64,000 bases of DNA from Arthrobacter sp. YN (GTDB lineage Bacteria; Actinomycetota; Actinomycetes; Actinomycetales; Micrococcaceae). The notes beneath the pieces are model-generated. The model ran no database searches, was not told where the DNA came from, and saw only the letters and a program-made list of their open reading frames with translations. Location: positions 2,108,001-2,172,000 of the forward strand of contig NZ_CP022436.1 in assembly GCF_002224285.1 (NCBI RefSeq), read 5' to 3'. This document shows positions 1 to 64,000 of this stretch, in pieces. The position numbers and the translations under genes are program-made. Numbering within the stretch: the first letter of the stretch is position 1; each line of letters begins with the position of its first letter.

Positions 1-1112
1 TGCGTGTTCCTGCGCATGCAGCGTTGGACCAGACCGTTGGCTTGGCGCGTGCCGTCATCGGCGCAGGTCCGTCAGCCCTGATCAACGCCGTCCTGCGCAA
101 GGTCACTGCCCACAACATGGGCGAGTGGTTGGACATCCTGCTGGCCAACGAAACCGATGAAACCCGGATTGCCTCGCTGCGGCATGCCCACCCTGAATGG
201 ATTGTCCGCGCATTGCGCCAGTCCCTGGTCAACCACGGCCGTCCGAAGTCGGAAATTGATGACCTGCTGGAGGCGGATAATGCCGCGCCGGTGGTCAATC
301 TTGTGGCGCTGCCGGGTTTGGGAAGCCTGGACGAGGCTTTCGACAATGGGGCCACGGCAGGCGAACTGGTGGAAGATTCTGCCTTGTCCGCCGGTGGAGA
401 CCTCGGCCGCCTCGAGACGGTCCGTCGCGGAACCACCCGTGTCCAGGATGTCGGATCCCAGCTGGTTGCCCGGGCTCTTGCTGGCGTGGACCTTGGCGGA
501 GCGTCCTCGGGAAGTGAACGCTGGCTTGACTTGTGCGCAGGTCCGGGAGGCAAGGCCGCTCTTTTGGCTGCCCTGGCGCACCGGGACGGCGCTACGTTGT
601 TGGCCAATGAGCCCGCGCCACACAGGGCGAAGCTCGTTCAGCAGGCACTGTCGGCTGTTCCGGAGGACACATGGTCGGTACGGACGGGTGATGGACGCGA
701 CGTTGGTTCGGAGCAGGCGGAAGCTTTCGACCGCGTGTTGGTTGATGTTCCCTGCAGCGGGCTGGGAGCGTTGCGCAGGCGGCCCGAATCGCGCTGGCGG
801 CGCTCACCCAAGGACATTGGCGACCTCGGTCCGTTGCAACGTGACCTCTTGAAGTCTGCAATTGATGCAGTAAAGCCCGGCGGGGTGGTTGCTTATGTGA
901 CATGCTCGCCGCACCCGGCCGAAACCACCGCGGTTGTCAGCGACGTCATGGCCAAGCGTGAGGACCTGGAACTGCTCGACGCCGGGCAGGCGCTTGACGA
1001 TGTCAGCCTCACCGGGCGCTTGGGCGCAGGTCACGAACAAACAGCCCAGTTGTGGCCGCACGTCCACCAGACCGATGCCATGTTCATGGCCATCATCCGT
1101 AAAAAGCCGTAA
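1..1112 (+). CDS. rsmB: 16S rRNA (cytosine-C5) methyltransferase RsmB, 5' end outside window
   Basis: The frame is open from the left edge, so the start lies outside the window. The visible N-terminal part holds the NusB-like RNA-binding segment typical of RsmB (NAVLRKV). It is followed by a Rossmann SAM-methyltransferase domain with motif [13 protein letters not shown], the PCSG cysteine motif ([16 protein letters not shown]) and the second catalytic-cysteine region TCSPHPAET. The family methylates a cytosine near position 967 of 16S rRNA using a cysteine nucleophile; both active-site cysteines are present. The next gene, rpe, starts about 45 bp downstream on the same strand. In actinobacteria rsmB commonly follows fmt, which would be off the left edge. 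Confidence 0.93.
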
Positions 1113-1158
1113 CTGCCGGAACCCGGCATTCCATTTCCACCGACCCAGAGGGGCTGCT

Positions 1159-1833
1159 TTGTCTCAGTGCTGTATCAATCCGAGCATCCTGTCTGCCGAT
1201 TTCGTCAACCTTGAGGCGGAACTGCAGCGGATCAGCAATGCCGATGCCGTTCACGTCGACGTCATGGACAACCACTTTGTCCCCAACCTGACGCTGGGCC
1301 TGCCGGTGGTGCAGCGGATTCAGGCAGTCAGCCCGGTACCGTTGGACGCCCACCTGATGATTTCCGACGCCGACCGTTGGGCGCCTGCCTACGCGGACGC
1401 CGGCGTCGCTTCGGTGACGTTCCATGCGGAAGCTGCCATGGCCCCCGTCAAGCTGGCACGCGAACTGCGTGCGAGGGGCTCCAAAGCTGGAATGGCCCTT
1501 CGCCCGGCTACACCGGTTGAGCCCTACCTGGACATGCTCAGCGAGTTGGACATGCTGTTGATCATGACGGTGGAGCCCGGATTTGGTGGGCAGTCCTTCC
1601 TGGACATCACCCTGCCCAAGATCCGACGTGCGCGGGCTGCGGTAGAGGGCTCCGGCATCGGCGTGGCCATCCAAGTGGATGGGGGAATTACTGAGGAAAC
1701 CATCATCAGGGCCGCAGAAGCCGGTGCCAATGTGTTCGTGGCAGGCTCGGCGGTCTATGGGCACCAGGATCCCGCAGCGGCGATCGATCGGCTCCGTGCA
1801 GCGGGCCAGGCTGTGACGGAGACGTTCGCCTGA
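1159..1833 (+). CDS. rpe: Ribulose-phosphate 3-epimerase
   Basis: Interconverts ribulose 5-phosphate and xylulose 5-phosphate in the pentose phosphate pathway; cytosolic TIM barrel. The 224-residue protein begins [14 protein letters not shown], the family N-terminus, and carries [12 protein letters not shown] with the metal-binding His and Asp, the DAHLMI strand, [10 protein letters not shown] and the IQVDGGI phosphate-binding segment. The open frame runs further upstream, but homology begins at a TTG at 1159 preceded by the purine-rich AGAGGGG, so TTG is chosen as start. Ribulose 5-phosphate is also the substrate of RibB, encoded downstream, though a hairpin and a riboswitch separate the two units. 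Confidence 0.93.
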
Positions 1834-1854
1834 CGACCGTCACCACATGTTACG

Positions 1855-1883
1855 AAGATGGCTGGGAATAGCCCGGCCATCTT
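1855..1883 (+). terminator. Hairpin after rpe
   Basis: Arms AAGATGGC and GCCATCTT pair perfectly, with further GGG/CCC pairing inside. It lies just after the rpe stop and before the FMN riboswitch. There is no long U tract, which is common for terminators in high-GC actinobacteria. Confidence 0.5.
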
Positions 1884-1912
1884 GGTAGTTGTGGCAGAAT
1901 AACAACACACAT

Positions 1913-2064
1913 ACGTGCTCCGGGGTCGGTGTAAGTCCGAACCGGCGGTTATAGTCCGCGACCCGCGAGCCATCGGATTCCAAGTGATTGGATCTTCGAT
2001 GGCAGACGGTTGAACTGGTGAAATTCCGGTACCGACAGTTAAAGTCTGGATGGGAGAAGCACGT
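1913..2064 (+). promoter_or_regulatory. FMN riboswitch (RFN element)
   Basis: The conserved RFN segments are present in order: CCGGGGTCGGTG near the 5' end, GAACCGGCGGT followed by AGTCCGCGA, a variable arm around 1970-2005, GGTGAAATTCCGGTACCGAC, and the 3' part AGTCTGGATGGGAGAA. The first and last bases (ACGTGCTC and GAAGCACGT) pair to close the P1 helix. The family binds FMN and shuts off downstream riboflavin biosynthesis or transport genes. It sits directly upstream of ribM-ribD-ribE-ribB-ribA-ribH. Confidence 0.95.
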
Positions 2065-2070
2065 ACAGTC

Positions 2071-2104
2071 ATGCCGTGGGCGTTCCTTTAGCGACGCCCG
2101 GCAT
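2071..2104 (+). promoter_or_regulatory. Hairpin downstream of the FMN aptamer, likely expression platform
   Basis: ATGCCG-T-GGGCGT pairs with ACGCCC-GGCAT around a 10-base loop, starting six bases after the aptamer ends. Position and strength suit a transcription-attenuation stem. No U tract follows, so termination through Rho or translational control remains possible. Confidence 0.5.
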
Positions 2105-2155
2105 TGCGCTGTCGTACACCCCCGGAGTCATCGCGGCTTACTGGGAAGGAACGGC

Positions 2156-2860
2156 ATGGACTTTCTGCGATGGCTCTTCGAAGCACAGATCCCCGTTGGG
2201 GGATCTGCTCTTGTCTTACGCGAAGTGCTTGGAAATATTTTTGGGCTCCTCAGCGCCCTCGGCGGTATGCGCCGCAAAGTCTGGGCTTGGCCGATCGGCA
2301 TAGTCGGCAACATCCTCCTGCTCACGGTCTTCCTGGGTAACGTCTTTGGTGCAGCTGCGCCGGCTACCCTGTGGGGGCAGGCAGCACGGCAGGTGATGTT
2401 CATCGCCGTCGCCATTTACGGCTGGTACCGGTGGCAGCAAGGCCGTCAATCGAGCAGCCAAGGGCGCGCCATTGTGCCAGGCTGGGCCAGCAACAAGGTC
2501 CGTATCGCTCTGGTTGGAGCCATGGTGGCCGGTACGGCAGCACTGACGCCCTTGTTTGATGCCCTCGGTTCCTACCCGCCGGTCTGGGCCGACGCCTGGA
2601 CCTTCATGGGGTCACTTCTGGCAACGTACGGCATGGCCCGTGGATGGACTGAGTTCTGGCTGATCTGGGTTGCCGTGGACATCGTAGGTGTGCCGTTGCT
2701 GTTCAGCGCCGGCTACTACGCCAGCGCGGTCATGTACCTGTTCTACGGCTTCTTCACCCTCACCGGATTCTTCGTCTGGTGGCGGGCCGAAAAGCGCGAA
2801 CGCGCCGGTCGTGATGCCAGCACACCGGACCTTGCACTATTGGCGGGAGTTACACGATGA
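2156..2860 (+). CDS. ribM: PnuC-family transporter, probably riboflavin uptake (RibM/PnuX type)
   Basis: A 234-residue polytopic membrane protein of the PnuC fold: MDFLRWLFEAQIPVG, then LSALGGMRRKVWAWPIGIVGN, with about seven hydrophobic segments and a basic C-terminal tail. PnuC proteins import nicotinamide riboside. However, actinobacterial members placed directly behind an FMN riboswitch (RibM/PnuX in Corynebacterium and Streptomyces) carry riboflavin, and this gene is the first behind the RFN element. I therefore infer riboflavin transport. The ATG at 2156 is preceded by GGGAAGGA at good spacing; a longer upstream open frame runs through the riboswitch and is not real. Its stop overlaps the ribD start by four bases (ATGA). 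Confidence 0.85.
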   Translation: MDFLRWLFEAQIPVGGSALVLREVLGNIFGLLSALGGMRRKVWAWPIGIVGNILLLTVFLGNVFGAAAPATLWGQAARQVMFIAVAIYGWYRWQQGRQSSSQGRAIVPGWASNKVRIALVGAMVAGTAALTPLFDALGSYPPVWADAWTFMGSLLATYGMARGWTEFWLIWVAVDIVGVPLLFSAGYYASAVMYLFYGFFTLTGFFVWWRAEKRERAGRDASTPDLALLAGVTR

Positions 2861-3996
2861 CGGCCGATCCAGCCCTCTACACTCCGGCGGAGCGCGCGGC
2901 CATGGATGCCGCACTCGCCGCAGCCCTTGCCGGTCCCCGCGGAGCCAACCCGTTGGTTGGGGCAGTCATCCTCAGTCCCGAGGGCCAGCAATTGGCGACG
3001 GGATACCACCGGGGTGCCGGCACTGCCCATGCCGAAGCAGACGCGATCTCCGAAGCCCGCAAGCAAGGCATCGACACCGTGGGAACAACCATGGTGGTGA
3101 CCCTGGAACCGTGCAACCATGTGGGGCGCACGGGACCCTGTGCGCAGGCAATCATGGCGGCGGGAATCTCAAAGGTGATTTACGCCGTCGACGATCCCCA
3201 CGACCCCGCTGCGGGCGGCGCCCGCACGCTCCGCTCCGCCGGGGTGGAGGTCCGTTCCGGGCTGGCCCTCGATCGGGCGTTCGACCTCAACCGCGATTGG
3301 TTCGACGCCGTTGCCGCCAAGCGCCCGTTTGTCACCTTGCACATCGCCCAGACGTTGGACAGCCGCATTGCGGCCGACGACGGCACCAGTCAATGGATTT
3401 CGAGCCCGGAGTCGCTCGCTGACAACCATGGGCTGCGGGGACTCATCGACGCCATCCTGGTGGGCACGGGGACCGTCCTGATCGACAACCCCCGGCTCAC
3501 TGCCAGGGACGCGGAGGGAGAACTCGCCAGCCGGCAGCCGGTCCGCGCCGTGATGGGTCTACGGGACGTCCCTGAAGATGCCGCGGTCCGGGGGACCGAC
3601 GGGCGCTTTGTGCACCTGCCAACACGGGATCCGGCAGAGGCTTTGGGCATGCTGTTCGACCAAGGAGTCAGGCACGTCATGGTGGAAGGCGGCTCGTCCA
3701 TCCTGAGCACATTCCTTGGTGCGCACCTCGTGGACGAACTGATCGTCTATATGGCTCCGACGTTGCTGGGATCCGGAACTCCTGCACTGCACGACCTCGG
3801 AATCACCACGCTGGCAGACGCCCAGCACTGGTCCTGGGACAACGCCGGTGGCGGAGCGGTCCGGACGCTCGGCAACGACCTTCGGCTGCACCTGCGGTCC
3901 CCAAGGGGCACCGCCGCCAATATCAAGAGTTTGGTTCCACACAAGAGTTTGGTTCCGCGCAGTGAAGCTGCGGAACATGTCACAGGAGGACACTGA
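2857..3996 (+). CDS. ribD: Bifunctional pyrimidine deaminase/reductase RibD
   Basis: Carries out the second and third steps after GTP cyclohydrolase II: deamination, then NADPH-dependent ribosyl reduction. The N-terminal cytidine-deaminase-like domain shows zinc ligands in AHAEADAI and EPCNHVGRTGPC. The C-terminal reductase domain has RPFVTLHIAQTLDSRIA and VEGGSSI. Length is 379 residues. An odd feature is an 18-base in-frame duplication near the C terminus (3924-3959) giving KSLVPH followed by KSLVPR, beyond the conserved reductase fold and probably neutral. Start and stop overlap the neighbouring genes, indicating translational coupling in the rib operon. Confidence 0.95.
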   Translation: MTADPALYTPAERAAMDAALAAALAGPRGANPLVGAVILSPEGQQLATGYHRGAGTAHAEADAISEARKQGIDTVGTTMVVTLEPCNHVGRTGPCAQAIMAAGISKVIYAVDDPHDPAAGGARTLRSAGVEVRSGLALDRAFDLNRDWFDAVAAKRPFVTLHIAQTLDSRIAADDGTSQWISSPESLADNHGLRGLIDAILVGTGTVLIDNPRLTARDAEGELASRQPVRAVMGLRDVPEDAAVRGTDGRFVHLPTRDPAEALGMLFDQGVRHVMVEGGSSILSTFLGAHLVDELIVYMAPTLLGSGTPALHDLGITTLADAQHWSWDNAGGGAVRTLGNDLRLHLRSPRGTAANIKSLVPHKSLVPRSEAAEHVTGGH

Positions 3997-4625
3997 TGTT
4001 TACGGGAATCGTTGCAGAACAAGGCACCGTGCTGGGCATTGAGCATGAGGGCGACGCCAGCGCCACGCTGCGGCTGAAAGCACCCACCACCACCGATGGC
4101 TTGGCCTTGGGTGGTTCCATCGCCGTCAACGGAGTGTGCCTGACCGCCACCCAAATCGACGGGCAGGACTTCAGCGTTGATGTCATGGGTGAAACCCTCG
4201 TCCGGACCACCATCGGCGGGTTGGCCCCGGGGGACACCGTGAACCTTGAACGCTGTGTTCCAGCGGGGGGACGGCTGGACGGCCACGTGGTGCAGGGGCA
4301 CGTGGACGGTGTGGGGGAGTTGCTGGAACGCGAGGCCCTCGGAAATTGGGACCGGCTGCGTTTCGGTGTCCCGGCCCCGCTGGCACGCTACATTGCCGAG
4401 AAAGGTTCGATCGCCGTCGACGGTGTCTCGCTGACAGTGACCGCCGTCAGCGCTGCTGCCGAACCGGCGCCGTGGTTTGAGGTGGGGCTGATCCCCACAA
4501 CGCTGGAAGAAACCGGGCTGGGAGCCAAGCCAGTGGGTGGCCACGTCAACCTGGAAGTGGACGTGTTGGCCAAGTACACCGAACGCCTCCTGTCCTTCGC
4601 GCCGCAGGCAGGGAGCACTCGATGA
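3996..4625 (+). CDS. ribE: Riboflavin synthase alpha subunit
   Basis: Catalyses dismutation of two 6,7-dimethyl-8-ribityllumazine molecules into riboflavin. The 209-residue protein shows the characteristic N-terminus [12 protein letters not shown] and two lumazine-binding repeats. Repeat 1 includes [12 protein letters not shown]; repeat 2 includes [13 protein letters not shown], with the linker [13 protein letters not shown]. The ATG overlaps the ribD stop (TGATG) and the stop overlaps ribB (ATGA). The symbol ribE is used for the alpha synthase; some schemes call it ribC. Confidence 0.96.
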
Positions 4626-5317
4626 GCGCCCCTGCCAAGACATCACCGGCCGGAACGCCCCGTACCGGACTGGATCCCGTGGAAGCGGCCATTGAGGCAA
4701 TGGCCGCGGGCCGGGCAGTGATCGTGGTGGACAACGAGGACCGTGAGAACGAAGGCGACATTATTTTCGCCGCCCAGCACGCCACGCCCAGCCTCATGGG
4801 ATGGACCATTCGGTATTCATCCGGCGTCATCTGCGTCCCTTTGGACGGCGAACGTGCTGACGCACTGGTGCTGCCTCCCATGGTGGAGATCAACCAGGAC
4901 GCCAAGGGGACCGCATACACGGTTTCCTGCGACGCAGCGATCGGCGTCAGTACAGGTATATCGGCTACGGACCGGGCTCTGACGGCCCGCGTTCTGGCAG
5001 ATCCGAGCAGCACCCCGGCCTCAATCACCCGTCCCGGGCATATTTTCCCGTTGCGTGCGGTTAACGGGGGAGTGCGTGAACGTCCGGGTCACACGGAAGC
5101 TGCCGTAGACCTGTGTCGTCTTGCCGGGTTGGCCCCGGTGGGTGTGATCGCAGAGTTGGTACATGATGATGGTGAAATGATGCGCTTGGACAGCCTGCGC
5201 GACTTCGCCGCCGACCATGGATGCCCCCTCATCTCCATAGAGGACCTGGTGTCGTATGTTGAGGCGGTAGAGTCCCAGACGGCACGTGTTTCACAGGAGG
5301 ACGAGGAGAAGCGATGA
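4622..5317 (+). CDS. ribB: 3,4-dihydroxy-2-butanone 4-phosphate synthase
   Basis: Converts ribulose 5-phosphate to dihydroxybutanone phosphate plus formate, supplying the four-carbon unit for lumazine. The acidic metal-binding signature [15 protein letters not shown] is present near residue 40, followed by [13 protein letters not shown] and [10 protein letters not shown]. At 231 residues it is a stand-alone domain. Many actinobacteria fuse this domain to GTP cyclohydrolase II, whereas here the two are separate genes overlapping by four bases (ATGA at 5314), which keeps them translationally coupled. Confidence 0.94.
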
Positions 5318-6018
5318 CCGCATCGACCACACGCAACAGCGAGCACACCGGCCCCGCGCCGCACTCTGTGACCGGCGGGCCAATCGTTCAACTGCCCACA
5401 GCCTTCGGCGATTTCGTGGCGCAGGCTTGGACGGACAATGAGACCGGCCACGAGCACCTTGCCGTGAGTTCCCCCAACCCGCCGAAGAACGGGCGTGCGC
5501 CGCTTGTACGGCTGCATTCCGAGTGCCTTACCGGTGACGTTTTCGGCTCGTACCGCTGCGACTGCGGAGAGCAACTCGCTTTCGCCCTGGAACTCATCCA
5601 CGCAGAAGGCGGCACCCTGCTCTACCTACGCGGCCAGGAAGGTCGCGGCATCGGACTGGCCAACAAGATCAAGGCCTATGCCTTGCAGGAAGCCGGGTTT
5701 GACACCGTGGAGGCCAATGAGCAGTTGGGCTTGCCGGTGGATGCGCGTTCCTACAGCGCGGCAGGCCAGATCCTCGCCGAGATGGGCCTCCACGAAGTCC
5801 GGCTGTTGAGCAACAATCCCGACAAACAGCACCGGCTCGACAAAGCCGGAGTGACTGTGGTGGAAATGGTGCCCACCGAGGTGCCCTCACGCGAACAGAA
5901 CCTGCGCTACCTGCAGACCAAGAAGGACCGGATGGACCACCGGCTGACGCTCGATGTCGAGCCTGTCAGCAATGGCAAGACGCCTTCGAACCACACCTTT
6001 GACAACAACCAAGACTGA
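5314..6018 (+). CDS. ribA: GTP cyclohydrolase II
   Basis: Opens the imidazole ring of GTP, the first committed step of riboflavin synthesis. The zinc site is visible as three cysteines in [20 protein letters not shown], followed by the active-site loop [13 protein letters not shown] and the C-terminal LLSNNPDKQ segment. It is 234 residues long with a Ser/Thr-rich N-terminal extension of about 30 residues. It overlaps the ribB stop by four bases. ribH begins 18 bases downstream, so the genes from ribM to ribH form one riboswitch-controlled operon. Confidence 0.95.
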
Positions 6019-6036
6019 ACGGATCCACAGCACACC

Positions 6037-6522
6037 ATGAGCGGACACGGCGCGCCCACTATTGACCTCACTACCCTCAAGCCTGAGGAAACCTCCCAGC
6101 TGAAGCTCGCCATCGTTGCGGCAAGCTGGCATACACAGATCATGGATGGCCTGGTGGATGGCGCACTTCGCGCCGCCAAGGAAGCCGGGATTGCCGAGCC
6201 CACACTCCTGCGGGTTCCGGGCAGCTTTGAGCTTCCGGTCGCCGCCGCCAGGCTCGCGCCACACTTTGACGCCGTGGTGGCACTGGGCGTGGTCATCCGC
6301 GGCGGGACACCGCACTTTGACTACGTGTGCCAGGCCGCGACGTCGGGACTCACCGATGTCAGCGTCCGCACCGGCGTGCCGGTGGGCTTCGGTGTCCTCA
6401 CTTGTGACACCGAGCAGCAGGGCTTGGACCGTGCAGGCCTGCCCGGTTCCAAAGAAGACAAAGGCCACGAAGCCGTCACCGCGGCCCTCGCCACGGCAGT
6501 GACGCTGAAGCAGTTCAGCTAA
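6037..6522 (+). CDS. ribH: 6,7-dimethyl-8-ribityllumazine synthase
   Basis: Condenses dihydroxybutanone phosphate with the aminopyrimidine to form lumazine. The 161-residue protein carries [21 protein letters not shown], the PGSFELP turn, [15 protein letters not shown] and [10 protein letters not shown], all core lumazine-synthase elements. It is the last gene of the riboflavin operon, closely followed by a strong hairpin terminator at 6544-6579. Confidence 0.95.
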
Positions 6523-6543
6523 GGCCCGTTACCTGTGGCGCTC

Positions 6544-6579
6544 AAGGGGATGTGGGTGTGTCTTCACTCACATCCCCTT
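6544..6579 (+). terminator. Intrinsic-type terminator of the riboflavin operon
   Basis: An 11-bp perfect stem (AAGGGGATGTG with its complement) extends by four more pairs, one of them G-U, around a six-base loop. It lies 22 bases after the ribH stop and before hisE. Confidence 0.8.
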
Positions 6580-6635
6580 CGTCATGCAACGCCCCAACAA
6601 GCGGTGTCCGCCCCGGAGCAAGTAGTCTGGAGGGC

Positions 6636-6899
6636 GTGAAGAATTTCGAGACGCTGTTCGCAGAACTGAGTGAGAAAGCAGCGACCCGCCCGGCAGGCTC
6701 GCGCACGGTTGCCGAACTGGACTCCGGAATCCACGGCATCGGCAAGAAGGTGGTCGAAGAGGCCGCCGAAGTCTGGATGGCCGCGGAGTACGAATCGGAC
6801 GAAGCCGCTGCTGAGGAAATCTCCCAGTTGCTGTACCACTTGCAGGTCCTCATGCTCGCCAAGGGCCTCACTCTGGAGGACGTTTACAAGCATCTCTAG
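6636..6899 (+). CDS. hisE: Phosphoribosyl-ATP diphosphatase
   Basis: Second step of histidine biosynthesis: hydrolysis of PR-ATP to PR-AMP and pyrophosphate. The 87-residue protein starts [14 protein letters not shown] and contains [14 protein letters not shown] and the [18 protein letters not shown] helix, the acidic metal-binding core of the all-alpha NTP-PPase fold. The GTG at 6636 is preceded by CTGGAGGG at ideal spacing. An open frame starting earlier would run through the rib terminator, so it is rejected. hisG follows after 83 bases. Confidence 0.94.
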
Positions 6900-6982
6900 C
6901 CACGCCACTCCGCCTGCCTGTAGCGGAGCCCCTGCGTGGCCAAGGTGCCTGAAAACCTCCCTTCCAACAAGAAAGTCTCCCC

Positions 6983-7843
6983 ATGCTCCGTGTAGCAGTG
7001 CCCAATAAGGGATCCCTGTCCGAAGCCGCCTCGGCCATGTTGTCAGAGGCCGGTTACCGCCAACGCCGCGATACCCGCGAGCTGGTCATGGTGGACCCCG
7101 ATAACGACATTGAGTTCTTCTTCCTCCGTCCCCGTGACATCGCTGTTTACGTGGGCCAGGGAACGCTGGATGTCGGCATCACCGGCAGGGACCTCCTGCT
7201 CGACGCGAAGGTCGAAGCCGAGGAAATTCTTCCCCTGGGCTTTGCCCCCTCAACCTTCCGGTTTGCCGGTCCGGTAGGTGACTTTGCCGGCGTCGAACAG
7301 CTTGAAGGCAAACGCCTGGCCACCAGCTATGACGGCCTCCTGCGCGACTACCTCGCCGAGCGCGGCGTGAACGCCACAGTGGTTCGACTGGATGGTGCCG
7401 TGGAGTCCTCCGTACGCCTCGGTGTGGCGGACGCCATTGCCGACGTCGTCGAAACCGGCAACACCCTCAAGGCAGCCGGCATGGAGATCTTCGGTGATCC
7501 CATCCTGAAGTCCGAGGCCGTGCTCATCCGCCGCTCCGGTTCCGGTGGAGCAGCCAACGGTACAGCCAAAGAAATCGAGATCCTCATCCGCCGCCTCCAG
7601 GGCGTCCTGGTGGCCCGCCAGTACGTGCTGATGGACTACGACATCCGCAAGGACCTGGTGGAAGACGCCGCTGCGCTGACTCCCGGCCTTGAATCGCCCA
7701 CGGTGTCGCCCCTGCGTGATTCCGAGTGGGTTGCCGTGCGGTCCATGGTCCCCAAGAAAGAAACCAACCGCATCATGGACGAGCTTTACGACCTCGGTGC
7801 GCGCGCCATCCTGGTCAGCAGCATCCACGCCTGCCGCATCTAA
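6983..7843 (+). CDS. hisG: ATP phosphoribosyltransferase, long form
   Basis: Commits ATP and PRPP to histidine synthesis and is the feedback-regulated step. The protein (286 residues) begins MLRVAVPNKGSLSE, has the periplasmic-binding-like catalytic domain with DVGITGRDLL, and the PRPP-binding segment ADAIADVVETGNTLKAAGM. A C-terminal ACT-like regulatory domain of about 75 residues (ESPTVSPL onward, ending ILVSSIHACRI) marks it as the long HisG form, which does not need HisZ. hisF follows on the same strand. Confidence 0.95.
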   Translation: MLRVAVPNKGSLSEAASAMLSEAGYRQRRDTRELVMVDPDNDIEFFFLRPRDIAVYVGQGTLDVGITGRDLLLDAKVEAEEILPLGFAPSTFRFAGPVGDFAGVEQLEGKRLATSYDGLLRDYLAERGVNATVVRLDGAVESSVRLGVADAIADVVETGNTLKAAGMEIFGDPILKSEAVLIRRSGSGGAANGTAKEIEILIRRLQGVLVARQYVLMDYDIRKDLVEDAAALTPGLESPTVSPLRDSEWVAVRSMVPKKETNRIMDELYDLGARAILVSSIHACRI

Positions 7844-7890
7844 CCCACGCAGTGATCGAGTAGAGCCCCAGCAGAACTGAGGAGCAGCAC

Positions 7891-8667
7891 ATGGCTGTAG
7901 CCGTCCGCGTCATACCCTGCCTTGATGTCGACGCAGGCCGCGTCGTCAAAGGCGTCAACTTTGAAGGCCTCCGCGACGCCGGTGATCCGGTGGAACTTGC
8001 GCACCGTTACGACAATGGCGGGGCCGATGAACTGACGTTCCTGGATGTCACTGCCTCATCCGGCAACCGCGAAACCACGTTCGACGTCGTCCGCCGCACG
8101 GCTGAGGAAGTCTTCATTCCCCTCACCGTGGGTGGTGGTGTTCGTGGCGTGGCAGAGGTGGACAAGCTCCTGCGCTTCGGTGCGGACAAGGCGTCCATCA
8201 ATACCGCGGCTGTTGCGCGTCCGGAGGTCATTGACGAAATCACCCGTCACTTCGGCTCGCAGGTCCTGGTGCTCTCCGTGGATGCGCGCCGTACCCGCGA
8301 AGGTGACGTCCCGACGTCGTCCGGTTTTGAAGTGACCACCCACGGTGGCCGCACCGGAACCGGCATCGACGCCATCGCCTGGGCCAAGGAAGCAGCGGAC
8401 CGGGGCGTGGGCGAAATCCTGCTCAACTCGATCGATGCCGACGGTACCAAGGACGGTTTCGACCTTGAATTGATCCGCTTGGTCCGTGCTGCGGTGAACA
8501 TTCCGATCATTGCCTCGGGCGGCGCCGGGGAGCCGGCACACTTCCCGCCCGCCGTAGAAGCAGGAGCTGACGCCGTACTGGCCGCCTCGGTGTTCCACTT
8601 TGGGCCGGACGACATGATTGCCCAGGTCAAGGCCGCCATCCGTGAGGCCGGCTTCGAGGTCCGCTGA
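7891..8667 (+). CDS. hisF: Imidazole glycerol phosphate synthase cyclase subunit
   Basis: Uses ammonia delivered by HisH to make imidazole glycerol phosphate and AICAR. The 258-residue TIM barrel shows [20 protein letters not shown] with the catalytic aspartate, [19 protein letters not shown] and the second catalytic aspartate region in [15 protein letters not shown], then IASGGAGE. HisH and the other his genes are not in this window. A bidirectional terminator follows at 8686-8720. Confidence 0.96.
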
Positions 8668-8685
8668 TCCGCAGAGATTAAAAAG

Positions 8686-8720
8686 CAAGGGAGGGTCACC
8701 GCACAGGTGACCCTCCCTTG
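8686..8720. terminator. Bidirectional terminator between hisF and the minus-strand gene
   Basis: A perfect 15-bp stem (CAAGGGAGGGTCACC and its complement) surrounds a five-base loop. AAAAAG precedes it and GGTTGTTT follows, so both strands carry a short U-rich tail. It separates convergent hisF and the TIGR03085-family gene. Confidence 0.85.
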
Positions 8721-8725
8721 GTTGT

Positions 8726-9369
8726 TTAAAGGCCGATGTCGGCGGACTGCAACAGCGCGACGGCGTCCGGCTGGCCTTCGAAGGTGACCAAAGCCTGGCT
8801 GGTGCGGCCGTGCGCATGCATGAGCAATTCGCCCGGTTCGCCTACAATGGCGACGGAAACGGGGGCGCGCTTGGCGACATGCCGCGGTCCGGTGGGGCGT
8901 ACCAGGACGATGCCGAGGTCTACGCCGCGGTACAGGAAGGCGGCCCGTTTGATGAGGTCGTCCCACAGGGCGTCCGAATATGCTTCGTCGAGTGCGCGGG
9001 GTGCCCAACGGTCGCCGGCACGGCGGACGTCCTCGGTGTGAACAAAGTACTCAATGAGGTTGGACGTCTCATCCAGGGCTTTGATCTTCAAGGGGGAGAG
9101 GGCCGGAGGGCCGGCGCGGAACGTCTTGATGAGGTCCGCGTAGGCGTCGGGGCTCTTGAGCTTGGCTGCAAGCTTGGAAGTGGCCTTTTCCGAGGCCTTG
9201 CCCAAACTGGGAATCAGAAGGCCCAAACCCACTGCAATCTTCCGTTCGCGCAGATACAAATGAGCAGCAAGATCCCGCGTCTGCCACCCTTCGCAGAGCG
9301 TGGGGAGTCAGGTCCGGCCGCCAGCAGGGTTTCGGCCAGTACTTCTCGGGAAGGATCGACGAAATGCAT
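8726..9369 (-). pseudogene. TIGR03085-family metal-binding protein, frameshifted
   Basis: The N-terminal 22 residues ([19 protein letters not shown]...) lie in one frame from the ATG at 9369. The remainder (from about 9300 down to 8726, including LYLRERKIAVG, EYFVHTEDVRRA, PRALDEAYSD) lies in another. At 9302-9305 the run is four Gs; inserting one restores an uninterrupted protein of about 214 residues reading [18 protein letters not shown] across the join. The family belongs to the DinB/mycothiol-dependent maleylpyruvate isomerase-like superfamily and its function is not established. All other sequence looks intact, so a real recent frameshift or a homopolymer error are both possible. Confidence 0.8.
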
Positions 9370-9458
9370 CACTTGTGAAACTAGCACGATCGGAGCGCTC
9401 TTGCGCACTGGAACCGCCGCAGAATCCGGCTCCCGTCAAAGGCACTAGACTTGATCTG

Positions 9459-9875
9459 ATGTCAGAGCAGTCCGCCCCCAGCCACTCTCCCGCCGTGGAG
9501 CTCTCCAGCGACCCCGCAGGCCCCCTGCCCCAGGAGATCGCCAGCGCCCTCAAGCGTGATTCATCCGGGCTCGTCGCCGCGATCGTGCAGCAGCACGATA
9601 CCAACGAGGTCCTCATGCTTGGCTGGATGGATGACGAGGCTCTCCACCGCACCATGACCACGGGACGCGTGACGTTCTACTCGCGCTCCCGCCAGGAGTA
9701 TTGGCGCAAGGGCGACACCTCCGGACACGTACAGTTCGTGAAGTCTGTCGCCCTTGACTGCGACGGCGATGCCCTCCTGGTCCGGGTGGACCAGATCGGC
9801 GCAGCCTGCCACACCGGAACCCGGACCTGCTTCGATGGTCGCGATTTCACAGTTGTTACGGGCCACCGCGACTAA
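9459..9875 (+). CDS. hisI: Phosphoribosyl-AMP cyclohydrolase
   Basis: Third step of histidine biosynthesis. The 138-residue protein contains [43 protein letters not shown] with the magnesium aspartates, and the zinc cysteine segment [12 protein letters not shown]. It is stand-alone and not fused to HisE, which is encoded at 6636. The ATG at 9459 follows a weak purine stretch; a longer open frame upstream overlaps the divergent minus-strand gene and is not used. trpE follows after 57 bases, an arrangement usual for Arthrobacter relatives. Confidence 0.94.
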
Positions 9876-9932
9876 GGCACCCACTACTTTCCACTGACGC
9901 ACCACCTCAGACAAAAGGCGGAGAACATAGCC

Positions 9933-11516
9933 ATGCAGGACCTTGGAATCATCAGCCCGGGCCTGGAAGAGTTCCGCGAACTCGCCGTCCACAGCCGTGT
10001 CATCCCTGTCCGACTCAAGGTCCTGGCAGACGCCGAGACTCCCATTGGCTTGTACCGAAAGCTAGCCAAGGGCCAGCCCGGAACATTCCTCCTGGAATCC
10101 GCGGCGGTTGGCGGCGCGTGGTCGCGCTACTCCTTCATCGGCTCCAAGTCCCGTGCCACGCTGACCACCAAAGACGGACAGGCCCACTGGATTGGTGAGC
10201 CGCCCGTGGGGGTTCCCGTCTCGGGCAACCCCGTTGACGCGGTTCGGGACACCATTGCGGCACTCCAAACTGACCGCTTCGATGGGTTGCCGCCGTTCAC
10301 ATCCGGTTTGGTGGGCTTCCTCGGGTGGGAAGCTGTCCGTCACTGGGAGCGGCTGACGTCTCCGCCCGAAGACGACCTGCACCTGCCTGAGATGGCCCTT
10401 AACCTGGTCACGGACATGGCTGTCCACGACAACATGGACGGCACCGTCCTCCTGATTGCCAACGCCATCAACTTCGACGACAGCTCCGAGCGCGTGGACG
10501 ACGCCTGGCATGACGCCGTCGCCCGGGTGAAGGGTTTGCTGGACCAGATCAGCACCCCTGTGGCCCAGCCGGTCTCCGTGCTGGAAACCGCCGCCCTGGA
10601 CTTCGCGTCCAGCGTGCAGGAGCGGTGGGATGAAGCCAAGTATCTGGAGGCGATCGACCGCGGCAAGGAAGCCATTGTTGACGGCGAGGTTTTCCAGGTG
10701 GTGATTTCCCGGCGCTTCGAGATGGAGTGCGCTGCGGATCCCTTGGATGTTTACCGCGTCCTGCGCAACACCAACCCGAGCCCGTACATGTATCTCTTCA
10801 GCCTGGAGGATGCGGACGGCCGCGAGTACTCGATTGTGGGGTCGTCGCCGGAGGCTTTGGTCACGGTGACCGGGCAGGAAGTCATCACCCACCCCATTGC
10901 CGGTTCGCGCCCCCGTGGGAAGACCGTTGAGGCAGACAAGGCACTGGCAACAGAGCTGCTGGCCGACCAGAAGGAGCGGGCAGAGCACCTGATGCTGGTG
11001 GACCTGTCGCGCAACGATCTGTCGAAGGTCTGTGTGGCAGGAACGGTGGACGTCACGCAGTTCATGGAAGTGGAGCGGTTCAGCCACATCATGCACCTGG
11101 TGTCCACCGTGGTGGGGGAGCTCGCCCCCCAGGCCAAGGCCTACGACGTCCTCAAGGCAACGTTCCCGGCGGGCACGCTGTCCGGTGCTCCCAAGCCCCG
11201 TGCGCTGCGACTGCTCGACGAACTGGAACCCCACCGGCGTGGCATCTACGGCGGCGTGGTGGGTTACCTGGACTTCGCCGGTGACATGGACATGGCGATT
11301 GCCATCCGGTCAGCCCTGCTCCGGGAGGGCCGCGCCTACGTCCAGGCCGGTGGTGGAATCGTGGCCGATTCGCACAAGCCATCCGAAGCGCTGGAGACGG
11401 TCAACAAGGCGGCCGCGCCCCTTCGGGCCGTCCACACGGCGGGATCGTTGCAGAACATCTCCGCAGAGACGGTAGGAACTGCAGACATCCACGACGACGG
11501 GACTTCCGCCTCATGA
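9933..11516 (+). CDS. trpE: Anthranilate synthase component I
   Basis: Makes anthranilate from chorismate with ammonia from TrpG. The 527-residue protein has the N-terminal tryptophan-binding motif FLLESA, the catalytic chorismate-binding domain with NPSPYMYLFS, IAGSRPRGKT, LVDLSRNDLSKV, FPAGTLSGAPKPRA and GGVVGYLDFAGDMD, and GGGIVADS near the end. The LLES motif suggests feedback inhibition by tryptophan. trpG and trpD are not adjacent. The stop overlaps the next start (ATGA), coupling it to the TIGR02234 membrane protein. Confidence 0.96.
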   Translation: MQDLGIISPGLEEFRELAVHSRVIPVRLKVLADAETPIGLYRKLAKGQPGTFLLESAAVGGAWSRYSFIGSKSRATLTTKDGQAHWIGEPPVGVPVSGNPVDAVRDTIAALQTDRFDGLPPFTSGLVGFLGWEAVRHWERLTSPPEDDLHLPEMALNLVTDMAVHDNMDGTVLLIANAINFDDSSERVDDAWHDAVARVKGLLDQISTPVAQPVSVLETAALDFASSVQERWDEAKYLEAIDRGKEAIVDGEVFQVVISRRFEMECAADPLDVYRVLRNTNPSPYMYLFSLEDADGREYSIVGSSPEALVTVTGQEVITHPIAGSRPRGKTVEADKALATELLADQKERAEHLMLVDLSRNDLSKVCVAGTVDVTQFMEVERFSHIMHLVSTVVGELAPQAKAYDVLKATFPAGTLSGAPKPRALRLLDELEPHRRGIYGGVVGYLDFAGDMDMAIAIRSALLREGRAYVQAGGGIVADSHKPSEALETVNKAAAPLRAVHTAGSLQNISAETVGTADIHDDGTSAS

Positions 11517-12118
11517 GCACGGCACCGTCAGCGTCTCCCGTCAGGCAGCCGCCGCGCTGGGCACGCAAATCCACCGTGGTTCTCGCCACCACCATCCTTG
11601 CCCTGGCGGTATTCGGCGCCACCACGCAGACCTGGATCGAGGTCCGGCTGGATCCCACCGGAGCGTCCAACAGCGACCTCCACGTCCAAGGCAGCAAGGC
11701 AGCCACCGCGGTTACCGCACTCGCGGTGGTCGCCTTGGCCGGCGGACTGGCAGCGTCCATCGCCGGAAAAATCGCGCGCTGGATCATCGCGCTCCTCATC
11801 GTCCTGTCAGCGGCCGGGATCATCCTTGCCGCAATCACCGTTCTGCTTGACCCGCTGGGTGCCGCCCAAGGGGCCATTGCGGCCGCAACAGGCGTCTCCG
11901 GCGGACAGGCTGACGCTGCGTCCACGGCATTCCCGGTGGTAGCCATTGTGGCGGGTGCCCTGCTGGCCCTTTGCGCTGTTGCCTTGCCCTTGGCCGGCCG
12001 CCATTGGACCTCGCGGACCAAGTACGACGCCGGCGGACGGGGACGGAAGAGCAGCAACGAACCGGTGGACGAGATTGACAGCTGGGACAGCCTGTCGCGT
12101 GGTGAGGACCCTACGTAG
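11513..12118 (+). CDS. TIGR02234-family membrane protein of the tryptophan operon
   Basis: A 201-residue membrane protein with about four hydrophobic segments: residues 22-40, 65-85, 90-115 and 140-160. A basic N-terminus and a polar, charged C-terminus ending ESWDSLSRG-like sequence flank them. Genes of this family sit between trpE and trpC in many actinobacteria and are named only by that context; no biochemical role is established. The ATG overlaps the trpE stop. A signal-anchor function or tryptophan-related transport would both be speculation. Confidence 0.85.
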   Translation: MSTAPSASPVRQPPRWARKSTVVLATTILALAVFGATTQTWIEVRLDPTGASNSDLHVQGSKAATAVTALAVVALAGGLAASIAGKIARWIIALLIVLSAAGIILAAITVLLDPLGAAQGAIAAATGVSGGQADAASTAFPVVAIVAGALLALCAVALPLAGRHWTSRTKYDAGGRGRKSSNEPVDEIDSWDSLSRGEDPT

Positions 12119-12249
12119 GCAACCATAGGGGCTTCCGGGCAGGTGCGGCGCAACAAAAGCCCACACGCCTGTCCTGACGTCGGACGATGTCCCGGACACC
12201 GCCAATAAATGGCAGAATGTAAGCAGTATTCATCCTGAGGAGATTTCAC

Positions 12250-12522
12250 ATGAGCAAAACCACAGTGTCCGCAAACCAAGCTGAATCCACCATGGCCAGC
12301 CACGCTGACGCCATCGGCCACGGAAACAGCCCGGCTGCCTGGACCTGCGTACTTGTGATGCTGGTCGGTGCCCTGATTTCTTCCATCGCGTTCGTCATCG
12401 CCAACACGCCGATCTTCGTCGGCGGACTGGTTGTCATGGTCATCGGCCTCATCGTGGGCTTCGTCATGCGCAAGGCGGGCTACGGAGTTGGCGGCAGCAA
12501 GCTGCAGAACAACGGCCACTAA
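12250..12522 (+). CDS. HGxxPAAW-family small membrane protein
   Basis: A 90-residue protein with the family-defining motif HGNSPAAW at about residues 24-31, followed by two transmembrane helices (WTCVLVMLVGALISSIAFVIA and FVGGLVVMVIGLIVGFVM) and a short polar tail. It is confined to actinobacteria, usually between trpE and trpC; function unknown. The start ATG has a strong ribosome site, TGAGGAGA. It ends two bases before the trpC GTG, so it is co-transcribed with trpC. Confidence 0.88.
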   Translation: MSKTTVSANQAESTMASHADAIGHGNSPAAWTCVLVMLVGALISSIAFVIANTPIFVGGLVVMVIGLIVGFVMRKAGYGVGGSKLQNNGH

Positions 12523-12524
12523 TC

Positions 12525-13343
12525 GTGACCGTTCTTGATGACATCATTGTTGGCGTCAAGGAGGAGATGGAGACGCGCAGCCGTCTCGTTTCCCTTGCGG
12601 AGCTGAAGGACCGCGCCGCAGGTGCCGCCCCGGCCCACGATGCATGGGCCGCCCTGGGCGGTCCCTCATCTGTCCGCAACGACCTCAAAGTCATCGCAGA
12701 AATCAAGCGTCGCAGCCCTTCCAAGGGCGACCTCGCCCCCATCGCGGATCCAGCTTCCCTGGCGGTGCAGTATGCCGACGGCGGAGCTTCCGTCATCAGC
12801 GTCCTGACCGAACAGCGCCGTTTCGGCGGCTCGCTGGCCGACCTCGATGCCGTCCGCGCCGCCGTCGATGTTCCCTTGCTGCGCAAGGACTTCACGGTGG
12901 ACGAGTACCAGATCTGGGAAGCCCGTGCCCACGGCGCCGACCTCATCCTGCTTATTGTCGCGGCGCTGTCGGACGCGGAGCTGGCGGAATTCAGCGCGCT
13001 GAGCCACGAGCTCGGCATGAACGTGCTGGTGGAAACCCACACCGAGGAAGAGATCGAACGCGCCGTCGCGGCGCAGGCCAAGATCATCGGCATCAATGTC
13101 CGCAACCTCAAGACGCTCGACGTCGACCGCTCGGTTTTCGGTTCCCTGGCTGGATTGATTCCTGCCGAGGCCGTCATCGTCGCCGAGTCGGGCGTCAGGG
13201 GTGCGGACGATGTTTCGCATTACGCCGCGGGCGGCGCCAACGCCATCCTGGTGGGGGAGGCGCTGGTCAGCGACTCCACGCCGCGCGAACGCATCACCGA
13301 ATTCAAGGCAGCTGGAGCTGCCGCCATCGCCGTCAGGAACTGA
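12525..13343 (+). CDS. trpC: Indole-3-glycerol phosphate synthase
   Basis: Closes the indole ring from carboxyphenylamino-deoxyribulose phosphate. The 272-residue TIM barrel begins TVLDDIIVGVKEEM and has the catalytic lysine regions EIKRRSPSKGDL and LLRKDFTVDEYQIWEARAHGA. The later elements are VETHTEEE, GINVRNLKT, VAESGV and GANAILVGEALV. Start is GTG at 12525. It is a single-function protein, not fused to TrpF. A 105-base spacer containing a hairpin separates it from trpB. Confidence 0.95.
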   Translation: MTVLDDIIVGVKEEMETRSRLVSLAELKDRAAGAAPAHDAWAALGGPSSVRNDLKVIAEIKRRSPSKGDLAPIADPASLAVQYADGGASVISVLTEQRRFGGSLADLDAVRAAVDVPLLRKDFTVDEYQIWEARAHGADLILLIVAALSDAELAEFSALSHELGMNVLVETHTEEEIERAVAAQAKIIGINVRNLKTLDVDRSVFGSLAGLIPAEAVIVAESGVRGADDVSHYAAGGANAILVGEALVSDSTPRERITEFKAAGAAAIAVRN

Positions 13344-13372
13344 GGCAGTCACTGAATCACGGCGAACAGTCG

Positions 13373-13407
13373 CAAGGCAGCCCGGGCTTGAGCCTGCGGC
13401 TGCCTTG
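13373..13407 (+). promoter_or_regulatory. Hairpin in the trpC-trpB spacer
   Basis: Ten-base perfect arms CAAGGCAGCC and GGCTGCCTTG, with a possible inner GGCT/AGCC helix. No U tract follows. It could be an attenuator-like element, an RNA-processing signal or a partial terminator before trpB. No Trp-rich leader peptide with a convincing start was found beside it. Confidence 0.45.
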
Positions 13408-13457
13408 TGGCACGTGGAACTACCCAATGAACTAACTGGAACAGGACGGTGAGACTG

Positions 13458-14834
13458 ATGGTCGACGCGCCAACAGCCGGCTCAGAAGAGAATGCGGCTG
13501 ACGCATTCCTGCAAGGTGGCCCTTCGCTGCGCAACGCCTCCGGGCCCTACTTCGGCAACTACGGCGGACGCTGGATGCCCGAGTCCCTCATCGCCGCCCT
13601 CGACGAAGTCCAGGACACCTTCGAGAAAGCCAAAGCTGACCCCGATTTCATCGCTCAGCTCAAGGACCTCAACAAAAACTACTCCGGCAGGCCTTCCCTG
13701 CTCACCGAAGCCAAACGCTTCTCCGAGCACGCAGGGGGAGCGCGCATCTTCCTCAAGCGCGAAGACCTGAACCACACCGGTTCCCACAAGATCAACAACG
13801 TCCTGGGCCAGGCACTGCTCGCCAAGCGCATGGGCAAAACCCGTGTCATCGCCGAAACCGGTGCCGGCCAGCACGGCGTGGCCAGTGCGACGGCAGCAGC
13901 CCTGCTGGGCCTGGAATGTGTGGTCTACATGGGTGCCGAGGATTGCCGGCGCCAGGCCCTGAACGTGGCCCGCATGCAGCTGCTCGGGGCCACGGTGGTG
14001 CCCGTGACCAACGGTTCCCAGACGCTCAAGGACGCCATCAATGACGCCTTGCGCGACTGGGTCTCGAACGTGGAACACACCCACTACCTTCTGGGTACCG
14101 CAGCCGGGGCACACCCGTTCCCGGCCATGGTCCGCTACTTCCACGAAGTCATCGGCGAGGAAGCCCGCGGCCAGATCCTGGAGCAGACGGGCAAGCTCCC
14201 CGACGCCATTGCCGCATGTATCGGTGGTGGGTCCAACGCGATCGGCCTGTTCCACGCTTTCCTTGACGACGCATCCGTGAAGATCTACGGCTTTGAAGCG
14301 GGCGGAGAAGGTGTCGAGACCGGCCGTCACGCGGCTGCGATCTCCCTGGGCCGTCCCGGCGTCCTTCACGGCGCCCGTTCCTATCTCATGCAGGACGAAG
14401 ACGGCCAGACCATCGAGTCCCACTCCATCTCGGCGGGCCTGGACTACCCCAGCGTCGGTCCGGAGCACTCGTACCTTGCCGACATCGGGCGCGTCACGTA
14501 CGAGGCGGTCACGGATACCGAAGCCATGGATGCCTTCAGCCTCCTGTGCCGGACCGAGGGCATCATTCCTGCCATCGAGTCCTCGCACGCCTTGGCCGGC
14601 GCCATCAAGATCGGCCATCGGTTGACCGAAGGCAAGGAAAACCCTTCCGACGTCACTGTGATTGTGAACCTGTCCGGTCGTGGAGACAAGGACGTGGAGA
14701 CAGCCGCGGCCTGGTTCAACATGTTGGATGAAGAAGGACACGTCAAGGGCACTACGTTGTCTACGCGTAAGCCCAAGGGCCCCACCGAGCGCACGTCCGA
14801 TGCTGCCGTGGATGTCAACGAGGACCAGAACTGA
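13458..14834 (+). CDS. trpB: Tryptophan synthase beta chain
   Basis: PLP enzyme joining indole and serine. The 458-residue protein carries the family start [14 protein letters not shown], the PLP lysine in [27 protein letters not shown] and the phosphate-binding loop [20 protein letters not shown] and NLSGRGDKD complete the fold. An in-frame GTG at 13449 is an alternative start, but ATG 13458 has better spacing from AGGACGGTGAG. About 30 residues precede the conserved core. The stop overlaps the trpA ATG. Confidence 0.95.
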
Positions 14835-15646
14835 TGACTGAAGAATTCGCCAGCAAATCCGCTGCCGCCATCGATCGTGCCAAGGCAGAAGGCCGCGCCG
14901 CCCTGGTGGGCTACCTCCCCGCGGGGTACCCCACGGTCCAGGAGAGCATCGAGGCGGGCATCGCCTTGGCCCGCAATGGCGCTGACCTCATCGAAATCGG
15001 CATCCCGTACTCCGATCCCGTGATGGACGGCCCGGTCATCCAGGCTGCCACCACCGAGGCGATCGCCAACGGATTCCGTGTCACCAACGTTTTTGACGTT
15101 GTTGCCGGCATCACCGCCGCTACCGATGCGGCCGTGCTGGTCATGACCTACTGGAACCCCGTCATGCGCATGGGCGTCGATGAATTCTCCCGTCGCCTGG
15201 CTGAAGCCGGGGGAGCAGGACTTATCACCCCCGATTTGGTCCCTGACGAGGCTCATGAGTGGTTCGAGGCCTCGGATAAGTACGGCTTGGACCGGGTGTT
15301 CCTTGTGGCACCTTCATCCACCCCGGAACGACTGGACATGACCGTCAAGGCAAGCCGTGGATTCGTCTACGCTGTCTCGATCATGGGCGTCACCGGAACG
15401 CGCACCTCCGTCAGCAGCAGTGCTGAAGACGTGGTGGCCCGGGCCCACGCTGCCGGAGCCGAGCGCGTGTGCGTCGGTTTGGGCGTGTCCAACCCGGACC
15501 ACGTCCGCGAAATTGCTGCCTACGCTGACGGCGTGATCGTTGGAACCGCCTTGGTTGCGGCTCTCCGCGATGGCGGCGTGGACGCAGTCGGGCAACTCAC
15601 CAAGAACCTCAGCGCCGGCCTGGGCCGCGCAGCTGCAGAAGCCTAG
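14834..15646 (+). CDS. trpA: Tryptophan synthase alpha chain
   Basis: Cleaves indole glycerol phosphate to indole and glyceraldehyde 3-phosphate, passing indole to TrpB through the complex tunnel. The 270-residue barrel shows YLPAGYPT, ADLIEIGIPYSDPVMDGPVIQ with the catalytic Glu and Asp, MTYWNPVMRMG, GLITPDLVPDEA, and GVSNPDHVREIAAYADGVIVGTALV with the phosphate-binding residues. The ATG overlaps the trpB stop. lgt follows after 20 bases and is likely co-transcribed. Confidence 0.95.
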   Translation: MTEEFASKSAAAIDRAKAEGRAALVGYLPAGYPTVQESIEAGIALARNGADLIEIGIPYSDPVMDGPVIQAATTEAIANGFRVTNVFDVVAGITAATDAAVLVMTYWNPVMRMGVDEFSRRLAEAGGAGLITPDLVPDEAHEWFEASDKYGLDRVFLVAPSSTPERLDMTVKASRGFVYAVSIMGVTGTRTSVSSSAEDVVARAHAAGAERVCVGLGVSNPDHVREIAAYADGVIVGTALVAALRDGGVDAVGQLTKNLSAGLGRAAAEA

Positions 15647-15666
15647 AAAAGGAAACAGCGAAGCGA

Positions 15667-16821
15667 ATGCAGACCGTCCTCCACGCAGCGGCAATGGTCC
15701 CTATGAGTATCCCGAGCCCGTCGTGGTCCGGTTTCGACATTCCGCTGCCGTGGGGGACGTTGCGTATCCACGCTTACGCCCTCTGCATCCTGGCGGGCAT
15801 CATCGTTGGCCTGTGGCTGACCTCGGCCCGATGGAAGCGCCGTGGCGCTCCCGAAGGCAGCCTGTGGGACATTGCCATCTGGGCAATTCCTTTCGGCATC
15901 ATCGGTGGCCGGCTCTACCACGTGTTCTCCTCGCCTGACGCGTACTTCGGCCCGGGCTTTGACGGTACCGGGGACCTCTCGCTGATTCCGCAGATACAGC
16001 GAGGCGGACTGGGCATTTGGGGTGCCGTCATCCTGGGTGCTGTAGGCGCATGGATTGGTTGCCGCCGGGCAGGCGTCAAACTGACGGCTTTCCTGGACGC
16101 AGCAGCGCCCGGACTCCTGCTGGCCCAGGCAATCGGCCGTTTGGGGAACTGGTTCAACCAGGAACTCTTTGGTGCGCCGACCACCCTGCCTTGGGGACTG
16201 GAGATTGACCCAGCCAACGCGAACTTCCCGCCGGATATGGCTGCAGGTACGCTGTTCCACCCCACGTTCCTCTATGAGATGCTGTGGAACCTGGCGGGCG
16301 TGGCCATCCTGCTGCTGCTGGACAAGAAGTTCAACTTCCGGTGGGGACGGCTCTTCTGGCTCTACGCGGTGTACTACACCCTGGGCCGTGTGTGGATCGA
16401 GGCATTGCGCATCGATGATGCTGAACAGATCAACCTGTTTGGCATTACCACCAGGCTCAATGTGTGGACCAGCATCTTTGTCTTCATTGCCGCGCTGGCC
16501 ATCTTCTTCATCCTCGGCCGACGGGGACGTCCGGTGCCCGACACACCATATTTGGCGGGGCGCGAGCCGGAAGAGAAGGCCGAAAAAGAGGCGATTCCGG
16601 TGACGAGCGTCACCAGTCATGATGTGGACGCATCTGTCTCAGATACTGGTTCGCGTGGTAATCTCCCTGATAACCAAAGCGATTCGGGCCACGTTGACGA
16701 GCCGCAGGAAACAGCAGGGAAGCCGGAAAAGGACACCACGTCCGCCACTGATTCCACATCTGCTGCAACTGCCGCAAGGAAGGCCCCCGGATCCACGCCG
16801 AAGGCTGACGACACCAAGTAG
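15667..16821 (+). CDS. lgt: Prolipoprotein diacylglyceryl transferase
   Basis: Membrane enzyme that attaches diacylglycerol to the lipobox cysteine of prelipoproteins. Seven transmembrane segments are recognisable, with the Lgt signature GRLGNWFNQELFG (around residue 158), GGLGIWGAVILGAVGAW and the RVWIEALRIDDA segment. At 384 residues it is longer than typical Lgt because of a roughly 95-residue hydrophilic tail rich in Ser, Thr, Pro, Lys and Glu, as is common in actinobacteria. Start ATG 15667 follows AAAGGAAA. The trpA-lgt pairing is a usual actinobacterial arrangement. Confidence 0.93.
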   Translation: MQTVLHAAAMVPMSIPSPSWSGFDIPLPWGTLRIHAYALCILAGIIVGLWLTSARWKRRGAPEGSLWDIAIWAIPFGIIGGRLYHVFSSPDAYFGPGFDGTGDLSLIPQIQRGGLGIWGAVILGAVGAWIGCRRAGVKLTAFLDAAAPGLLLAQAIGRLGNWFNQELFGAPTTLPWGLEIDPANANFPPDMAAGTLFHPTFLYEMLWNLAGVAILLLLDKKFNFRWGRLFWLYAVYYTLGRVWIEALRIDDAEQINLFGITTRLNVWTSIFVFIAALAIFFILGRRGRPVPDTPYLAGREPEEKAEKEAIPVTSVTSHDVDASVSDTGSRGNLPDNQSDSGHVDEPQETAGKPEKDTTSATDSTSAATAARKAPGSTPKADDTK

Positions 16822-17080
16822 TCACGTTCGGTAAAGGGGCAACAGAGTCACCGCTCGTAGGGCCCAGTCCACAGCGTCGTGGCACCCCGGAAACCGGACC
16901 GCAGCATACCGATGTTCACTGGTCAAGCCGGGGCCAGAGGTCTGCGTAACTGTTCGTTGCGCTGGATCGGCTGGCCTACAATTCCAATTACTAGCGCTTT
17001 GTTGTGCCCGTCACAGGGCAGGCAAGGTGGGGCCAACGTTGTCCCTTCCATACGCACGATCTCGAGGAAGGACGTCTCCC

Positions 17081-21685
<4,605 letters not shown>

Positions 21686-21693
<8 letters not shown>

Positions 21694-23143
21694 TCCACGC
21701 GGATTTCTGAAAGTCCGGCAGCGCGAAACGCAGCCACGCCGTCCCGTTTCCGTCCGCATCATGGACTGGAAAGAAGTGTACGAAGCCCAGGAGAAGGGCG
21801 TCCTGAAGAGCCAGGCCGGCCGCTGCATGGACTGCGGTGTCCCGTTCTGCCACCAGGGCTGCCCCTTGGGCAACCTCATTCCCGAATGGAATGACCTCGT
21901 GTGGCGGGACAAGGGTGAAGAAGCGATTGAGCGCCTCCACGCCACGAACAACTTCCCGGAATTCACGGGCCGCCTGTGCCCTGCACCCTGCGAAGCGTCC
22001 TGCGTGCTGGGCATCAACCAGCCTGCAGTGACCATCAAGCAGGTTGAGGTTTCGATCATCGACCAGGCGTTCGACAACGACTGGGTCCAGCCGCTTCCGC
22101 CGACACGCCTCACCGGCAAGACAGTGGCCGTGGTGGGTTCCGGACCGGCAGGCTTGGCTGTGGCACAGCAGCTGACCCGTGTTGGCCACACCGTGGCTGT
22201 CTATGAACGCGACGACAAGATTGGCGGACTGCTCCGCTACGGCATCCCCGACTTCAAAATGGAGAAGGAACAGGTTGACCGCCGCCTGGAGCAGATGAAG
22301 GCCGAAGGCACCCGCTTCCGGACCGGAGTCGCCGTCGGTACGGACGTCACGTGGGAGCAGTTGCGTCGCCGTTACGACGCCGTCGTAGTCGCCACCGGTG
22401 CTACCGTGCCGCGTGACCTGCCTATCCCGGGCCGCGACCTCGAGGGCGTCCATTTCGCCATGGATTACCTGGTTCCGTCAAACCGTATGGTGGCAGGGGA
22501 GAACCCCGAAAACCACATCGATGCCCGCGGCAAGCACGTTGTCATCCTGGGTGGTGGCGATACCGGTGCTGACTGCATCGGCACCGCCCACCGCCACCAG
22601 GCCGCTTCGGTGACCACGCTCGCGATCGGCAAGCAGCCGCCGTCGGAACGTGCGGGACACCAGCCGTGGCCGACGTTCCCCACCCTGTTCGAGGTCGCCA
22701 GCGCCCACGAAGAAGGCGGCGAGCGTACCTACCTTGCCTCAACCGTTGAGTTTGTTGGAGAAAACGGCAAACTCACCGGCGTCAAAGTTGCTGAAACCGA
22801 GTTCGTGGACGGCAAACGCCTGCCCAAGGCCGGTACAGAACGGATCATCCCAGCTGACCTTGTCTTCCTGAGCCTTGGCTTTACCGGCGCTGAGCCGGCA
22901 GGAATCACGGAGCAGGTCAGCGCAGAGTTCGACGGTCGGGGCAACGTTGCCCGCGACGGCTACTACATGACGAACACCGAGGGCGTGTTTGTTGCCGGCG
23001 ATGCCGGACGTGGCCAGTCACTGATTGTGTGGGCCATTGCGGAAGGCCGTGCATGTGCGGCCGCAGTGGACAAGTTCCTGATGGGAAGCACCATTCTCCC
23101 GGCACCGGTCGCCCCCACCGACCGGGCGATAGCGGTCTTATAG
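21686..23143 (+). CDS. gltD: Glutamate synthase small subunit
   Basis: Transfers electrons from NADPH via FAD and Fe-S clusters to GltB. The 485-residue protein has N-terminal cysteines for 4Fe-4S clusters ([17 protein letters not shown] and [10 protein letters not shown]), the FAD Rossmann motif [17 protein letters not shown], and the NADPH motif [34 protein letters not shown] lies near the C terminus. The GTG start at 21686 overlaps the gltB stop by eight bases and has the strong site GGAGG at 21675, so the two are translationally coupled. Confidence 0.95.
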
Positions 23144-23197
23144 CGCCGGCAGGAACAACCTTTTACTCAATCAGCATGAACTACTTAGGGTAGGTAT

Positions 23198-24691
23198 ATG
23201 AGACGCGCAAAAATTGTGGCAACTTTCGGCCCGGCTATCTCCAGCTTCGACAACACCCTCGCGGTGCTGGAGGCCGGCGTCGACGTTGCTCGCATGAACA
23301 TGAGCCACGGCGACTACTCCGTGCATGACATCACCTACGAAAACGTCCGCAAGGCTGCGGCGCAGCTGGGCAAACCCGTTGCGATCATGGCCGACCTCCA
23401 GGGACCCAAGATCCGTCTTGGCCGTTTTGTTGACGGACCCCACGAGCTGGCAGTCGGCGACACCTTTACCATCACCACCGAAGACGTCCCCGGCACCAAG
23501 GACATCTGCTCCACCACGCTCAAGAGCCTCACTGAAGACGTCAACGTGGGCGATGCCCTCCTGATCGACGACGGCAAGGTGGCCATGCGTGCCATCGAGG
23601 TTGACGACGTCAAGGTAGTTGCCACTGTGACCGTTGGTGGCAAGGTTTCCAACAACAAGGGCATTAATCTGCCCGGTGTTGCCGTCAACGTCCCTGCCTT
23701 GAGCGAAAAGGACGAGGACGACCTCCGTTGGGCCCTCAAGCGCGGCGCCGACCTCATCGCCCTCTCCTTCGTGCGTGATGCCTCAGACATCAAGCGCGTC
23801 CACGAGATCATGGACGAAGAAGGCCGCCGTGTTCCGGTGATCGCGAAGATCGAGAAGCCTCAGGCAGTGGAGCAGCTCCACGAAATCATCGACGCCTTCG
23901 ATGCCATCATGGTCGCCCGTGGCGACCTCGGCGTTGAACTGCCGCTCGAAGAGGTGCCGATCGTCCAGAAGCGTGCCATTGAACTGGCACGTCGCTGGGC
24001 CAAGCCGGTCATCGTGGCCACCCAGGTCCTGGAATCCATGATCGACAACCCGCGTCCGACGCGTGCCGAGGCTTCAGACTGCGCCAACGCAGTGCTCGAC
24101 GGCGCCGATGCGGTCATGCTTTCCGGCGAAACCTCCGTGGGCCAGTACCCCATCGAAACCGTCAAGGTCATGGCCCGGATCATCGAGTCCACCGAAGTTC
24201 ACGGCCTCGAGCGCGTCCCCCCGCTGGGCACCAAGCCCAAGACCCGCGGTGGCGCCATCACCCGTGCCGCCGTCGAAATCGCGGATCAGCTGGATGCCAA
24301 GTACATCTGTACTTTCACCCAGTCGGGCGACTCGGCACGACGCCTCTCGCGTCTTCGCCCCGTCAAGCCGGTGTTCGCCTTCACCCCTGTGGAGCACGTG
24401 TGGAACCAGCTCGCCCTGACGTGGGGCATCCAGCCGGTCTTGGTTCCCTCCGTGGGCCACACCGACGAGATGACCGCACAGGTGGACAAGAGCCTGCTGG
24501 AAATGGATCTTGTGGACGAAGGCGACCTGGTTGTCATCGCTGCCGGTTCCCCTCCAGGACAGGCCGGTTCCACGAACTCCCTGAAGGTCCACAAGGTGGG
24601 CGATCTCGCCGATACCTCCAAGGTTGACGACGGTTCCCGCAAGGAACCTGTTGGCCCGTGGCCCGAAAAGAAGTCCAAGACCAAGAGCTAG
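23198..24691 (+). CDS. pyk: Pyruvate kinase
   Basis: Final ATP-forming step of glycolysis. The 497-residue protein begins MRRAKIVATFGPAISS and shows ARMNMSHGDYSVH, ADLQGPKIRLG with the B-domain insert after it, and IAKIEKPQAVEQL with the catalytic lysine. MVARGDLGVELP and ATQVLESMI follow. The C-terminal allosteric domain (TRAAVEIADQLDAKYICTFTQSG) is complete. It has its own upstream site AGGGTAGG and is followed by a strong terminator. Confidence 0.95.
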   Translation: MRRAKIVATFGPAISSFDNTLAVLEAGVDVARMNMSHGDYSVHDITYENVRKAAAQLGKPVAIMADLQGPKIRLGRFVDGPHELAVGDTFTITTEDVPGTKDICSTTLKSLTEDVNVGDALLIDDGKVAMRAIEVDDVKVVATVTVGGKVSNNKGINLPGVAVNVPALSEKDEDDLRWALKRGADLIALSFVRDASDIKRVHEIMDEEGRRVPVIAKIEKPQAVEQLHEIIDAFDAIMVARGDLGVELPLEEVPIVQKRAIELARRWAKPVIVATQVLESMIDNPRPTRAEASDCANAVLDGADAVMLSGETSVGQYPIETVKVMARIIESTEVHGLERVPPLGTKPKTRGGAITRAAVEIADQLDAKYICTFTQSGDSARRLSRLRPVKPVFAFTPVEHVWNQLALTWGIQPVLVPSVGHTDEMTAQVDKSLLEMDLVDEGDLVVIAAGSPPGQAGSTNSLKVHKVGDLADTSKVDDGSRKEPVGPWPEKKSKTKS

Positions 24692-24708
24692 TTTCTTCGG
24701 TTTCTTGA

Positions 24709-24744
24709 ATGCAGGCCCCTCCGTTTGGTGGGGCCTGCATTTTT
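24709..24744 (+). terminator. Intrinsic terminator of pyk
   Basis: An 11-bp perfect stem (ATGCAGGCCCC and complement) with a short loop, directly followed by five Ts, 17 bases after the pyk stop. Confidence 0.9.
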
Positions 24745-24760
24745 GTTTCGCTTGTTAAGT

Positions 24761-24806
24761 ACGACGGCGGCCGCCCGCCTCGGGTGAGGTGAGCGGCCGC
24801 CGTCGT
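24761..24806 (-). terminator. Hairpin at the end of the ANTAR response-regulator gene
   Basis: A 14-bp perfect stem (ACGACGGCGGCCGC and complement) with an 18-base loop, 16 bases beyond the minus-strand stop codon. The U tract is poor. It also insulates pyk from the convergent gene. Confidence 0.7.
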
Positions 24807-24822
24807 TGTTGTGGTTCTTGCG

Positions 24823-25428
24823 TTAGTTGACCTGGTTGATGATGGTTTCTGCAACCTCACGCATGCTGAGGCGACGGTCCATGGAGGTCTTCTGGATCCA
24901 GCGGAAGGCTTCTGGCTCCGTCAGGCCCATCTTGGTGGTCAGGAGGCTCTTGGCGCGCTCTACAAGCTTGCGCGTGGCGAACTGCTCCTGGAGGTCGGAA
25001 ACCTCGTTCTCAAGCGCCTTGATTTCCTCGTGGCGGGAGAGAGCAATCTCAATGGCCGGGATCAGGTCCGCGGGGGAGAACGGCTTGACGACATAAGCCA
25101 TGGCACCGGCGTCGCGTGCCCGCTCCACCAGTTCCTTCTGGCTGAAAGCAGTCAGCAGGACAACAGGCGCGATGCGTGCCTTGACGATCTTCTCAGCCGC
25201 CGAAATCCCGTCCATCACGGGCATCTTCACGTCCATGAGGACAAGGTCAGGCTTGAGCTCTTCGGCCAGCTGCACAGCTTTCTCGCCGTTGTCTGCCTCG
25301 CCGACGACGTCGTACCCCTCGCCCTTCAAAATCTCGATAATGTCCAGGCGGATGAGGGTCTCATCCTCGGCTACGACAACGCGTCGGGCCGGCTGGGCTG
25401 TGGGTGTGGACTCCGTCTGTTCGGTCAC
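24823..25428 (-). CDS. pdtaR: ANTAR-domain response regulator (PdtaR/AmiR-NasR type)
   Basis: A 201-residue two-domain regulator. The N-terminal receiver (residues 15-130) has the acidic pair in VVVAEDETLIR, the phospho-acceptor in PDLVLMDVKMPVMDG, the switch threonine in LLTAFSQ and the lysine in VVKPFSP. A short coiled segment leads to the C-terminal ANTAR RNA-binding domain (LVERAKSLLTTKMGLTEPEAFRWIQ...). In mycobacteria PdtaR is phosphorylated by the kinase PdtaS and acts by binding leader RNAs. No kinase gene is adjacent here. The GTG start has a perfect AAGGAGAT site. Confidence 0.92.
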   Translation of the reverse strand: MTEQTESTPTAQPARRVVVAEDETLIRLDIIEILKGEGYDVVGEADNGEKAVQLAEELKPDLVLMDVKMPVMDGISAAEKIVKARIAPVVLLTAFSQKELVERARDAGAMAYVVKPFSPADLIPAIEIALSRHEEIKALENEVSDLQEQFATRKLVERAKSLLTTKMGLTEPEAFRWIQKTSMDRRLSMREVAETIINQVN

Positions 25429-25626
25429 GGGATCTCCTTGAAAAGGTTCGGCGGGTTCATGTCCATCTTAGTGGGGACCGATGCGGAGCATGATTTTGTT
25501 GCACTCGCGCGCCCGGTTCTTTGAATCAGCCTATCTGCATGTAGAGTAGTTTCGCGTGCTGGGAAAGGATCGCGTTGCTCACAGAAATGAGAGCAGTCAG
25601 CGAGATTTAACTTCCCGGTAATCCGC

Positions 25627-25708
25627 GCCCGAGTGGCGGAATTGGCAGACGCGCCGCACTCAAAATGCGGTATCGAAAGGTGTGTGGGTTCGAGTCCCAC
25701 CTCGGGCA
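25627..25708 (+). tRNA. tRNA-Leu (anticodon CAA)
   Basis: The seven-base acceptor stem GCCCGAG pairs with CTCGGGC, with discriminator A. The anticodon loop CTCAAAA on stem CCGCA/TGCGG gives anticodon CAA, reading UUG. A long variable arm and the T arm GTGGGTTCGAGTCCCAC are present, and CCA is not encoded. The integrase of the mobile element lies 87 bases downstream, so the 3' end of this gene is the probable attachment site (attL core about 25690-25708). Confidence 0.95.
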
Positions 25709-25723
25709 CTGTGTTGTCGCAGG

Positions 25724-25746
25724 TCAGGGGCCTAAATGGCCCCTGA
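25724..25746 (+). terminator. Hairpin just inside the element's left end
   Basis: TCAGGGGCC and GGCCCCTGA pair perfectly around TAAAT, 15 bases after the tRNA. It may terminate tRNA transcription. The sequence TGTTGACA then occurs twice (around 25748 and 25769) before the integrase start and may be an integrase-arm or promoter element. Confidence 0.55.
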
Positions 25747-25794
25747 CTGTTGACAAAACCCCCAAATCTGTTGACATGGAACTAGCATTTTTAT

Positions 25795-26925
25795 GTGGCT
25801 AGTATCCGGAAACGCGTCAAAAAGGACGGCTCTTCGTCCTTCATGGTGGTCTGGCGCGACCCCAAGATCCGGAAGCAGCAGGGCATCACTGTCGACTCCG
25901 CGCATGAGGCTGAAACGCTCAAGCGGTTGCTCGATGCGAACGGTCAATCATTTGAGATCGCCCAGCAGGCACTTCTGGACAACAGGGCGAAGATACCCAC
26001 GGTTGGGGAAGTAATTCAGGAGCACATCGACCTCCTGATCCGGCCGTCGAGCGGGACCGTCAAGACCTATCAGACGATGCTTGATCTCCATGTGAAGAAG
26101 GTCATTGGCCACGTCCCCGTCGACAAGTTGGATTATCGGATGATTGCCTATTGGGTGAAGTCGATGATGGCCAAGGGGCGCTCACCGAAGACGATCAAGA
26201 ATGTGCACGGTCTGATCTCCGCGTCGATGAATACCGCGGAGATGCTGGGGTACATCACGCGCAATCCGTGCCGTGGGGTACAGCTTCCTAGCGTCGATAA
26301 GGCCGAGGACGAAATGATGTTCCTCACCCATGCGGAGTTCGGACTGATCATGGACGGCATGGGGGAGCGGTATACGGACTTCACCAACTTCCTGGTGATG
26401 ACAGGGACGCGCTTTGGGGAAGCGACGGCGCTGACCGTTGCGGACATCGATTTGCTGGGCAAACCGGCGACCGCCCGGATTAATAAGGCGTGGAAGCGGG
26501 ATGGTCAGAACCAGTTCTATATCGGGCCGACGAAGACGGGCGCTGGGAAGAGGTCCATTGGATTGAACCCCGCGCTTGTGGATTTGCTGATCCCGTTGGT
26601 GGCCGGGCGCCTTGGTGGCGACCTGCTTTTCACAACACCCAAAGGTGAGCGGATTGTGCACAAGCTGTACTGGCACCACTATTGGATGCCGGCGGTCAAG
26701 GCAGCGCAGGATCGCGGCCTGAGGAAGAATCCACGAATTCACGATCTACGGCACACACATGCGTCGTGGCTGATTCAGGACGGCGTCCCTATCTTTACGA
26801 TCTCGCGACGGTTGGGGCATGCGTCAACGCGGACTACAGAGGGCGTTTATGGGCACCTCATGCCGGAAGCCTTGCAGGCTGGGGCGGATGCTACAGAGCG
26901 TTCGGTGACGGCGTTTATGCGCTGA
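25795..26925 (+). CDS. int: Tyrosine site-specific integrase
   Basis: Mediates integration and excision at the tRNA-Leu site. The 376-residue protein has an N-terminal arm-binding region, a SAM-like core-binding domain (about residues 75-165) and the catalytic domain. The catalytic residues are visible in order: Arg in MTGTRFGEA, Lys in TKTGAGKRS, His-x-x-Arg in IHDLRHTHASW, His in RRLGHAST and the Tyr nucleophile in GVYGHL. Start is GTG 25795 (ASIRKRVKKDG). It reads away from the tRNA, the usual orientation for tRNA-integrating elements. Confidence 0.95.
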   Translation: MASIRKRVKKDGSSSFMVVWRDPKIRKQQGITVDSAHEAETLKRLLDANGQSFEIAQQALLDNRAKIPTVGEVIQEHIDLLIRPSSGTVKTYQTMLDLHVKKVIGHVPVDKLDYRMIAYWVKSMMAKGRSPKTIKNVHGLISASMNTAEMLGYITRNPCRGVQLPSVDKAEDEMMFLTHAEFGLIMDGMGERYTDFTNFLVMTGTRFGEATALTVADIDLLGKPATARINKAWKRDGQNQFYIGPTKTGAGKRSIGLNPALVDLLIPLVAGRLGGDLLFTTPKGERIVHKLYWHHYWMPAVKAAQDRGLRKNPRIHDLRHTHASWLIQDGVPIFTISRRLGHASTRTTEGVYGHLMPEALQAGADATERSVTAFMR

Positions 26926-26950
26926 CCCTGTTGCTTCTTCTTGGCCGTGC

Positions 26951-27247
26951 CTAAGAAGCCATCCGGTTGCGGGCCCTATTACCGATGAGCCGGGTGCTGG
27001 TTGTGGCGCTGCCTGTGCCCGGCGCCCGGTGGGCGCCGGGCAGGATCTCACTCAGCCTGGCTATCTCCGCGATGTGCTCTGACGTAAAGACGATCTTTCC
27101 CTTGCCCCAGCACGCGTGAGGGAAGCGACCGGCGGCGGCGCCATCACGCAGCCAACCTTCACTGCAGCGCATGAGTGCTGCAGCTTCGGCAGGTTCGAAG
27201 AATTCCAGGTCCATGTCCATCCGATCTTGGCCAATCTTGCTTGACAT
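26951..27247 (-). CDS. Small helix-turn-helix protein, possible excisionase
   Basis: A 98-residue basic protein. Residues about 14-60 (EFFEPAEAAALMRCSEGWLRDGAAAGRFPHACWGKGKIVFT) form a MerR/Xis-like winged helix-turn-helix, and the C-terminus is Arg-rich. The ATG at 27247 is preferred to an upstream in-frame start 96 bases earlier because similarity to the HTH family begins only after it. It is convergent with the integrase gene, 25 bases away, where an excisionase or directionality factor is expected. That role is inferred from position and fold. Confidence 0.75.
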   Translation of the reverse strand: MSSKIGQDRMDMDLEFFEPAEAAALMRCSEGWLRDGAAAGRFPHACWGKGKIVFTSEHIAEIARLSEILPGAHRAPGTGSATTSTRLIGNRARNRMAS

Positions 27248-27355
27248 TTCATCGTCTGATTTCACACAAGGAACATGATCGGTGGATGGGCCTCCGCCGT
27301 GCCGGTGGTCCAGCTCAGCAGTGTATCTGGTGGACCAGCTCAACTTCAGCGATCC

Positions 27356-28036
27356 ATGGCCGGTGGGCTGTCATGGAAAACTCCGGAGTTTCGGCGCACT
27401 ATAGGTTCCGTGAGTATCGATTCCTGGCCAGCAGAACCCGCTGATGATCGTGACAAGCGTCCTTGGGTCTATCTGAGGCTGATTCATGAGGGGCTTCAGA
27501 TAGACGCGACCGAGTTACGGGATGTCATCCAGAGACCTTCGAACGATGCCAACCTGCGTAGTGTTGTGTTTGAACCTGGCCCCCAGCAAGAAGAGTACTT
27601 CGGTGAGCTGTACGTAAGGCTCCACAACTACGTGGCTGTTGTCGCCACTTTGATTGCGGTCAGCCGGATTTACGTGAGGAAGAATACCGGGGCCGCGTTC
27701 CGTGCCTTACAGCAGGAGCGAGTCGCTGCTCTAGGGGAGAGCGTGCCCGCTCAGATCCTTCAAGGCCTTAGGAACTATGTTGTTCACTATAACGTCCCTT
27801 ACATGGAGATGACGGTGGAGCAGAGTGTCAGCCCATATCAAATGAGCTCGATTCTGCACATATCTTCTAAGAGCCTTCTAGATTGCAGGGGATGGAAGCC
27901 AGCGGCAGAGCGCTATTTACAAGAAGTACCCATGGTCAATCTGGGCCGAATCGTTGACGACTATACGGATCTCGTCAACGAATACTATTCATGGTTCTGG
28001 GCTGCGGTCGGAAACCTTGACAAGGATGGTTCTTAG
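27356..28036 (+). CDS. Uncharacterised protein with a HEPN-type RNase motif
   Basis: About 226 residues from ATG 27356; GTG 27410 is an alternative start and the upstream part is unconserved-looking. The C-terminal two thirds appear alpha-helical: LYVRLHNYVAVVATLIAVSRIY, then a basic segment, then LQGLRNYVVHYNVP, and a final helix ending YYSWFWAAVGNL. RNYVVH (residues 139-144) is an exact R-N-x3-H motif, the catalytic signature of HEPN ribonucleases used in toxin-antitoxin and antiphage systems. No nucleotidyltransferase antitoxin is adjacent. The next large gene is an Avs-like protein. I do not recognise a named family, and catalysis is inferred from the motif alone. Confidence 0.6.
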   Translation: MAGGLSWKTPEFRRTIGSVSIDSWPAEPADDRDKRPWVYLRLIHEGLQIDATELRDVIQRPSNDANLRSVVFEPGPQQEEYFGELYVRLHNYVAVVATLIAVSRIYVRKNTGAAFRALQQERVAALGESVPAQILQGLRNYVVHYNVPYMEMTVEQSVSPYQMSSILHISSKSLLDCRGWKPAAERYLQEVPMVNLGRIVDDYTDLVNEYYSWFWAAVGNLDKDGS

Positions 28037-28465
28037 TATCGACCGCGCATTTCGGTTGCCGCCGTCGAAAAGTGTCCATCCTGCTTCCGCGCCAGTTCGG
28101 TGGATCCGTAACAGTAGTCAGTGAAGTTCTGCGCGGCGGCACTGACCTGGTTGGGTACGTTTGCCGGCCGTGAGTTCCCCACAACTTTATTCGTAATGGC
28201 TCCCGCTCCATGCCTGTGGGCGCAGGCGGAGACGTTCCGCAGTCCTCTTGATGATCAAGAGCCAGACAATCAAGCTCCAGAATGAACAAGCAACAAGCCT
28301 CGCGTTTGAAGCGCACTTTGCGATTCACAGTGACGCTGACCATGTGGATCGAAATTTGTCGAGCCACCGACTGGTCAACATGCTGGTTCCGCTGAACGGG
28401 GCCGAGCGGAGGCCCCTGGCTTGGGGCCTCCAAAGTCGGCCCGAAATTTCCGATAGCATCCAGAC
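28037..28465 (+). other. Intergenic region before the Avs-like gene, with a hairpin
   Basis: No convincing gene was seen. At 28408-28431 the arms GGAGGCCCC and GGGGCCTCC form a nine-pair hairpin around TGGCTT, 35 bases before the start of the large STAND gene. A 73-codon open frame (28248-28469) has no ribosome site or recognisable domain. Confidence 0.5.
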
Positions 28466-31400
28466 GTGACTCGTCGAAGTTCTGATCGTTCAAATGCTGA
28501 AGCGCGCCGAAGGCGCCAGGTCCAGCAGCGCCTCGGCGGCCAAGGTCGATCACGGTCGGCCGAGTCGGGGTTGTCAGCCTCGGCGACCGAACCTCAGGCC
28601 GATTTATGGGCTGCTTCAAGGTCTGGGGCCCGCGCCGGGCGCGGGTTCCGTTATCAGGATCTCATTGCGGCCCTTATTGTGCTGAGTCTGTGGAGTGAGG
28701 GCGAGATGACTGCGGTGGTGACCCCGGAGGGGTACGACGACATTTCCGTGCAGTCCCGCACCGGGTCGCATTTCATTCAAGTTAAGTCGCGGCGCGAGAC
28801 CGCAGGCGAGTTCCCGGCGACAGAACTGCGCAAACATCTGCGCTCCGTTGCTGCGGCTTGGATGAAGCGCCGCGATGCTGGGCTTCCACCTGCGACAATC
28901 CTGCTGCTTGAGCGTCCGGTCACCGGCATACCGGTTACTAGGTGGGAAAGCGCCCAGCGGTCGGGTTCGACCCTCGGGCCGCAGCTGTCCTGCGAGTTGG
29001 ATACAGTCTCCTTCGGAGATGACCAAGCGACAGCATCATTTGCTGCCTCCATTTCTGTTGCTGTGTGCCCGGATCCCAAGGCTCAAGCGATCGGTATCGT
29101 CGCTGCAGCCCGTAGCATTCCAGAGTCGCTGGCCGAAGTCGTCGTATCTGCGGTTTGCACGCAGATCGGAGAGACCAGCAACGCGAACGCCGATCGCGAT
29201 GCGACAAACCGTGCAGTTGTCGAAGTTTCCGGAATCGATGCTCTCGTAGACCACATCCTCGCGACCGTCGACCTGGAACTGCTCGATGAGGCAAGGGCGC
29301 TCGGGGTCTGTGGGGCCATTGATTGGGGAACGCCGGGCGACGGATCGGACGTACGGCAGGGCGCGCACGTGGGTGCTCCTCATGTCGCTACCGGCATGCT
29401 CGTGCCCCGTCCTGACCTAACACGGCAGGTGATCGAAGTCGCCGAGGCGCGCCGCCTGGCGGTCATCAGCGGGCCGAGTGGTAGTGGCAAGAGCGCGCTC
29501 GCCTACATCGCCGTTCACCAAACTCGCACCTCTTATCGCTGGCAACAAGTTCACTCGCTGACACCCTCGGGGCGCACGGGTCGTGATGCTGTTGCTCTGC
29601 TCGTTGCGCGCATTGAGTCCCTGCGACCGAGCGCCTATGCTCCGGTCGGAGTAGTGATTGATGACGCGGGGCGCCATGATCCTGCCCTACTCGACCGGCT
29701 CCTGCGCCGCCTCGCGGATCTGCCGAACGTGATCACGCTTGTTTCGATACGCGAGGAGGACCGCTTCCCGGTTCCATTGCTGTCATCCATCGCCACTATA
29801 ACGCCCATGCTGGACGAAGCCTTCGCGGAGCAGCTGTGGCGCAACTACCGGGCCCACGATCTCACCGCTTGGGCCGGATGGCGGGAGCCAGCCGAGCGCG
29901 CAGGCGGCCTCCTCCTGGAGTATGTCACTCTGCTCACTGAAGGCGAGAACCTCGATGTCGTCGTCGCTGCACAAGTCCGGGCACGCGAAGCCGACCAGAG
30001 TCGGTACCTTGAGCTTGAGATTCTCCGCCTTGCATCTTGTGCTAACCAATACGGTGTTGCTGTCCCCGCCTATGCGCTCCAATTGGCTCTGGATGCCGAT
30101 CCTGGAGCATTCACTGCAGCCAGCCGTCGCCTCATCGACGAGCACCTTGTCATCGAGGACTCGGGCAGTCTCTTACGACCGCTGCACGAAACCCGCTCGT
30201 CCGCGCTCGCCTGCGCGGCCCACCCGTTCGGACAGCGGGAGAGCCTCCGGCGCGTCGTCGCACTCGTGCCCAGCACCGAACTGGCACGATTCCTCCGACG
30301 CGCACTGGAATCCGGGGCCGACTCGGCCATGATGATCCAAGCCGCAACCGAGCGCGTCTCACGCGATCACGAGCTCGAGACGCTCGTAGCGGTCGCGACG
30401 GCTTTCCGTGCCGACGGGCTGCGCAGGCGGGCCGACGATTGGAAACGAATCCTCGACGAATGTGGCGTTGATGCAGGCAACGCAGTTACTGCGTTCTCGT
30501 TGTCCCGCACCCAGCCCCGCTACGACACTGACCAGCTCTTCAAGCCTGAGATTGTCGCTGCCGTCGAGCGGCTCCGCAGTGTCCCGACCGATCCGGATCT
30601 TCAACCCCTGTGGCGAAAGATCGACGCGAAGCTAGTCCAAGAACTCGTGACCGCTGCGGTCTACTATGACGATGCAACGCATCTCCTTTTACAAGCCATC
30701 ACCGTACTTCGCGGTTATGACGCCACAGCCTTTGAAGCCGCGGCGGACGCAATCGGCGGCCGACTAGCGGTATGGGCGCTGCAATACGCAGCCGACGTCA
30801 CGGAAGCGTTGCGCCGAGCGGCACCCGAACTGGCAGAACGCGCCGTCACGGCAGCTGGCGGCGAACAATTTCTTTTGCGCAGGATCGCAACAGAAACGCC
30901 GTGGCTAGCGGCGCTTGACCGCACGGAGGACGGTGTTGCAGGCAGCTGGATCTTCATCGATGAGGAACTACAACCGGATCAGAACGAATCGGTCGTCGAA
31001 GTCTGCCGGCTCGCCCTCGCTCTCGCCCCCACAGCGAGGATAGCGAAAGTAGGTGCCGTCGATGCCCTCGGACGTTTGGTCAAGTTCGGCGGCTACCCGC
31101 TCGTGGACAAAGCAATTCCGCGGGAAAATCTGCCCCACAGTCTTGAAGTCTCCGAAAATAGAGCCCAAGCTCGCGCCCTTGCCCGCAAATATGGCGCGGG
31201 CACGCTGACATTCAAGCTCGCGGCTGAGGCCGAAGCGCTCGGGGCCGTAGTCGATCTGCTCCCCGAGGTCACGATCGCCCACCTCGGCGATCGAGCCGTG
31301 GCACAAGCGATTGTGCGCCGGTTCCAGTCGGCAACGGCACTGCTTTCAGAGTTGGACGCTCCGGCTGACGAGGGTTACACGGACGAGGTGCCTGGCGCGC

Positions 31401-32578
31401 TCGGCGACTACCCCGTTGAAAGCAACCCAGTCACTGTCGTGCGCTCGCTGCTCCTGCACGTCATTCCGAACCTTGCCCGGGCTCCCGTCGCCGAGCGCCG
31501 CCCCATCCTGACAGTCGGCACACTCGACAACCTCATCCAAAAGGTCGGCACAATGATCGAACTGGATCGATACCGCTACCTCCCCGATCCACCGAACTGC
31601 GCTCAGTTGCTCGACTCTCTCCGCCACCTACGTATGATCGCATCCGCCAGCGCAGGAGCGGACTCCCAAGTCCGTGCATCCATGCGCGCCGCCGCTGGCC
31701 GACACACTGGAAGTGCAAGGATTATGGCTGCGGCCGCTGTTGCCACAGAACGCTCCTCCGCGGCCCTCCGGAGAGAGGCGGCGCGAATGCGACATGCGCT
31801 CACTGGCTCGGGGTTCGCCGTCACGGTCGCCCCGAGCTGGTCCGACCACACGATGATGAGTTGGACACCCGGAGACCTAGCGATCACGGTGGAAGGGAAA
31901 AGCGTCTTCGCTCATTTGAATGCCGTCACTGCCCTCGCGGATGCTGCGCGGGATGCTCGTGAACAACCGGACCGCCGCATTTGGATCGGACTTCGGTTGC
32001 CCGATGGGCATCCGCGTGCGACGATCTTCCAGGTCGCACACGATGGGGTTCTCCCACTTGGTAACCGCGAGGCGCCTTCCGCGTTCGCGGATTCACTCGC
32101 TGCGGCACCGATTTCACATCCCTATGTCACTTATCTTCAGCTGGCTCGTCGTCTCTCATCGATCGCCACACTCATCGTGATCCGCGGAAGTGCTATGGTC
32201 CCCGACGTGGAAGGCAGGGTTCTACAAGAATCGCTGGCGAGTCTAGCCGAAGTTAAAGCGCAACTCGATGAACTCACGTCGGCGCATGCTGGAACGGAGT
32301 ATGTTTCTGCACTCAACAACGTGTTGACAATCGTCGGCTCAGCGGTCATCGAGGATTTGTCTATTGCCAAGGCTGCCGTGGAAGAGGGCCGAGCGGGGTG
32401 GGGAGAGATCGCAGGCTTGCAAAGCCTCATTGTCCTTGACACTAACAAGGCGGCAGAGGAGAGCGCCGCTGCTGCGGTGGTCTACGGTATGACAGCCGTC
32501 CTCGAGGACGTCGAGGATGATTTTGAGGGCGCAGATGGGCGCATTGCACAAATGCATGATCACGCGTCCAATTCCTAG
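28466..32578 (+). CDS. Cap4/DUF4297-nuclease STAND NTPase, Avs-like antiphage protein
   Basis: A 1370-residue three-part protein. Residues about 55-260 resemble the Cap4/DUF4297 restriction-like nuclease: GRGFRYQDLIAALIVL, then YDDISVQ (near residue 90) and FIQVKSRRE (near 105), giving the D...QxK active-site pattern. Residues about 310-600 are a STAND P-loop NTPase with Walker A GPSGSGKSA (336-344) and Walker B VGVVIDDAG (near 393). The remaining 750 residues are helical and repeat-like, the expected sensor region. Avs proteins detect phage proteins with the C-terminal region and degrade DNA after oligomerising. Homology to a specific Avs type cannot be decided here, and the C-terminal part looks unfamiliar. 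It stands as a single gene. Confidence 0.75.
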   Translation: MTRRSSDRSNAEARRRRQVQQRLGGQGRSRSAESGLSASATEPQADLWAASRSGARAGRGFRYQDLIAALIVLSLWSEGEMTAVVTPEGYDDISVQSRTGSHFIQVKSRRETAGEFPATELRKHLRSVAAAWMKRRDAGLPPATILLLERPVTGIPVTRWESAQRSGSTLGPQLSCELDTVSFGDDQATASFAASISVAVCPDPKAQAIGIVAAARSIPESLAEVVVSAVCTQIGETSNANADRDATNRAVVEVSGIDALVDHILATVDLELLDEARALGVCGAIDWGTPGDGSDVRQGAHVGAPHVATGMLVPRPDLTRQVIEVAEARRLAVISGPSGSGKSALAYIAVHQTRTSYRWQQVHSLTPSGRTGRDAVALLVARIESLRPSAYAPVGVVIDDAGRHDPALLDRLLRRLADLPNVITLVSIREEDRFPVPLLSSIATITPMLDEAFAEQLWRNYRAHDLTAWAGWREPAERAGGLLLEYVTLLTEGENLDVVVAAQVRAREADQSRYLELEILRLASCANQYGVAVPAYALQLALDADPGAFTAASRRLIDEHLVIEDSGSLLRPLHETRSSALACAAHPFGQRESLRRVVALVPSTELARFLRRALESGADSAMMIQAATERVSRDHELETLVAVATAFRADGLRRRADDWKRILDECGVDAGNAVTAFSLSRTQPRYDTDQLFKPEIVAAVERLRSVPTDPDLQPLWRKIDAKLVQELVTAAVYYDDATHLLLQAITVLRGYDATAFEAAADAIGGRLAVWALQYAADVTEALRRAAPELAERAVTAAGGEQFLLRRIATETPWLAALDRTEDGVAGSWIFIDEELQPDQNESVVEVCRLALALAPTARIAKVGAVDALGRLVKFGGYPLVDKAIPRENLPHSLEVSENRAQARALARKYGAGTLTFKLAAEAEALGAVVDLLPEVTIAHLGDRAVAQAIVRRFQSATALLSELDAPADEGYTDEVPGALGDYPVESNPVTVVRSLLLHVIPNLARAPVAERRPILTVGTLDNLIQKVGTMIELDRYRYLPDPPNCAQLLDSLRHLRMIASASAGADSQVRASMRAAAGRHTGSARIMAAAAVATERSSAALRREAARMRHALTGSGFAVTVAPSWSDHTMMSWTPGDLAITVEGKSVFAHLNAVTALADAARDAREQPDRRIWIGLRLPDGHPRATIFQVAHDGVLPLGNREAPSAFADSLAAAPISHPYVTYLQLARRLSSIATLIVIRGSAMVPDVEGRVLQESLASLAEVKAQLDELTSAHAGTEYVSALNNVLTIVGSAVIEDLSIAKAAVEEGRAGWGEIAGLQSLIVLDTNKAAEESAAAAVVYGMTAVLEDVEDDFEGADGRIAQMHDHASNS

Positions 32579-32858
32579 TGGACGCTTCATTCGTAAGACG
32601 GGCAGCATTTCTGCCGTCCATACTGGGGCTGGCTGCTGAGGAATGGCGTCGCAATCGTCAGCCACAGTCGCAGGCGGGGGGAGTGCGACAGGCATGCTCA
32701 CCACGTTGATGAATCGGCAAAACCGAACTAGGGAAAGTCCGAAAATCTCGTGGGTTCCTGTCTTTTTGAACCGGACCCATGAGACTACGAGAATTTTATC
32801 CACAGCGGTAATTAGGCACGTCTGAATCCTAGAATTTGACCAGTTAGATAGTATCGCC

Positions 32859-33725
32859 ATGTCACAACAGTTATTGCTTGGGAACGTCAGGTGGGGCCAC
32901 TTTCGGAATTGGTTGTTGCAAGTGACAGTCGTCTTGGGGCGGTGAGCATTGGGACGCTTGCGCGAAGATTTTCGACGTGGGCCGCGATGATGCAGTCCTT
33001 GCCTTCGCGGGAAGCACCTGGCGGGCACTGCCGTTGGTGTTTCAGGCTGTCGCCACTACGCGTTCGTACAATGGCTCGGCACTTCGCACCCTTGATCTCC
33101 ATCAGTTTGCAAAGCATCTCGAGAGCGTCCTGAACGCAGTTTTGGACAAAGCCAAGGGTCCGGCTTCCCGTGAAGCGCCTGAGTGTGAATTTCTTCTAGC
33201 TGGTCATGGAGACTTAACGGCTTCCGTATCTACCGATACACCTTTGACAAGGACAACTGGCGCTTTACAGGCAACGGCACACACCGGGCCGGCTGCCCCG
33301 GCGCTTTGAGGCCCGGGACGCGGAACTCGTTTGGCCACGATTGGCGATGGAGGCCGGAGACTCCAGGGAACATTGGCGCGGGATAACAACAAGGGACTGA
33401 TATCCGGCGCCATGGACTACTATCCACTCGAGTATCTCTACCGCCAAACCCAGGACTCATCCATGAATGAGGATCCTGTGGGCGGCCCGGTGCAAGTGTC
33501 CAAGGTCTACCGCTCAATCCGCGTCGAGCACTTCGCGGTGCGGACCGCCAACGGTCTGTAGTCTATGGACGACCCGTTTTGCCTTACGAACACCTGGATC
33601 TACGAGCGATCGAGCGGCGGGACGATTCAGGTGAGTGGTTCACCAAAGCCAGCGCTCCACAGATTCCAGCAGCGCGTGCCGCTTTTGAAAAGCTCGAAGA
33701 AATCATGGATGGCCGGAACGAATAG
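32859..33725 (+). pseudogene. Decayed gene with several frameshifts
   Basis: Coding-like sequence continues across all three frames in one direction. The successive pieces are VIAWERQVG...VVASDSRLG (32861 onward), then WDACAKIFDVGRDDAVLAFAGSTW (about 32945-33220), GFRIYRYTFDKDNWRFTG (about 33221-33275), ISGAMDYYPLEYLYRQ (about 33400-33555) and GRPVLPYEHLDLRAIERRD...EIMDGRNE ending at a TAG at 33723-33725. At least four frame changes separate them. The opening, with an ASDSR-like strand, faintly recalls proteasome-like Ntn hydrolases, which is a weak guess. Because the lesions are many and not confined to homopolymers, this is real decay, unlike the gltB case. Confidence 0.65.
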
Positions 33726-33802
33726 TGACCGAGAGGTGTCCTAAGTTTCGCAAACTGCTGGAATGCGACATCAAGTAGGTACTGAGAGTTTCAACTCTTA
33801 AG

Positions 33803-34101
33803 TTCTCGCTGTAACTCAACTTTTAGAACCCGCTGCAGATATTCATTCTGACAACGGAAGCTCACGGCACGCTCAGATCTACGGTGATCCGGGCAAGGTT
33901 CGGCTGGTTGCGAGTGCGATCCATGCGCCGACGAAGATCGCAGCCTTTGCAGACGACCCGTCTCTCCGACGTGCCGTGTTTTTCTTTGGCGTCAGCCGAG
34001 AAGCCAAATAATTTGGTACAACTGATGACCCTATCCGTTCCGCGGATGACTTCGGACTCTGGGTGAATGCTGAGCATGCCCGCATTCGCAAGGTGCTCTG
34101 A
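33803..34101 (+). pseudogene. Second decayed gene fragment
   Basis: One frame from about 33803 reads through SDNGSSRHAQIYGDP, KVRLVASAIHAPTKIAAF and RRAVFFFGVSREAK before a TAA at 34010-34012. A coding-like piece in another frame (DDPIRSADDFGLWVNAEHARIRKVL) ends at 34101. There is no start codon at the left. Composition and continuity suggest the remains of one short gene, not chance frames. No function assigned. Confidence 0.45.
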
Positions 34102-34157
34102 GTCACCCAGGCCACCGGACTGAAGACATCGATGTCGGGATTGCGATCCGAACAAGC

Positions 34158-34199
34158 TGAACGCCCTTACTCTGGACATGTCCAGAGTAAGGGCGTTCA
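34158..34199. repeat. 42-bp perfect palindrome
   Basis: The left arm TGAACGCCCTTACTCTGGAC plus one A is mirrored exactly by its reverse complement with no spacer, giving 21-base arms. It lies about 90 bases upstream of the ImmA-like gene. There is no U tract beyond the arm, so a simple terminator is not the only explanation. Confidence 0.9.
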
Positions 34200-34287
34200 A
34201 TGGAATTAGGGGTTCGCCAAGGGCTCGATAAATGTCTGTCGCGTTGGGCCGAGAACGAACCAAGTGAACGCATCACTGGGGATGCCC

Positions 34288-34779
34288 ATGAAAAACAATC
34301 CATATCCCGCAGGACAATCGCCGGCGGAGCGTGCCGCGAGAGCCTTCGAGGGCCTAAAGCTCCCTACTCACCTCAACTTGGAACGTCTGGTCGAGGTAGT
34401 CGAAGGCGTTCGGCATCGGCCAATACAGATAGAAGCTGCCGGAGCTCTGAACGGCGGCACGGTCTGCGGCTTGTGGCTGTCCTGTGAGGACGTCGAGATT
34501 ATTTTGCACGCAGTCAGCCCGTCTGGACTTCATCGGCAGCAGTTCGTTCTGCACGAACTTGGGCACATGGTTTTGAGGCACGACGAACTGGGCGTGCCAG
34601 CGGAATACATAGAAGTCCTGTTCCCGAACCTTCCCGTGGGACTAGTCTCACGCGTCCTTGCGCGGAGCAGTTTCACTGATGATCTGGAAGCGGCCGCGGA
34701 ATCGCTCGCAGATCTCTTCGCAGCAGCAATCAGGAACAGCGCCAGGGAACCAAGATCGTTCGAGAGGGTTTTCGAATGA
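34288..34779 (+). CDS. ImmA/IrrE-type zinc metallopeptidase
   Basis: About 163 residues. The zincin motif HELGH (residues 89-93) within QQFVLHELGHMVLRHD supplies two His ligands and the catalytic Glu. The third ligand is probably a Glu in the later helix DDLEAAAESLADLFA. In ICEBs1 and related elements ImmA cleaves the repressor ImmR to induce transfer. Here two EspR-like DNA-binding proteins are encoded nearby and could be targets, which is inference. ATG 34288 is preferred because GGGG lies at proper spacing; GTG 34264 and ATG 34282 are in frame. The stop overlaps the next start (ATGA). Confidence 0.85.
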   Translation: MKNNPYPAGQSPAERAARAFEGLKLPTHLNLERLVEVVEGVRHRPIQIEAAGALNGGTVCGLWLSCEDVEIILHAVSPSGLHRQQFVLHELGHMVLRHDELGVPAEYIEVLFPNLPVGLVSRVLARSSFTDDLEAAAESLADLFAAAIRNSAREPRSFERVFE

Positions 34780-35792
34780 TCCAGATTGTGGCCGCAGTTT
34801 TGATTTGGCTGCTCGTCATTTGTCTCGTCCCTGGAATCCGGGTACGGCGCGATCACAGCGTGCTGACGGCCGCCATCACGATTTCAGTCGCGCTGACGCT
34901 GAATATCGATCAGGTCTATGTAGGCATCGATTCCCTATTGGGTGGTCGTAACTTCGTTGACCTCGTGGCCAATGTCTCTATGGTGGTTGGGATCTACTTT
35001 CTCGCCAGAGCGATCATTCGGGCGGCGACGCCCGACGAGACGGTCGAGAAACGAGACTCTGCTGGCATGATTCTCTTGGCCGCGGTGATCGTGGGCCTTG
35101 CAGCCAGCTTCAGTGTTATCGTCACCCAGGGCAGTTCCACCCGTTTCATGGTGGATTACGGTGACCAGTGGCCTGCTGCCCTCTACTCATCCATCCAGTT
35201 CGTATACATCGGTTACGTGGTAGGCGTTACCGGCACTACGTGTTTCCGATTTCGAGGCGACATGCGCAGGCCCTACTTCCGAATCGCATTTACGTCCATC
35301 GGGGTTGGCTGTTGCTTTGCCGTTCTCCTTGTATTGCTTGTGCTGGTCATGGATGTCCTTCATTTGCAAGGGCGCCTGGATACGATGCGTGCGGTCTCGC
35401 CTATTTACGATGCGGCGGTCGTTGCCGCCATGACGTTCCTGTGCGTGGGTCTGGCCATCCCACCCGTGGCGCGTCGAGTTCTCCGCCGTAGGGAATCCGT
35501 GACTGAGGAGGAGTTGGTTAGCGGCCTCACGAAAATCTGGGAAAGGACAACAAAGAAGCGGGTAGATGTTCGGCTCGCAGGAGACGCCGAAATGATCAGC
35601 CAACAGGACCGGGCGCAAAGGCTCCATAGAATGCTTGTTGAAGTGCAGGACGCGCTGTTGGTTGAGCCCGGTTTAGGAAGCTGCTTGGACATCCATGACC
35701 TCAATGTCTTGAACGCTGCCGAGAACTATCTGGCGGGATCTTTCGTGCGCCAAGTTCCAGTTCGTAGACGGAAGGGGGAGCGGGCCACATGA
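34776..35792 (+). CDS. Integral membrane protein of an ImmA-regulator operon
   Basis: A 338-residue protein with about seven hydrophobic helices in residues 1-235 (MIQIVAAVLIWLLVICLVPG; LVANVSMVVGIYFLARAII; MILLAAVIVGLAASFSVIV; YSSIQFVYIGYVVGV; GVGCCFAVLLVLLVLVMDVL; AAVVAAMTFLCVGLAI) and a cytoplasmic C-terminal domain of about 100 residues rich in charged residues. Proteins of this type are found next to XRE and ImmA genes in actinobacteria, sometimes labelled putative transporters (MAB_1171c-like); no function is proven. It overlaps the ImmA-like gene and the EspR-like gene by four bases on each side, so one transcript is likely. Confidence 0.7.
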   Translation: MIQIVAAVLIWLLVICLVPGIRVRRDHSVLTAAITISVALTLNIDQVYVGIDSLLGGRNFVDLVANVSMVVGIYFLARAIIRAATPDETVEKRDSAGMILLAAVIVGLAASFSVIVTQGSSTRFMVDYGDQWPAALYSSIQFVYIGYVVGVTGTTCFRFRGDMRRPYFRIAFTSIGVGCCFAVLLVLLVLVMDVLHLQGRLDTMRAVSPIYDAAVVAAMTFLCVGLAIPPVARRVLRRRESVTEEELVSGLTKIWERTTKKRVDVRLAGDAEMISQQDRAQRLHRMLVEVQDALLVEPGLGSCLDIHDLNVLNAAENYLAGSFVRQVPVRRRKGERAT

Positions 35793-36247
35793 CGGATGGT
35801 GCGAGTTCCTCCGAAACCCCTCAGACCAGATTGGCGCGGAAGCTCAACCTTCTTCTGGACCTCTATGAGGCCGAGGGATCCGAGGCCTTGACCTACCCCG
35901 AGATCAATCGGCACATGAGCCAGCGTGGAACGCCACTTTCCCGCTCCCGCTGGGCCTATATGCGCAGTGGCGATAGCTCGCTGGCGACCGATCCCGGGCT
36001 GCTTAGTAACCTTGCAGAGTTCTTTGGAGTAGACCGTGATTACCTCTTGGATGATGCCGGGGAGATACCAAAGCTTGTAGACGCTCAGCTGGAACTTCTT
36101 CGTACCCTGCGTGAGTCACGTGTGCGGAACTTCGCCGCTCGTCAGTTGCAGGGGATCTCTCCGGAAACCCTGGTGAGGCTCCGCCAAGCGATAGACGAAC
36201 GCAAAAGGGTACAGGGGGTGGACGATGCCGACAGCAATCAGTCGTAG
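35789..36247 (+). CDS. EspR-like helix-turn-helix regulator (copy 1)
   Basis: A 152-residue protein arranged like mycobacterial EspR: an N-terminal HTH (residues about 13-70: RLARKLNLLLDLYE...LSRSRWAYMRSGD) followed by LSNLAEFFGVDRDYLLDD. A C-terminal helical dimerisation part (LELLRTLRESRVRNFAARQLQGISPETLVRLRQAI) completes it. EspR is a nucleoid-associated regulator that bridges distant sites. A paralogue lies at 37878. It overlaps the membrane-protein gene (ATGA) and its 3' end overlaps the hydrolase start by 23 bases. A role as ICE repressor and ImmA substrate is plausible but inferred. Confidence 0.8.
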   Translation: MTDGASSSETPQTRLARKLNLLLDLYEAEGSEALTYPEINRHMSQRGTPLSRSRWAYMRSGDSSLATDPGLLSNLAEFFGVDRDYLLDDAGEIPKLVDAQLELLRTLRESRVRNFAARQLQGISPETLVRLRQAIDERKRVQGVDDADSNQS

Positions 36248-37442
36248 GTTTTTGGAGGTAGGCGTTCTTGCTGCATCAGGGGCTTTGCTTGCAGGCGTCG
36301 CCAGTGCAGCGTACTTCGCTCGTCAGATTGTAGTGCCAAAATACAGTCGTCGTGAGGATTTGGACGTTCGGGCCGTGCACACCATTGGCGACGGATCTCT
36401 AGAAATCGAACTTCCCGATACGGAACAAACGAGAGCGCCGGGACGATACAGTTTTTGGTTTGAGCGGGGGACAGGGCATGCATGCCTCGGACCGGTCGTG
36501 GACTCCCACCCCGACCAAAACACAGTTGTCCGGGCGGTGGAGCGTGTGGACTCCGGAGACCTCACACTGGCCAGCGCTGGGATCTGGAGTGGGTACGTTT
36601 ACTCGAAACCGGAGCAACTTGGTGTGCCGTATGAAGACGTTGAGATTCCGGTCGCGAATGGTGTCGCCCCTGCGTGGAGGTTCGATCCGCCCGCCAGTGT
36701 CGAAGCATCCGGTGTCTGGGCCATCCACGTCCACGGAATGGGTGGCAGGAGGGCAGGCACTCTGCGAGGCATACCCATCGCGAGGCGTCTGGGACTGACT
36801 TCGCTGGTTGTCTCGTTCCGCAACGACGGCGACGCCGCTCCGTCGTACGATGGCCGCTACAACCTCGGCCAGACCGAGTGGCGCGACGTCGAGGCCGGCA
36901 TCAACTATGCCGTTTCCAATGGCGCTGAACGCATTGTCCTTTTTGGGTGGTCACTGGGAGCTTCCATCGCCCTTCAAGCAGCGGCTCTGTCGCCGAATTC
37001 CTCGCGAGTAGCCGGGTTGGTTCTCGACGCGCCAGTCTTAGACTGGCGGACGACCCTGGCAGCGAACGCCAAGGCGGCAAGACTTCCCCGGCCAGTTGTG
37101 CACCTGGGCTTCTCCATTCTTCGGTCCAAGGCCCTCCGGTGGGTGACCGGCCTTGCTGAACCAATCTGTCTCGATTCCCTGAATTGGCTGGCGCGAGCAA
37201 CTGAATTGAACAAACCGATCCTCGTACTCCATGGTGAGAAGGACGACACGACGCCCTTCGAAGCATCCAGGAAAGCTGCCAGTCTGAGGCCGGACCTAGT
37301 CAGATTGGTGGAGTTTGCATCTGAGGGACACTCTCTGGAGTGGAATGTCGACCCCGAAAAATGGGAGCGATCGGTCGAGGAGTGGTTCTACGGTCTCCCG
37401 CTGGCTGGCTCTAGTCCTGAACAAGCGGGAGCGCAGTCGTAG
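36225..37442 (+). CDS. Alpha/beta hydrolase with N-terminal membrane anchor
   Basis: A 405-residue protein. An N-terminal hydrophobic segment (LEVGVLAASGALLAGVASAAYFA, residues 10-32) after basic residues looks like a signal anchor. The serine-hydrolase triad is visible: nucleophile elbow GWSLGAS, Asp in LHGEKDDTTPF and His in SEGHSLEW, with the oxyanion-side HVHGMGG. The substrate is unknown. It is the last gene of the ImmA-membrane protein-EspR operon, an unusual partner. Its 3' end overlaps the convergent winged-helix gene at 37411. A role in processing a membrane or peptide signal is speculation. Confidence 0.8.
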   Translation: MPTAISRRFLEVGVLAASGALLAGVASAAYFARQIVVPKYSRREDLDVRAVHTIGDGSLEIELPDTEQTRAPGRYSFWFERGTGHACLGPVVDSHPDQNTVVRAVERVDSGDLTLASAGIWSGYVYSKPEQLGVPYEDVEIPVANGVAPAWRFDPPASVEASGVWAIHVHGMGGRRAGTLRGIPIARRLGLTSLVVSFRNDGDAAPSYDGRYNLGQTEWRDVEAGINYAVSNGAERIVLFGWSLGASIALQAAALSPNSSRVAGLVLDAPVLDWRTTLAANAKAARLPRPVVHLGFSILRSKALRWVTGLAEPICLDSLNWLARATELNKPILVLHGEKDDTTPFEASRKAASLRPDLVRLVEFASEGHSLEWNVDPEKWERSVEEWFYGLPLAGSSPEQAGAQS

Positions 37443-37695
37443 GAGGTATCTGCACTGAGTACTGGGCCGCTAGGTCAATGAGATGACACTCGACGAGTGA
37501 GGCGTGAGCGGAGTAACGCTCGTCGGCCAAAGCCTGAATGTAACCAGCCGACTCAAGGACGAGGAGATGACGCCGAACCGTCGCTCGAGAAGCCTGAAGT
37601 CCTGACGCCAAGACGCCAGGGGTCGATGGCCCGCTTCTGATAAGGAAGCGAAGGATCTGGCTCCGTGTTCGGTTCATCAAGATGGATGTCGACAT
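37411..37695 (-). CDS. ArsR-like winged-helix regulator (copy 1)
   Basis: A 94-residue protein; ATG 37677 (MNRTRSQILRFL) is an alternative start. Residues about 8-60 form a winged helix: SQILRFLIRSGPSTPGVLASGLQASRATVRRHLLVLESAGYIQA. No metal-binding cysteine pattern is evident. A second gene of the same kind lies at 38338, and each is convergent with one of the two EspR-like or hydrolase genes. A perfect inverted repeat lies 31 bases upstream and is a candidate operator. Confidence 0.75.
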   Translation of the reverse strand: MSTSILMNRTRSQILRFLIRSGPSTPGVLASGLQASRATVRRHLLVLESAGYIQALADERYSAHASLVECHLIDLAAQYSVQIPPTTALPLVQD

Positions 37696-37726
37696 TCAAA
37701 CCACGGTTCAGGATTGTGGAGGATGT

Positions 37727-37750
37727 TTGCTGTAGACGGGTCTACAGCAA
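37727..37750. promoter_or_regulatory. Inverted repeat, candidate operator
   Basis: TTGCTGTAGAC and GTCTACAGCAA are exact reverse complements separated by GG. It sits in the divergent promoter region between the winged-helix gene (37695) and EspR-like copy 2 (37878), so either product could bind it. Confidence 0.6.
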
Positions 37751-37877
37751 CAGGATACGCCTTTTGTAGTTCGCGAAAAAGATTGAATGCAGTTGATTGT
37801 CTAGCCGCGGCACGCGCGGAATACTGATGGCAACGCAGCAGTATTTCTCATCGAACGAGGCCGTCGAAAGGTGGAAC

Positions 37878-38384
37878 ATGCCGGCAAAGGACGCTAGCCG
37901 CAACGGCGAGTTGTCACCGCAGGCAACCCTCGCCCGCCGGCTAAACCTGCTTCTCGACGTCGTAGTGGCCGAGAGGGGATCACCTGTCACTTTTAGGGAG
38001 ATTGAAGCCGACCTCCGAGCTCGAGGAGTCAAGATCTCCAGGGCCAGATGGTTCTACATGAAGGACGGGACAGGGCGCCTGGTTAGTGACCCGGAGCTGC
38101 TCGCCGCTATTTGCGAGATGTTCGACGTCGATCCCTCCTATCTGCTGAACGGCGTCGAAGGCGACGTTCCCGAACGCATCGACTCGCAATTGGAGTTTGT
38201 GAAGTCTCTGAGGGCAGCCCGGGTGAAGTCCTTCGCTGCAAGGACGCTAGGGGACGTCTCGCCGGAAACGCTGCGGGCAATCTCCGAGTATTTGAACAAA
38301 GACATCGACTTGCACCCGAAGGGCGAGCGAGCCGCAGCTACTCCTCCAAGACATAACGAAGATGGGCGTCAAGTAACTCCTTGA
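37878..38384 (+). CDS. EspR-like helix-turn-helix regulator (copy 2)
   Basis: A 168-residue paralogue of the protein at 35789. It shares ARRLNLLLDVV, the HTH with SRARWFYMKDG, the FDVDPSYLLNG turn and a C-terminal FVKSLRAARVKSFAARTLGDVSPETLRAI helix. ATG 37878 is preferred because of the site AAAGGTGG and because the copy 1 N-terminus aligns there; ATG 37827 is in frame upstream. The 3' end overlaps the convergent winged-helix gene by 47 bases. A pair of EspR-like paralogues within 2 kb suggests duplication or heteromeric control of the element. Confidence 0.8.
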   Translation: MPAKDASRNGELSPQATLARRLNLLLDVVVAERGSPVTFREIEADLRARGVKISRARWFYMKDGTGRLVSDPELLAAICEMFDVDPSYLLNGVEGDVPERIDSQLEFVKSLRAARVKSFAARTLGDVSPETLRAISEYLNKDIDLHPKGERAAATPPRHNEDGRQVTP

Positions 38385-38661
38385 TGCGGGCAGGATTGGC
38401 TGAGTAACGGGGGGAGCGGCCGTGGCGTCGTCCGGCTTCCACGTCGACCTCGATGGCGCCTACTTCCTCAAGTGCGATGAGGTGTTTGGCGACGCTGGGC
38501 TCGCCGGCGCTGACCGCTGCGACAATGTCCCCTCTGGACGCAGGACCGTTTGCCGTCAGGAACCTCAGAATCTCATTCCGTGAGCGGTTCCCGAACGTCG
38601 CCACAGCGTCTTCAACGTCGGGCGACCAGGCGTCGTCGTGAGGCTGCGTGATCCGTGGCAT
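38338..38661 (-). CDS. ArsR-like winged-helix regulator (copy 2)
   Basis: About 107 residues from ATG 38661, with a possible start at 38685. The winged helix is in NRSRNEILRFLTANGPASRGDIVAAVSAGEPSVAKHLIALEEVG, followed by a basic wing RRHGRSPRYS and a C-terminal helix. It is similar in layout to the protein at 37411. The AT-rich stretch 38662-38843 between this gene and the sigma-like gene contains TTGAC-type sequences and probably holds divergent promoters. Confidence 0.75.
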   Translation of the reverse strand: MPRITQPHDDAWSPDVEDAVATFGNRSRNEILRFLTANGPASRGDIVAAVSAGEPSVAKHLIALEEVGAIEVDVEAGRRHGRSPRYSANPARIKELLDAHLRYVLEE

Positions 38662-38843
38662 GGCTTCATTCTTACTGAACAACATGCAAAAAGTAAGAAC
38701 TTGGGTCTTGACGATACTTTAATTATCTTTGACAATAATTTAAAGAAGCTTGTGTTGTGGTCAGGATCGCTACTGCCACGTCGTGTCGCCCCGTCTGGTG
38801 ACGCTGAAGATATTCGAATCCGTTAGTCGAAGCGGTGAGAGCC

Positions 38844-39743
38844 ATGAGCCTGGAACACCTGGCGGGCAACGCTGAAATAGAGAACTCAAACTCATCCCCA
38901 GTGGATATTTCGCTGCTGAGTCCGGTGACACCGACCCTGCGAGTTTCCGTCGACCAAATGATGGGAGCGGTTGAAGGCGTGCGTCGCTACGTCATCTCGC
39001 ACTTGGCTCGGATCGGCCGCTCGTGCGATGTGGACGATGTCATGCAAGACATCAGGATGGCTGTCTGGGACGGGGTGGCACGCGGAAACTACCGACAGAT
39101 CCCTGGTGTTCCATTCGGTGCCTGGGTTCAAGGTGTCACCGGAAATGTCTGTGCCGCGCACGTCCGCAGAGAGCTCGGCCACAAGACGCTTCCGCTGCTT
39201 ATAGATCCGGGCGAAGGTGAGAGCCCGGAGATTGTCCGGCAGCTAACGGTGTTGGTCGTGTCCCGTGATTACCGCGATGCCGAGGAGATCATCGATCAAG
39301 AATGGGCGCATATGGTTCTTGGGCTGACTCGGGCTGCTGTGTCAGCTCCGGTATGGCGCCTCGCGGTGGACAGCCTTACCGAGCCGCGACGATACGCCCC
39401 TCCGTCGCCGCAAGACCGTCGCCGCTGGAATGCAGTCACCGCGGTTCGGCAGACTGCAAAGACAATAAGCCAAGCGTTGGATGTAGATCCTGAAGTTGTG
39501 CACGACATGTCCGGTCTGTGCCGGCACGCCGTTGGTTGTCTGCCGAGTCCGCTGCTGCGGGGAGTGGCCGCAGCCATCGTGCTGCCCGAACATCACGGCG
39601 TCGAACGGCAGGCTGCCATAGCCGAGGTTGCCGAAGAGTTCAAAGTCACTGATCGATACGTGGCGGTTCAAATCGGCACGGCCCGTCGGCTGTATCAAAC
39701 GGCATGGAGAGTCATTCGCAGTTCCATGACTTCCGCTGTTTGA
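38844..39743 (+). CDS. Sigma-70-family-like RNA polymerase factor
   Basis: About 299 residues. Region 2-like sequence at residues about 45-115: GVRRYVISHLARIG...DVDDVMQDIRMAVWDGV...PFGAWVQGVTGNVCAAHVRRELG. A C-terminal helix-turn-helix like region 4 follows (QAAIAEVAEEFKVTDRYVAVQIGTARRLYQ). Between them are about 130 residues not typical for small ECF factors. It stands at the head of the conjugation genes and may direct their transcription, which is inferred from position. GTG 38835 is in frame upstream, but ATG 38844 has GGTGAGAG at suitable spacing. Confidence 0.75.
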   Translation: MSLEHLAGNAEIENSNSSPVDISLLSPVTPTLRVSVDQMMGAVEGVRRYVISHLARIGRSCDVDDVMQDIRMAVWDGVARGNYRQIPGVPFGAWVQGVTGNVCAAHVRRELGHKTLPLLIDPGEGESPEIVRQLTVLVVSRDYRDAEEIIDQEWAHMVLGLTRAAVSAPVWRLAVDSLTEPRRYAPPSPQDRRRWNAVTAVRQTAKTISQALDVDPEVVHDMSGLCRHAVGCLPSPLLRGVAAAIVLPEHHGVERQAAIAEVAEEFKVTDRYVAVQIGTARRLYQTAWRVIRSSMTSAV

Positions 39744-39793
39744 GTCATGTTGCTGATTAGCGAGCTGAGCCATGAACAGGCTAGGAGGCAAAC

Positions 39794-40507
39794 ATGGTGG
39801 AATCCGTTTGGCATGGGCGAACAACTCGTCGGTGGGTGTTTGGCCTAGCACTGGCGGCCATCCTTGGCGCCTTCATTCTCGTTCTGGTCGCACCGCGGGA
39901 GTCGCCGTCTACGAAAGGGACGGGTGTCCCATCGGCTAAATCTTCGACGTCGCGGGCGCTGCCGAGCATTTCCCCGACGCCTACACCAAAACCAACAAAA
40001 TCAGCATCGATTGCTACGGTACCAGCGTCCGGTCCGCCTAAGACGGCCGACTACAGGGTGCTTGCGTCTGCGGCCGCCGTGGCAATCTATAGCTGGGACA
40101 GTAGAAGTTCGTCGTATTCAGATGTGTACGCTCGAATTCGAGGTTGGTGGTTCGTTCTCCCTGACGGATCAAATCCGTTGGCGGTCCTGGTCCAGGAGTT
40201 TGAGGCAACGGGCATAAACGCGGGGTCCTTCGCTTCGCTTGCGGGCCAAGGTGCCTACAGGGTAGCAACGTTCGAATCCATGGCATGCGACAACGAACTA
40301 GTAAGAGTTCGCGAACGCCCTGCTCCATGGGCGGGGCTTCATGTCTGCACGGTTCGACTCAAGGTCGTTGACCAGACAGTCAGTAGCAGCAATTCATACA
40401 CAGCGCCGGTCAGTGTCATGGCTAATTGCCCGCCGGCAGCGACCGCCCCGCCTGATCGATGCCAAATGGTCGGCTTCTATGCCTCGACAAGCCGGATCGT
40501 CTACTGA
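39794..40507 (+). CDS. Membrane-anchored protein of the conjugation module
   Basis: A 237-residue protein with an N-terminal anchor (RRWVFGLALAAILGAFILVLVA, residues 12-33), a Ser/Thr/Pro-rich linker to about residue 80 and an extracytoplasmic domain with YRVLASAAAVAIYSWD, RIRGWWFVLPDG and four cysteines. The layout matches TcpC/VirB8-type components of Gram-positive type IV secretion, but the fold cannot be confirmed by eye. Its TGA overlaps the ATG of the NlpC/P60 gene, so the two are coupled. Confidence 0.6.
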   Translation: MVESVWHGRTTRRWVFGLALAAILGAFILVLVAPRESPSTKGTGVPSAKSSTSRALPSISPTPTPKPTKSASIATVPASGPPKTADYRVLASAAAVAIYSWDSRSSSYSDVYARIRGWWFVLPDGSNPLAVLVQEFEATGINAGSFASLAGQGAYRVATFESMACDNELVRVRERPAPWAGLHVCTVRLKVVDQTVSSSNSYTAPVSVMANCPPAATAPPDRCQMVGFYASTSRIVY

Positions 40508-41613
40508 TGCCGCATCCCGCTTTGGCGATGGCCGTAGTTAGGCGCCGAACGCTCGTACGGGCTGCCATCGCCGTCGTTCTCGTCATCGTGCTTTCCGTTG
40601 GTGTTGTTGTCAGCGCCGTCGCTCTAGCCCTGGCAGGCGACAAGCCGGAATCGCCTGTCGGGTGTGTGTCGAGCAGCGGCGCTGTCACACAAAGCGTCCT
40701 CGAGAACAGTGGATCTCGGCCGAATGGTCAAGCCGTTGGACTCTCCGCAGGGCAGATTGCTGTGGCGCGGGGGTACATTTCCGTCGGGAAGCAACTTGGC
40801 GTTCCTCGGGAGGCGATGGTGATCGCCATTATGATGTCTCTCCAGGAGTCGACCCTCCGGATGCTCGCCAATGCGAATGTCCCTGCGTCATTTCAGTTTC
40901 CTCATGACGGGGTTGGGAGTGACCACGACTCAGTCGGTTCGGCACAGCAGCGGCCAGCGGCTGGATGGGGAACCGTTGCGGAGCTGATGGATCTTTCTTA
41001 CAACGCACGGGCGTTCTATGGAGGACCCTCTGGACCGAATCAAGGCAGCCCTCGAGGTTTGCTGGATGTGCCAGGCTGGTCTGCAATGAGCAAAGGGCAA
41101 GCAGCTCAAGCAGTCCAAGTGTCGGCGTTTCCAGAGCTCTATGCTCGATGGGAACTACAGGCGACAGCCATCGTTGACCTGCTCCAGGGTGTCACCACCG
41201 TCCCGACGTGCATCGCCGGGGAGAGCGGCCGGCCAGATCCGATCTCTTCAGAAGGGTTATCTCAAATCCGACAGGACATTTTGCGATTCACTCAGGCGGG
41301 CGTGGGCGGTGCTTATGTCTGGGGTGGAACGGCCTTCAAGGCCTGGGATTGCTCCGGTTTCGTGCAGTGGATCTATCGCCAGGTGGGCATCGAACTACCG
41401 CGTGTGGAGCAGTGGCGAGTCGGGCGAATGACTGACCGTCCTCAGATCGGAGACCTTGTCGTGCAGAATCCACAAGGTCCCTATAACTGGGGACATGTAG
41501 GGATCTACGCTGGCGACGGCATGATGTATAGCGCGCTCAACCCGTCCGCTGGGACGTTGCTACATCCGATCGATTGGAATCCGGGCAGCGCCTACTTCGA
41601 TCTGCTGCCATGA
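40507..41613 (+). CDS. NlpC/P60 (C40) peptidoglycan hydrolase of the conjugation module
   Basis: A 368-residue protein. A signal anchor (VRAAIAVVLVIVLSVGVVVSAVALALA) lies at residues about 17-43. The middle part (about 70-235) is a lysozyme-like or structural region (REAMVIAIMMSLQESTLR). The C-terminal NlpC/P60 domain holds Cys282 in KAWDCSGFVQWIY and the catalytic His in NWGHVGIYAGDG. In Gram-positive conjugation such enzymes open the cell wall for the secretion channel. Start ATG 40507 overlaps the upstream stop; an earlier in-frame start at 40459 would lie inside the previous gene. Confidence 0.88.
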   Translation: MPHPALAMAVVRRRTLVRAAIAVVLVIVLSVGVVVSAVALALAGDKPESPVGCVSSSGAVTQSVLENSGSRPNGQAVGLSAGQIAVARGYISVGKQLGVPREAMVIAIMMSLQESTLRMLANANVPASFQFPHDGVGSDHDSVGSAQQRPAAGWGTVAELMDLSYNARAFYGGPSGPNQGSPRGLLDVPGWSAMSKGQAAQAVQVSAFPELYARWELQATAIVDLLQGVTTVPTCIAGESGRPDPISSEGLSQIRQDILRFTQAGVGGAYVWGGTAFKAWDCSGFVQWIYRQVGIELPRVEQWRVGRMTDRPQIGDLVVQNPQGPYNWGHVGIYAGDGMMYSALNPSAGTLLHPIDWNPGSAYFDLLP

Positions 41614-41720
41614 ATGTCCTGGCAGATAGTTCGGATCCAGATGGATCATCCGAACATAACACGTATGCGTGGCCCGTGAACAAATCTCCTCCCGTGGCGC
41701 TCGGACAACTAGTTCGGTAA
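41610..41720 (+). pseudogene. Truncated transfer gene at the cargo boundary
   Basis: A 36-codon frame begins with an ATG overlapping the previous stop (ATGA), exactly like the other joins in this module, and ends at TAA 41718. Downstream the frame +1 continues coding-like (FGNPINAFYIGAA), suggesting a frameshifted or truncated gene and not a genuine 36-residue protein. The transfer genes stop here and resume 16 kb further on. Confidence 0.4.
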
Positions 41721-42418
41721 TCCAATCAACGCCTTCTACATCGGTGCCGCTGTGACGACCAGATGGACTACGAACGGCGGGGTGCGATTGAACTGCACCC
41801 CGGAAGACGGACCCTCGCTGTTCCTGTGCATCTGCTCATTGCACTCTCCGTCGGATATCCCTACGGTCCCGCCCGGTGGAAGATCGTCCGCTGTTCCAAT
41901 TCCAGGAAGAGGAACATATTCATTTGTACTTGGCCGCGTGACCCTGCAGCTCCAGTTTCACTGTCTGCACCATGCGTAGAGACTCATCGTGCAGACGATT
42001 TGCAGCCTTCCCAGACCGTCATCAAGTATTGATGGTGACGGTTAAGAAGTCAGTACCTCTCGACAGAAGGGCTAATAATCCAACCTCGGTCAACGGACTT
42101 GCGGACGATGTCGAGCCTGGAGACAGCGCCAAGCCATTCTAAAAAATGTTGGAAAGGTATCGCTTGACAGTGCCTTCAGCGGTAGAGAGAGCGGATCCAA
42201 TTTGGAGATTCGATTTTGCACCAGATGCAAGTGTCAGTATCTCTACCTCGCGGAGACAGCGGATTGTCATCCGCTGTCGGAGAATTGATTTGACGAACGA
42301 TCCTTCGCGGTACGCCTGGCTAAAGATTATCTAGTGCGAGACTTTGCCACTATGCGCTCGCTAACGGAGTACAACCTTGCGCCGGCACCCTAGTTCCCTT
42401 AGATCTGATGGAGAGATG
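41721..42418 (+). other. Region without a confident gene at the left edge of the cargo
   Basis: Overlapping open frames at 41752-41979 and 41763-42032 may be leftovers of the truncated transfer gene. A 62-codon frame at 42146-42334 has no ribosome site and no recognisable domain. I see no repeat or recombinase marking the junction. Confidence 0.4.
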
Positions 42419-45400
42419 ATGGTTGTGCAGGACAGAGCCAACCTTGACGACCGGCAGCAGCAACTGTACGACGCCTTGGATGAGCGAAGCCCGGCTCTCG
42501 CCGGGACATATAGAGCGGCCATCCGAATGCTCGGGACCCCGGCGGTGGCAGGCGAGGAACGTGCTCGTGTTTCGCTTATCGGAAATGCGATGCGAGAGGT
42601 CATGAACGCCCTGCCTTCAGTCATTGGCGAGACCACAGGCCGCCTGAAGGGTAGGTCCGCGTCAGCCCTCGCCCGCGAGCTTTCTGATGCTCTGGCGCTG
42701 TCGTCTGACCTCGACCTTCGGCAGGACCTAGACTACATCCCCGTGCCTAGAGCAGTAGCGATTGCTATTGATCAGGTAGTACAAACGGTGGTTCTGGAGA
42801 CCAAGCAGGTCCGCGACGATGCCGCCGCTCTCCTCGCCGAGGGTAGCAGCAGCGATCATCCAGCGGTCGGGCAATGGATTGAGGCCCGTGAGTTCTTCGT
42901 TCGGTGGACCCATCTGGAGCGTCCACCCAGGGATAACGGTCATGTGCCAACCGACGTTGAGATTCTGCGGAATATCCGTGTTGTCGAAGACCTGGTTGCC
43001 GTTAGGACTGCAGGCTTCTTCGACACTCGTCGGCTACTCGACGAGTTGTTGGCTGAGATCAATCGCGCGGATAAGCCTCCGACTTCTGAACAAGTTCAGT
43101 ATGCCTTGCGCCAGATCCCAACTCTCCAGCTTCGTCGGGTCTTCTTCGAGGGGAACAACAGCCCACTTTGGCTGCAACCATTGGCTGCCGCAGGTGTCTT
43201 CAGCACTCCGCCCGAACCTACCCCGGGGGACGACGGCTACACTCGTGAGCCGTATTGGCCCGAAATCGAATTCTTGACTCGTATGGCCGGCCTCGTACCA
43301 GACCAAGTGGTTGGCGTTTTTCTTGCTCTTCGGAGCACTAGCAATTCGTGGGTGCGTCGAGCGGTGTTCGATATTGGGGCCAGGATCCCTGCAGAGCATG
43401 CCGCACGTCTGGTGCCAATGATATTGGAGTGGGGCGTGGATGGGCTAGGTTGGAGGACTGACCCACGTTCACAAGGCGCTTTGACCAAAAACCTGCTTGA
43501 CAACGGGGAAACCAAAGCAGGACTAAAACTTGCCAACCTACTCTTTCGTCCCCGGGCCGAAGGCCAGCAGGGCAAAGTTGAGGTTGCGTTCGAGGACTAC
43601 TGGTACGCCGAGGAACTGCCTAAGGTCGCCCAATCGCTGGGTGAAATCGGTCTCCGCACGATTACGCCCTGGCTTGAAGACTGCCTACGGCTTAATGAAA
43701 GCGTCACTGAAGATTTTGATGTGAGCTACCTGAGACGAGCCGTCATTGGCCGTAAGGATCACTCGCTACCGAGCGTTGAGCATGCCCTCATCGATACTGT
43801 TCGTGATCTGGCGACAGCAAGCATCCGAAGGGCTCCCGATAGGACCATCTCGATGCTTTCACGAACACCAATTCTGCTACTTCGTCGGATTGTTCTGTTC
43901 GCCACCGCGGAAGCTCTCCTGCTTTTACACGCGGAGCGTGGGGACACCGTGGCCATCATCTCTGCAGGTAAGGACCTCATCTCTGACCCTCTGTCAAGCC
44001 AGGAAACATGTTGGCTTGAATTGGCTCACTTGATCAAGGCCGTCGCCGACATCGCACCGGATGAACTCGCGGAGTTGGCTCTACTTATCGGAGCCGTTCC
44101 GCGTGTCTCAACAACTGCGGTGGGGAGATATCCACGTAGGGAAGATGATGTGCAGACGTCTCCTGATGAGCGGTCGTCAGAACCACGGGAGAGATGGCAG
44201 CACCGGCTTCTTGCGGCGATCGGGGTACCGTCCCTCCCGCCCGAACTGCAGCAGCGGTTGTCAGAGTTGGATGCGGAACACGGTGTCATCGAGTCGCCCC
44301 TGGCACCTGATCTGAGCTCAGGATCGTGGCGTGGGCCGACCAGCCCGAGTTCCCAAACTGAGTTGTCCGCGATGGACCCTCGGGAGCTGGTCGCACACCT
44401 TGAATCCTGGCGGATAGGCGACGATTGGCGAGGACCAACGCACGAAGGCCAAGGACGCGAACTCACCACTCTTGTGTCCACAAACCCGTTTGCCCTCGCT
44501 GGCATGTCAGATCTCGTCGAACGACTACGACCGACATATCTTCGGGCAGTATTAACCGGGTGGGAAGCCGCGATCAAGGCGGGTTTCCACCCCGAATGGA
44601 GTCAGCTCCTGGACGTCACGCATGCTGTGCTCGATCGTGCCAAACCTTCAGTGTTCGCTCCCGAAGGGCATGACTTTGAGGACGATCGGGACTATGGACA
44701 TGCAAAACATGCGGCGATAGGCCTCCTGGAGGAAGTGACTAAGAAGCGAAGCAACCTCTCCGTCCCCAATTTAGTCTTGGAGCAGGTGGGTGCAGTGCTG
44801 ATCGCAGCCGCAGAGGACGATGGAGCCTGGAGTGAGTATGCCAGCCGTCTTCCGAGTAACCCTGCGGATCCCTTTGCAATATCGCTGACCTCCCGATGGC
44901 CGGTCTCAGTCAGGGGTCTCGTCAACCTCCTAAGCCACGGGCCTGATTCTTCGTGGTTCCACGGGGCCCTGGTTGCGCTTGAGCGCGAACTTGGGCGCCC
45001 AGATCGGCACGGAGCAATCCATGCAGTTGTCGGTGAAAGCCTGGTAAAACTGCATAGCCACGCTCCCGATTGGCTGACGGCCAATCTCGCAAGGCTGTTT
45101 GGCGGCGACGAGGGAATCTCCACGTGTCAGCAGGTGGCCCTCACGACGGCACTAGCGGCACATCATTCCCACAAGGCTACGTTTGAGCTTCTCCGTGAGC
45201 CGCTGTCTGCTGCGCTTCGTCTAGAAGAACCGATCGCGGTTGGGTGGAAAGGGCGGTCCGAACCCCTTGAACTGATAGGTCAGTGGATTGTCGAGTCGTT
45301 TGTATGGGGCGATATCGACATCAACGACACATTGCTACGCGATTTCTTCGAGTTGGTCCCGCCGGCAACCAGAGGGGCGGCGGTCGCCAATATCGCATGG

Positions 45401-45901
45401 CAGTTTGTGGCGATGAAGTCGGTTGACGTGCGCAATGCGCAACGATTGGGCGAACTTTGGGATGAGCGCGTCGCGAATGTTCGCGCAAATCCGGAGGAAA
45501 GGGCTGAACTCGGCGACTTCTACTGGTTCGTAAAGTGTAGAGAGTACCCAGTCGAATGGTGGTTGCCACGGTTAGTCGAAGCAGCTGAACTTCATGGCCG
45601 CCTCAACAGTCATGGGATGATCGGCGAAGTTTTGGCCCAAGCCGCGCCGGTGAATCCTCGCACGTCGCTCGACGCGCTCCGACTACTACTGCCGGAGGGG
45701 GTTGACGCAGAGGCAAGGAGCTACGATCTCACGGAGTATGCAGCCCCGGCCGTAATAGCAGCGGGTTTCGCGTCAGACGATGAGCAACTCAGAACAGATT
45801 CGCGGCAGCTGATGCATGCATTGGGCGCCCGCGGATACCTGGATCTTGAGCAACGAGTGCTGGAAATCGTTGAAACCCCGGGAAAGCCTCAGGAAAAGTA
45901 G
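42419..45901 (+). CDS. Large helical protein of unknown function in defense cargo
   Basis: A protein of about 1161 residues from ATG 42419 (GGAG five bases upstream; ATG 42416 adjacent). No P-loop, nuclease or membrane motif is visible. The sequence is almost wholly helical with Leu- and Ala-rich repeating segments (for example IGEIGLRTITPWLEDCL-like, RSTSNSWVRRAVFDIGARI, LLRRIVLFATAEALLLLHAERGD), suggestive of HEAT-like repeats, and a more polar linker near residues 570-650 (ERSSEPRERWQ...SSGSWRGPTSPSSQTE). It lies in cargo with QatABCD and DUF4297-HerA, so an antiphage role is suspected from company only. A weak hairpin follows. Confidence 0.75.
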   Translation: MVVQDRANLDDRQQQLYDALDERSPALAGTYRAAIRMLGTPAVAGEERARVSLIGNAMREVMNALPSVIGETTGRLKGRSASALARELSDALALSSDLDLRQDLDYIPVPRAVAIAIDQVVQTVVLETKQVRDDAAALLAEGSSSDHPAVGQWIEAREFFVRWTHLERPPRDNGHVPTDVEILRNIRVVEDLVAVRTAGFFDTRRLLDELLAEINRADKPPTSEQVQYALRQIPTLQLRRVFFEGNNSPLWLQPLAAAGVFSTPPEPTPGDDGYTREPYWPEIEFLTRMAGLVPDQVVGVFLALRSTSNSWVRRAVFDIGARIPAEHAARLVPMILEWGVDGLGWRTDPRSQGALTKNLLDNGETKAGLKLANLLFRPRAEGQQGKVEVAFEDYWYAEELPKVAQSLGEIGLRTITPWLEDCLRLNESVTEDFDVSYLRRAVIGRKDHSLPSVEHALIDTVRDLATASIRRAPDRTISMLSRTPILLLRRIVLFATAEALLLLHAERGDTVAIISAGKDLISDPLSSQETCWLELAHLIKAVADIAPDELAELALLIGAVPRVSTTAVGRYPRREDDVQTSPDERSSEPRERWQHRLLAAIGVPSLPPELQQRLSELDAEHGVIESPLAPDLSSGSWRGPTSPSSQTELSAMDPRELVAHLESWRIGDDWRGPTHEGQGRELTTLVSTNPFALAGMSDLVERLRPTYLRAVLTGWEAAIKAGFHPEWSQLLDVTHAVLDRAKPSVFAPEGHDFEDDRDYGHAKHAAIGLLEEVTKKRSNLSVPNLVLEQVGAVLIAAAEDDGAWSEYASRLPSNPADPFAISLTSRWPVSVRGLVNLLSHGPDSSWFHGALVALERELGRPDRHGAIHAVVGESLVKLHSHAPDWLTANLARLFGGDEGISTCQQVALTTALAAHHSHKATFELLREPLSAALRLEEPIAVGWKGRSEPLELIGQWIVESFVWGDIDINDTLLRDFFELVPPATRGAAVANIAWQFVAMKSVDVRNAQRLGELWDERVANVRANPEERAELGDFYWFVKCREYPVEWWLPRLVEAAELHGRLNSHGMIGEVLAQAAPVNPRTSLDALRLLLPEGVDAEARSYDLTEYAAPAVIAAGFASDDEQLRTDSRQLMHALGARGYLDLEQRVLEIVETPGKPQEK

Positions 45902-45933
45902 TCGGAAAACTCCCTACGCCCATGCTTGCCAAC

Positions 45934-45954
45934 GTTGGCATGCCGGCTGCCAAC
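45934..45954 (+). terminator. Weak hairpin after the large helical-protein gene
   Basis: Seven-base arms GTTGGCA and TGCCAAC with a seven-base loop, 33 bases after the stop. No U tract. The rest of 45902-46186 shows nothing recognisable. Confidence 0.35.
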
Positions 45955-46186
45955 ACATCCACGGTGGCACTAGTTTAGTGGCGGGGTCCGCTCAGACGAG
46001 GCACGAGGCCAGCAATTCCGGTCGGCCTAAACTACAAACCGGACCGATCGACCTAGCCTGGCACAGCCAAGTGCAACGGCCACAGCCTAGGCACGGGATA
46101 GTGTTCGTTGCCTGAGCCCATGATCGCTGCCCTCGCAGAATCCGTTACGATGCGACAACGCATACTCGTTCGAGAGAAGGAATCTA

Positions 46187-46891
46187 GTGGCAGCCAGTCG
46201 TCCTGTCGTGTTTGGGATCTATAGCTTTCCGTCTGAAACTAAGGCGAAGGAAGAGTGCAAGCGGATTCGCGACAAGTACATTCCAGACGGTCGCTTGACT
46301 GACCCCGCGGATGACGTCTTTTTCCGAGCCTTGGTCGATGAACACCGTCATCGGGAAGAGAAAGTAGGTGCAGGAATCGAGTATTTTCAAGTCCGCCTAA
46401 ACGGTTCCTTGAGGGCCAGGACGGGCAACTACGGCGTCTGGATCAAGCAGTATGGAGTAGACGACCTGATCGATTTTGGCTATGGCGGAGTCATAAGCCG
46501 ACTCGCTAATGCAGGAGGTGCTCGCCAAGAACATGCTCGGATAGACCGGGCCCTGCGACTTGCGATCCGTCCAATAACGGACGAGTTCTTGTCGACATGG
46601 CGTGAATCGGGCCGGCCGCTCGTATCTTGTCTCAGCGGTGAGACGATGCGCTCAGGCGACGCCATCGACGTCGTTCATGACGTGCCGCGCTGGGGCGAAC
46701 TTGTGCGTGGGTTTATCGCCAGATTCGCCGAGCTCTCCGCCATCGAAACACGGCGACTCGATCAGTCGTTAGGGGAGATAATCGTGAGTGATGAGATTCG
46801 GTCGTCCTGGATTCAGTACCACCGGGATCATGCTGTTCTGGGTCTGTCCACTCCACAAGAGAATGCTGCCAGGTCGAGAGAATTAGCTTGA
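46187..46891 (+). CDS. DCL/DUF3223-family protein
   Basis: A 234-residue protein. The N-terminal 95 residues follow the DUF3223/DCL pattern: a PSETKAKEECKRIRDKY helix, then DVFFRALVDEHRHREEKVGAGIEYFQVRLN and a final strand FGYGGVIS. The C-terminal part is helical and ends SWIQYHRDHAVLGLSTPQENAA, as in bacterial stand-alone members. The molecular function of the family is not established. The plant DCL proteins act in chloroplast rRNA maturation, so nucleic-acid binding is a fair guess. The start codon is probably GTG at 46187, with GAGAAGGA upstream. It could pair with the large protein before it. Confidence 0.7.
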   Translation: MAASRPVVFGIYSFPSETKAKEECKRIRDKYIPDGRLTDPADDVFFRALVDEHRHREEKVGAGIEYFQVRLNGSLRARTGNYGVWIKQYGVDDLIDFGYGGVISRLANAGGARQEHARIDRALRLAIRPITDEFLSTWRESGRPLVSCLSGETMRSGDAIDVVHDVPRWGELVRGFIARFAELSAIETRRLDQSLGEIIVSDEIRSSWIQYHRDHAVLGLSTPQENAARSRELA

Positions 46892-46990
46892 ACCAGAGCA
46901 TGGCAGCTTGGATACTGAATGCGGAACTTACGTCGCTCCGAGACGGCTGGTGCTGCCACTTTGGGCGGTGCCAGCCGTAGTTGGGAAGGC

Positions 46991-47359
46991 TTACCACGGG
47001 GGATGATGGGTATCGGGATCGCTACTACGAGGCTGCCCCCAACAATCCGCCAGGCACTCCATGAAGTCATAGCGGGCAAAGCCGTATAACTGCTGCCGTA
47101 AGTAGAGGTCCGGCTCTAGATCCGCCTTCTCGATGGCGGCGGAATACTGTTCCTGGCACCCGCTGCGGCATTCTCGGCCCGGTGGCCATGGTTCAGGCGG
47201 TGCAAGCTCAGGTGGGAGTTTGTCGAACCAATCCTCGCGATCGAAAAAGTCCCTCAAAGGATCTCCGGGGAATCTCGCGAGAAACGGGCCGACTAGGAGG
47301 CGGAGGTTCTTGCGACTCTTTCCGAGGCGCTGCCGTTCATGTTCGAATCGCGCAGGCAA
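46991..47359 (-). CDS. Hypothetical protein
   Basis: A 122-codon minus-strand frame with acidic and aromatic segments (PLRDFFDREDWFDKLP, LYGFARYDFMECLADCWG) and four cysteines in a spacing that could bind metal. Its 5' end overlaps the decayed small gene at 47349, so the start may have been altered by the junction. No family recognised. A competing plus-strand frame (47133-47408) is Arg/Ser-rich low-quality sequence. Confidence 0.45.
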   Translation of the reverse strand: MPARFEHERQRLGKSRKNLRLLVGPFLARFPGDPLRDFFDREDWFDKLPPELAPPEPWPPGRECRSGCQEQYSAAIEKADLEPDLYLRQQLYGFARYDFMECLADCWGQPRSSDPDTHHPPW

Positions 47360-47576
47360 GGCCTACGCCGAGCTGATGCGTCGAATCGATGCCGGTCAAC
47401 CCGTCTAAGCACGAGTCAAAGCAACCGCAGGATGTAACGGCAAGGTGGTGACAGTTCGTAGCTTGGTGAAGCCGCAGATTGTGGATGACTACGTGGCCAC
47501 CGTCATGCAGATCGCAGACCGGCTAGCGATAAGCAATTCTGAGTCGAATGGCAAGCCTCGGAGTGAGGATTCCTGA
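47349..47576 (+). pseudogene. Remnant of the small gene family found intact at 53412
   Basis: Reads RAGKAYAELMRRIDAGQPV, a TAA at 47406, then in the same frame NGKVVTVRSLVKPQIVDDYVATVM to a TGA at 47574. This matches the C-terminal half of the intact protein at 53412-53816 (RAGKAYAALMRNMG, VLTVRSIVKPNIDVDHFVDVLM). The N-terminal half is missing. It stands 202 bases upstream of qatA, as the intact copy stands 246 bases upstream of the DUF4297 gene. The remaining 47577-47777 shows no gene. Confidence 0.75.
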
Positions 47577-47777
47577 ACGAGCTAACCATCGGGTAGATGC
47601 CCCACTCGGCGCGGCTCGTTCCCTCAGTGTCCTAGTGGTGATGCATGATTAAGTCGTGTGTCGCTGAGAACATTGACGGCAAGGTCGCCCTGGCTAATAG
47701 TCTAGGGTAGCATTCAACGGAATTTAAGTATTGGGGGATTCTGGCAGGCTGCAATAGCTTATTCAGAAATACTGTTT

Positions 47778-49628
47778 ATGGCACAAACTGAAAATCAAAT
47801 CTTGCCTCTGTGGTCGGACGAACCTGCATCCACAGATCTACTATCGTTTCAAGCAATCGCGGAAACTGTCGCCGACGCCATTTTCGACGACGGACTCAAT
47901 CCTATCGCCTTGGGTATTTCTGGATCATGGGGTAGTGGTAAGACTACGGTCCTTAATCTTGTCGAAAAACGGCTGAGTGGCTGGACGGACGATGACCAGA
48001 AGATCATTGTTGTTCGCGCAGACCCGTGGCGTTATGACCCGGCCGTGGGTCCCAAGGAAAGTCTGATTACAGAGGTCCTAGGGGCGCTGGCTGAGGAGTG
48101 TCGCACGGACGATCCTGTGAACGATGCCGCCAGCAACACTCTCAAGAAACTAGCGAAACGCGTAAATTGGTCTAAGGCGATCAAGATGGCGGCTCGTACT
48201 GGTATTACGATGCAACTCCCAAGCCTTGATGACATTTTCGACTTGGTAAGCGATGACAAGGAGTCATTGGAAGGCGAGAAGGGTCTTGCTGCATTCCGGA
48301 AAGAGTTTTCGGATTTTCTAGGAAGCCCAGCCCTTGCGCATGTCGAGCAGGTCGTCGTCCTCGTTGACGACCTTGATCGATGTCTTCCGGAAACGGTTGT
48401 TGAAACCCTTGAGGCGATTCGATTGTTCTTGTCTGTAGATGGGATGTCTTTCGTCATCGCGGCCGACGAGGAGCGCGTAGCGGAAGCAATTCAGCAGAAG
48501 CTCCAGACTCCGAAGGCTGCAACGGAGGAAGAGAGCGTTGCGAGTCTGTACCTCCATAAGATCGTTCAGACCACGATCCCTCTCCCGGCCCTAAGCAACT
48601 TCGATACTAAGGCGTATCTTTTCTTATTGCTTGCCAAATCAAAGCTTGGCGACGTTGCGTACGCCCAGCTGGTCATTTCCTGCAACGAGCTCCGTTTCGG
48701 GGCTGGAAGTCTAGATGATCTTGCTATGCCCGAAGGATCTGATCTCGCTCTCGAAGCCGCAACGGCCTCCCGACTAACCCCGGTCCTTTACGAGAGGTTT
48801 AAAGGCAACCCGCGCCGTATTAAGCGTTTCATGAATGACCTATATGTGCGTCAGGCCGTTGCTTCTCGTCGGGGAATCAGTCTCGCCTCCGATGCTATTG
48901 CTAAGTTAATGGTGCTTGAGCGGTTGTTTGAAAGTGACTTCATGACGGTTCTTGATTGGCTGGCTAGCGGCAATCTGAGGCCTCAGTTAATGGCTTTGGA
49001 CAAGATCACAGCATCCGACGAGCCTGCCCCGATCGCCAAGGTCGTTGATGGCAAGAGGCCTAAACTCAACGTCAAGACGGAGCTGCCTCCGCAAGAAGAC
49101 TCATTAGGTGGGTTCTCGGCGACTATGGTTCGGTGGGCTAAGCTGCCTCCAGAGCTCGACGCTGGCGAGGTTTCTGGCTACCTCACTCTTGCCGCTGCAT
49201 TCAAGGGGCGCCAACTAATTGACGAGTCGCTGCCCCAGCAATTGCGTGACATCGCGGCAGCTCTAACGTCTGGTTCTCAACTCGAGAGGACATCCGTTAA
49301 TGATGCCGAGCTCGCGGCATTGGCCCGGGGTGATGTCGATACACTCATCCAGTACTTGGGCAGGAAGATGCAGGACGACCCGGCTGTTCAGCTTGGGGCG
49401 GTCAACGGCATTTTGACTCTTTGCAGTACCCACGAAGACCTAGTTGAGGTTGCCACGCGCGCCTTGCTGAAATTGCCAGCGCAAGAAGTTAGCTTGCCGA
49501 CAGTGCTGCTGTTCAATTCTGGAGGAGCTGCGCAGTTTGTTGAAGTTCTCGGAGCTTGGAAGGCGGGAACTGAAAATAAGCCGGTCATCAAGGCCTTGGA
49601 TTCAGTTCTGGACGCGGGAGCCAAGTAG
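47778..49628 (+). CDS. qatA: QatA, KAP-family P-loop NTPase of the Qat antiphage system
   Basis: A 616-residue ATPase of the KAP family: Walker A GSWGSGKT (residues 49-56), Walker B VVVLVDDLDRC (near 192) and the sensor-side segment FVIAADEERVAEAI. Conserved KGNPRRIKRFMNDLY lies at about 340. There are no obvious transmembrane helices between the Walker motifs, unlike some KAP proteins. QatA, QatB, QatC and QatD together were shown to protect against phages in heterologous hosts, though the mechanism is unresolved. It is followed two bases later by qatB. Confidence 0.92.
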   Translation: MAQTENQILPLWSDEPASTDLLSFQAIAETVADAIFDDGLNPIALGISGSWGSGKTTVLNLVEKRLSGWTDDDQKIIVVRADPWRYDPAVGPKESLITEVLGALAEECRTDDPVNDAASNTLKKLAKRVNWSKAIKMAARTGITMQLPSLDDIFDLVSDDKESLEGEKGLAAFRKEFSDFLGSPALAHVEQVVVLVDDLDRCLPETVVETLEAIRLFLSVDGMSFVIAADEERVAEAIQQKLQTPKAATEEESVASLYLHKIVQTTIPLPALSNFDTKAYLFLLLAKSKLGDVAYAQLVISCNELRFGAGSLDDLAMPEGSDLALEAATASRLTPVLYERFKGNPRRIKRFMNDLYVRQAVASRRGISLASDAIAKLMVLERLFESDFMTVLDWLASGNLRPQLMALDKITASDEPAPIAKVVDGKRPKLNVKTELPPQEDSLGGFSATMVRWAKLPPELDAGEVSGYLTLAAAFKGRQLIDESLPQQLRDIAAALTSGSQLERTSVNDAELAALARGDVDTLIQYLGRKMQDDPAVQLGAVNGILTLCSTHEDLVEVATRALLKLPAQEVSLPTVLLFNSGGAAQFVEVLGAWKAGTENKPVIKALDSVLDAGAK

Positions 49629-49630
49629 AT

Positions 49631-50464
49631 ATGGGTACAAGTGGCTCATTCAAGGGTAGTGGCGGCGCCGACGCAGGTAGCTTAAGGGATTCGATTTCGA
49701 GCTGGCTTGATGATGCGCCCGCTGCAGTCGGATCGCAGGAACCAAATCGGGCGAACCCGGATGTGCAGTCTCCCGGTGAGCAAGGGAATGTTCACCCTGC
49801 TCATGCAGGGTTGGACCCGGCAAGTCTGGCCCCGATGATCCGGCTGTGGCGCCGAGCCGGGGGTGGAGACGGTCCTGGAAGTGGTGGTGGCGGAGGTGGT
49901 GGCGTCGGCACGAAGGGTGGACGATCGTCAGGTGGCCCCAAGCGGACCGTTGGTCGTGTTGCAGGTCCGGCAGGTCGAGCAAGTTCCATTGCCCGAGCCT
50001 ATGCGACTGGCGATAGGGCAACTCTCGAGCGCTCAGGTCTTAACTACGACGAGCTTCGTGCGCTGAACGATCCGCTGGAAGTGGGCAAACGAATTGCGGA
50101 TGCCGCCTTCGAGACACAGCCCGACGGCTCCATAGAAGACAGCGAAGCCCGAATAATCGTCTCGGAACTCGTTGCTTGGATGATGGACGTACCCGAGGAC
50201 ACCCCCCGTCAACCCGACGAGATTGTTCGACACACAATCGAACAGATGATTATCCAAGGAACGATCAACGAGGTTGGCTCAACAATCCGTGGGGAGAAAG
50301 ACAGGGCCAAGCGTCGCGCTGTTGAGGCGGAGATTCGGAGTGCTGCCGCTGTCATGGCTAGCCAAGCCACCCTTAGTGCTTCAGGCGCGAGCGCCGCGGA
50401 AATATCAGCTGCTATTGAGAGCAACGTTACGCTGCTTAGCAGTTTTTATACGGACACGAAATGA
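49631..50464 (+). CDS. qatB: QatB, Qat antiphage system component
   Basis: A 277-residue protein with the typical QatB layout. A glycine/serine-rich N-terminus beginning MGTSGSFKGSGG is followed by a low-complexity GGGGGGG stretch near residues 83-91, then a helical C-terminal half (ARAYATGDRATLERSGLNYDELRAL, IIVSELVAWMMDVPEDT). The invariant G-S/T-S-x-S-like N-terminus may be a substrate of QatC, whose QueC fold can modify protein termini in related systems; this is inference. The stop overlaps the qatC ATG by four bases. Confidence 0.88.
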   Translation: MGTSGSFKGSGGADAGSLRDSISSWLDDAPAAVGSQEPNRANPDVQSPGEQGNVHPAHAGLDPASLAPMIRLWRRAGGGDGPGSGGGGGGGVGTKGGRSSGGPKRTVGRVAGPAGRASSIARAYATGDRATLERSGLNYDELRALNDPLEVGKRIADAAFETQPDGSIEDSEARIIVSELVAWMMDVPEDTPRQPDEIVRHTIEQMIIQGTINEVGSTIRGEKDRAKRRAVEAEIRSAAAVMASQATLSASGASAAEISAAIESNVTLLSSFYTDTK

Positions 50465-51750
50465 CCCGAATCGCACTTTCTCTTGATCGTGTCGAGGCCG
50501 AAAAGCTAGAAGGCTATGACGAGGTCTTCCTATGGGATGGGAGTGCCACAGATAGTTTCAAGTCCAAGCTCCATCCCGGCCTCGCATCGCTCGGAAGTGT
50601 CGGTGGGGTCAATGCTGACTTCGTTCGGATAGCTTTGGCCGTGTATGCCTCGGACCACTCTGTGCTTCGTGAGTCAAAAGGGTCCGATTGGAACCAACGC
50701 TCGTTTGAGCTAACCGTTCCGGTCAGCGTTCCAGCGAAATGGGCCGCTCAAGCTGATTCGCTGACAGGCCTGTTGGGTTATCTAACCGGTGACGCTTGGT
50801 CGTTCACCTTTATACAGTCAACCCTTCCCGATGCTCCGCCCGTGATGGTGGAGGACACGTCACTGAGAACAGTCCTCTTTAGTGGAGGTGCCGACTCGGC
50901 CACAGGGGCGTTGGTTTCGGCCCATTCCTTGGGTCCTGATGAGACCCACGCCCTCCTTTCGCATTCAAGTTCCGGCGCGACGGGTTCCGCTCAGCAGCTC
51001 GTAACAGCGGCCCTCAATGGGCACTTCGGTTCCAAGAACTCGGCCCACCACCGAATTTTTCTCGGCAGGGCGAAGAAAAGGCTTGATAGGACAAAATTTC
51101 CTAAAGAACCATCAAGTCGTTCGCGTTCACTGCTTTTCCTTGCCCTAGGCCTGGCGGTTGCGGAGCAGAGCGGCGGCCCTCTTTGGATTCCTGAGAATGG
51201 TTTTGCCTCTTTGAATCCGCCCCTTGGGCCAGAGCGGAGAGGCGCACTCTCTACGCGAACAACGCAACCATGGTTCCTCTGGAGGGTCAGTTCATTGCTT
51301 GCGGACATGGAAGGGCATGGTTCGATCATCAACCCCTTCGAGCACATGACAAAAGGTGAAATGTTCCGACGCGTTGAGGGCATCCTGGGAGCCGATGACG
51401 CTTCAGAGTATCTGAGTACGACCAACTCTTGTTCTCATACCGACCAGCAGTACGTTGGGGTTTCAAGTGGCACGCATTGTGGGGTTTGCTTTGGATGCAT
51501 CGTCCGCCGCGCCTCGTTTAACGCATCGGGCGTGGCCGATAAGACATGGTACTTAAGTAACGAATCTAGTGAGAAGATTCTGGACTACGTAGAGAAGAAG
51601 TCTATTATGACTGCATTGAGAGACTTTGTAGAACTGGGTGTCGACGAGGCGGTCATCATGGCAATGCCACTCCCGCCCGGCTACCTTACCCGCACAGCAC
51701 TGGAGCTGTCGCAAAAAGGCACGGGCGAACTTGAGGACTTCCTGGCGTGA
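50461..51750 (+). CDS. qatC: QatC, QueC-like protein of the Qat antiphage system
   Basis: A 429-residue protein combining an N-terminal extension of about 130 residues with a QueC-like ATP-pyrophosphatase domain. The PP-loop is SGGADSA (residues about 141-147). The QueC zinc cysteines are in NSCSHTD...THCGVCFGCIVRRASF. QueC makes preQ0 from carboxydeazaguanine, whereas defense-associated homologues appear to act on proteins or nucleic acids. The target here is unknown. It overlaps both neighbours by four bases (ATGA and GTGA). Confidence 0.92.
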   Translation: MTRIALSLDRVEAEKLEGYDEVFLWDGSATDSFKSKLHPGLASLGSVGGVNADFVRIALAVYASDHSVLRESKGSDWNQRSFELTVPVSVPAKWAAQADSLTGLLGYLTGDAWSFTFIQSTLPDAPPVMVEDTSLRTVLFSGGADSATGALVSAHSLGPDETHALLSHSSSGATGSAQQLVTAALNGHFGSKNSAHHRIFLGRAKKRLDRTKFPKEPSSRSRSLLFLALGLAVAEQSGGPLWIPENGFASLNPPLGPERRGALSTRTTQPWFLWRVSSLLADMEGHGSIINPFEHMTKGEMFRRVEGILGADDASEYLSTTNSCSHTDQQYVGVSSGTHCGVCFGCIVRRASFNASGVADKTWYLSNESSEKILDYVEKKSIMTALRDFVELGVDEAVIMAMPLPPGYLTRTALELSQKGTGELEDFLA

Positions 51751-52526
51751 ACACAATGCCACCATTGGACACCCATGCACATGTCGATCCTGGAGTCTCT
51801 TCACGAGAGCTGGAAGATCTCGGTGCGGTGGTGTTGATAGCAACTCGATCTTTGGCTGATTTCAAACTTGTCCAAGAACGGCAAGACCTAGTTAGTGTAT
51901 GGGGTGTCGGATGCCATCCCTCTCTTGTCGGTGTCCAGAAGGCATTCATCGAAGAAGATTTCCGCGAAGCTCTCAAGAAGACCCCATTCATCGCTGAAGT
52001 TGGATTGGATGGCTCTTCTCGCGTTCCAGTGGGATCGCAAATCGGGGTACTCAAGACAATCCTGTCTGCAACTCATAAGCAACCTCGCATAGTCTCGCTA
52101 CATAGCTACAAGGCAACTGCTGAGCTGGTGAACGTTTTGAGGCAGGAGGGCGGGCAGCCGGGACGGATCTTGCATTGGTGGCTAGGCACCGATGACGAGA
52201 CAGCTGAGATGTTGCAACTGGGCTGTTATTTCTCGATCAACTATTCCATGCTTCGAGCTCCCGGTGCATGGACTCAAGTTCCGCTAGACAGGATTCTTCT
52301 GGAAACAGACCATCCCTCCGGTGATCGCTTTTCGAGCCAGCCACGCCAGCCCGGTAGTGTGAGTGACGTTGAGAAGCTACTGGCAAAGAGGTTTCAGCTG
52401 ACCCCTCACCAAATAAGAGTCCAGTGCTGGAAAAACTTCGCGGCCGTCGTTGAATCGACGCGCACTGACACTCTCATGCCTCGCCCGGTTCAGAGGATGA
52501 TTGCTGCAGCACGAGCACGAATCTAG
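51747..52526 (+). CDS. qatD: QatD, TatD-like nuclease of the Qat antiphage system
   Basis: A 259-residue TatD-type metal-dependent hydrolase. The metal ligands are visible in LDTHAHVDPG, AEVGLDGSS, SLHSYKA, RILHWWLG and LLETDHPSGDR. The GTG start at 51747 overlaps the qatC stop; an in-frame ATG lies at 51756. Gene order A-B-C-D with almost no spacers matches described Qat operons, so the system appears complete. It ends two bases before a convergent broken HTH gene. Confidence 0.92.
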   Translation: MNTMPPLDTHAHVDPGVSSRELEDLGAVVLIATRSLADFKLVQERQDLVSVWGVGCHPSLVGVQKAFIEEDFREALKKTPFIAEVGLDGSSRVPVGSQIGVLKTILSATHKQPRIVSLHSYKATAELVNVLRQEGGQPGRILHWWLGTDDETAEMLQLGCYFSINYSMLRAPGAWTQVPLDRILLETDHPSGDRFSSQPRQPGSVSDVEKLLAKRFQLTPHQIRVQCWKNFAAVVESTRTDTLMPRPVQRMIAAARARI

Positions 52527-52527
52527 C

Positions 52528-52843
52528 TTAGAGATCCTTGGCAACCTGTTGGGCGTCGAGCAGATGCTCATACGAACCCCGCATTTCCACACCGGCCTCG
52601 ATCAGCCGTGATCGTACCGTGTGAGCGGTCACGCCCATGCGTTTGCCGATAGTGCCCAGTGAGTCGCCTTGTTCGTAGAGTCTGACTGCTTCCTTGATTT
52701 GCTGCTCATCCAGGCCACATCCAGGCCAGCGTTGCGTAGTGAGACGGCTCCCGGCGTAGGTGCTTACTCACGGTCTCTCGGCTGATCCCGTACTTAACAG
52801 CAAGCTCCTTTACCCGCATGCCGGACTGGTAGTCCGCCTCCAG
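52528..52843 (-). pseudogene. Broken copy of the HTH gene at 57088
   Basis: On the minus strand the sequence reads EADYQSGMRVKELAVKYGISRETVSKHLRR, then shifts frame. GLDEQQIKEAVRLYEQGDSLGTIGKRMGVTAHTVRSRLIEAG continues to the TAA at 52528. The shift is explained by an 11-base tandem duplication of CATCCAGGCCA at 52707-52728. The position of the start codon of the intact copy is CTG here (52841-52843). It was a 100-residue two-HTH protein. Confidence 0.8.
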
Positions 52844-52995
52844 TGTCTTGGACTGCTCAGCTTTGAGTTGCGAAAAGCGGCGGGGGTGGCCGATCCTGCG
52901 GTCCTGTCGCTGGTCTGGCCTGGATCTTCTCGATCAGGGCCCAAAGCTCCAGATATGCCGCACCTTGATTCGAATAAGCTGGATGGACGCCCACC
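52562..52995. repeat. Diverged direct repeat, copy 1 (partner 57119-57543)
   Basis: Same orientation and gene content as the partner. Shared runs include AGATGCTCATACG, GTTTGCCGAT, GGTCTCTCGGCTG, GATTCGAATAAGCT and GACGCCCACC at the right end. The homology extends about 150 bases beyond the HTH start. The repeats flank 53.0-57.1 kb. Confidence 0.75.
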
Positions 52996-53411
52996 AGGAA
53001 TTATTGAGTTTCATTTACAATAAGAATTGAAGGAGGTCAACATGTACCGGTGCTGACTTTTTGTTGTACAAACTCGGTGCCGAAATCATTTTCGCGACTC
53101 GCGGCCGCAACGCCCACCTCTGCTAAATGGTTCGAAGTACGTTAGGTATCTTGCGCACCGGTACGATATGTCGGGTCGGAAGGTCAGCCCTGTTGGCGCT
53201 GAACGATATGTACCGGTGCCGCAAATCGAGGGCTTCGAAAATCACTATGAAAATGGCGATCGGATGGGCGACAGGACGGCCGATCGGACGCCCAAACCGG
53301 CCGCCATCCCAGCCAGTCGGCTGCACCGGTACATAGCCGGGATCTTGCTCATGCTCGCAAATACGCGCAGTCCGTGTCATGCTACGGCCCGGAAAGTTGA
53401 GTTGTCATGCG
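52844..53411 (+). other. Non-coding region with four copies of a 10-base motif
   Basis: GTACCGGTGC occurs at 53044-53053 (+), 53155-53164 (-), 53210-53219 (+) and 53323-53332 (-), alternating in orientation. Three copies extend to ATGTACCGGTGC. Small open frames here (53127-53336, 53168-53443) show no domain. The left third is the end of the direct repeat. Confidence 0.6.
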
Positions 53412-53816
53412 ATGCCACGAGTTACCTACGAGACCTACCGTAACCGCCATCTGCAGCTACGTAAGCTCTGGGGGGAGAACCAGGGTGTCTTTGCTGCGGT
53501 AGATCCCATGGAGCAGTGGGATCTCCATGAGTACTTCCTCTGCACCGATCGGCTAACCGAAGCAACCTTGCGCTCCCATTGCGATGGAATCAAAGACACT
53601 GACACCTCACTGCCGCAGCGTGCCGGCAAGGCCTACGCCGCACTAATGCGCAACATGGGCGCCGCTGTTCCTACGACTCAGCTAATCCAGCCACGAGGAA
53701 CTGGCCGCAAACAAAATGTACTGACCGTCCGCAGCATCGTGAAACCGAACATTGATGTTGATCATTTTGTGGATGTACTGATGAGCCTTGGTGCCCGTGT
53801 TGGTCCAAAGGACTGA
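53412..53816 (+). CDS. Small hypothetical protein upstream of DUF4297-HerA
   Basis: 134 residues from ATG 53412; ATG 53379 is in frame. It has an N-terminal helical part (YETYRNRHLQLRKLWGENQGVFAAVDPMEQWDLHEYF), then RAGKAYAALMRNMG and LTVRSIVKPNIDVDHFVDVLMSL. A truncated relative lies upstream of qatA at 47349. No domain recognised. The repeated placement ahead of defense systems suggests a regulator, an accessory factor or a passenger of cassette exchange. The 245 bases to the DUF4297 gene show no further gene. Confidence 0.65.
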   Translation: MPRVTYETYRNRHLQLRKLWGENQGVFAAVDPMEQWDLHEYFLCTDRLTEATLRSHCDGIKDTDTSLPQRAGKAYAALMRNMGAAVPTTQLIQPRGTGRKQNVLTVRSIVKPNIDVDHFVDVLMSLGARVGPKD

Positions 53817-54061
53817 CACTCTTGCATGTGAAAATGAAGCCTGGTCGTGCACATGATGCGCCTCATGGCTGCTATCCACTCGTCATTCTTGATGCCAGCG
53901 GGTTTTCTTCGTGAACGTAGATGTGCTTAATGGTGTGCAGAAAAAGTTGTCCTGAGGAAGGACATAACAAGGGATTAAGTTGAAATGACAGAAGCTAGTT
54001 CAATTTGGTGCGAACATAAGTTCGAAATCGATCGGCCAAATCTTGGAGTGGCATCTTCCTA

Positions 54062-55297
54062 ATGGCGAATGACCAACTTCCGGATCGATCTGCCCAAGCT
54101 TCAATTCAGGGCTACCAATATCAGTTTGTACTTTCAATCATAGAGATTCTACGCGCGTCGGAAGATTCAATTGTCACGATTGAAGGACTTGAAGATATTG
54201 ATGTGTTTTCTCCAGATGACGACGTGGCAGTTCAGTGTAAGTATCTTGAGAAGGCAAAGTACAGCTCTACCGTACTGAGAAAGCCTATCTTGGCGATGCT
54301 GGCGGCGCATGCAGCGGGAAAACGAAATAACTTCGTGCTTCACGTCTACTTCGGTGACGGCACTGCCCCGGAACGACTGACCTTGGATGAGTTGAAGATC
54401 TGCCTGACCGAAAGAAAAAGAAAACCGGAACCCAAGACTGTCCTGCACTACGAGAGCTTCAATGATGCTGACCTAGAAGACTTTTGTGCTCGACTTGAAA
54501 TTCGTGCCGGTGAACGCTTCGCCACGCAAGAAGAGATGGCTAAAAAGGCCCTTGAGAAGGCTCTCAAGTGTTCGCGGGCTGATGTCGAGAGTCTACATTA
54601 CCCGAGTGCACTCGTTAAGATTCAGGAATTGGCAATGAACGTTCTGCAATCCGATCGGCGTACTTCCAGGCAGGAGTTTATTGACAGGCTGAACATCAAA
54701 ACCCAGTTATACACACGGTGGCATCGAGAGCTTGTGACGGTAGACAACTACCTAAAGGCTCTCTCTGTCAGGCTTCGCCAGTCGGGTGTCTTAGGGGCTC
54801 AGCGAAAGCGTGGCGTAATGATCGAGTTGGATGCAGTGGCCGCTCGCGGTGGCCTCGTCGATGCTCGGGAGTTCTTTCGTGTGTTGGCTCATGAGGGGTA
54901 CGGTATCTCTAAGCTCAACACAAGTAAGCCTTGGACCGTAATAGTTGAGACCAATGAAGAGAGCTACCTCGCTTTAAAACGCGCTTTGCTCGAAGAAGGC
55001 ATCATTTTCAATGATGGCTATGAGCATATACGATTTGATTCCGCGATTTTTGACCGGCCTCCAATTTTCAATACCAAACCGCGGTCTAGCACAATCTCAT
55101 CTACTTCATATGACATTCGCGTTATGAGCAGAGCCTCGTTCGATGAATTCATTCGATCGGGTTATTCGCTAGATGTGCTCATTTGCGCTCAGGTAGATGA
55201 TCATGGTGAGGCTCTGAGTAAGGCTTCCTCCAAAGAGGTCCATGTGCCGGCAGTCAGTTTCGAACAATTAATCAAAGTAATGGGCGTGCCAAAATGA
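54062..55297 (+). CDS. DUF4297/Cap4-like nuclease of a DUF4297-HerA antiphage pair
   Basis: A 411-residue protein. The N-terminal 230 residues look like the DUF4297 restriction-like nuclease: GYQYQFVLSIIEILR, then DIDVFSPDDDVAVQCKYLE with the D...QxK-type active site, and FVLHVYFG. The C-terminal part (about 230-411) is a separate mixed domain (VDAREFFRVLAHEGYGI, YDIRVMSRASFDEFIRSGYSLDVLICAQ). In described DUF4297-HerA systems the nuclease and a HerA hexamer assemble into a large complex that degrades DNA during phage infection. Its TGA overlaps the HerA ATG. This gene pair is distinctly AT-richer than its neighbours, suggesting separate origin. Confidence 0.82.
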   Translation: MANDQLPDRSAQASIQGYQYQFVLSIIEILRASEDSIVTIEGLEDIDVFSPDDDVAVQCKYLEKAKYSSTVLRKPILAMLAAHAAGKRNNFVLHVYFGDGTAPERLTLDELKICLTERKRKPEPKTVLHYESFNDADLEDFCARLEIRAGERFATQEEMAKKALEKALKCSRADVESLHYPSALVKIQELAMNVLQSDRRTSRQEFIDRLNIKTQLYTRWHRELVTVDNYLKALSVRLRQSGVLGAQRKRGVMIELDAVAARGGLVDAREFFRVLAHEGYGISKLNTSKPWTVIVETNEESYLALKRALLEEGIIFNDGYEHIRFDSAIFDRPPIFNTKPRSSTISSTSYDIRVMSRASFDEFIRSGYSLDVLICAQVDDHGEALSKASSKEVHVPAVSFEQLIKVMGVPK

Positions 55298-57054
55298 GCG
55301 ACATAACATCAATGGCGAGAGTAATTGCCGTCGGTCCGGACCTTATAGAAATAGAAGTCACGTCTACGGACGAGTATGAGCAGCTGGAAGACAAACTGGA
55401 GATTGGTAGCTACCTCAAGGTCTCTGACGAGAATGGTTCCAGTGTTGTTGCCCTTGTGCAGAGTTTTCGTATCAGGGATATCGTCGCCAACGAACAGGGC
55501 ACCGAGATTACCACACCAAAGTTCATCCTCTCGACGCAGCCGGTTGGCCGACTGGAGAACGGCAAGTTTCGACGCGGTGGAAAGCAGATCACAATTCCAC
55601 CTAAGAGAGTTGAGATAGCTACGAGTGACTTGCTGAGAGAGATTTATGATACGACACCGGAAGCGAAGAAGTTCAGCTTCGGACATCTTGTGCAAGATCC
55701 AAACGTAGCCGTATCACTCGACGGTGACAAATTTTTCGGAAAACACATCGGAGTGGTGGGTTCTACCGGTTCCGGCAAGTCCTCGACCGTTGCCGCAATC
55801 CTCCAGGAAGGTGTAAAAGCCTCGAACGGCACGAGTAAGCCGGGTGCCCTAAACAATTCTCATGTAATCATCTTCGATCTTCACGGCGAGTATTCAGCAG
55901 CATTTCCAGATGCTACGGTCATCGGGGTCGACGATATCAAACTGCCATACTGGCTGATGAATTCAGAAGAGCTGGAAGAGATGTTCATTGAAAGCAATGA
56001 GCAGAACTCACATAATCAGGTGTCGCAGTTTCGCCGAGCCGTAATTGAAAACAAGGAACGCCACAACAGCGGCTCGACTGGAAAGATTTCCTATGACTCG
56101 CCTGTGTACTTTAGTCTTGCAGAAACGGTCAATTATCTGACACACCTCAATAGTGAGGTGGTCAGTAAGTTGCCAGATGAAAACCTTCCTAAGTTTGCGA
56201 ATGGCGACTTGGTCCATAATCGTGCCGATCACTACTTCGAGCCAGTCAAAGGCTTTGTTGAGCAGTCCCAGTCGAAAACTGACAAGGCGAGTAGTGGCCC
56301 CTTCAACGGGGAGTTTAATAGATTCTTGATGCGTCTTGAAGGTCGAAGAGGCGACAAGCGACTGGATTTTCTGCTGAATCCAATGAAAACTGATGACACG
56401 CCGTACCAAACCGAGGACCTGCCTGATCTACTTCGTCAGTTCATGGGTTACGGGAGTCCGAATAGCAACGTCACGATCATTGACCTTAGTGGTATACCGT
56501 TCGAGGTATTGAGCGTTGTTGTTTCATTGATTACGAGGCTCATCTTTACGTTTAATTTTCACTTCAAGAAATATAGGACTCGAGGCGAGGCAGAGCTCCC
56601 GTATCTCCTTGTTTATGAGGAGGCCCACAACTATATTCCTCAAAGCGAGGGTGCTAAGTACGGATCGGTGAAGAGGGCCATCGAGCGTATCGCCAAGGAA
56701 GGTCGAAAGTACGGCATCTCCTTGATGATCGTAAGCCAGCGTCCGTCGGAAATATCAGAAACCGTGTTCTCTCAGTGCAATAACTTTGTTGCGATGAGGC
56801 TAACCAACCCGGCTGACCAGCGCTACGTCAAGCGACTCCTGCCCGACAGCCTCAGCGCGATAACCGACTCACTGCCGTCCCTCGAGCGGCAGGAGGCCAT
56901 CGTAATCGGCGACTCCATCGTTGTACCATCTCTCATCAAGGTTACTGACATCAAAGATCTGCCGGATTCACATGACATCGACTTCCACACGGAGTGGAAG
57001 AAGGAGTGGTTAGACGTAGGGATGAAGGAGATCGTAGAAACGTGGCAAGGCTAG
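55294..57054 (+). CDS. herA: HerA-type ATPase partner of the DUF4297 nuclease
   Basis: A 586-residue FtsK/HerA-fold ATPase. An N-terminal HAS-barrel-like region (residues 1-110) is followed by Walker A GSTGSGKS (156-163), HVIIFDLHGEYSAAFPDA, Walker B LLVYEEAHNYIPQ (near 438), and the arginine-finger region LMIVSQRPSEISETVFSQCNNFVAMRLTNP. HerA hexamers translocate DNA and in defense pairs scaffold a nuclease or Sir2 effector. It overlaps the DUF4297 gene by four bases and ends 34 bases before the convergent HTH gene. Confidence 0.92.
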   Translation: MSDITSMARVIAVGPDLIEIEVTSTDEYEQLEDKLEIGSYLKVSDENGSSVVALVQSFRIRDIVANEQGTEITTPKFILSTQPVGRLENGKFRRGGKQITIPPKRVEIATSDLLREIYDTTPEAKKFSFGHLVQDPNVAVSLDGDKFFGKHIGVVGSTGSGKSSTVAAILQEGVKASNGTSKPGALNNSHVIIFDLHGEYSAAFPDATVIGVDDIKLPYWLMNSEELEEMFIESNEQNSHNQVSQFRRAVIENKERHNSGSTGKISYDSPVYFSLAETVNYLTHLNSEVVSKLPDENLPKFANGDLVHNRADHYFEPVKGFVEQSQSKTDKASSGPFNGEFNRFLMRLEGRRGDKRLDFLLNPMKTDDTPYQTEDLPDLLRQFMGYGSPNSNVTIIDLSGIPFEVLSVVVSLITRLIFTFNFHFKKYRTRGEAELPYLLVYEEAHNYIPQSEGAKYGSVKRAIERIAKEGRKYGISLMIVSQRPSEISETVFSQCNNFVAMRLTNPADQRYVKRLLPDSLSAITDSLPSLERQEAIVIGDSIVVPSLIKVTDIKDLPDSHDIDFHTEWKKEWLDVGMKEIVETWQG

Positions 57055-57087
57055 AGGGCTAGGACGGACACGTTCCGGAGTCTCTGA

Positions 57088-57390
57088 TCATGGCCTAGCC
57101 TGGCGGCTGGCCGGCATAAGATGCTCATACGTACTCCGCATCTCCACGCCCCTCTCAACCAAACGTGACCGCACCGTATGAGCAGTCACCTCCATGCGTT
57201 TGCCGATTGTAGCCAGCAAGGCACCTTGTTTATAGAGCCTCACTGCTTCCTTGATCTGCTGTTCATCCAGACCAACCTTGCGTGGGGTGACTGCCTGCCG
57301 GCGTAGATGTTTATTTACGGTCTCTCGGCTGGTCCTGTACTTAACGGCTAGTTCCTTGACTCGCATACCAGCTTGATAGTCCGCTGCCAT
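57088..57390 (-). CDS. Small double-HTH DNA-binding protein
   Basis: 100 residues from ATG 57390. It has two helix-turn-helix units in tandem: YQAGMRVKELAVKYRTSRETVNKHLRR and YKQGALLATIGKRMEVTAHTVRSRLVERG, joined by GLDEQQIKEAVR. The reading frame stays open about 160 bases upstream (with LGGRPTSLFESRY) but offers no ATG, GTG or TTG start, so it may be the C-terminal remnant of a serine-recombinase-like protein. A broken copy sits after the Qat operon. It is convergent with herA. Confidence 0.7.
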   Translation of the reverse strand: MAADYQAGMRVKELAVKYRTSRETVNKHLRRQAVTPRKVGLDEQQIKEAVRLYKQGALLATIGKRMEVTAHTVRSRLVERGVEMRSTYEHLMPASRQARP

Positions 57391-57543
57391 GGCTTCGGTT
57401 TTGTTGGCCTTGAGTTGCGGGAAGCGGCGGGTGAGCGGCCGATCCTTCGGTCTTTTGGGGCCCGGGCTTGGATCTTGTCGTTCAGGGCTCGAAGCTCCAG
57501 ATGCGCGGTACCGTGATTCGAATAAGCTTGTAGGACGCCCACC
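57119..57543. repeat. Diverged direct repeat, copy 2 (partner 52562-52995)
   Basis: Holds the intact HTH gene and about 150 bases upstream of it, ending at GACGCCCACC as copy 1 does. Overall identity is moderate by eye, so the duplication is not recent or the copies arrived separately. Confidence 0.75.
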
Positions 57544-57927
57544 TAAGCGGAACTATTCGAATCGCTGCCTGCAGTGTCGGCCAGGGCTTGTTGTATCCTC
57601 CGCTGGTGAGGTGTAACCCCGGGCCGCGAGCTCGGATTATGTACGGGGTCTAGTCGTGACACGGCCGTCGTTACCCAGTCAGCCTCGGCGGCGGCCCGGG
57701 GATCAGGAAACACGGCTCGCAATCGAGATGGATGGACCATTTCCCGAATCTTATCGAGGCTGATACCTCGCGGACGACAGTCATGGCTGCTCCTGCCCTC
57801 ATCGATCACTGACTGACTCACAACCAGCCTGACGTAGAGGGCATCATGTCGTATCCGCCCACCCCATCCATGAAGTCGTGAGCCCAAGCAGCTCATTCCA
57901 TAGGAAAACGACTGGATGGAGCACCTG
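57391..57927 (+). other. Right edge of the cargo, no confident gene
   Basis: The left part is the remainder of the direct repeat. A minus-strand frame ending at 57543 (…LDKIREMVHPSRLRAVFPD…QALADTAG) is coding-like for about 90 codons but has no clear start or ribosome site. The transfer module resumes at its right. Confidence 0.4.
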
Positions 57928-58215
57928 ATGGTACTGGCAGCGGTGGATCCCGGGATCACACCAAACGCGAACTTTCCTTTTCTTGAGTCCCTCAAGCAGA
58001 TCGGCGGTGGCATCCTCGTGGGCGCCTTCATCGTCATTGCGATCGTAGCGATCATCGGAGCAGCGATGCTGTTGGCCGGCAAGCTGAGTCAATCCTCGAG
58101 ACTGGCCTCAGGCGGTGGGGTGATCCTGCTGTGGACAGGCCCGGTCGCGGCAATCCTTGGCGGGATCAACGGCTACATACTCTGGTCTCAGACGGCCTTT
58201 CCGTTGGGCTTCTAG
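57928..58215 (+). CDS. Small two-helix membrane protein, probable TrbC/VirB2-like
   Basis: 95 residues from ATG 57928, which has GGAG six bases upstream; ATG 57916 is in frame. Two hydrophobic helices (GGGILVGAFIVIAIVAIIGAAMLLAG and GGGVILLWTGPVAAILGGINGYI) are separated by a short KLSQSSR loop. Size, topology and position directly before a VirB6-like gene fit the pilin-like small subunit of actinobacterial type IV secretion modules. Sequence alone does not prove homology to VirB2. Confidence 0.65.
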   Translation: MVLAAVDPGITPNANFPFLESLKQIGGGILVGAFIVIAIVAIIGAAMLLAGKLSQSSRLASGGGVILLWTGPVAAILGGINGYILWSQTAFPLGF

Positions 58216-58227
58216 CCGCTCGCGATC

Positions 58228-59643
58228 ATGCCTATCGAGTGTGACCTTAACGGTTGGTGGCCGCCCGGCTGCGGGCTGGTTTCTCAAGCGAACGACGGCG
58301 TCCAAGGTTCCATCACCTCAATCTTCGCCAACGTCCTTCAGAACATCGCCTCATGGATGTGGGGGTTCATCACTGGGGCCTTCAGCGTTTCCGAAGTCGA
58401 CGATTCGCAGTGGGCGGCCATTGGCGGACTAACTAACTGGTGGGTCATCGTGATGATGACTCCGCTGGTGGTTGTGATGATCCTTCAACTCCTCTCCGGA
58501 CTGATCAGCCAGCAACCACGCCGACTGATTAGGGCGCTGGTCGGGGGAGCAGCAGCGGTACCTTTGGTTGCCGCAGCGGTCTACCTTGTGCAGCAGCTCA
58601 CCCGAGTGACTGACTCTGCTTCGACCGCTCTTCTGGAGTCCATCGGGACAGATCCGTATGTCGTTTTCATGCGACTCTTCGGCTTCGAGCGAGCTCCCGA
58701 AGGCTCCGAGCGCGAATGGAACGTCATCTCCCTGGCGCCAGGCAATCAAGGCGGAGCCGTCGGCGGCGCGATAGTGACAGTGATGGCAGTCATCGTCGTG
58801 TGGATCCTGGCGTTCATCCTCATGTGCTCGATGATCTTTAGGACGTTCGCCCTCGCCGTCCTGGCGGCCGTCGCACCGGTCGCCCTCATGATGATGCCCT
58901 GGGAGAAGTCAAAGGCCTGGGCCGGACGATGGTGCGAAGTCGTCGTCGCGCTTTTGCTGGCGAAACCGCTGGCCGCGACGGTTCTTGCAGCGGCGATCAA
59001 ACTGTTTGCGGATTCGACGTCCTTTGCGGGTTTGGCTGCCGGCACTGTCGGCATGGTTCTTGCCTGCGGAGCACCATTGATGGCGCTGAGGCTAGTGAGT
59101 TTTGCCGGTGGCGAACTCGCAGCGGCGGCCCAAACGGCTGGCGGCGGCCACGTTCTTGCTCGCAGTAGCAGCGTCGTCTCCAGGCAGTTCAGCCGACAAC
59201 TCGGTGGCATGACGATTGCATCAATGTTGGGCAGATCGTCACTAGCTCGCCCAATCACCTCAAGTCGCAGAGACGTCCCCACGCGCGTACTGGCACCTTC
59301 ACTGCCCCTGCCGCGCAGCCTGACGAGCACCACGCCGATACTCACCTCAGGTGAAGGTGCTTCGGCATCGTACGGAGCAAACTCTGCCCGCGGAGGCGCC
59401 GCAAGGAAGGACGACGTGGTGAGTGGAGAAGTCGTCACCGAACAGAGTAAGCAAGCGTCGTCTGCGAGACCTTCGCCGATAGGCCGGAAACCGGCGGCCG
59501 GACCGCCAAAGGCAAACCCGCCCACGTCCCCTCGGCAGCCCGAAATGCGAAGTCCCGGTAGCGCGCTGCCCGCATCCCAATTGCCGCCCATCAGGCCCAA
59601 GGCTTCTGAGGGGCACTTCCCTCCGGAGAAACCCCATGACTGA
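58228..59643 (+). CDS. VirB6/TrbL-like conjugation membrane protein
   Basis: A 471-residue protein. Hydrophobic helices lie around residues 70-95, 105-130, 175-205, 210-230, 240-260 and 270-290 (for example WWVIVMMTPLVVVMILQLLSG and AVLAAVAPVALMMMP). A roughly 170-residue Ser/Pro-rich hydrophilic tail follows. VirB6-type proteins form the inner-membrane channel of type IV secretion. The stop overlaps the SCO6880-like gene by eight bases. Confidence 0.8.
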   Translation: MPIECDLNGWWPPGCGLVSQANDGVQGSITSIFANVLQNIASWMWGFITGAFSVSEVDDSQWAAIGGLTNWWVIVMMTPLVVVMILQLLSGLISQQPRRLIRALVGGAAAVPLVAAAVYLVQQLTRVTDSASTALLESIGTDPYVVFMRLFGFERAPEGSEREWNVISLAPGNQGGAVGGAIVTVMAVIVVWILAFILMCSMIFRTFALAVLAAVAPVALMMMPWEKSKAWAGRWCEVVVALLLAKPLAATVLAAAIKLFADSTSFAGLAAGTVGMVLACGAPLMALRLVSFAGGELAAAAQTAGGGHVLARSSSVVSRQFSRQLGGMTIASMLGRSSLARPITSSRRDVPTRVLAPSLPLPRSLTSTTPILTSGEGASASYGANSARGGAARKDDVVSGEVVTEQSKQASSARPSPIGRKPAAGPPKANPPTSPRQPEMRSPGSALPASQLPPIRPKASEGHFPPEKPHD

Positions 59644-61126
59644 AGATACGCGCGCCCTTGAAGCCGTCAAATTTCCCCGGTATGAGCGCCGTGGCATTTT
59701 CATGGGGTTGAAGTGGTACCAGCTTGTGTTGCTGGCCCTCGGCATCCTGACCGCAATTATTGCCTCTGCGACGGGAGGCCCGGTCGGATTGACGACGATG
59801 AGTCCCATCTGGCTGCTGCTCATGCTCATGGGGGTGCTCCAACACGCTCGCATCCCGTATCCCATCTGGGTCAGCCTCATCACGCTGTTCTTCGTGCGTT
59901 TGATTTTGGGCCAGACGCGATACCTCGCCCGCCCCGAGAAGGCGTTGAAAGCGGGGAAGCTTGCGCTGCCAGGTGGACTTGGCAGCCTCAAACTCCAGAT
60001 GACCCGACGAGGGGAGTGCTTCATCGTTGACCCTCAGGGCAAGGAAGTAACGGTCGTCTTGCGTTGTACTACCAGGTCATTCGCTCTCCTCGACGACGAT
60101 GACAAAGCTTGGGCTGCCCAGGCATGGTCGCGGGTGCAAGCCGGACTCGCCCAACGCTCGGACATAGCAAGAATCGCCGTTCAGGATTACACGGTTCCGT
60201 ACCCTTCGTCGGCTCTTCAGGACTTCTACGACCACACCATCGTGCGAAATGGTGGACGACCGGGCGGCAATTCGTGGGGTGAGTTGGCGTACCAGGACTT
60301 GATAGCCGCTGCTGGATCCGCCATGAGTCACGACGTGTTGTTGTCCGTTGTTGTGGATACCGCCAAGTCGAGGAGGCGCATCAAAGAGTCCGGCGGCGGC
60401 GTAGGCGGACTCGAACGTGTTCTGCGCTTGGAAGTACAGGCAATCACTACATCATTGGCAACTCATGGAGTGCGGGTGGACGAGTGGCTTTCGGAGTCCC
60501 GACTACTTGAGGTGTTCAGAGGTTCGTTTGATCCTGAAACGGTCTCCCGAGGGTCGGTGATGAATGACAGCGAGCCGCAGGTTGCCCAGCCGAGCGAGCA
60601 ACGACGATTGAGTTCGAGTCCAATGGCCCTCGAGGAGCACTGGACCTACCTACGAACGGACTCAGGATTCCATCAGACCTTCTGGGTCGCAGAGTGGCCG
60701 CGGCAGAAGGTGTTTCCCGGCTTCCTGCACCCATTGGTTTACGTCGGCGACTTCCGGCACACAGTGACGCAGGTGATTCGGGCTGTCCCCACCCTGGAGG
60801 CGCTGCGGGACATCCGATCGGCTCAGGAAGCCCACGAAACACGCCGCAGGATCAACGCCCGGTTCGACCGGCCCACGACGAGGGAGCAGCGAGCCGAGGA
60901 AGAAGAAGTATCTCAACGGGAAGAAGAGATCGTCGCCGGTCATGGCGATGTTCGTCCGACTGCATTCGTGACGATTACCGCAGCGTCCTTGGAGGATCTG
61001 GCCCGACACCGCCACGAGCTCGAGTCCGCAGCAGCCGGTGCGTTCGTTGAACTTCGATTGCTCGCCGGGCAACAGTGGGCAGCCTTCATTGCGGGCGGAC
61101 TGCCTCTGGGAAGGGGATTGCGATGA
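59636..61126 (+). CDS. SCO6880-family type IV secretion protein
   Basis: A 496-residue protein with a PrgI-like start: VKFPRYERRGIFMGLKWYQLVLLALG, two helices (residues 25-45 and 55-85), then FFVRLILGQTRYLARPEKA. A soluble domain resembling the N-terminal part of VirB4 continues to the end (ALLDDDDKAWAAQAWSRVQAGLAQRSDIARI, VTITAASLEDLARHRHELESAAAGA). The SCO6880 family is found before the VirB4-like ATPase in Streptomyces and Arthrobacter conjugative elements and probably forms the split N-terminus of VirB4. The stop overlaps the ATPase start. Confidence 0.85.
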   Translation: MTEDTRALEAVKFPRYERRGIFMGLKWYQLVLLALGILTAIIASATGGPVGLTTMSPIWLLLMLMGVLQHARIPYPIWVSLITLFFVRLILGQTRYLARPEKALKAGKLALPGGLGSLKLQMTRRGECFIVDPQGKEVTVVLRCTTRSFALLDDDDKAWAAQAWSRVQAGLAQRSDIARIAVQDYTVPYPSSALQDFYDHTIVRNGGRPGGNSWGELAYQDLIAAAGSAMSHDVLLSVVVDTAKSRRRIKESGGGVGGLERVLRLEVQAITTSLATHGVRVDEWLSESRLLEVFRGSFDPETVSRGSVMNDSEPQVAQPSEQRRLSSSPMALEEHWTYLRTDSGFHQTFWVAEWPRQKVFPGFLHPLVYVGDFRHTVTQVIRAVPTLEALRDIRSAQEAHETRRRINARFDRPTTREQRAEEEEVSQREEEIVAGHGDVRPTAFVTITAASLEDLARHRHELESAAAGAFVELRLLAGQQWAAFIAGGLPLGRGLR

Positions 61127-62583
61127 GCCTCAAGAACCAAGAGGTGACATATACGCCGTCGGGCACTCGCGCCGAACGCAAGAGTCTCCGAAGGGTGGCA
61201 ACGGCTGAATCATTGCCACAGAAGCGCAAACTCGGCCAGCGGATCGACGAAGCCTTGGAACGGCGCGGGGACCGCGAGCGCCTTGTCGGCGATTGGGGGA
61301 GCAGGGAACAGCAGTCACTATGGGGACCACATAGACTGCGACCGGCACCTCATCGAGCCTCGACCATGACCTTCGCGGCGGCCTACCCCTTCATCACGGA
61401 GTCAGGACTTGGCCACGAGGGAACCTACATAGGAACTGACGTCTTCGGATCGGGAGCCTTTTCCTACGATCCGTGGATCTTGTACGACAAGGGAATCATC
61501 AGCGGTCCTTCGATCGTCGTGATTGGAACGGTGGGCACCGGCAAGTCGATGTGTGGGAAGTCCCTGGTTGCCCGATCTATAACGTTGGGACGGAAAGCGG
61601 CAGTTGCGTCGGATCCCAAAGGCGAATGGGTGGCGGTGGCTAAGGCAGTTGGCGGCAGGGTCATTTCCGTTGGCCCAGGGCGCACGGCACGTGTGAACCC
61701 TCTGGATGCAGGTTCGCGGCCGAGTTCACTGTCGGACACCCAGTGGAAGGCTGTCGTCCGGCAGCGGCGTCGGCAACTGATAGTGGCTTTGGTGTCGCTT
61801 ATGCGCCAGGGCACTCCGTTGCATCCTGTTGAGCACACCGCTCTCGACATGGCCCTCATGGAAACTACCGCCGAAAACTCGACGCCGACGCTTCCTATGG
61901 TGCTGGACCACCTCTTGAGTCCTTCGGCGGAAACGCTCGCCCTTGTTGGTCAGGATGGCGGAGCGGCAGTCAGCCACTCGCTGCGGCGCACAGTCTCGGG
62001 CGACTTAGAAGGTATGTTCGATGCTCCATCCACAGTGGCCTTCGACGCCGATGCGCCAATGATGGTCATGGACACGTCCGCGCTCATCGGTGCGTCCGAG
62101 CAGGCGTTGTCTCTCGCGGCGGCCTGCAGTGCCACCTGGTTGGAGGCGGCAGTAACAAATCCCGACGGCGGCAAGCGGCTTGTGGTGTACGACGAAGGTT
62201 GGCGGATGCTCGCCGATCCCTACATGTTGGCCAAGATGAGCGAGCAATGGCGGCTCGCGCGAACCTACGGGATTGCCAACCTCCTCATCATGCACAAGGT
62301 GGCTGACCTTAATGAGATTGGAGACAGCACGAGTGGGCACCGTCAGAAAGCCCTAGGGCTGCTGACGGAAGCAGACACGCGCATCATCTACCGCCAGAAG
62401 CATGACGCCATGCGCCTGACTAAAGAAGCTCTAGGTCTCACGGAGGCCGAGTGCGAGCACGTTGAGAACCTGCCCAAGGGCGTCGGGCTCTGGAAGGTTG
62501 GAAACCGATCCTTCATTGTCGCGAACAGAGTGACCACGGACGAGCTGGAAGTTTTTGGCACCGATGACCGGATGCACCTGTGA
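61123..62583 (+). CDS. VirB4-like conjugation ATPase
   Basis: 486 residues from ATG 61123, overlapping the upstream TGA. Walker A GTVGTGKSM lies at 135-143 and Walker B KRLVVYDEGWRML near 350. VASDPKGEWVAVAKAVGG follows the P-loop and RIIYRQKHDAMRLTKEALGLTEAE lies near the C terminus, as in VirB4 proteins. It powers assembly and transport of the secretion channel. An upstream in-frame start at 61075 would lie inside the previous gene and is rejected. The stop overlaps the GTG of the coupling protein. Confidence 0.9.
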   Translation: MSLKNQEVTYTPSGTRAERKSLRRVATAESLPQKRKLGQRIDEALERRGDRERLVGDWGSREQQSLWGPHRLRPAPHRASTMTFAAAYPFITESGLGHEGTYIGTDVFGSGAFSYDPWILYDKGIISGPSIVVIGTVGTGKSMCGKSLVARSITLGRKAAVASDPKGEWVAVAKAVGGRVISVGPGRTARVNPLDAGSRPSSLSDTQWKAVVRQRRRQLIVALVSLMRQGTPLHPVEHTALDMALMETTAENSTPTLPMVLDHLLSPSAETLALVGQDGGAAVSHSLRRTVSGDLEGMFDAPSTVAFDADAPMMVMDTSALIGASEQALSLAAACSATWLEAAVTNPDGGKRLVVYDEGWRMLADPYMLAKMSEQWRLARTYGIANLLIMHKVADLNEIGDSTSGHRQKALGLLTEADTRIIYRQKHDAMRLTKEALGLTEAECEHVENLPKGVGLWKVGNRSFIVANRVTTDELEVFGTDDRMHL

Positions 62584-64000
62584 GGACGAGGCCGGGTAGC
62601 AGCAGTCCTCTGGTCTCCGCGGGACTCTGGGCGTTGACCGGCTACGTGGCCTTCTGCCTGTTGGTCCAAGCAGGCGCTCATCTTGTCGGCAGTGGGAACT
62701 GCGGCGGTAGGCCGCCGTCGTTCTTCAACCCCGCTGCCGGCGTTGGCTTGTTTGCTGGCCGTAAGGACTGGATTGTTGGTACTTCCAGCGGTTGTGCCAT
62801 AGACGTTGGCGCCATCTGGTGGATTGTAGGTACTGTTCTCACGTTGCTTGCGGCGCTCGCAGTCGCGGCGGCCTTCGCATGGAGAACCTGGAAACAGTCC
62901 GGTGCGTGGCTACGTCAAGACATCCTCGGCAGGGATGGGGTGGCTGGCCGGGCAGAGATACTTCGGGACTTCGGAGCCAGAGCCGTTCGCAAGCGTGGGC
63001 AATACACGCGACCAGGTCTTAGCAAACCGAGCATTCACGATGTGTCGTGGACGCTGGGGCGGTCCCGAGGAGTGACTATCCATGTTTCCACCGAGGAGTC
63101 GATGGTCATTCAGGGGGCTCCTCGGTCGGGCAAGGGCCTATATGTGGTCATCAACGCGATTCTCGACGCACCCGGTGCCGTTGTCACTACATCCACGCGA
63201 GCCGACAATCTGGTGGTCACGATGCGAGCGCGAATGTCGGATGGGCGGCCAGTGACAGTCTTTGACCCTCAGGGCATGTCAGGTCTGCCATCGACTCTGC
63301 GCTGGTCGCCGGTACGTGGTTGCGGTGACCCGGACATCGCTACCCGACGGGCACTCGTCATCACCGCAGACACCGAGATGAAGGGCGAGAATGCAGCGTG
63401 GCAAAAGCGCTCGCTGATCGTGCTGCAGTGCCTACTGCATGCGGCCGCACTGTCAGGTGAGGGCATAGCAGCATTCCGCAGATGGTCGTCCAGCCCAGTG
63501 TTGGCCAGGGAAGCGCTGGACATTCTGGGGCGCCACGGCGCGGCGCTGGGGTGGCAGGCAGATCTGATGGGGATCTTGGAAGACGACCCACGGAACACGT
63601 CAAACTCTTGGATTGGCGTCTCAGCCGCCGTGGCCCCTCTCTCATCACCGAGGGTTTTGGCGGCACTGGACCCACAGGACGAAGCTCAAGAGTTTGATCC
63701 CAAGGACTTCATCAAGCAACGGGGGACTCTCTACCTCATTGGCACTCGCTCTGGAGCTGCGGCCGCTGGCCCTTACCTGTCGGCTCTGATCGACGACATC
63801 GATAACGCTGCGCGTGAGCTGGCCTTTGTCTCACCTGGAGGCCGACTTGATCCACCCCTCTCCCTGATCTTGGACGAGATAGCGAATCTGTCGCCGTGGC
63901 CCGGTCTGCCAGTGGTCCTCTCTGATGGTGGAGGTATCGGCATCTCTACGCTCGTGGTCCTGCAATCCCTTTCGCAGGCACGGAGTGGATGGTCAATAGA
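62580..64000 (+). CDS. TraG/VirD4-type coupling protein, 3' end outside window
   Basis: The frame opens at GTG 62580 (GTGA overlap) and runs past the right edge, with 473 codons visible. Two N-terminal helices (VSAGLWALTGYVAFCLLVQAGAHLVG and IWWIVGTVLTLLAALAVAAAFAW) precede the ATPase domain, which has Walker A GAPRSGKG (about residues 179-186) and Walker B LSLILDEIANL. Coupling proteins bring the relaxase-DNA complex to the secretion channel. A relaxase gene is therefore expected to the right. Confidence 0.88.
   Translation, partial: MRTRPGSSSPLVSAGLWALTGYVAFCLLVQAGAHLVGSGNCGGRPPSFFNPAAGVGLFAGRKDWIVGTSSGCAIDVGAIWWIVGTVLTLLAALAVAAAFAWRTWKQSGAWLRQDILGRDGVAGRAEILRDFGARAVRKRGQYTRPGLSKPSIHDVSWTLGRSRGVTIHVSTEESMVIQGAPRSGKGLYVVINAILDAPGAVVTTSTRADNLVVTMRARMSDGRPVTVFDPQGMSGLPSTLRWSPVRGCGDPDIATRRALVITADTEMKGENAAWQKRSLIVLQCLLHAAALSGEGIAAFRRWSSSPVLAREALDILGRHGAALGWQADLMGILEDDPRNTSNSWIGVSAAVAPLSSPRVLAALDPQDEAQEFDPKDFIKQRGTLYLIGTRSGAAAAGPYLSALIDDIDNAARELAFVSPGGRLDPPLSLILDEIANLSPWPGLPVVLSDGGGIGISTLVVLQSLSQARSGWSI

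What the first reader, a model, noticed from the sequence alone, without database searches (positions are those of the whole stretch)
47349..57543. Two antiphage systems in parallel, identically framed cassettes
QatABCD and DUF4297-HerA are each preceded, about 200-250 bases upstream, by a member of the same small-gene family (decayed at 47349, intact at 53412). Each is followed immediately by a convergent copy of the same double-HTH gene (broken at 52528, intact at 57088) within diverged direct repeats. This looks like a slot in which defense modules are exchanged or stacked by recombination in shared flanking genes. The Qat cassette shows decay of both flanks while the internal operon is intact, suggesting it is the older or superseded unit.
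Basis: partly seen in the sequence, partly recalled or inferred. Interest (0 to 1): 0.88.

Follow-up and report, generated by a model that had tools for sequence, protein, structure and literature searches.

The report
HTH cap genes on defence modules
Two anti-phage gene sets in a soil bacterium each end in the same small DNA-binding gene, which in related bacteria sits at the edge of mobile DNA islands inserted beside tRNA genes and often loaded with different anti-phage systems, so it may work as a cap that lets immune modules be stacked and swapped.

Summary
The two cassettes are real. QatABCD and DUF4297-HerA each have a member of one small-gene family upstream and a convergent copy of one double-HTH gene directly downstream (HTH copies 76% identical over 438 bp). 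The "intact" HTH copy is frameshifted near its start. The frame idea is partly right: outside the window 25 of 40 tested convergent 3' neighbours of this HTH family match defence models, against 2 of 20 on the other side. Empty sites show what the HTH gene is: the right-terminal gene of islands inserted at the 3' end of tRNA-Pro (left end exact in five genomes, both ends in two). Its start codon overlaps the attachment site. Some islands keep a large serine recombinase at the tRNA end, some only its last codons, and some are tandem arrays with an HTH gene per module. In the window two such modules lie inside a separate, sharply bounded ICE cargo slot; neither gene was found in 20 other ICE regions, so the frame came with the modules. 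Most likely: att-bearing modules stacked by site-specific accretion, now partly decayed. The small gene is optional; the HTH protein's role is inferred.

The parts
40459..41613 (+). NlpC/P60-type gene, left ICE flank of the cargo slot (name by eye, no call)
   Evidence: conserved in 15 of 15 measured ICEs; DNA homology stops at 41585-41619
41614..57843 (.). variable cargo slot of the ICE (16.2 kb here; 2.9-10.8 kb in 15 relatives)
47334..47531 (+). remnant (C-terminal part, one stop) of the small gene
   Evidence: HMM hit; 80% over 64 aa to P0006
47778..49628 (+). QatA (KAP ATPase)
   Evidence: PADLOC QatA 6.5e-79, KAP_NTPase 1.6e-44
49631..50464 (+). QatB (by position and by match to the G523 Qat operon)
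   Evidence: no PADLOC hit; 45% over 163 aa to L157
50461..51750 (+). QatC (QueC-like)
   Evidence: PADLOC 1.2e-70
51747..52526 (+). QatD (TatD nuclease)
   Evidence: PADLOC 1e-31, TatD 1.7e-28
52552..52994 (-). HTH copy 1, right cap of the Qat module, broken over three frames
   Evidence: HMM pieces
52969..52995 (.). right-end arm TTCGAATA (52969-52976) and core CGCCCACC (52988-52995) inside the HTH-1 start
52996..53293 (+). left-end leader (type 2) of the second module with hairpin and T run
   Evidence: 67% over 299 bp with the same junction in MI7-26; alignment A4
53412..53816 (+). small gene, intact (134 aa, starts MPRVT; no Pfam or PADLOC match)
54062..55297 (+). DUF4297 effector gene (weak Cap4 nuclease match)
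   Evidence: PADLOC 2e-52; Cap4_nuclease 0.0011, below the Pfam cut-off
55294..57054 (+). HerA helicase
   Evidence: PADLOC 5.4e-197
57088..57542 (-). HTH copy 2, right cap of the DUF4297-HerA module; last 100 codons open, N-terminus in another frame
57517..57561 (.). attP-like site: TTCGAATA (57517-57524), core CGCCCACC (57536-57543), TATTCGAA (57554-57561)
   Evidence: TTCGAATA on either strand occurs 4 times in 39 kb, 0.59 expected from base composition
57844..58215 (+). right ICE flank: leader ORF and VirB2-like gene (name by eye)
   Evidence: homology starts at 57829-57868 in 19 of 19 relatives with this gene

Best explanation
The double-HTH gene is the right-hand cap of a family of integrative islands, and the two window cassettes are two such capped modules stacked inside an ICE. 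SHOWN: in five genomes of the genus the islands begin exactly at the CCA end of a tRNA-Pro gene and their last gene is the HTH gene. Where both ends align cleanly (G069, G041) the right end falls at the HTH start codon, with a 6-bp core (CGACCA) at both ends. G041 and G416 carry a full-length large serine recombinase at the tRNA end (G041 also a replication-relaxation and a coupling-type protein); G060 has one lacking its first 79 residues; G069 and G295 keep only its last 56 and 139 codons. Several islands are arrays in which more than one module ends in its own HTH gene and att core. Cargo beside the HTH gene is often an anti-phage system. The window junctions show the same arms and an analogous core (CGCCCACC), and the one at 57517-57561 is a complete arm-core-arm site. 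INFERRED: modules are added by serine-recombinase site-specific accretion at these att sites (in trans where the recombinase is lost), giving diverged direct repeats of the HTH gene. The window modules entered the ICE cargo slot this way or were carried in by it. The HTH protein probably binds the TTCGAATA/TATTCGAA arms and steers excision or controls the next module. Both window caps are now damaged, so these modules are probably fixed as cargo that moves with the ICE.
For: Empty-site comparison: left ends exact at tRNA-Pro in G069, G295, G041, G416 and G060; right end exact at the HTH start in G069 (against 1 of 6 empty sites) and G041 (2 of 5), each with 6-bp overlap; against the other empty sites the flank alignment resumes only some 70-300 bp further on. 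Serine recombinase by Pfam in G041 and G060; the G041 protein aligns over residues 1-623 in G416 (87%), 80-623 in G060 (88%), 485-623 in G295 (81%), 568-623 in G069 (82%) and, more distantly, 229-624 in G079 (34%). IME-type backbone genes in G041. Unique tRNAs on the cargo side of the HTH gene in 95 loci: 21 in the orientation expected for a 3'-end insertion, 1 against; on the other side 5 and 1. Cargo: 25 of 40 3' neighbours match PADLOC at 1e-3 and 23 of 40 at 1e-10, against 2 of 20 and 0 of 20 on the 5' side (Fisher 3.8e-6 at the stricter cut). Core plus a second-type left end at the inner junction in 5 of 5 arrays looked at: window, L023, L025, L108, L154. G523 carries QatABCD plus Gabija genes ending in an HTH gene. 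HTH dN/dS 0.08-0.26 in 15 pairs of the tRNA-Pro group and 0.20-0.53 in 6 pairs of the tRNA-Ala group, with dS mostly near or above 1.
Against: The window modules are not at a tRNA, and a search with the G041 recombinase found no relative in 41001-58500. The left end of the Qat module was not found. In G295, G416 and G060 there is 0.1-1.0 kb of extra sequence between the HTH start and the resumed core genome, so their right ends are not exact. Of 22 tRNA-HTH pairs tested in the loci, 15 share no 8-mer between tRNA end and HTH start, and the 7 that do share 8-24 nt have uncorrected p of 0.036-0.12. The cap is not exclusive to defence: photolyase (by eye), an ABC transporter (by eye) and prepilins also occur beside it, and 15 of 40 neighbours had no PADLOC match. 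Inner junctions of further arrays (L036, L050, L068, L085, L090, L155, L156) were not examined or lack the HTH start. The small gene has no fixed place relative to the cargo. No excision or binding was tested.
Confidence: 0.7

Rival explanations
1. Homology-frame slot: the small and HTH genes are passive flanking homology in which defence modules are exchanged by homologous recombination.
For: Same pair around different cargo in window, MI7-26, G079 and G515; G041 and G069 share left genes (HsdR-M48, 72%) and the HTH gene (69%) with different cargo between.
Against: Tandem HTH copies are mostly 76-79% alike; exact tRNA-end junctions and short cores point to site-specific recombination; the HTH gene mostly lacks the small partner.
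Confidence: 0.15
2. The HTH protein is a transcription regulator of the adjacent defence operon and its position is just operon architecture.
For: DNA-binding domains, close linkage, low dN/dS.
Against: It is convergent to the operon it sits with, while the 5' side, which a divergent regulator would control, gave 0 of 20 strong PADLOC hits; its start overlaps the island end.
Confidence: 0.12
3. The modules were captured by the ICE by unrelated means (transposition, illegitimate recombination) and the HTH genes are only relics of earlier tRNA islands.
For: Both window caps are broken and no recombinase of this type is in the slot; the ICE slot takes many cargos without HTH genes.
Against: The junction at 57517-57561 keeps both arms and the core at the spacing seen in tRNA islands; a second genome (G049) has an HTH module with the same core on the contig of its ICE.
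Confidence: 0.3

Closest known systems
SCC / Enterococcus cassette chromosome (passages of PMC6222049 seen)
   Same: Serine-recombinase islands with variable cargo, att sites with dyad symmetry, multiple attR sites in many elements
   Different: Site is a tRNA 3' end, one recombinase not a CcrA/CcrB pair, and a fixed HTH cap gene overlaps the att site
Integrative and mobilizable elements / actinobacterial ICEs (passages of PMC3218068 seen)
   Same: Recombinase, replication-relaxation and coupling-type genes in G041; tRNA-end insertion. PMC3218068 reports eight Mycobacterium elements with serine recombinases in a tRNA-Leu gene
   Different: The same passage calls serine-recombinase insertion into tRNA genes rare; short islands here carry only cargo, recombinase remnant and cap
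Island defence hotspots (passages of PMC12629846 on Pseudomonas seen)
   Same: Variable defence cargo between conserved conjugation genes, as in the window ICE slot
   Different: The window slot additionally holds modules with their own caps and att-like junctions
QatABCD and DUF4297-HerA defence systems (PADLOC models)
   Same: Gene content and order
   Different: Nothing notable in the core genes; the flanking genes are the new point

Membership tests
QatABCD | QatA ATPase, QatC QueC-like and QatD TatD genes in order | tested here: met
QatABCD | QatB gene between A and C | tested here: inconclusive
   right position and 45% to the G523 homologue, no PADLOC hit
DUF4297-HerA | DUF4297 gene followed by HerA | tested here: met
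HTH-capped tRNA island (the family proposed here) | insertion at a tRNA 3' end with the HTH gene at the far end | tested here: met
   G069 and G041 both ends, G295, G416 and G060 left end only
HTH-capped tRNA island (the family proposed here) | window modules lie at a tRNA with their own recombinase | tested here: not met
   they lie in an ICE slot; the only tRNA found in the window is tRNA-Leu at 25627; no relative of the G041 recombinase in 41001-58500
HTH-capped tRNA island (the family proposed here) | window junctions carry arms and core | tested here: met
   two right arms and cores, one complete arm-core-arm site
SCC/ECC cassette chromosome | CcrA/CcrB pair and rlmH site | tested here: not met
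   one recombinase and a tRNA-Pro site in the islands read
Integron cassette array | integron integrase and attC sites | not tested
   no integron model was run
IME | recombinase plus relaxase or relaxation and coupling genes | tested here: inconclusive
   G041 only: Resolvase/Recombinase, Replic_Relax 9.3e-37, TrwB-like coupling 1.6e-6; no relaxase named
Cap protein as recombination factor | HTH protein binds the arms or directs excision | not testable with these tools
   needs experiments

The most novel reading that the evidence does not exclude
A cassette system for bacterial immunity: each defence module carries a cap gene whose first codons are themselves half of a serine-recombinase attachment site, so modules can be added, stacked and exchanged in trans at tRNA ends and inside ICEs, and the cap protein is the factor that directs this. 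The cap would then be a sequence marker for undiscovered defence systems.
Probability: 0.35. Interest if true: 0.87.

Novelty: new variant of a known kind. Interest (0 to 1): 0.68.

Why it matters
How defence systems are assembled into islands is an open question, usually answered with 'hotspots'. Here there is a concrete, testable unit: a module with a tRNA-derived core, a cap gene that overlaps it, and tandem arrays with several caps. The HTH family was found in 67 of 396 sampled genomes of the order; where a convergent neighbour could be tested, 25 of 40 were defence-like, so the other 15 and the genes beside untested copies are candidates for new systems.

Tried and rejected
Rejected: that the small and HTH genes are part of the ICE backbone (not found in 20 ICE regions); that the CGCCCACC near 57857 is a conserved ICE core (not conserved across the ICEs); that the family lives on plasmids (no match in 72,556 records at E 1e-3 for the small protein and 1e-8 for the HTH protein) or phages (8 records at 30-36% identity). 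Led nowhere: Rfam on 40000-58500 (no match); looking for the left end of the Qat module; a systematic test for shared tRNA ends (7 of 22 pairs, none convincing alone). The 1174-aa gene at 42377 and the HamC-like gene at 46187 were not resolved. My ORF caller is crude (greedy longest ORF); some 3' neighbours look like spurious antisense ORFs, which lowers the defence fraction, and some of the 40 are near-duplicates from related genomes (L039/L043, L065/L086, L089/L091), so they are not fully independent.
Full report
What is in the window. The window is part of a one-contig 5.06 Mb chromosome of a relative of Arthrobacter: the named relatives of the two proteins are Arthrobacter, which is inference about the host. 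A tyrosine-type integrase gene follows tRNA-Leu (25627-25709) and conjugation genes fill the right end; their names are my reading of the sequences. QatABCD (47778-52526) and DUF4297-HerA (54062-57054) are supported by PADLOC and Pfam, QatB by position and homology only. The direct repeat that holds the HTH gene is 52562-52995 against 57119-57543 (76% over 438 bp). The small gene is intact at 53412 and present as a C-terminal remnant at 47334-47531, 80% identical over 64 aa to P0006. Contrary to the finding, the second HTH copy is damaged too: its conserved N-terminus lies in another frame.

The ICE slot is a separate thing. A conserved conjugation protein (59636-61126) found the same ICE type in 36 of 149 related genomes. 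I fetched 20 regions from these; one was cut to 1.6 kb by the contig end. In the 15 where both flanks were found, all cargo of this interval lies between the P60 gene and the VirB2-like gene. DNA homology with the window stops at 41585-41619 on the left (15 of 15) and starts at 57829-57868 on the right (19 of 19 with the VirB2-like gene). The slot is 2.9-10.8 kb in the relatives, 16.2 kb here, and by eye its content differs between the 15 ICEs. Neither the small gene nor the HTH gene was found in the 20 regions. So the flanking genes came with the modules.

Where the flanking genes occur. In the genus the small gene is in 6 of 206 genomes and in all 6 it lies beside an HTH gene. The HTH gene was found in 16 of 206 by alignment search, which missed two known copies (G069, G416). 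In the order sample the HTH gene is in 67 of 396 genomes at E 1e-6; in a phylum sample in 8 of 396 at 1e-10, own genome included, two of the eight within long open frames that may be other proteins. Same frame with other cargo: MI7-26 (small gene - 868-aa PDC-S06 ATPase - HTH), G515 (same cargo, 92% identical protein, flanks partly decayed) and G079. Small gene directly against the HTH gene: G041, G478, G416, and G225 (weak hit). G523 has QatABCD plus Gabija-type genes followed by an HTH gene, without a detected small gene.

Cargo test. One search found 105 HTH copies in 96 loci (the window being one locus). Outside the window, 42 copies with E up to 1e-10 had a convergent ORF of at least 150 aa within 300 bp of the 3' end; two of these were the small gene itself and were dropped. 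The other 40 were scanned with PADLOC: 25 of 40 match at 1e-3 and 23 of 40 at 1e-10, including type I restriction, CBASS cyclase and effector, IetS, GajB, LmuB, Ppl, PDC-S06, an Old/AriA-like ATPase and a PrimPol (TOTE type, recalled). The remaining copies were not tested. As control I scanned 20 5' neighbours, picked by hand from 28 eligible in the same loci (62 eligible in all, wider gap limit of 1000 bp): 2 of 20 at 1e-3 and 0 of 20 at 1e-10. Fisher p is 3.8e-6 at the stricter cut and 9e-5 at the looser. Not all cargo is defence: photolyase (2 of the 40, by eye), an ABC transporter (G060, by eye) and prepilins (G416) also occur.

The edge of an island. Using the flanking core genome as query in 61 genomes of the genus and reading empty sites, islands can be delimited. 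In G069 (10.6 kb) and G041 (27.5 kb) the left end is the CCA end of a tRNA-Pro gene and the right end is the HTH start, with 6 bp (CGACCA) shared; this exact right end shows against 1 of 6 and 2 of 5 empty sites, while against the others the flank alignment resumes later. G295, G416 and G060 have different islands at the same tRNA-Pro as G069, with exact left ends; between HTH start and resumed core homology there is 0.1-1.0 kb of extra sequence. The tRNA was named by ARAGORN in G060; the others were matched by sequence. G515 has tRNA-Ala copies on both sides of its island, which could be a duplication or two native genes. Among 95 non-window loci, unique tRNAs on the cargo side number 21 in the expected orientation and 1 against; on the other side 5 and 1. 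But of 22 tRNA-HTH pairs only 7 share 8 nt or more between tRNA end and HTH start, with uncorrected p of 0.036-0.12.

The recombinase. G041 carries a 624-aa large serine recombinase at the tRNA end (Resolvase, Recombinase and zinc-ribbon domains). It aligns over residues 1-623 in G416 and 80-623 in G060 (so the latter lacks its N-terminus). G295 keeps only residues 485-623 and G069 only 568-623 next to the tRNA, which shows that these recombinase-less islands derive from recombinase-bearing ones. A distant relative (34%, residues 229-624) lies in G079; none was found in the window slot, L023, L026 or the G515 island. G041 also has IrrE-like, methylase, replication-relaxation and coupling-type proteins.

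Att anatomy. At the right end the arm TTCGAATA or TTCGAGTA lies inside the first HTH codons, then the core, then at the left end of the element the arm TATTCGAA 9-10 nt after the core. The conserved HTH N-terminus is thus partly the reading of an attachment site. In the window arm and core are at 52969-52995 and 57517-57543, and at 57554-57561 the second arm follows at 10 nt, so 57517-57561 looks like a joined (attP-like) site. What follows it up to the ICE flank (57562-57843) was not identified. The 8-mer TTCGAATA on either strand occurs 4 times in 39 kb against 0.59 expected. The other junction (52996 on) has a second type of left end, with a hairpin and T run, shared with MI7-26 (67% over 299 bp) and more loosely with G041, G478 and G416. 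RNAalifold predicts 37 pairs, 14 with a kept change on both sides, but the covariation term is unfavourable (+2.2) and there are only five sequences, so this is weak.

Mechanism. The observations fit modules that end in an att half-site hidden in a cap gene, added one after another at the same site. This gives diverged direct repeats of the cap, as in the window, MI7-26, G041, G478 and G416 (inner junctions of seven further arrays were not examined or lack the HTH start). HTH dN/dS is low (0.08-0.26 in the tRNA-Pro group, with near-saturated dS) also between islands that have lost the recombinase, so the protein probably has a use of its own; binding the arms to steer excision is my first guess and local regulation the second. 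How the modules entered the ICE is not shown. G049 has an HTH module with the same core about 13 kb from its ICE conjugation gene, beside a TrwC-type relaxase gene; that it lies inside the ICE is inferred.

What is known. Listings of ten library searches showed no description of this cap gene in titles and abstract starts; this says nothing about papers outside the library. Passages of PMC3218068 state that serine-recombinase insertion into tRNA genes is rare, with eight Mycobacterium elements in tRNA-Leu as examples; passages of PMC6222049 describe serine-recombinase cassettes with several attR sites; passages of PMC12629846 describe island hotspots of defence. PMC6002521 (serine recombinase of an anti-phage island) was seen only as a listing with the start of its abstract. 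The kind is known; the fixed cap overlapping the att site and the module arrays appear to be new.

Noticed in passing
window 42377-46891: A 1174-aa protein with a weak Dsr1 match (4.4e-10) and a HamC2-like DUF3223 protein (2e-24) open the ICE slot; a protein with a weak Dsr1 match lies near an HTH gene in G511 (L156).
   Followed up: partly
window 28466-32578: A 1370-aa gene near the integrase end of the ICE looks like another nuclease-NTPase defence protein (by eye only).
   Followed up: no
window 52996-53215; L023, L025, L108, L154 junctions: The second-type left end begins with a palindrome (TGAGAATCATTCTCA in L025; degenerate in the window), which recalls metal-regulator boxes (Zur/Fur, recalled), followed by a hairpin and T run.
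   Followed up: partly
window 54062-57054 against L025 2161-5164: DUF4297 is only 40% identical to its G041 counterpart while HerA is 73%: the effector diverges much faster than the helicase.
   Followed up: no
L154 6598-9317: Five prepilin-like genes in a row between two HTH caps in G416 (by eye; Pfam N_methyl on the one tested).
   Followed up: no
L026 10107-10530: G049 has an HTH-capped module (OLD-like ATPase) with core CGCCCACC on the contig of its ICE, near a TrwC-type relaxase gene.
   Followed up: partly
HTH family: Best phage matches lie in two Burkholderia phages, in genes annotated as endonuclease or GIY-YIG homing endonuclease (36%).
   Followed up: no
window 46991-47359, minus strand: A 122-aa open frame between the HamC-like gene and the small-gene remnant; may be a real gene or what cut the small gene.
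   Followed up: no
window 57562-57843: About 280 bp between the attP-like site and the ICE flank match nothing identified here; they could be the remnant of a further module.
   Followed up: partly
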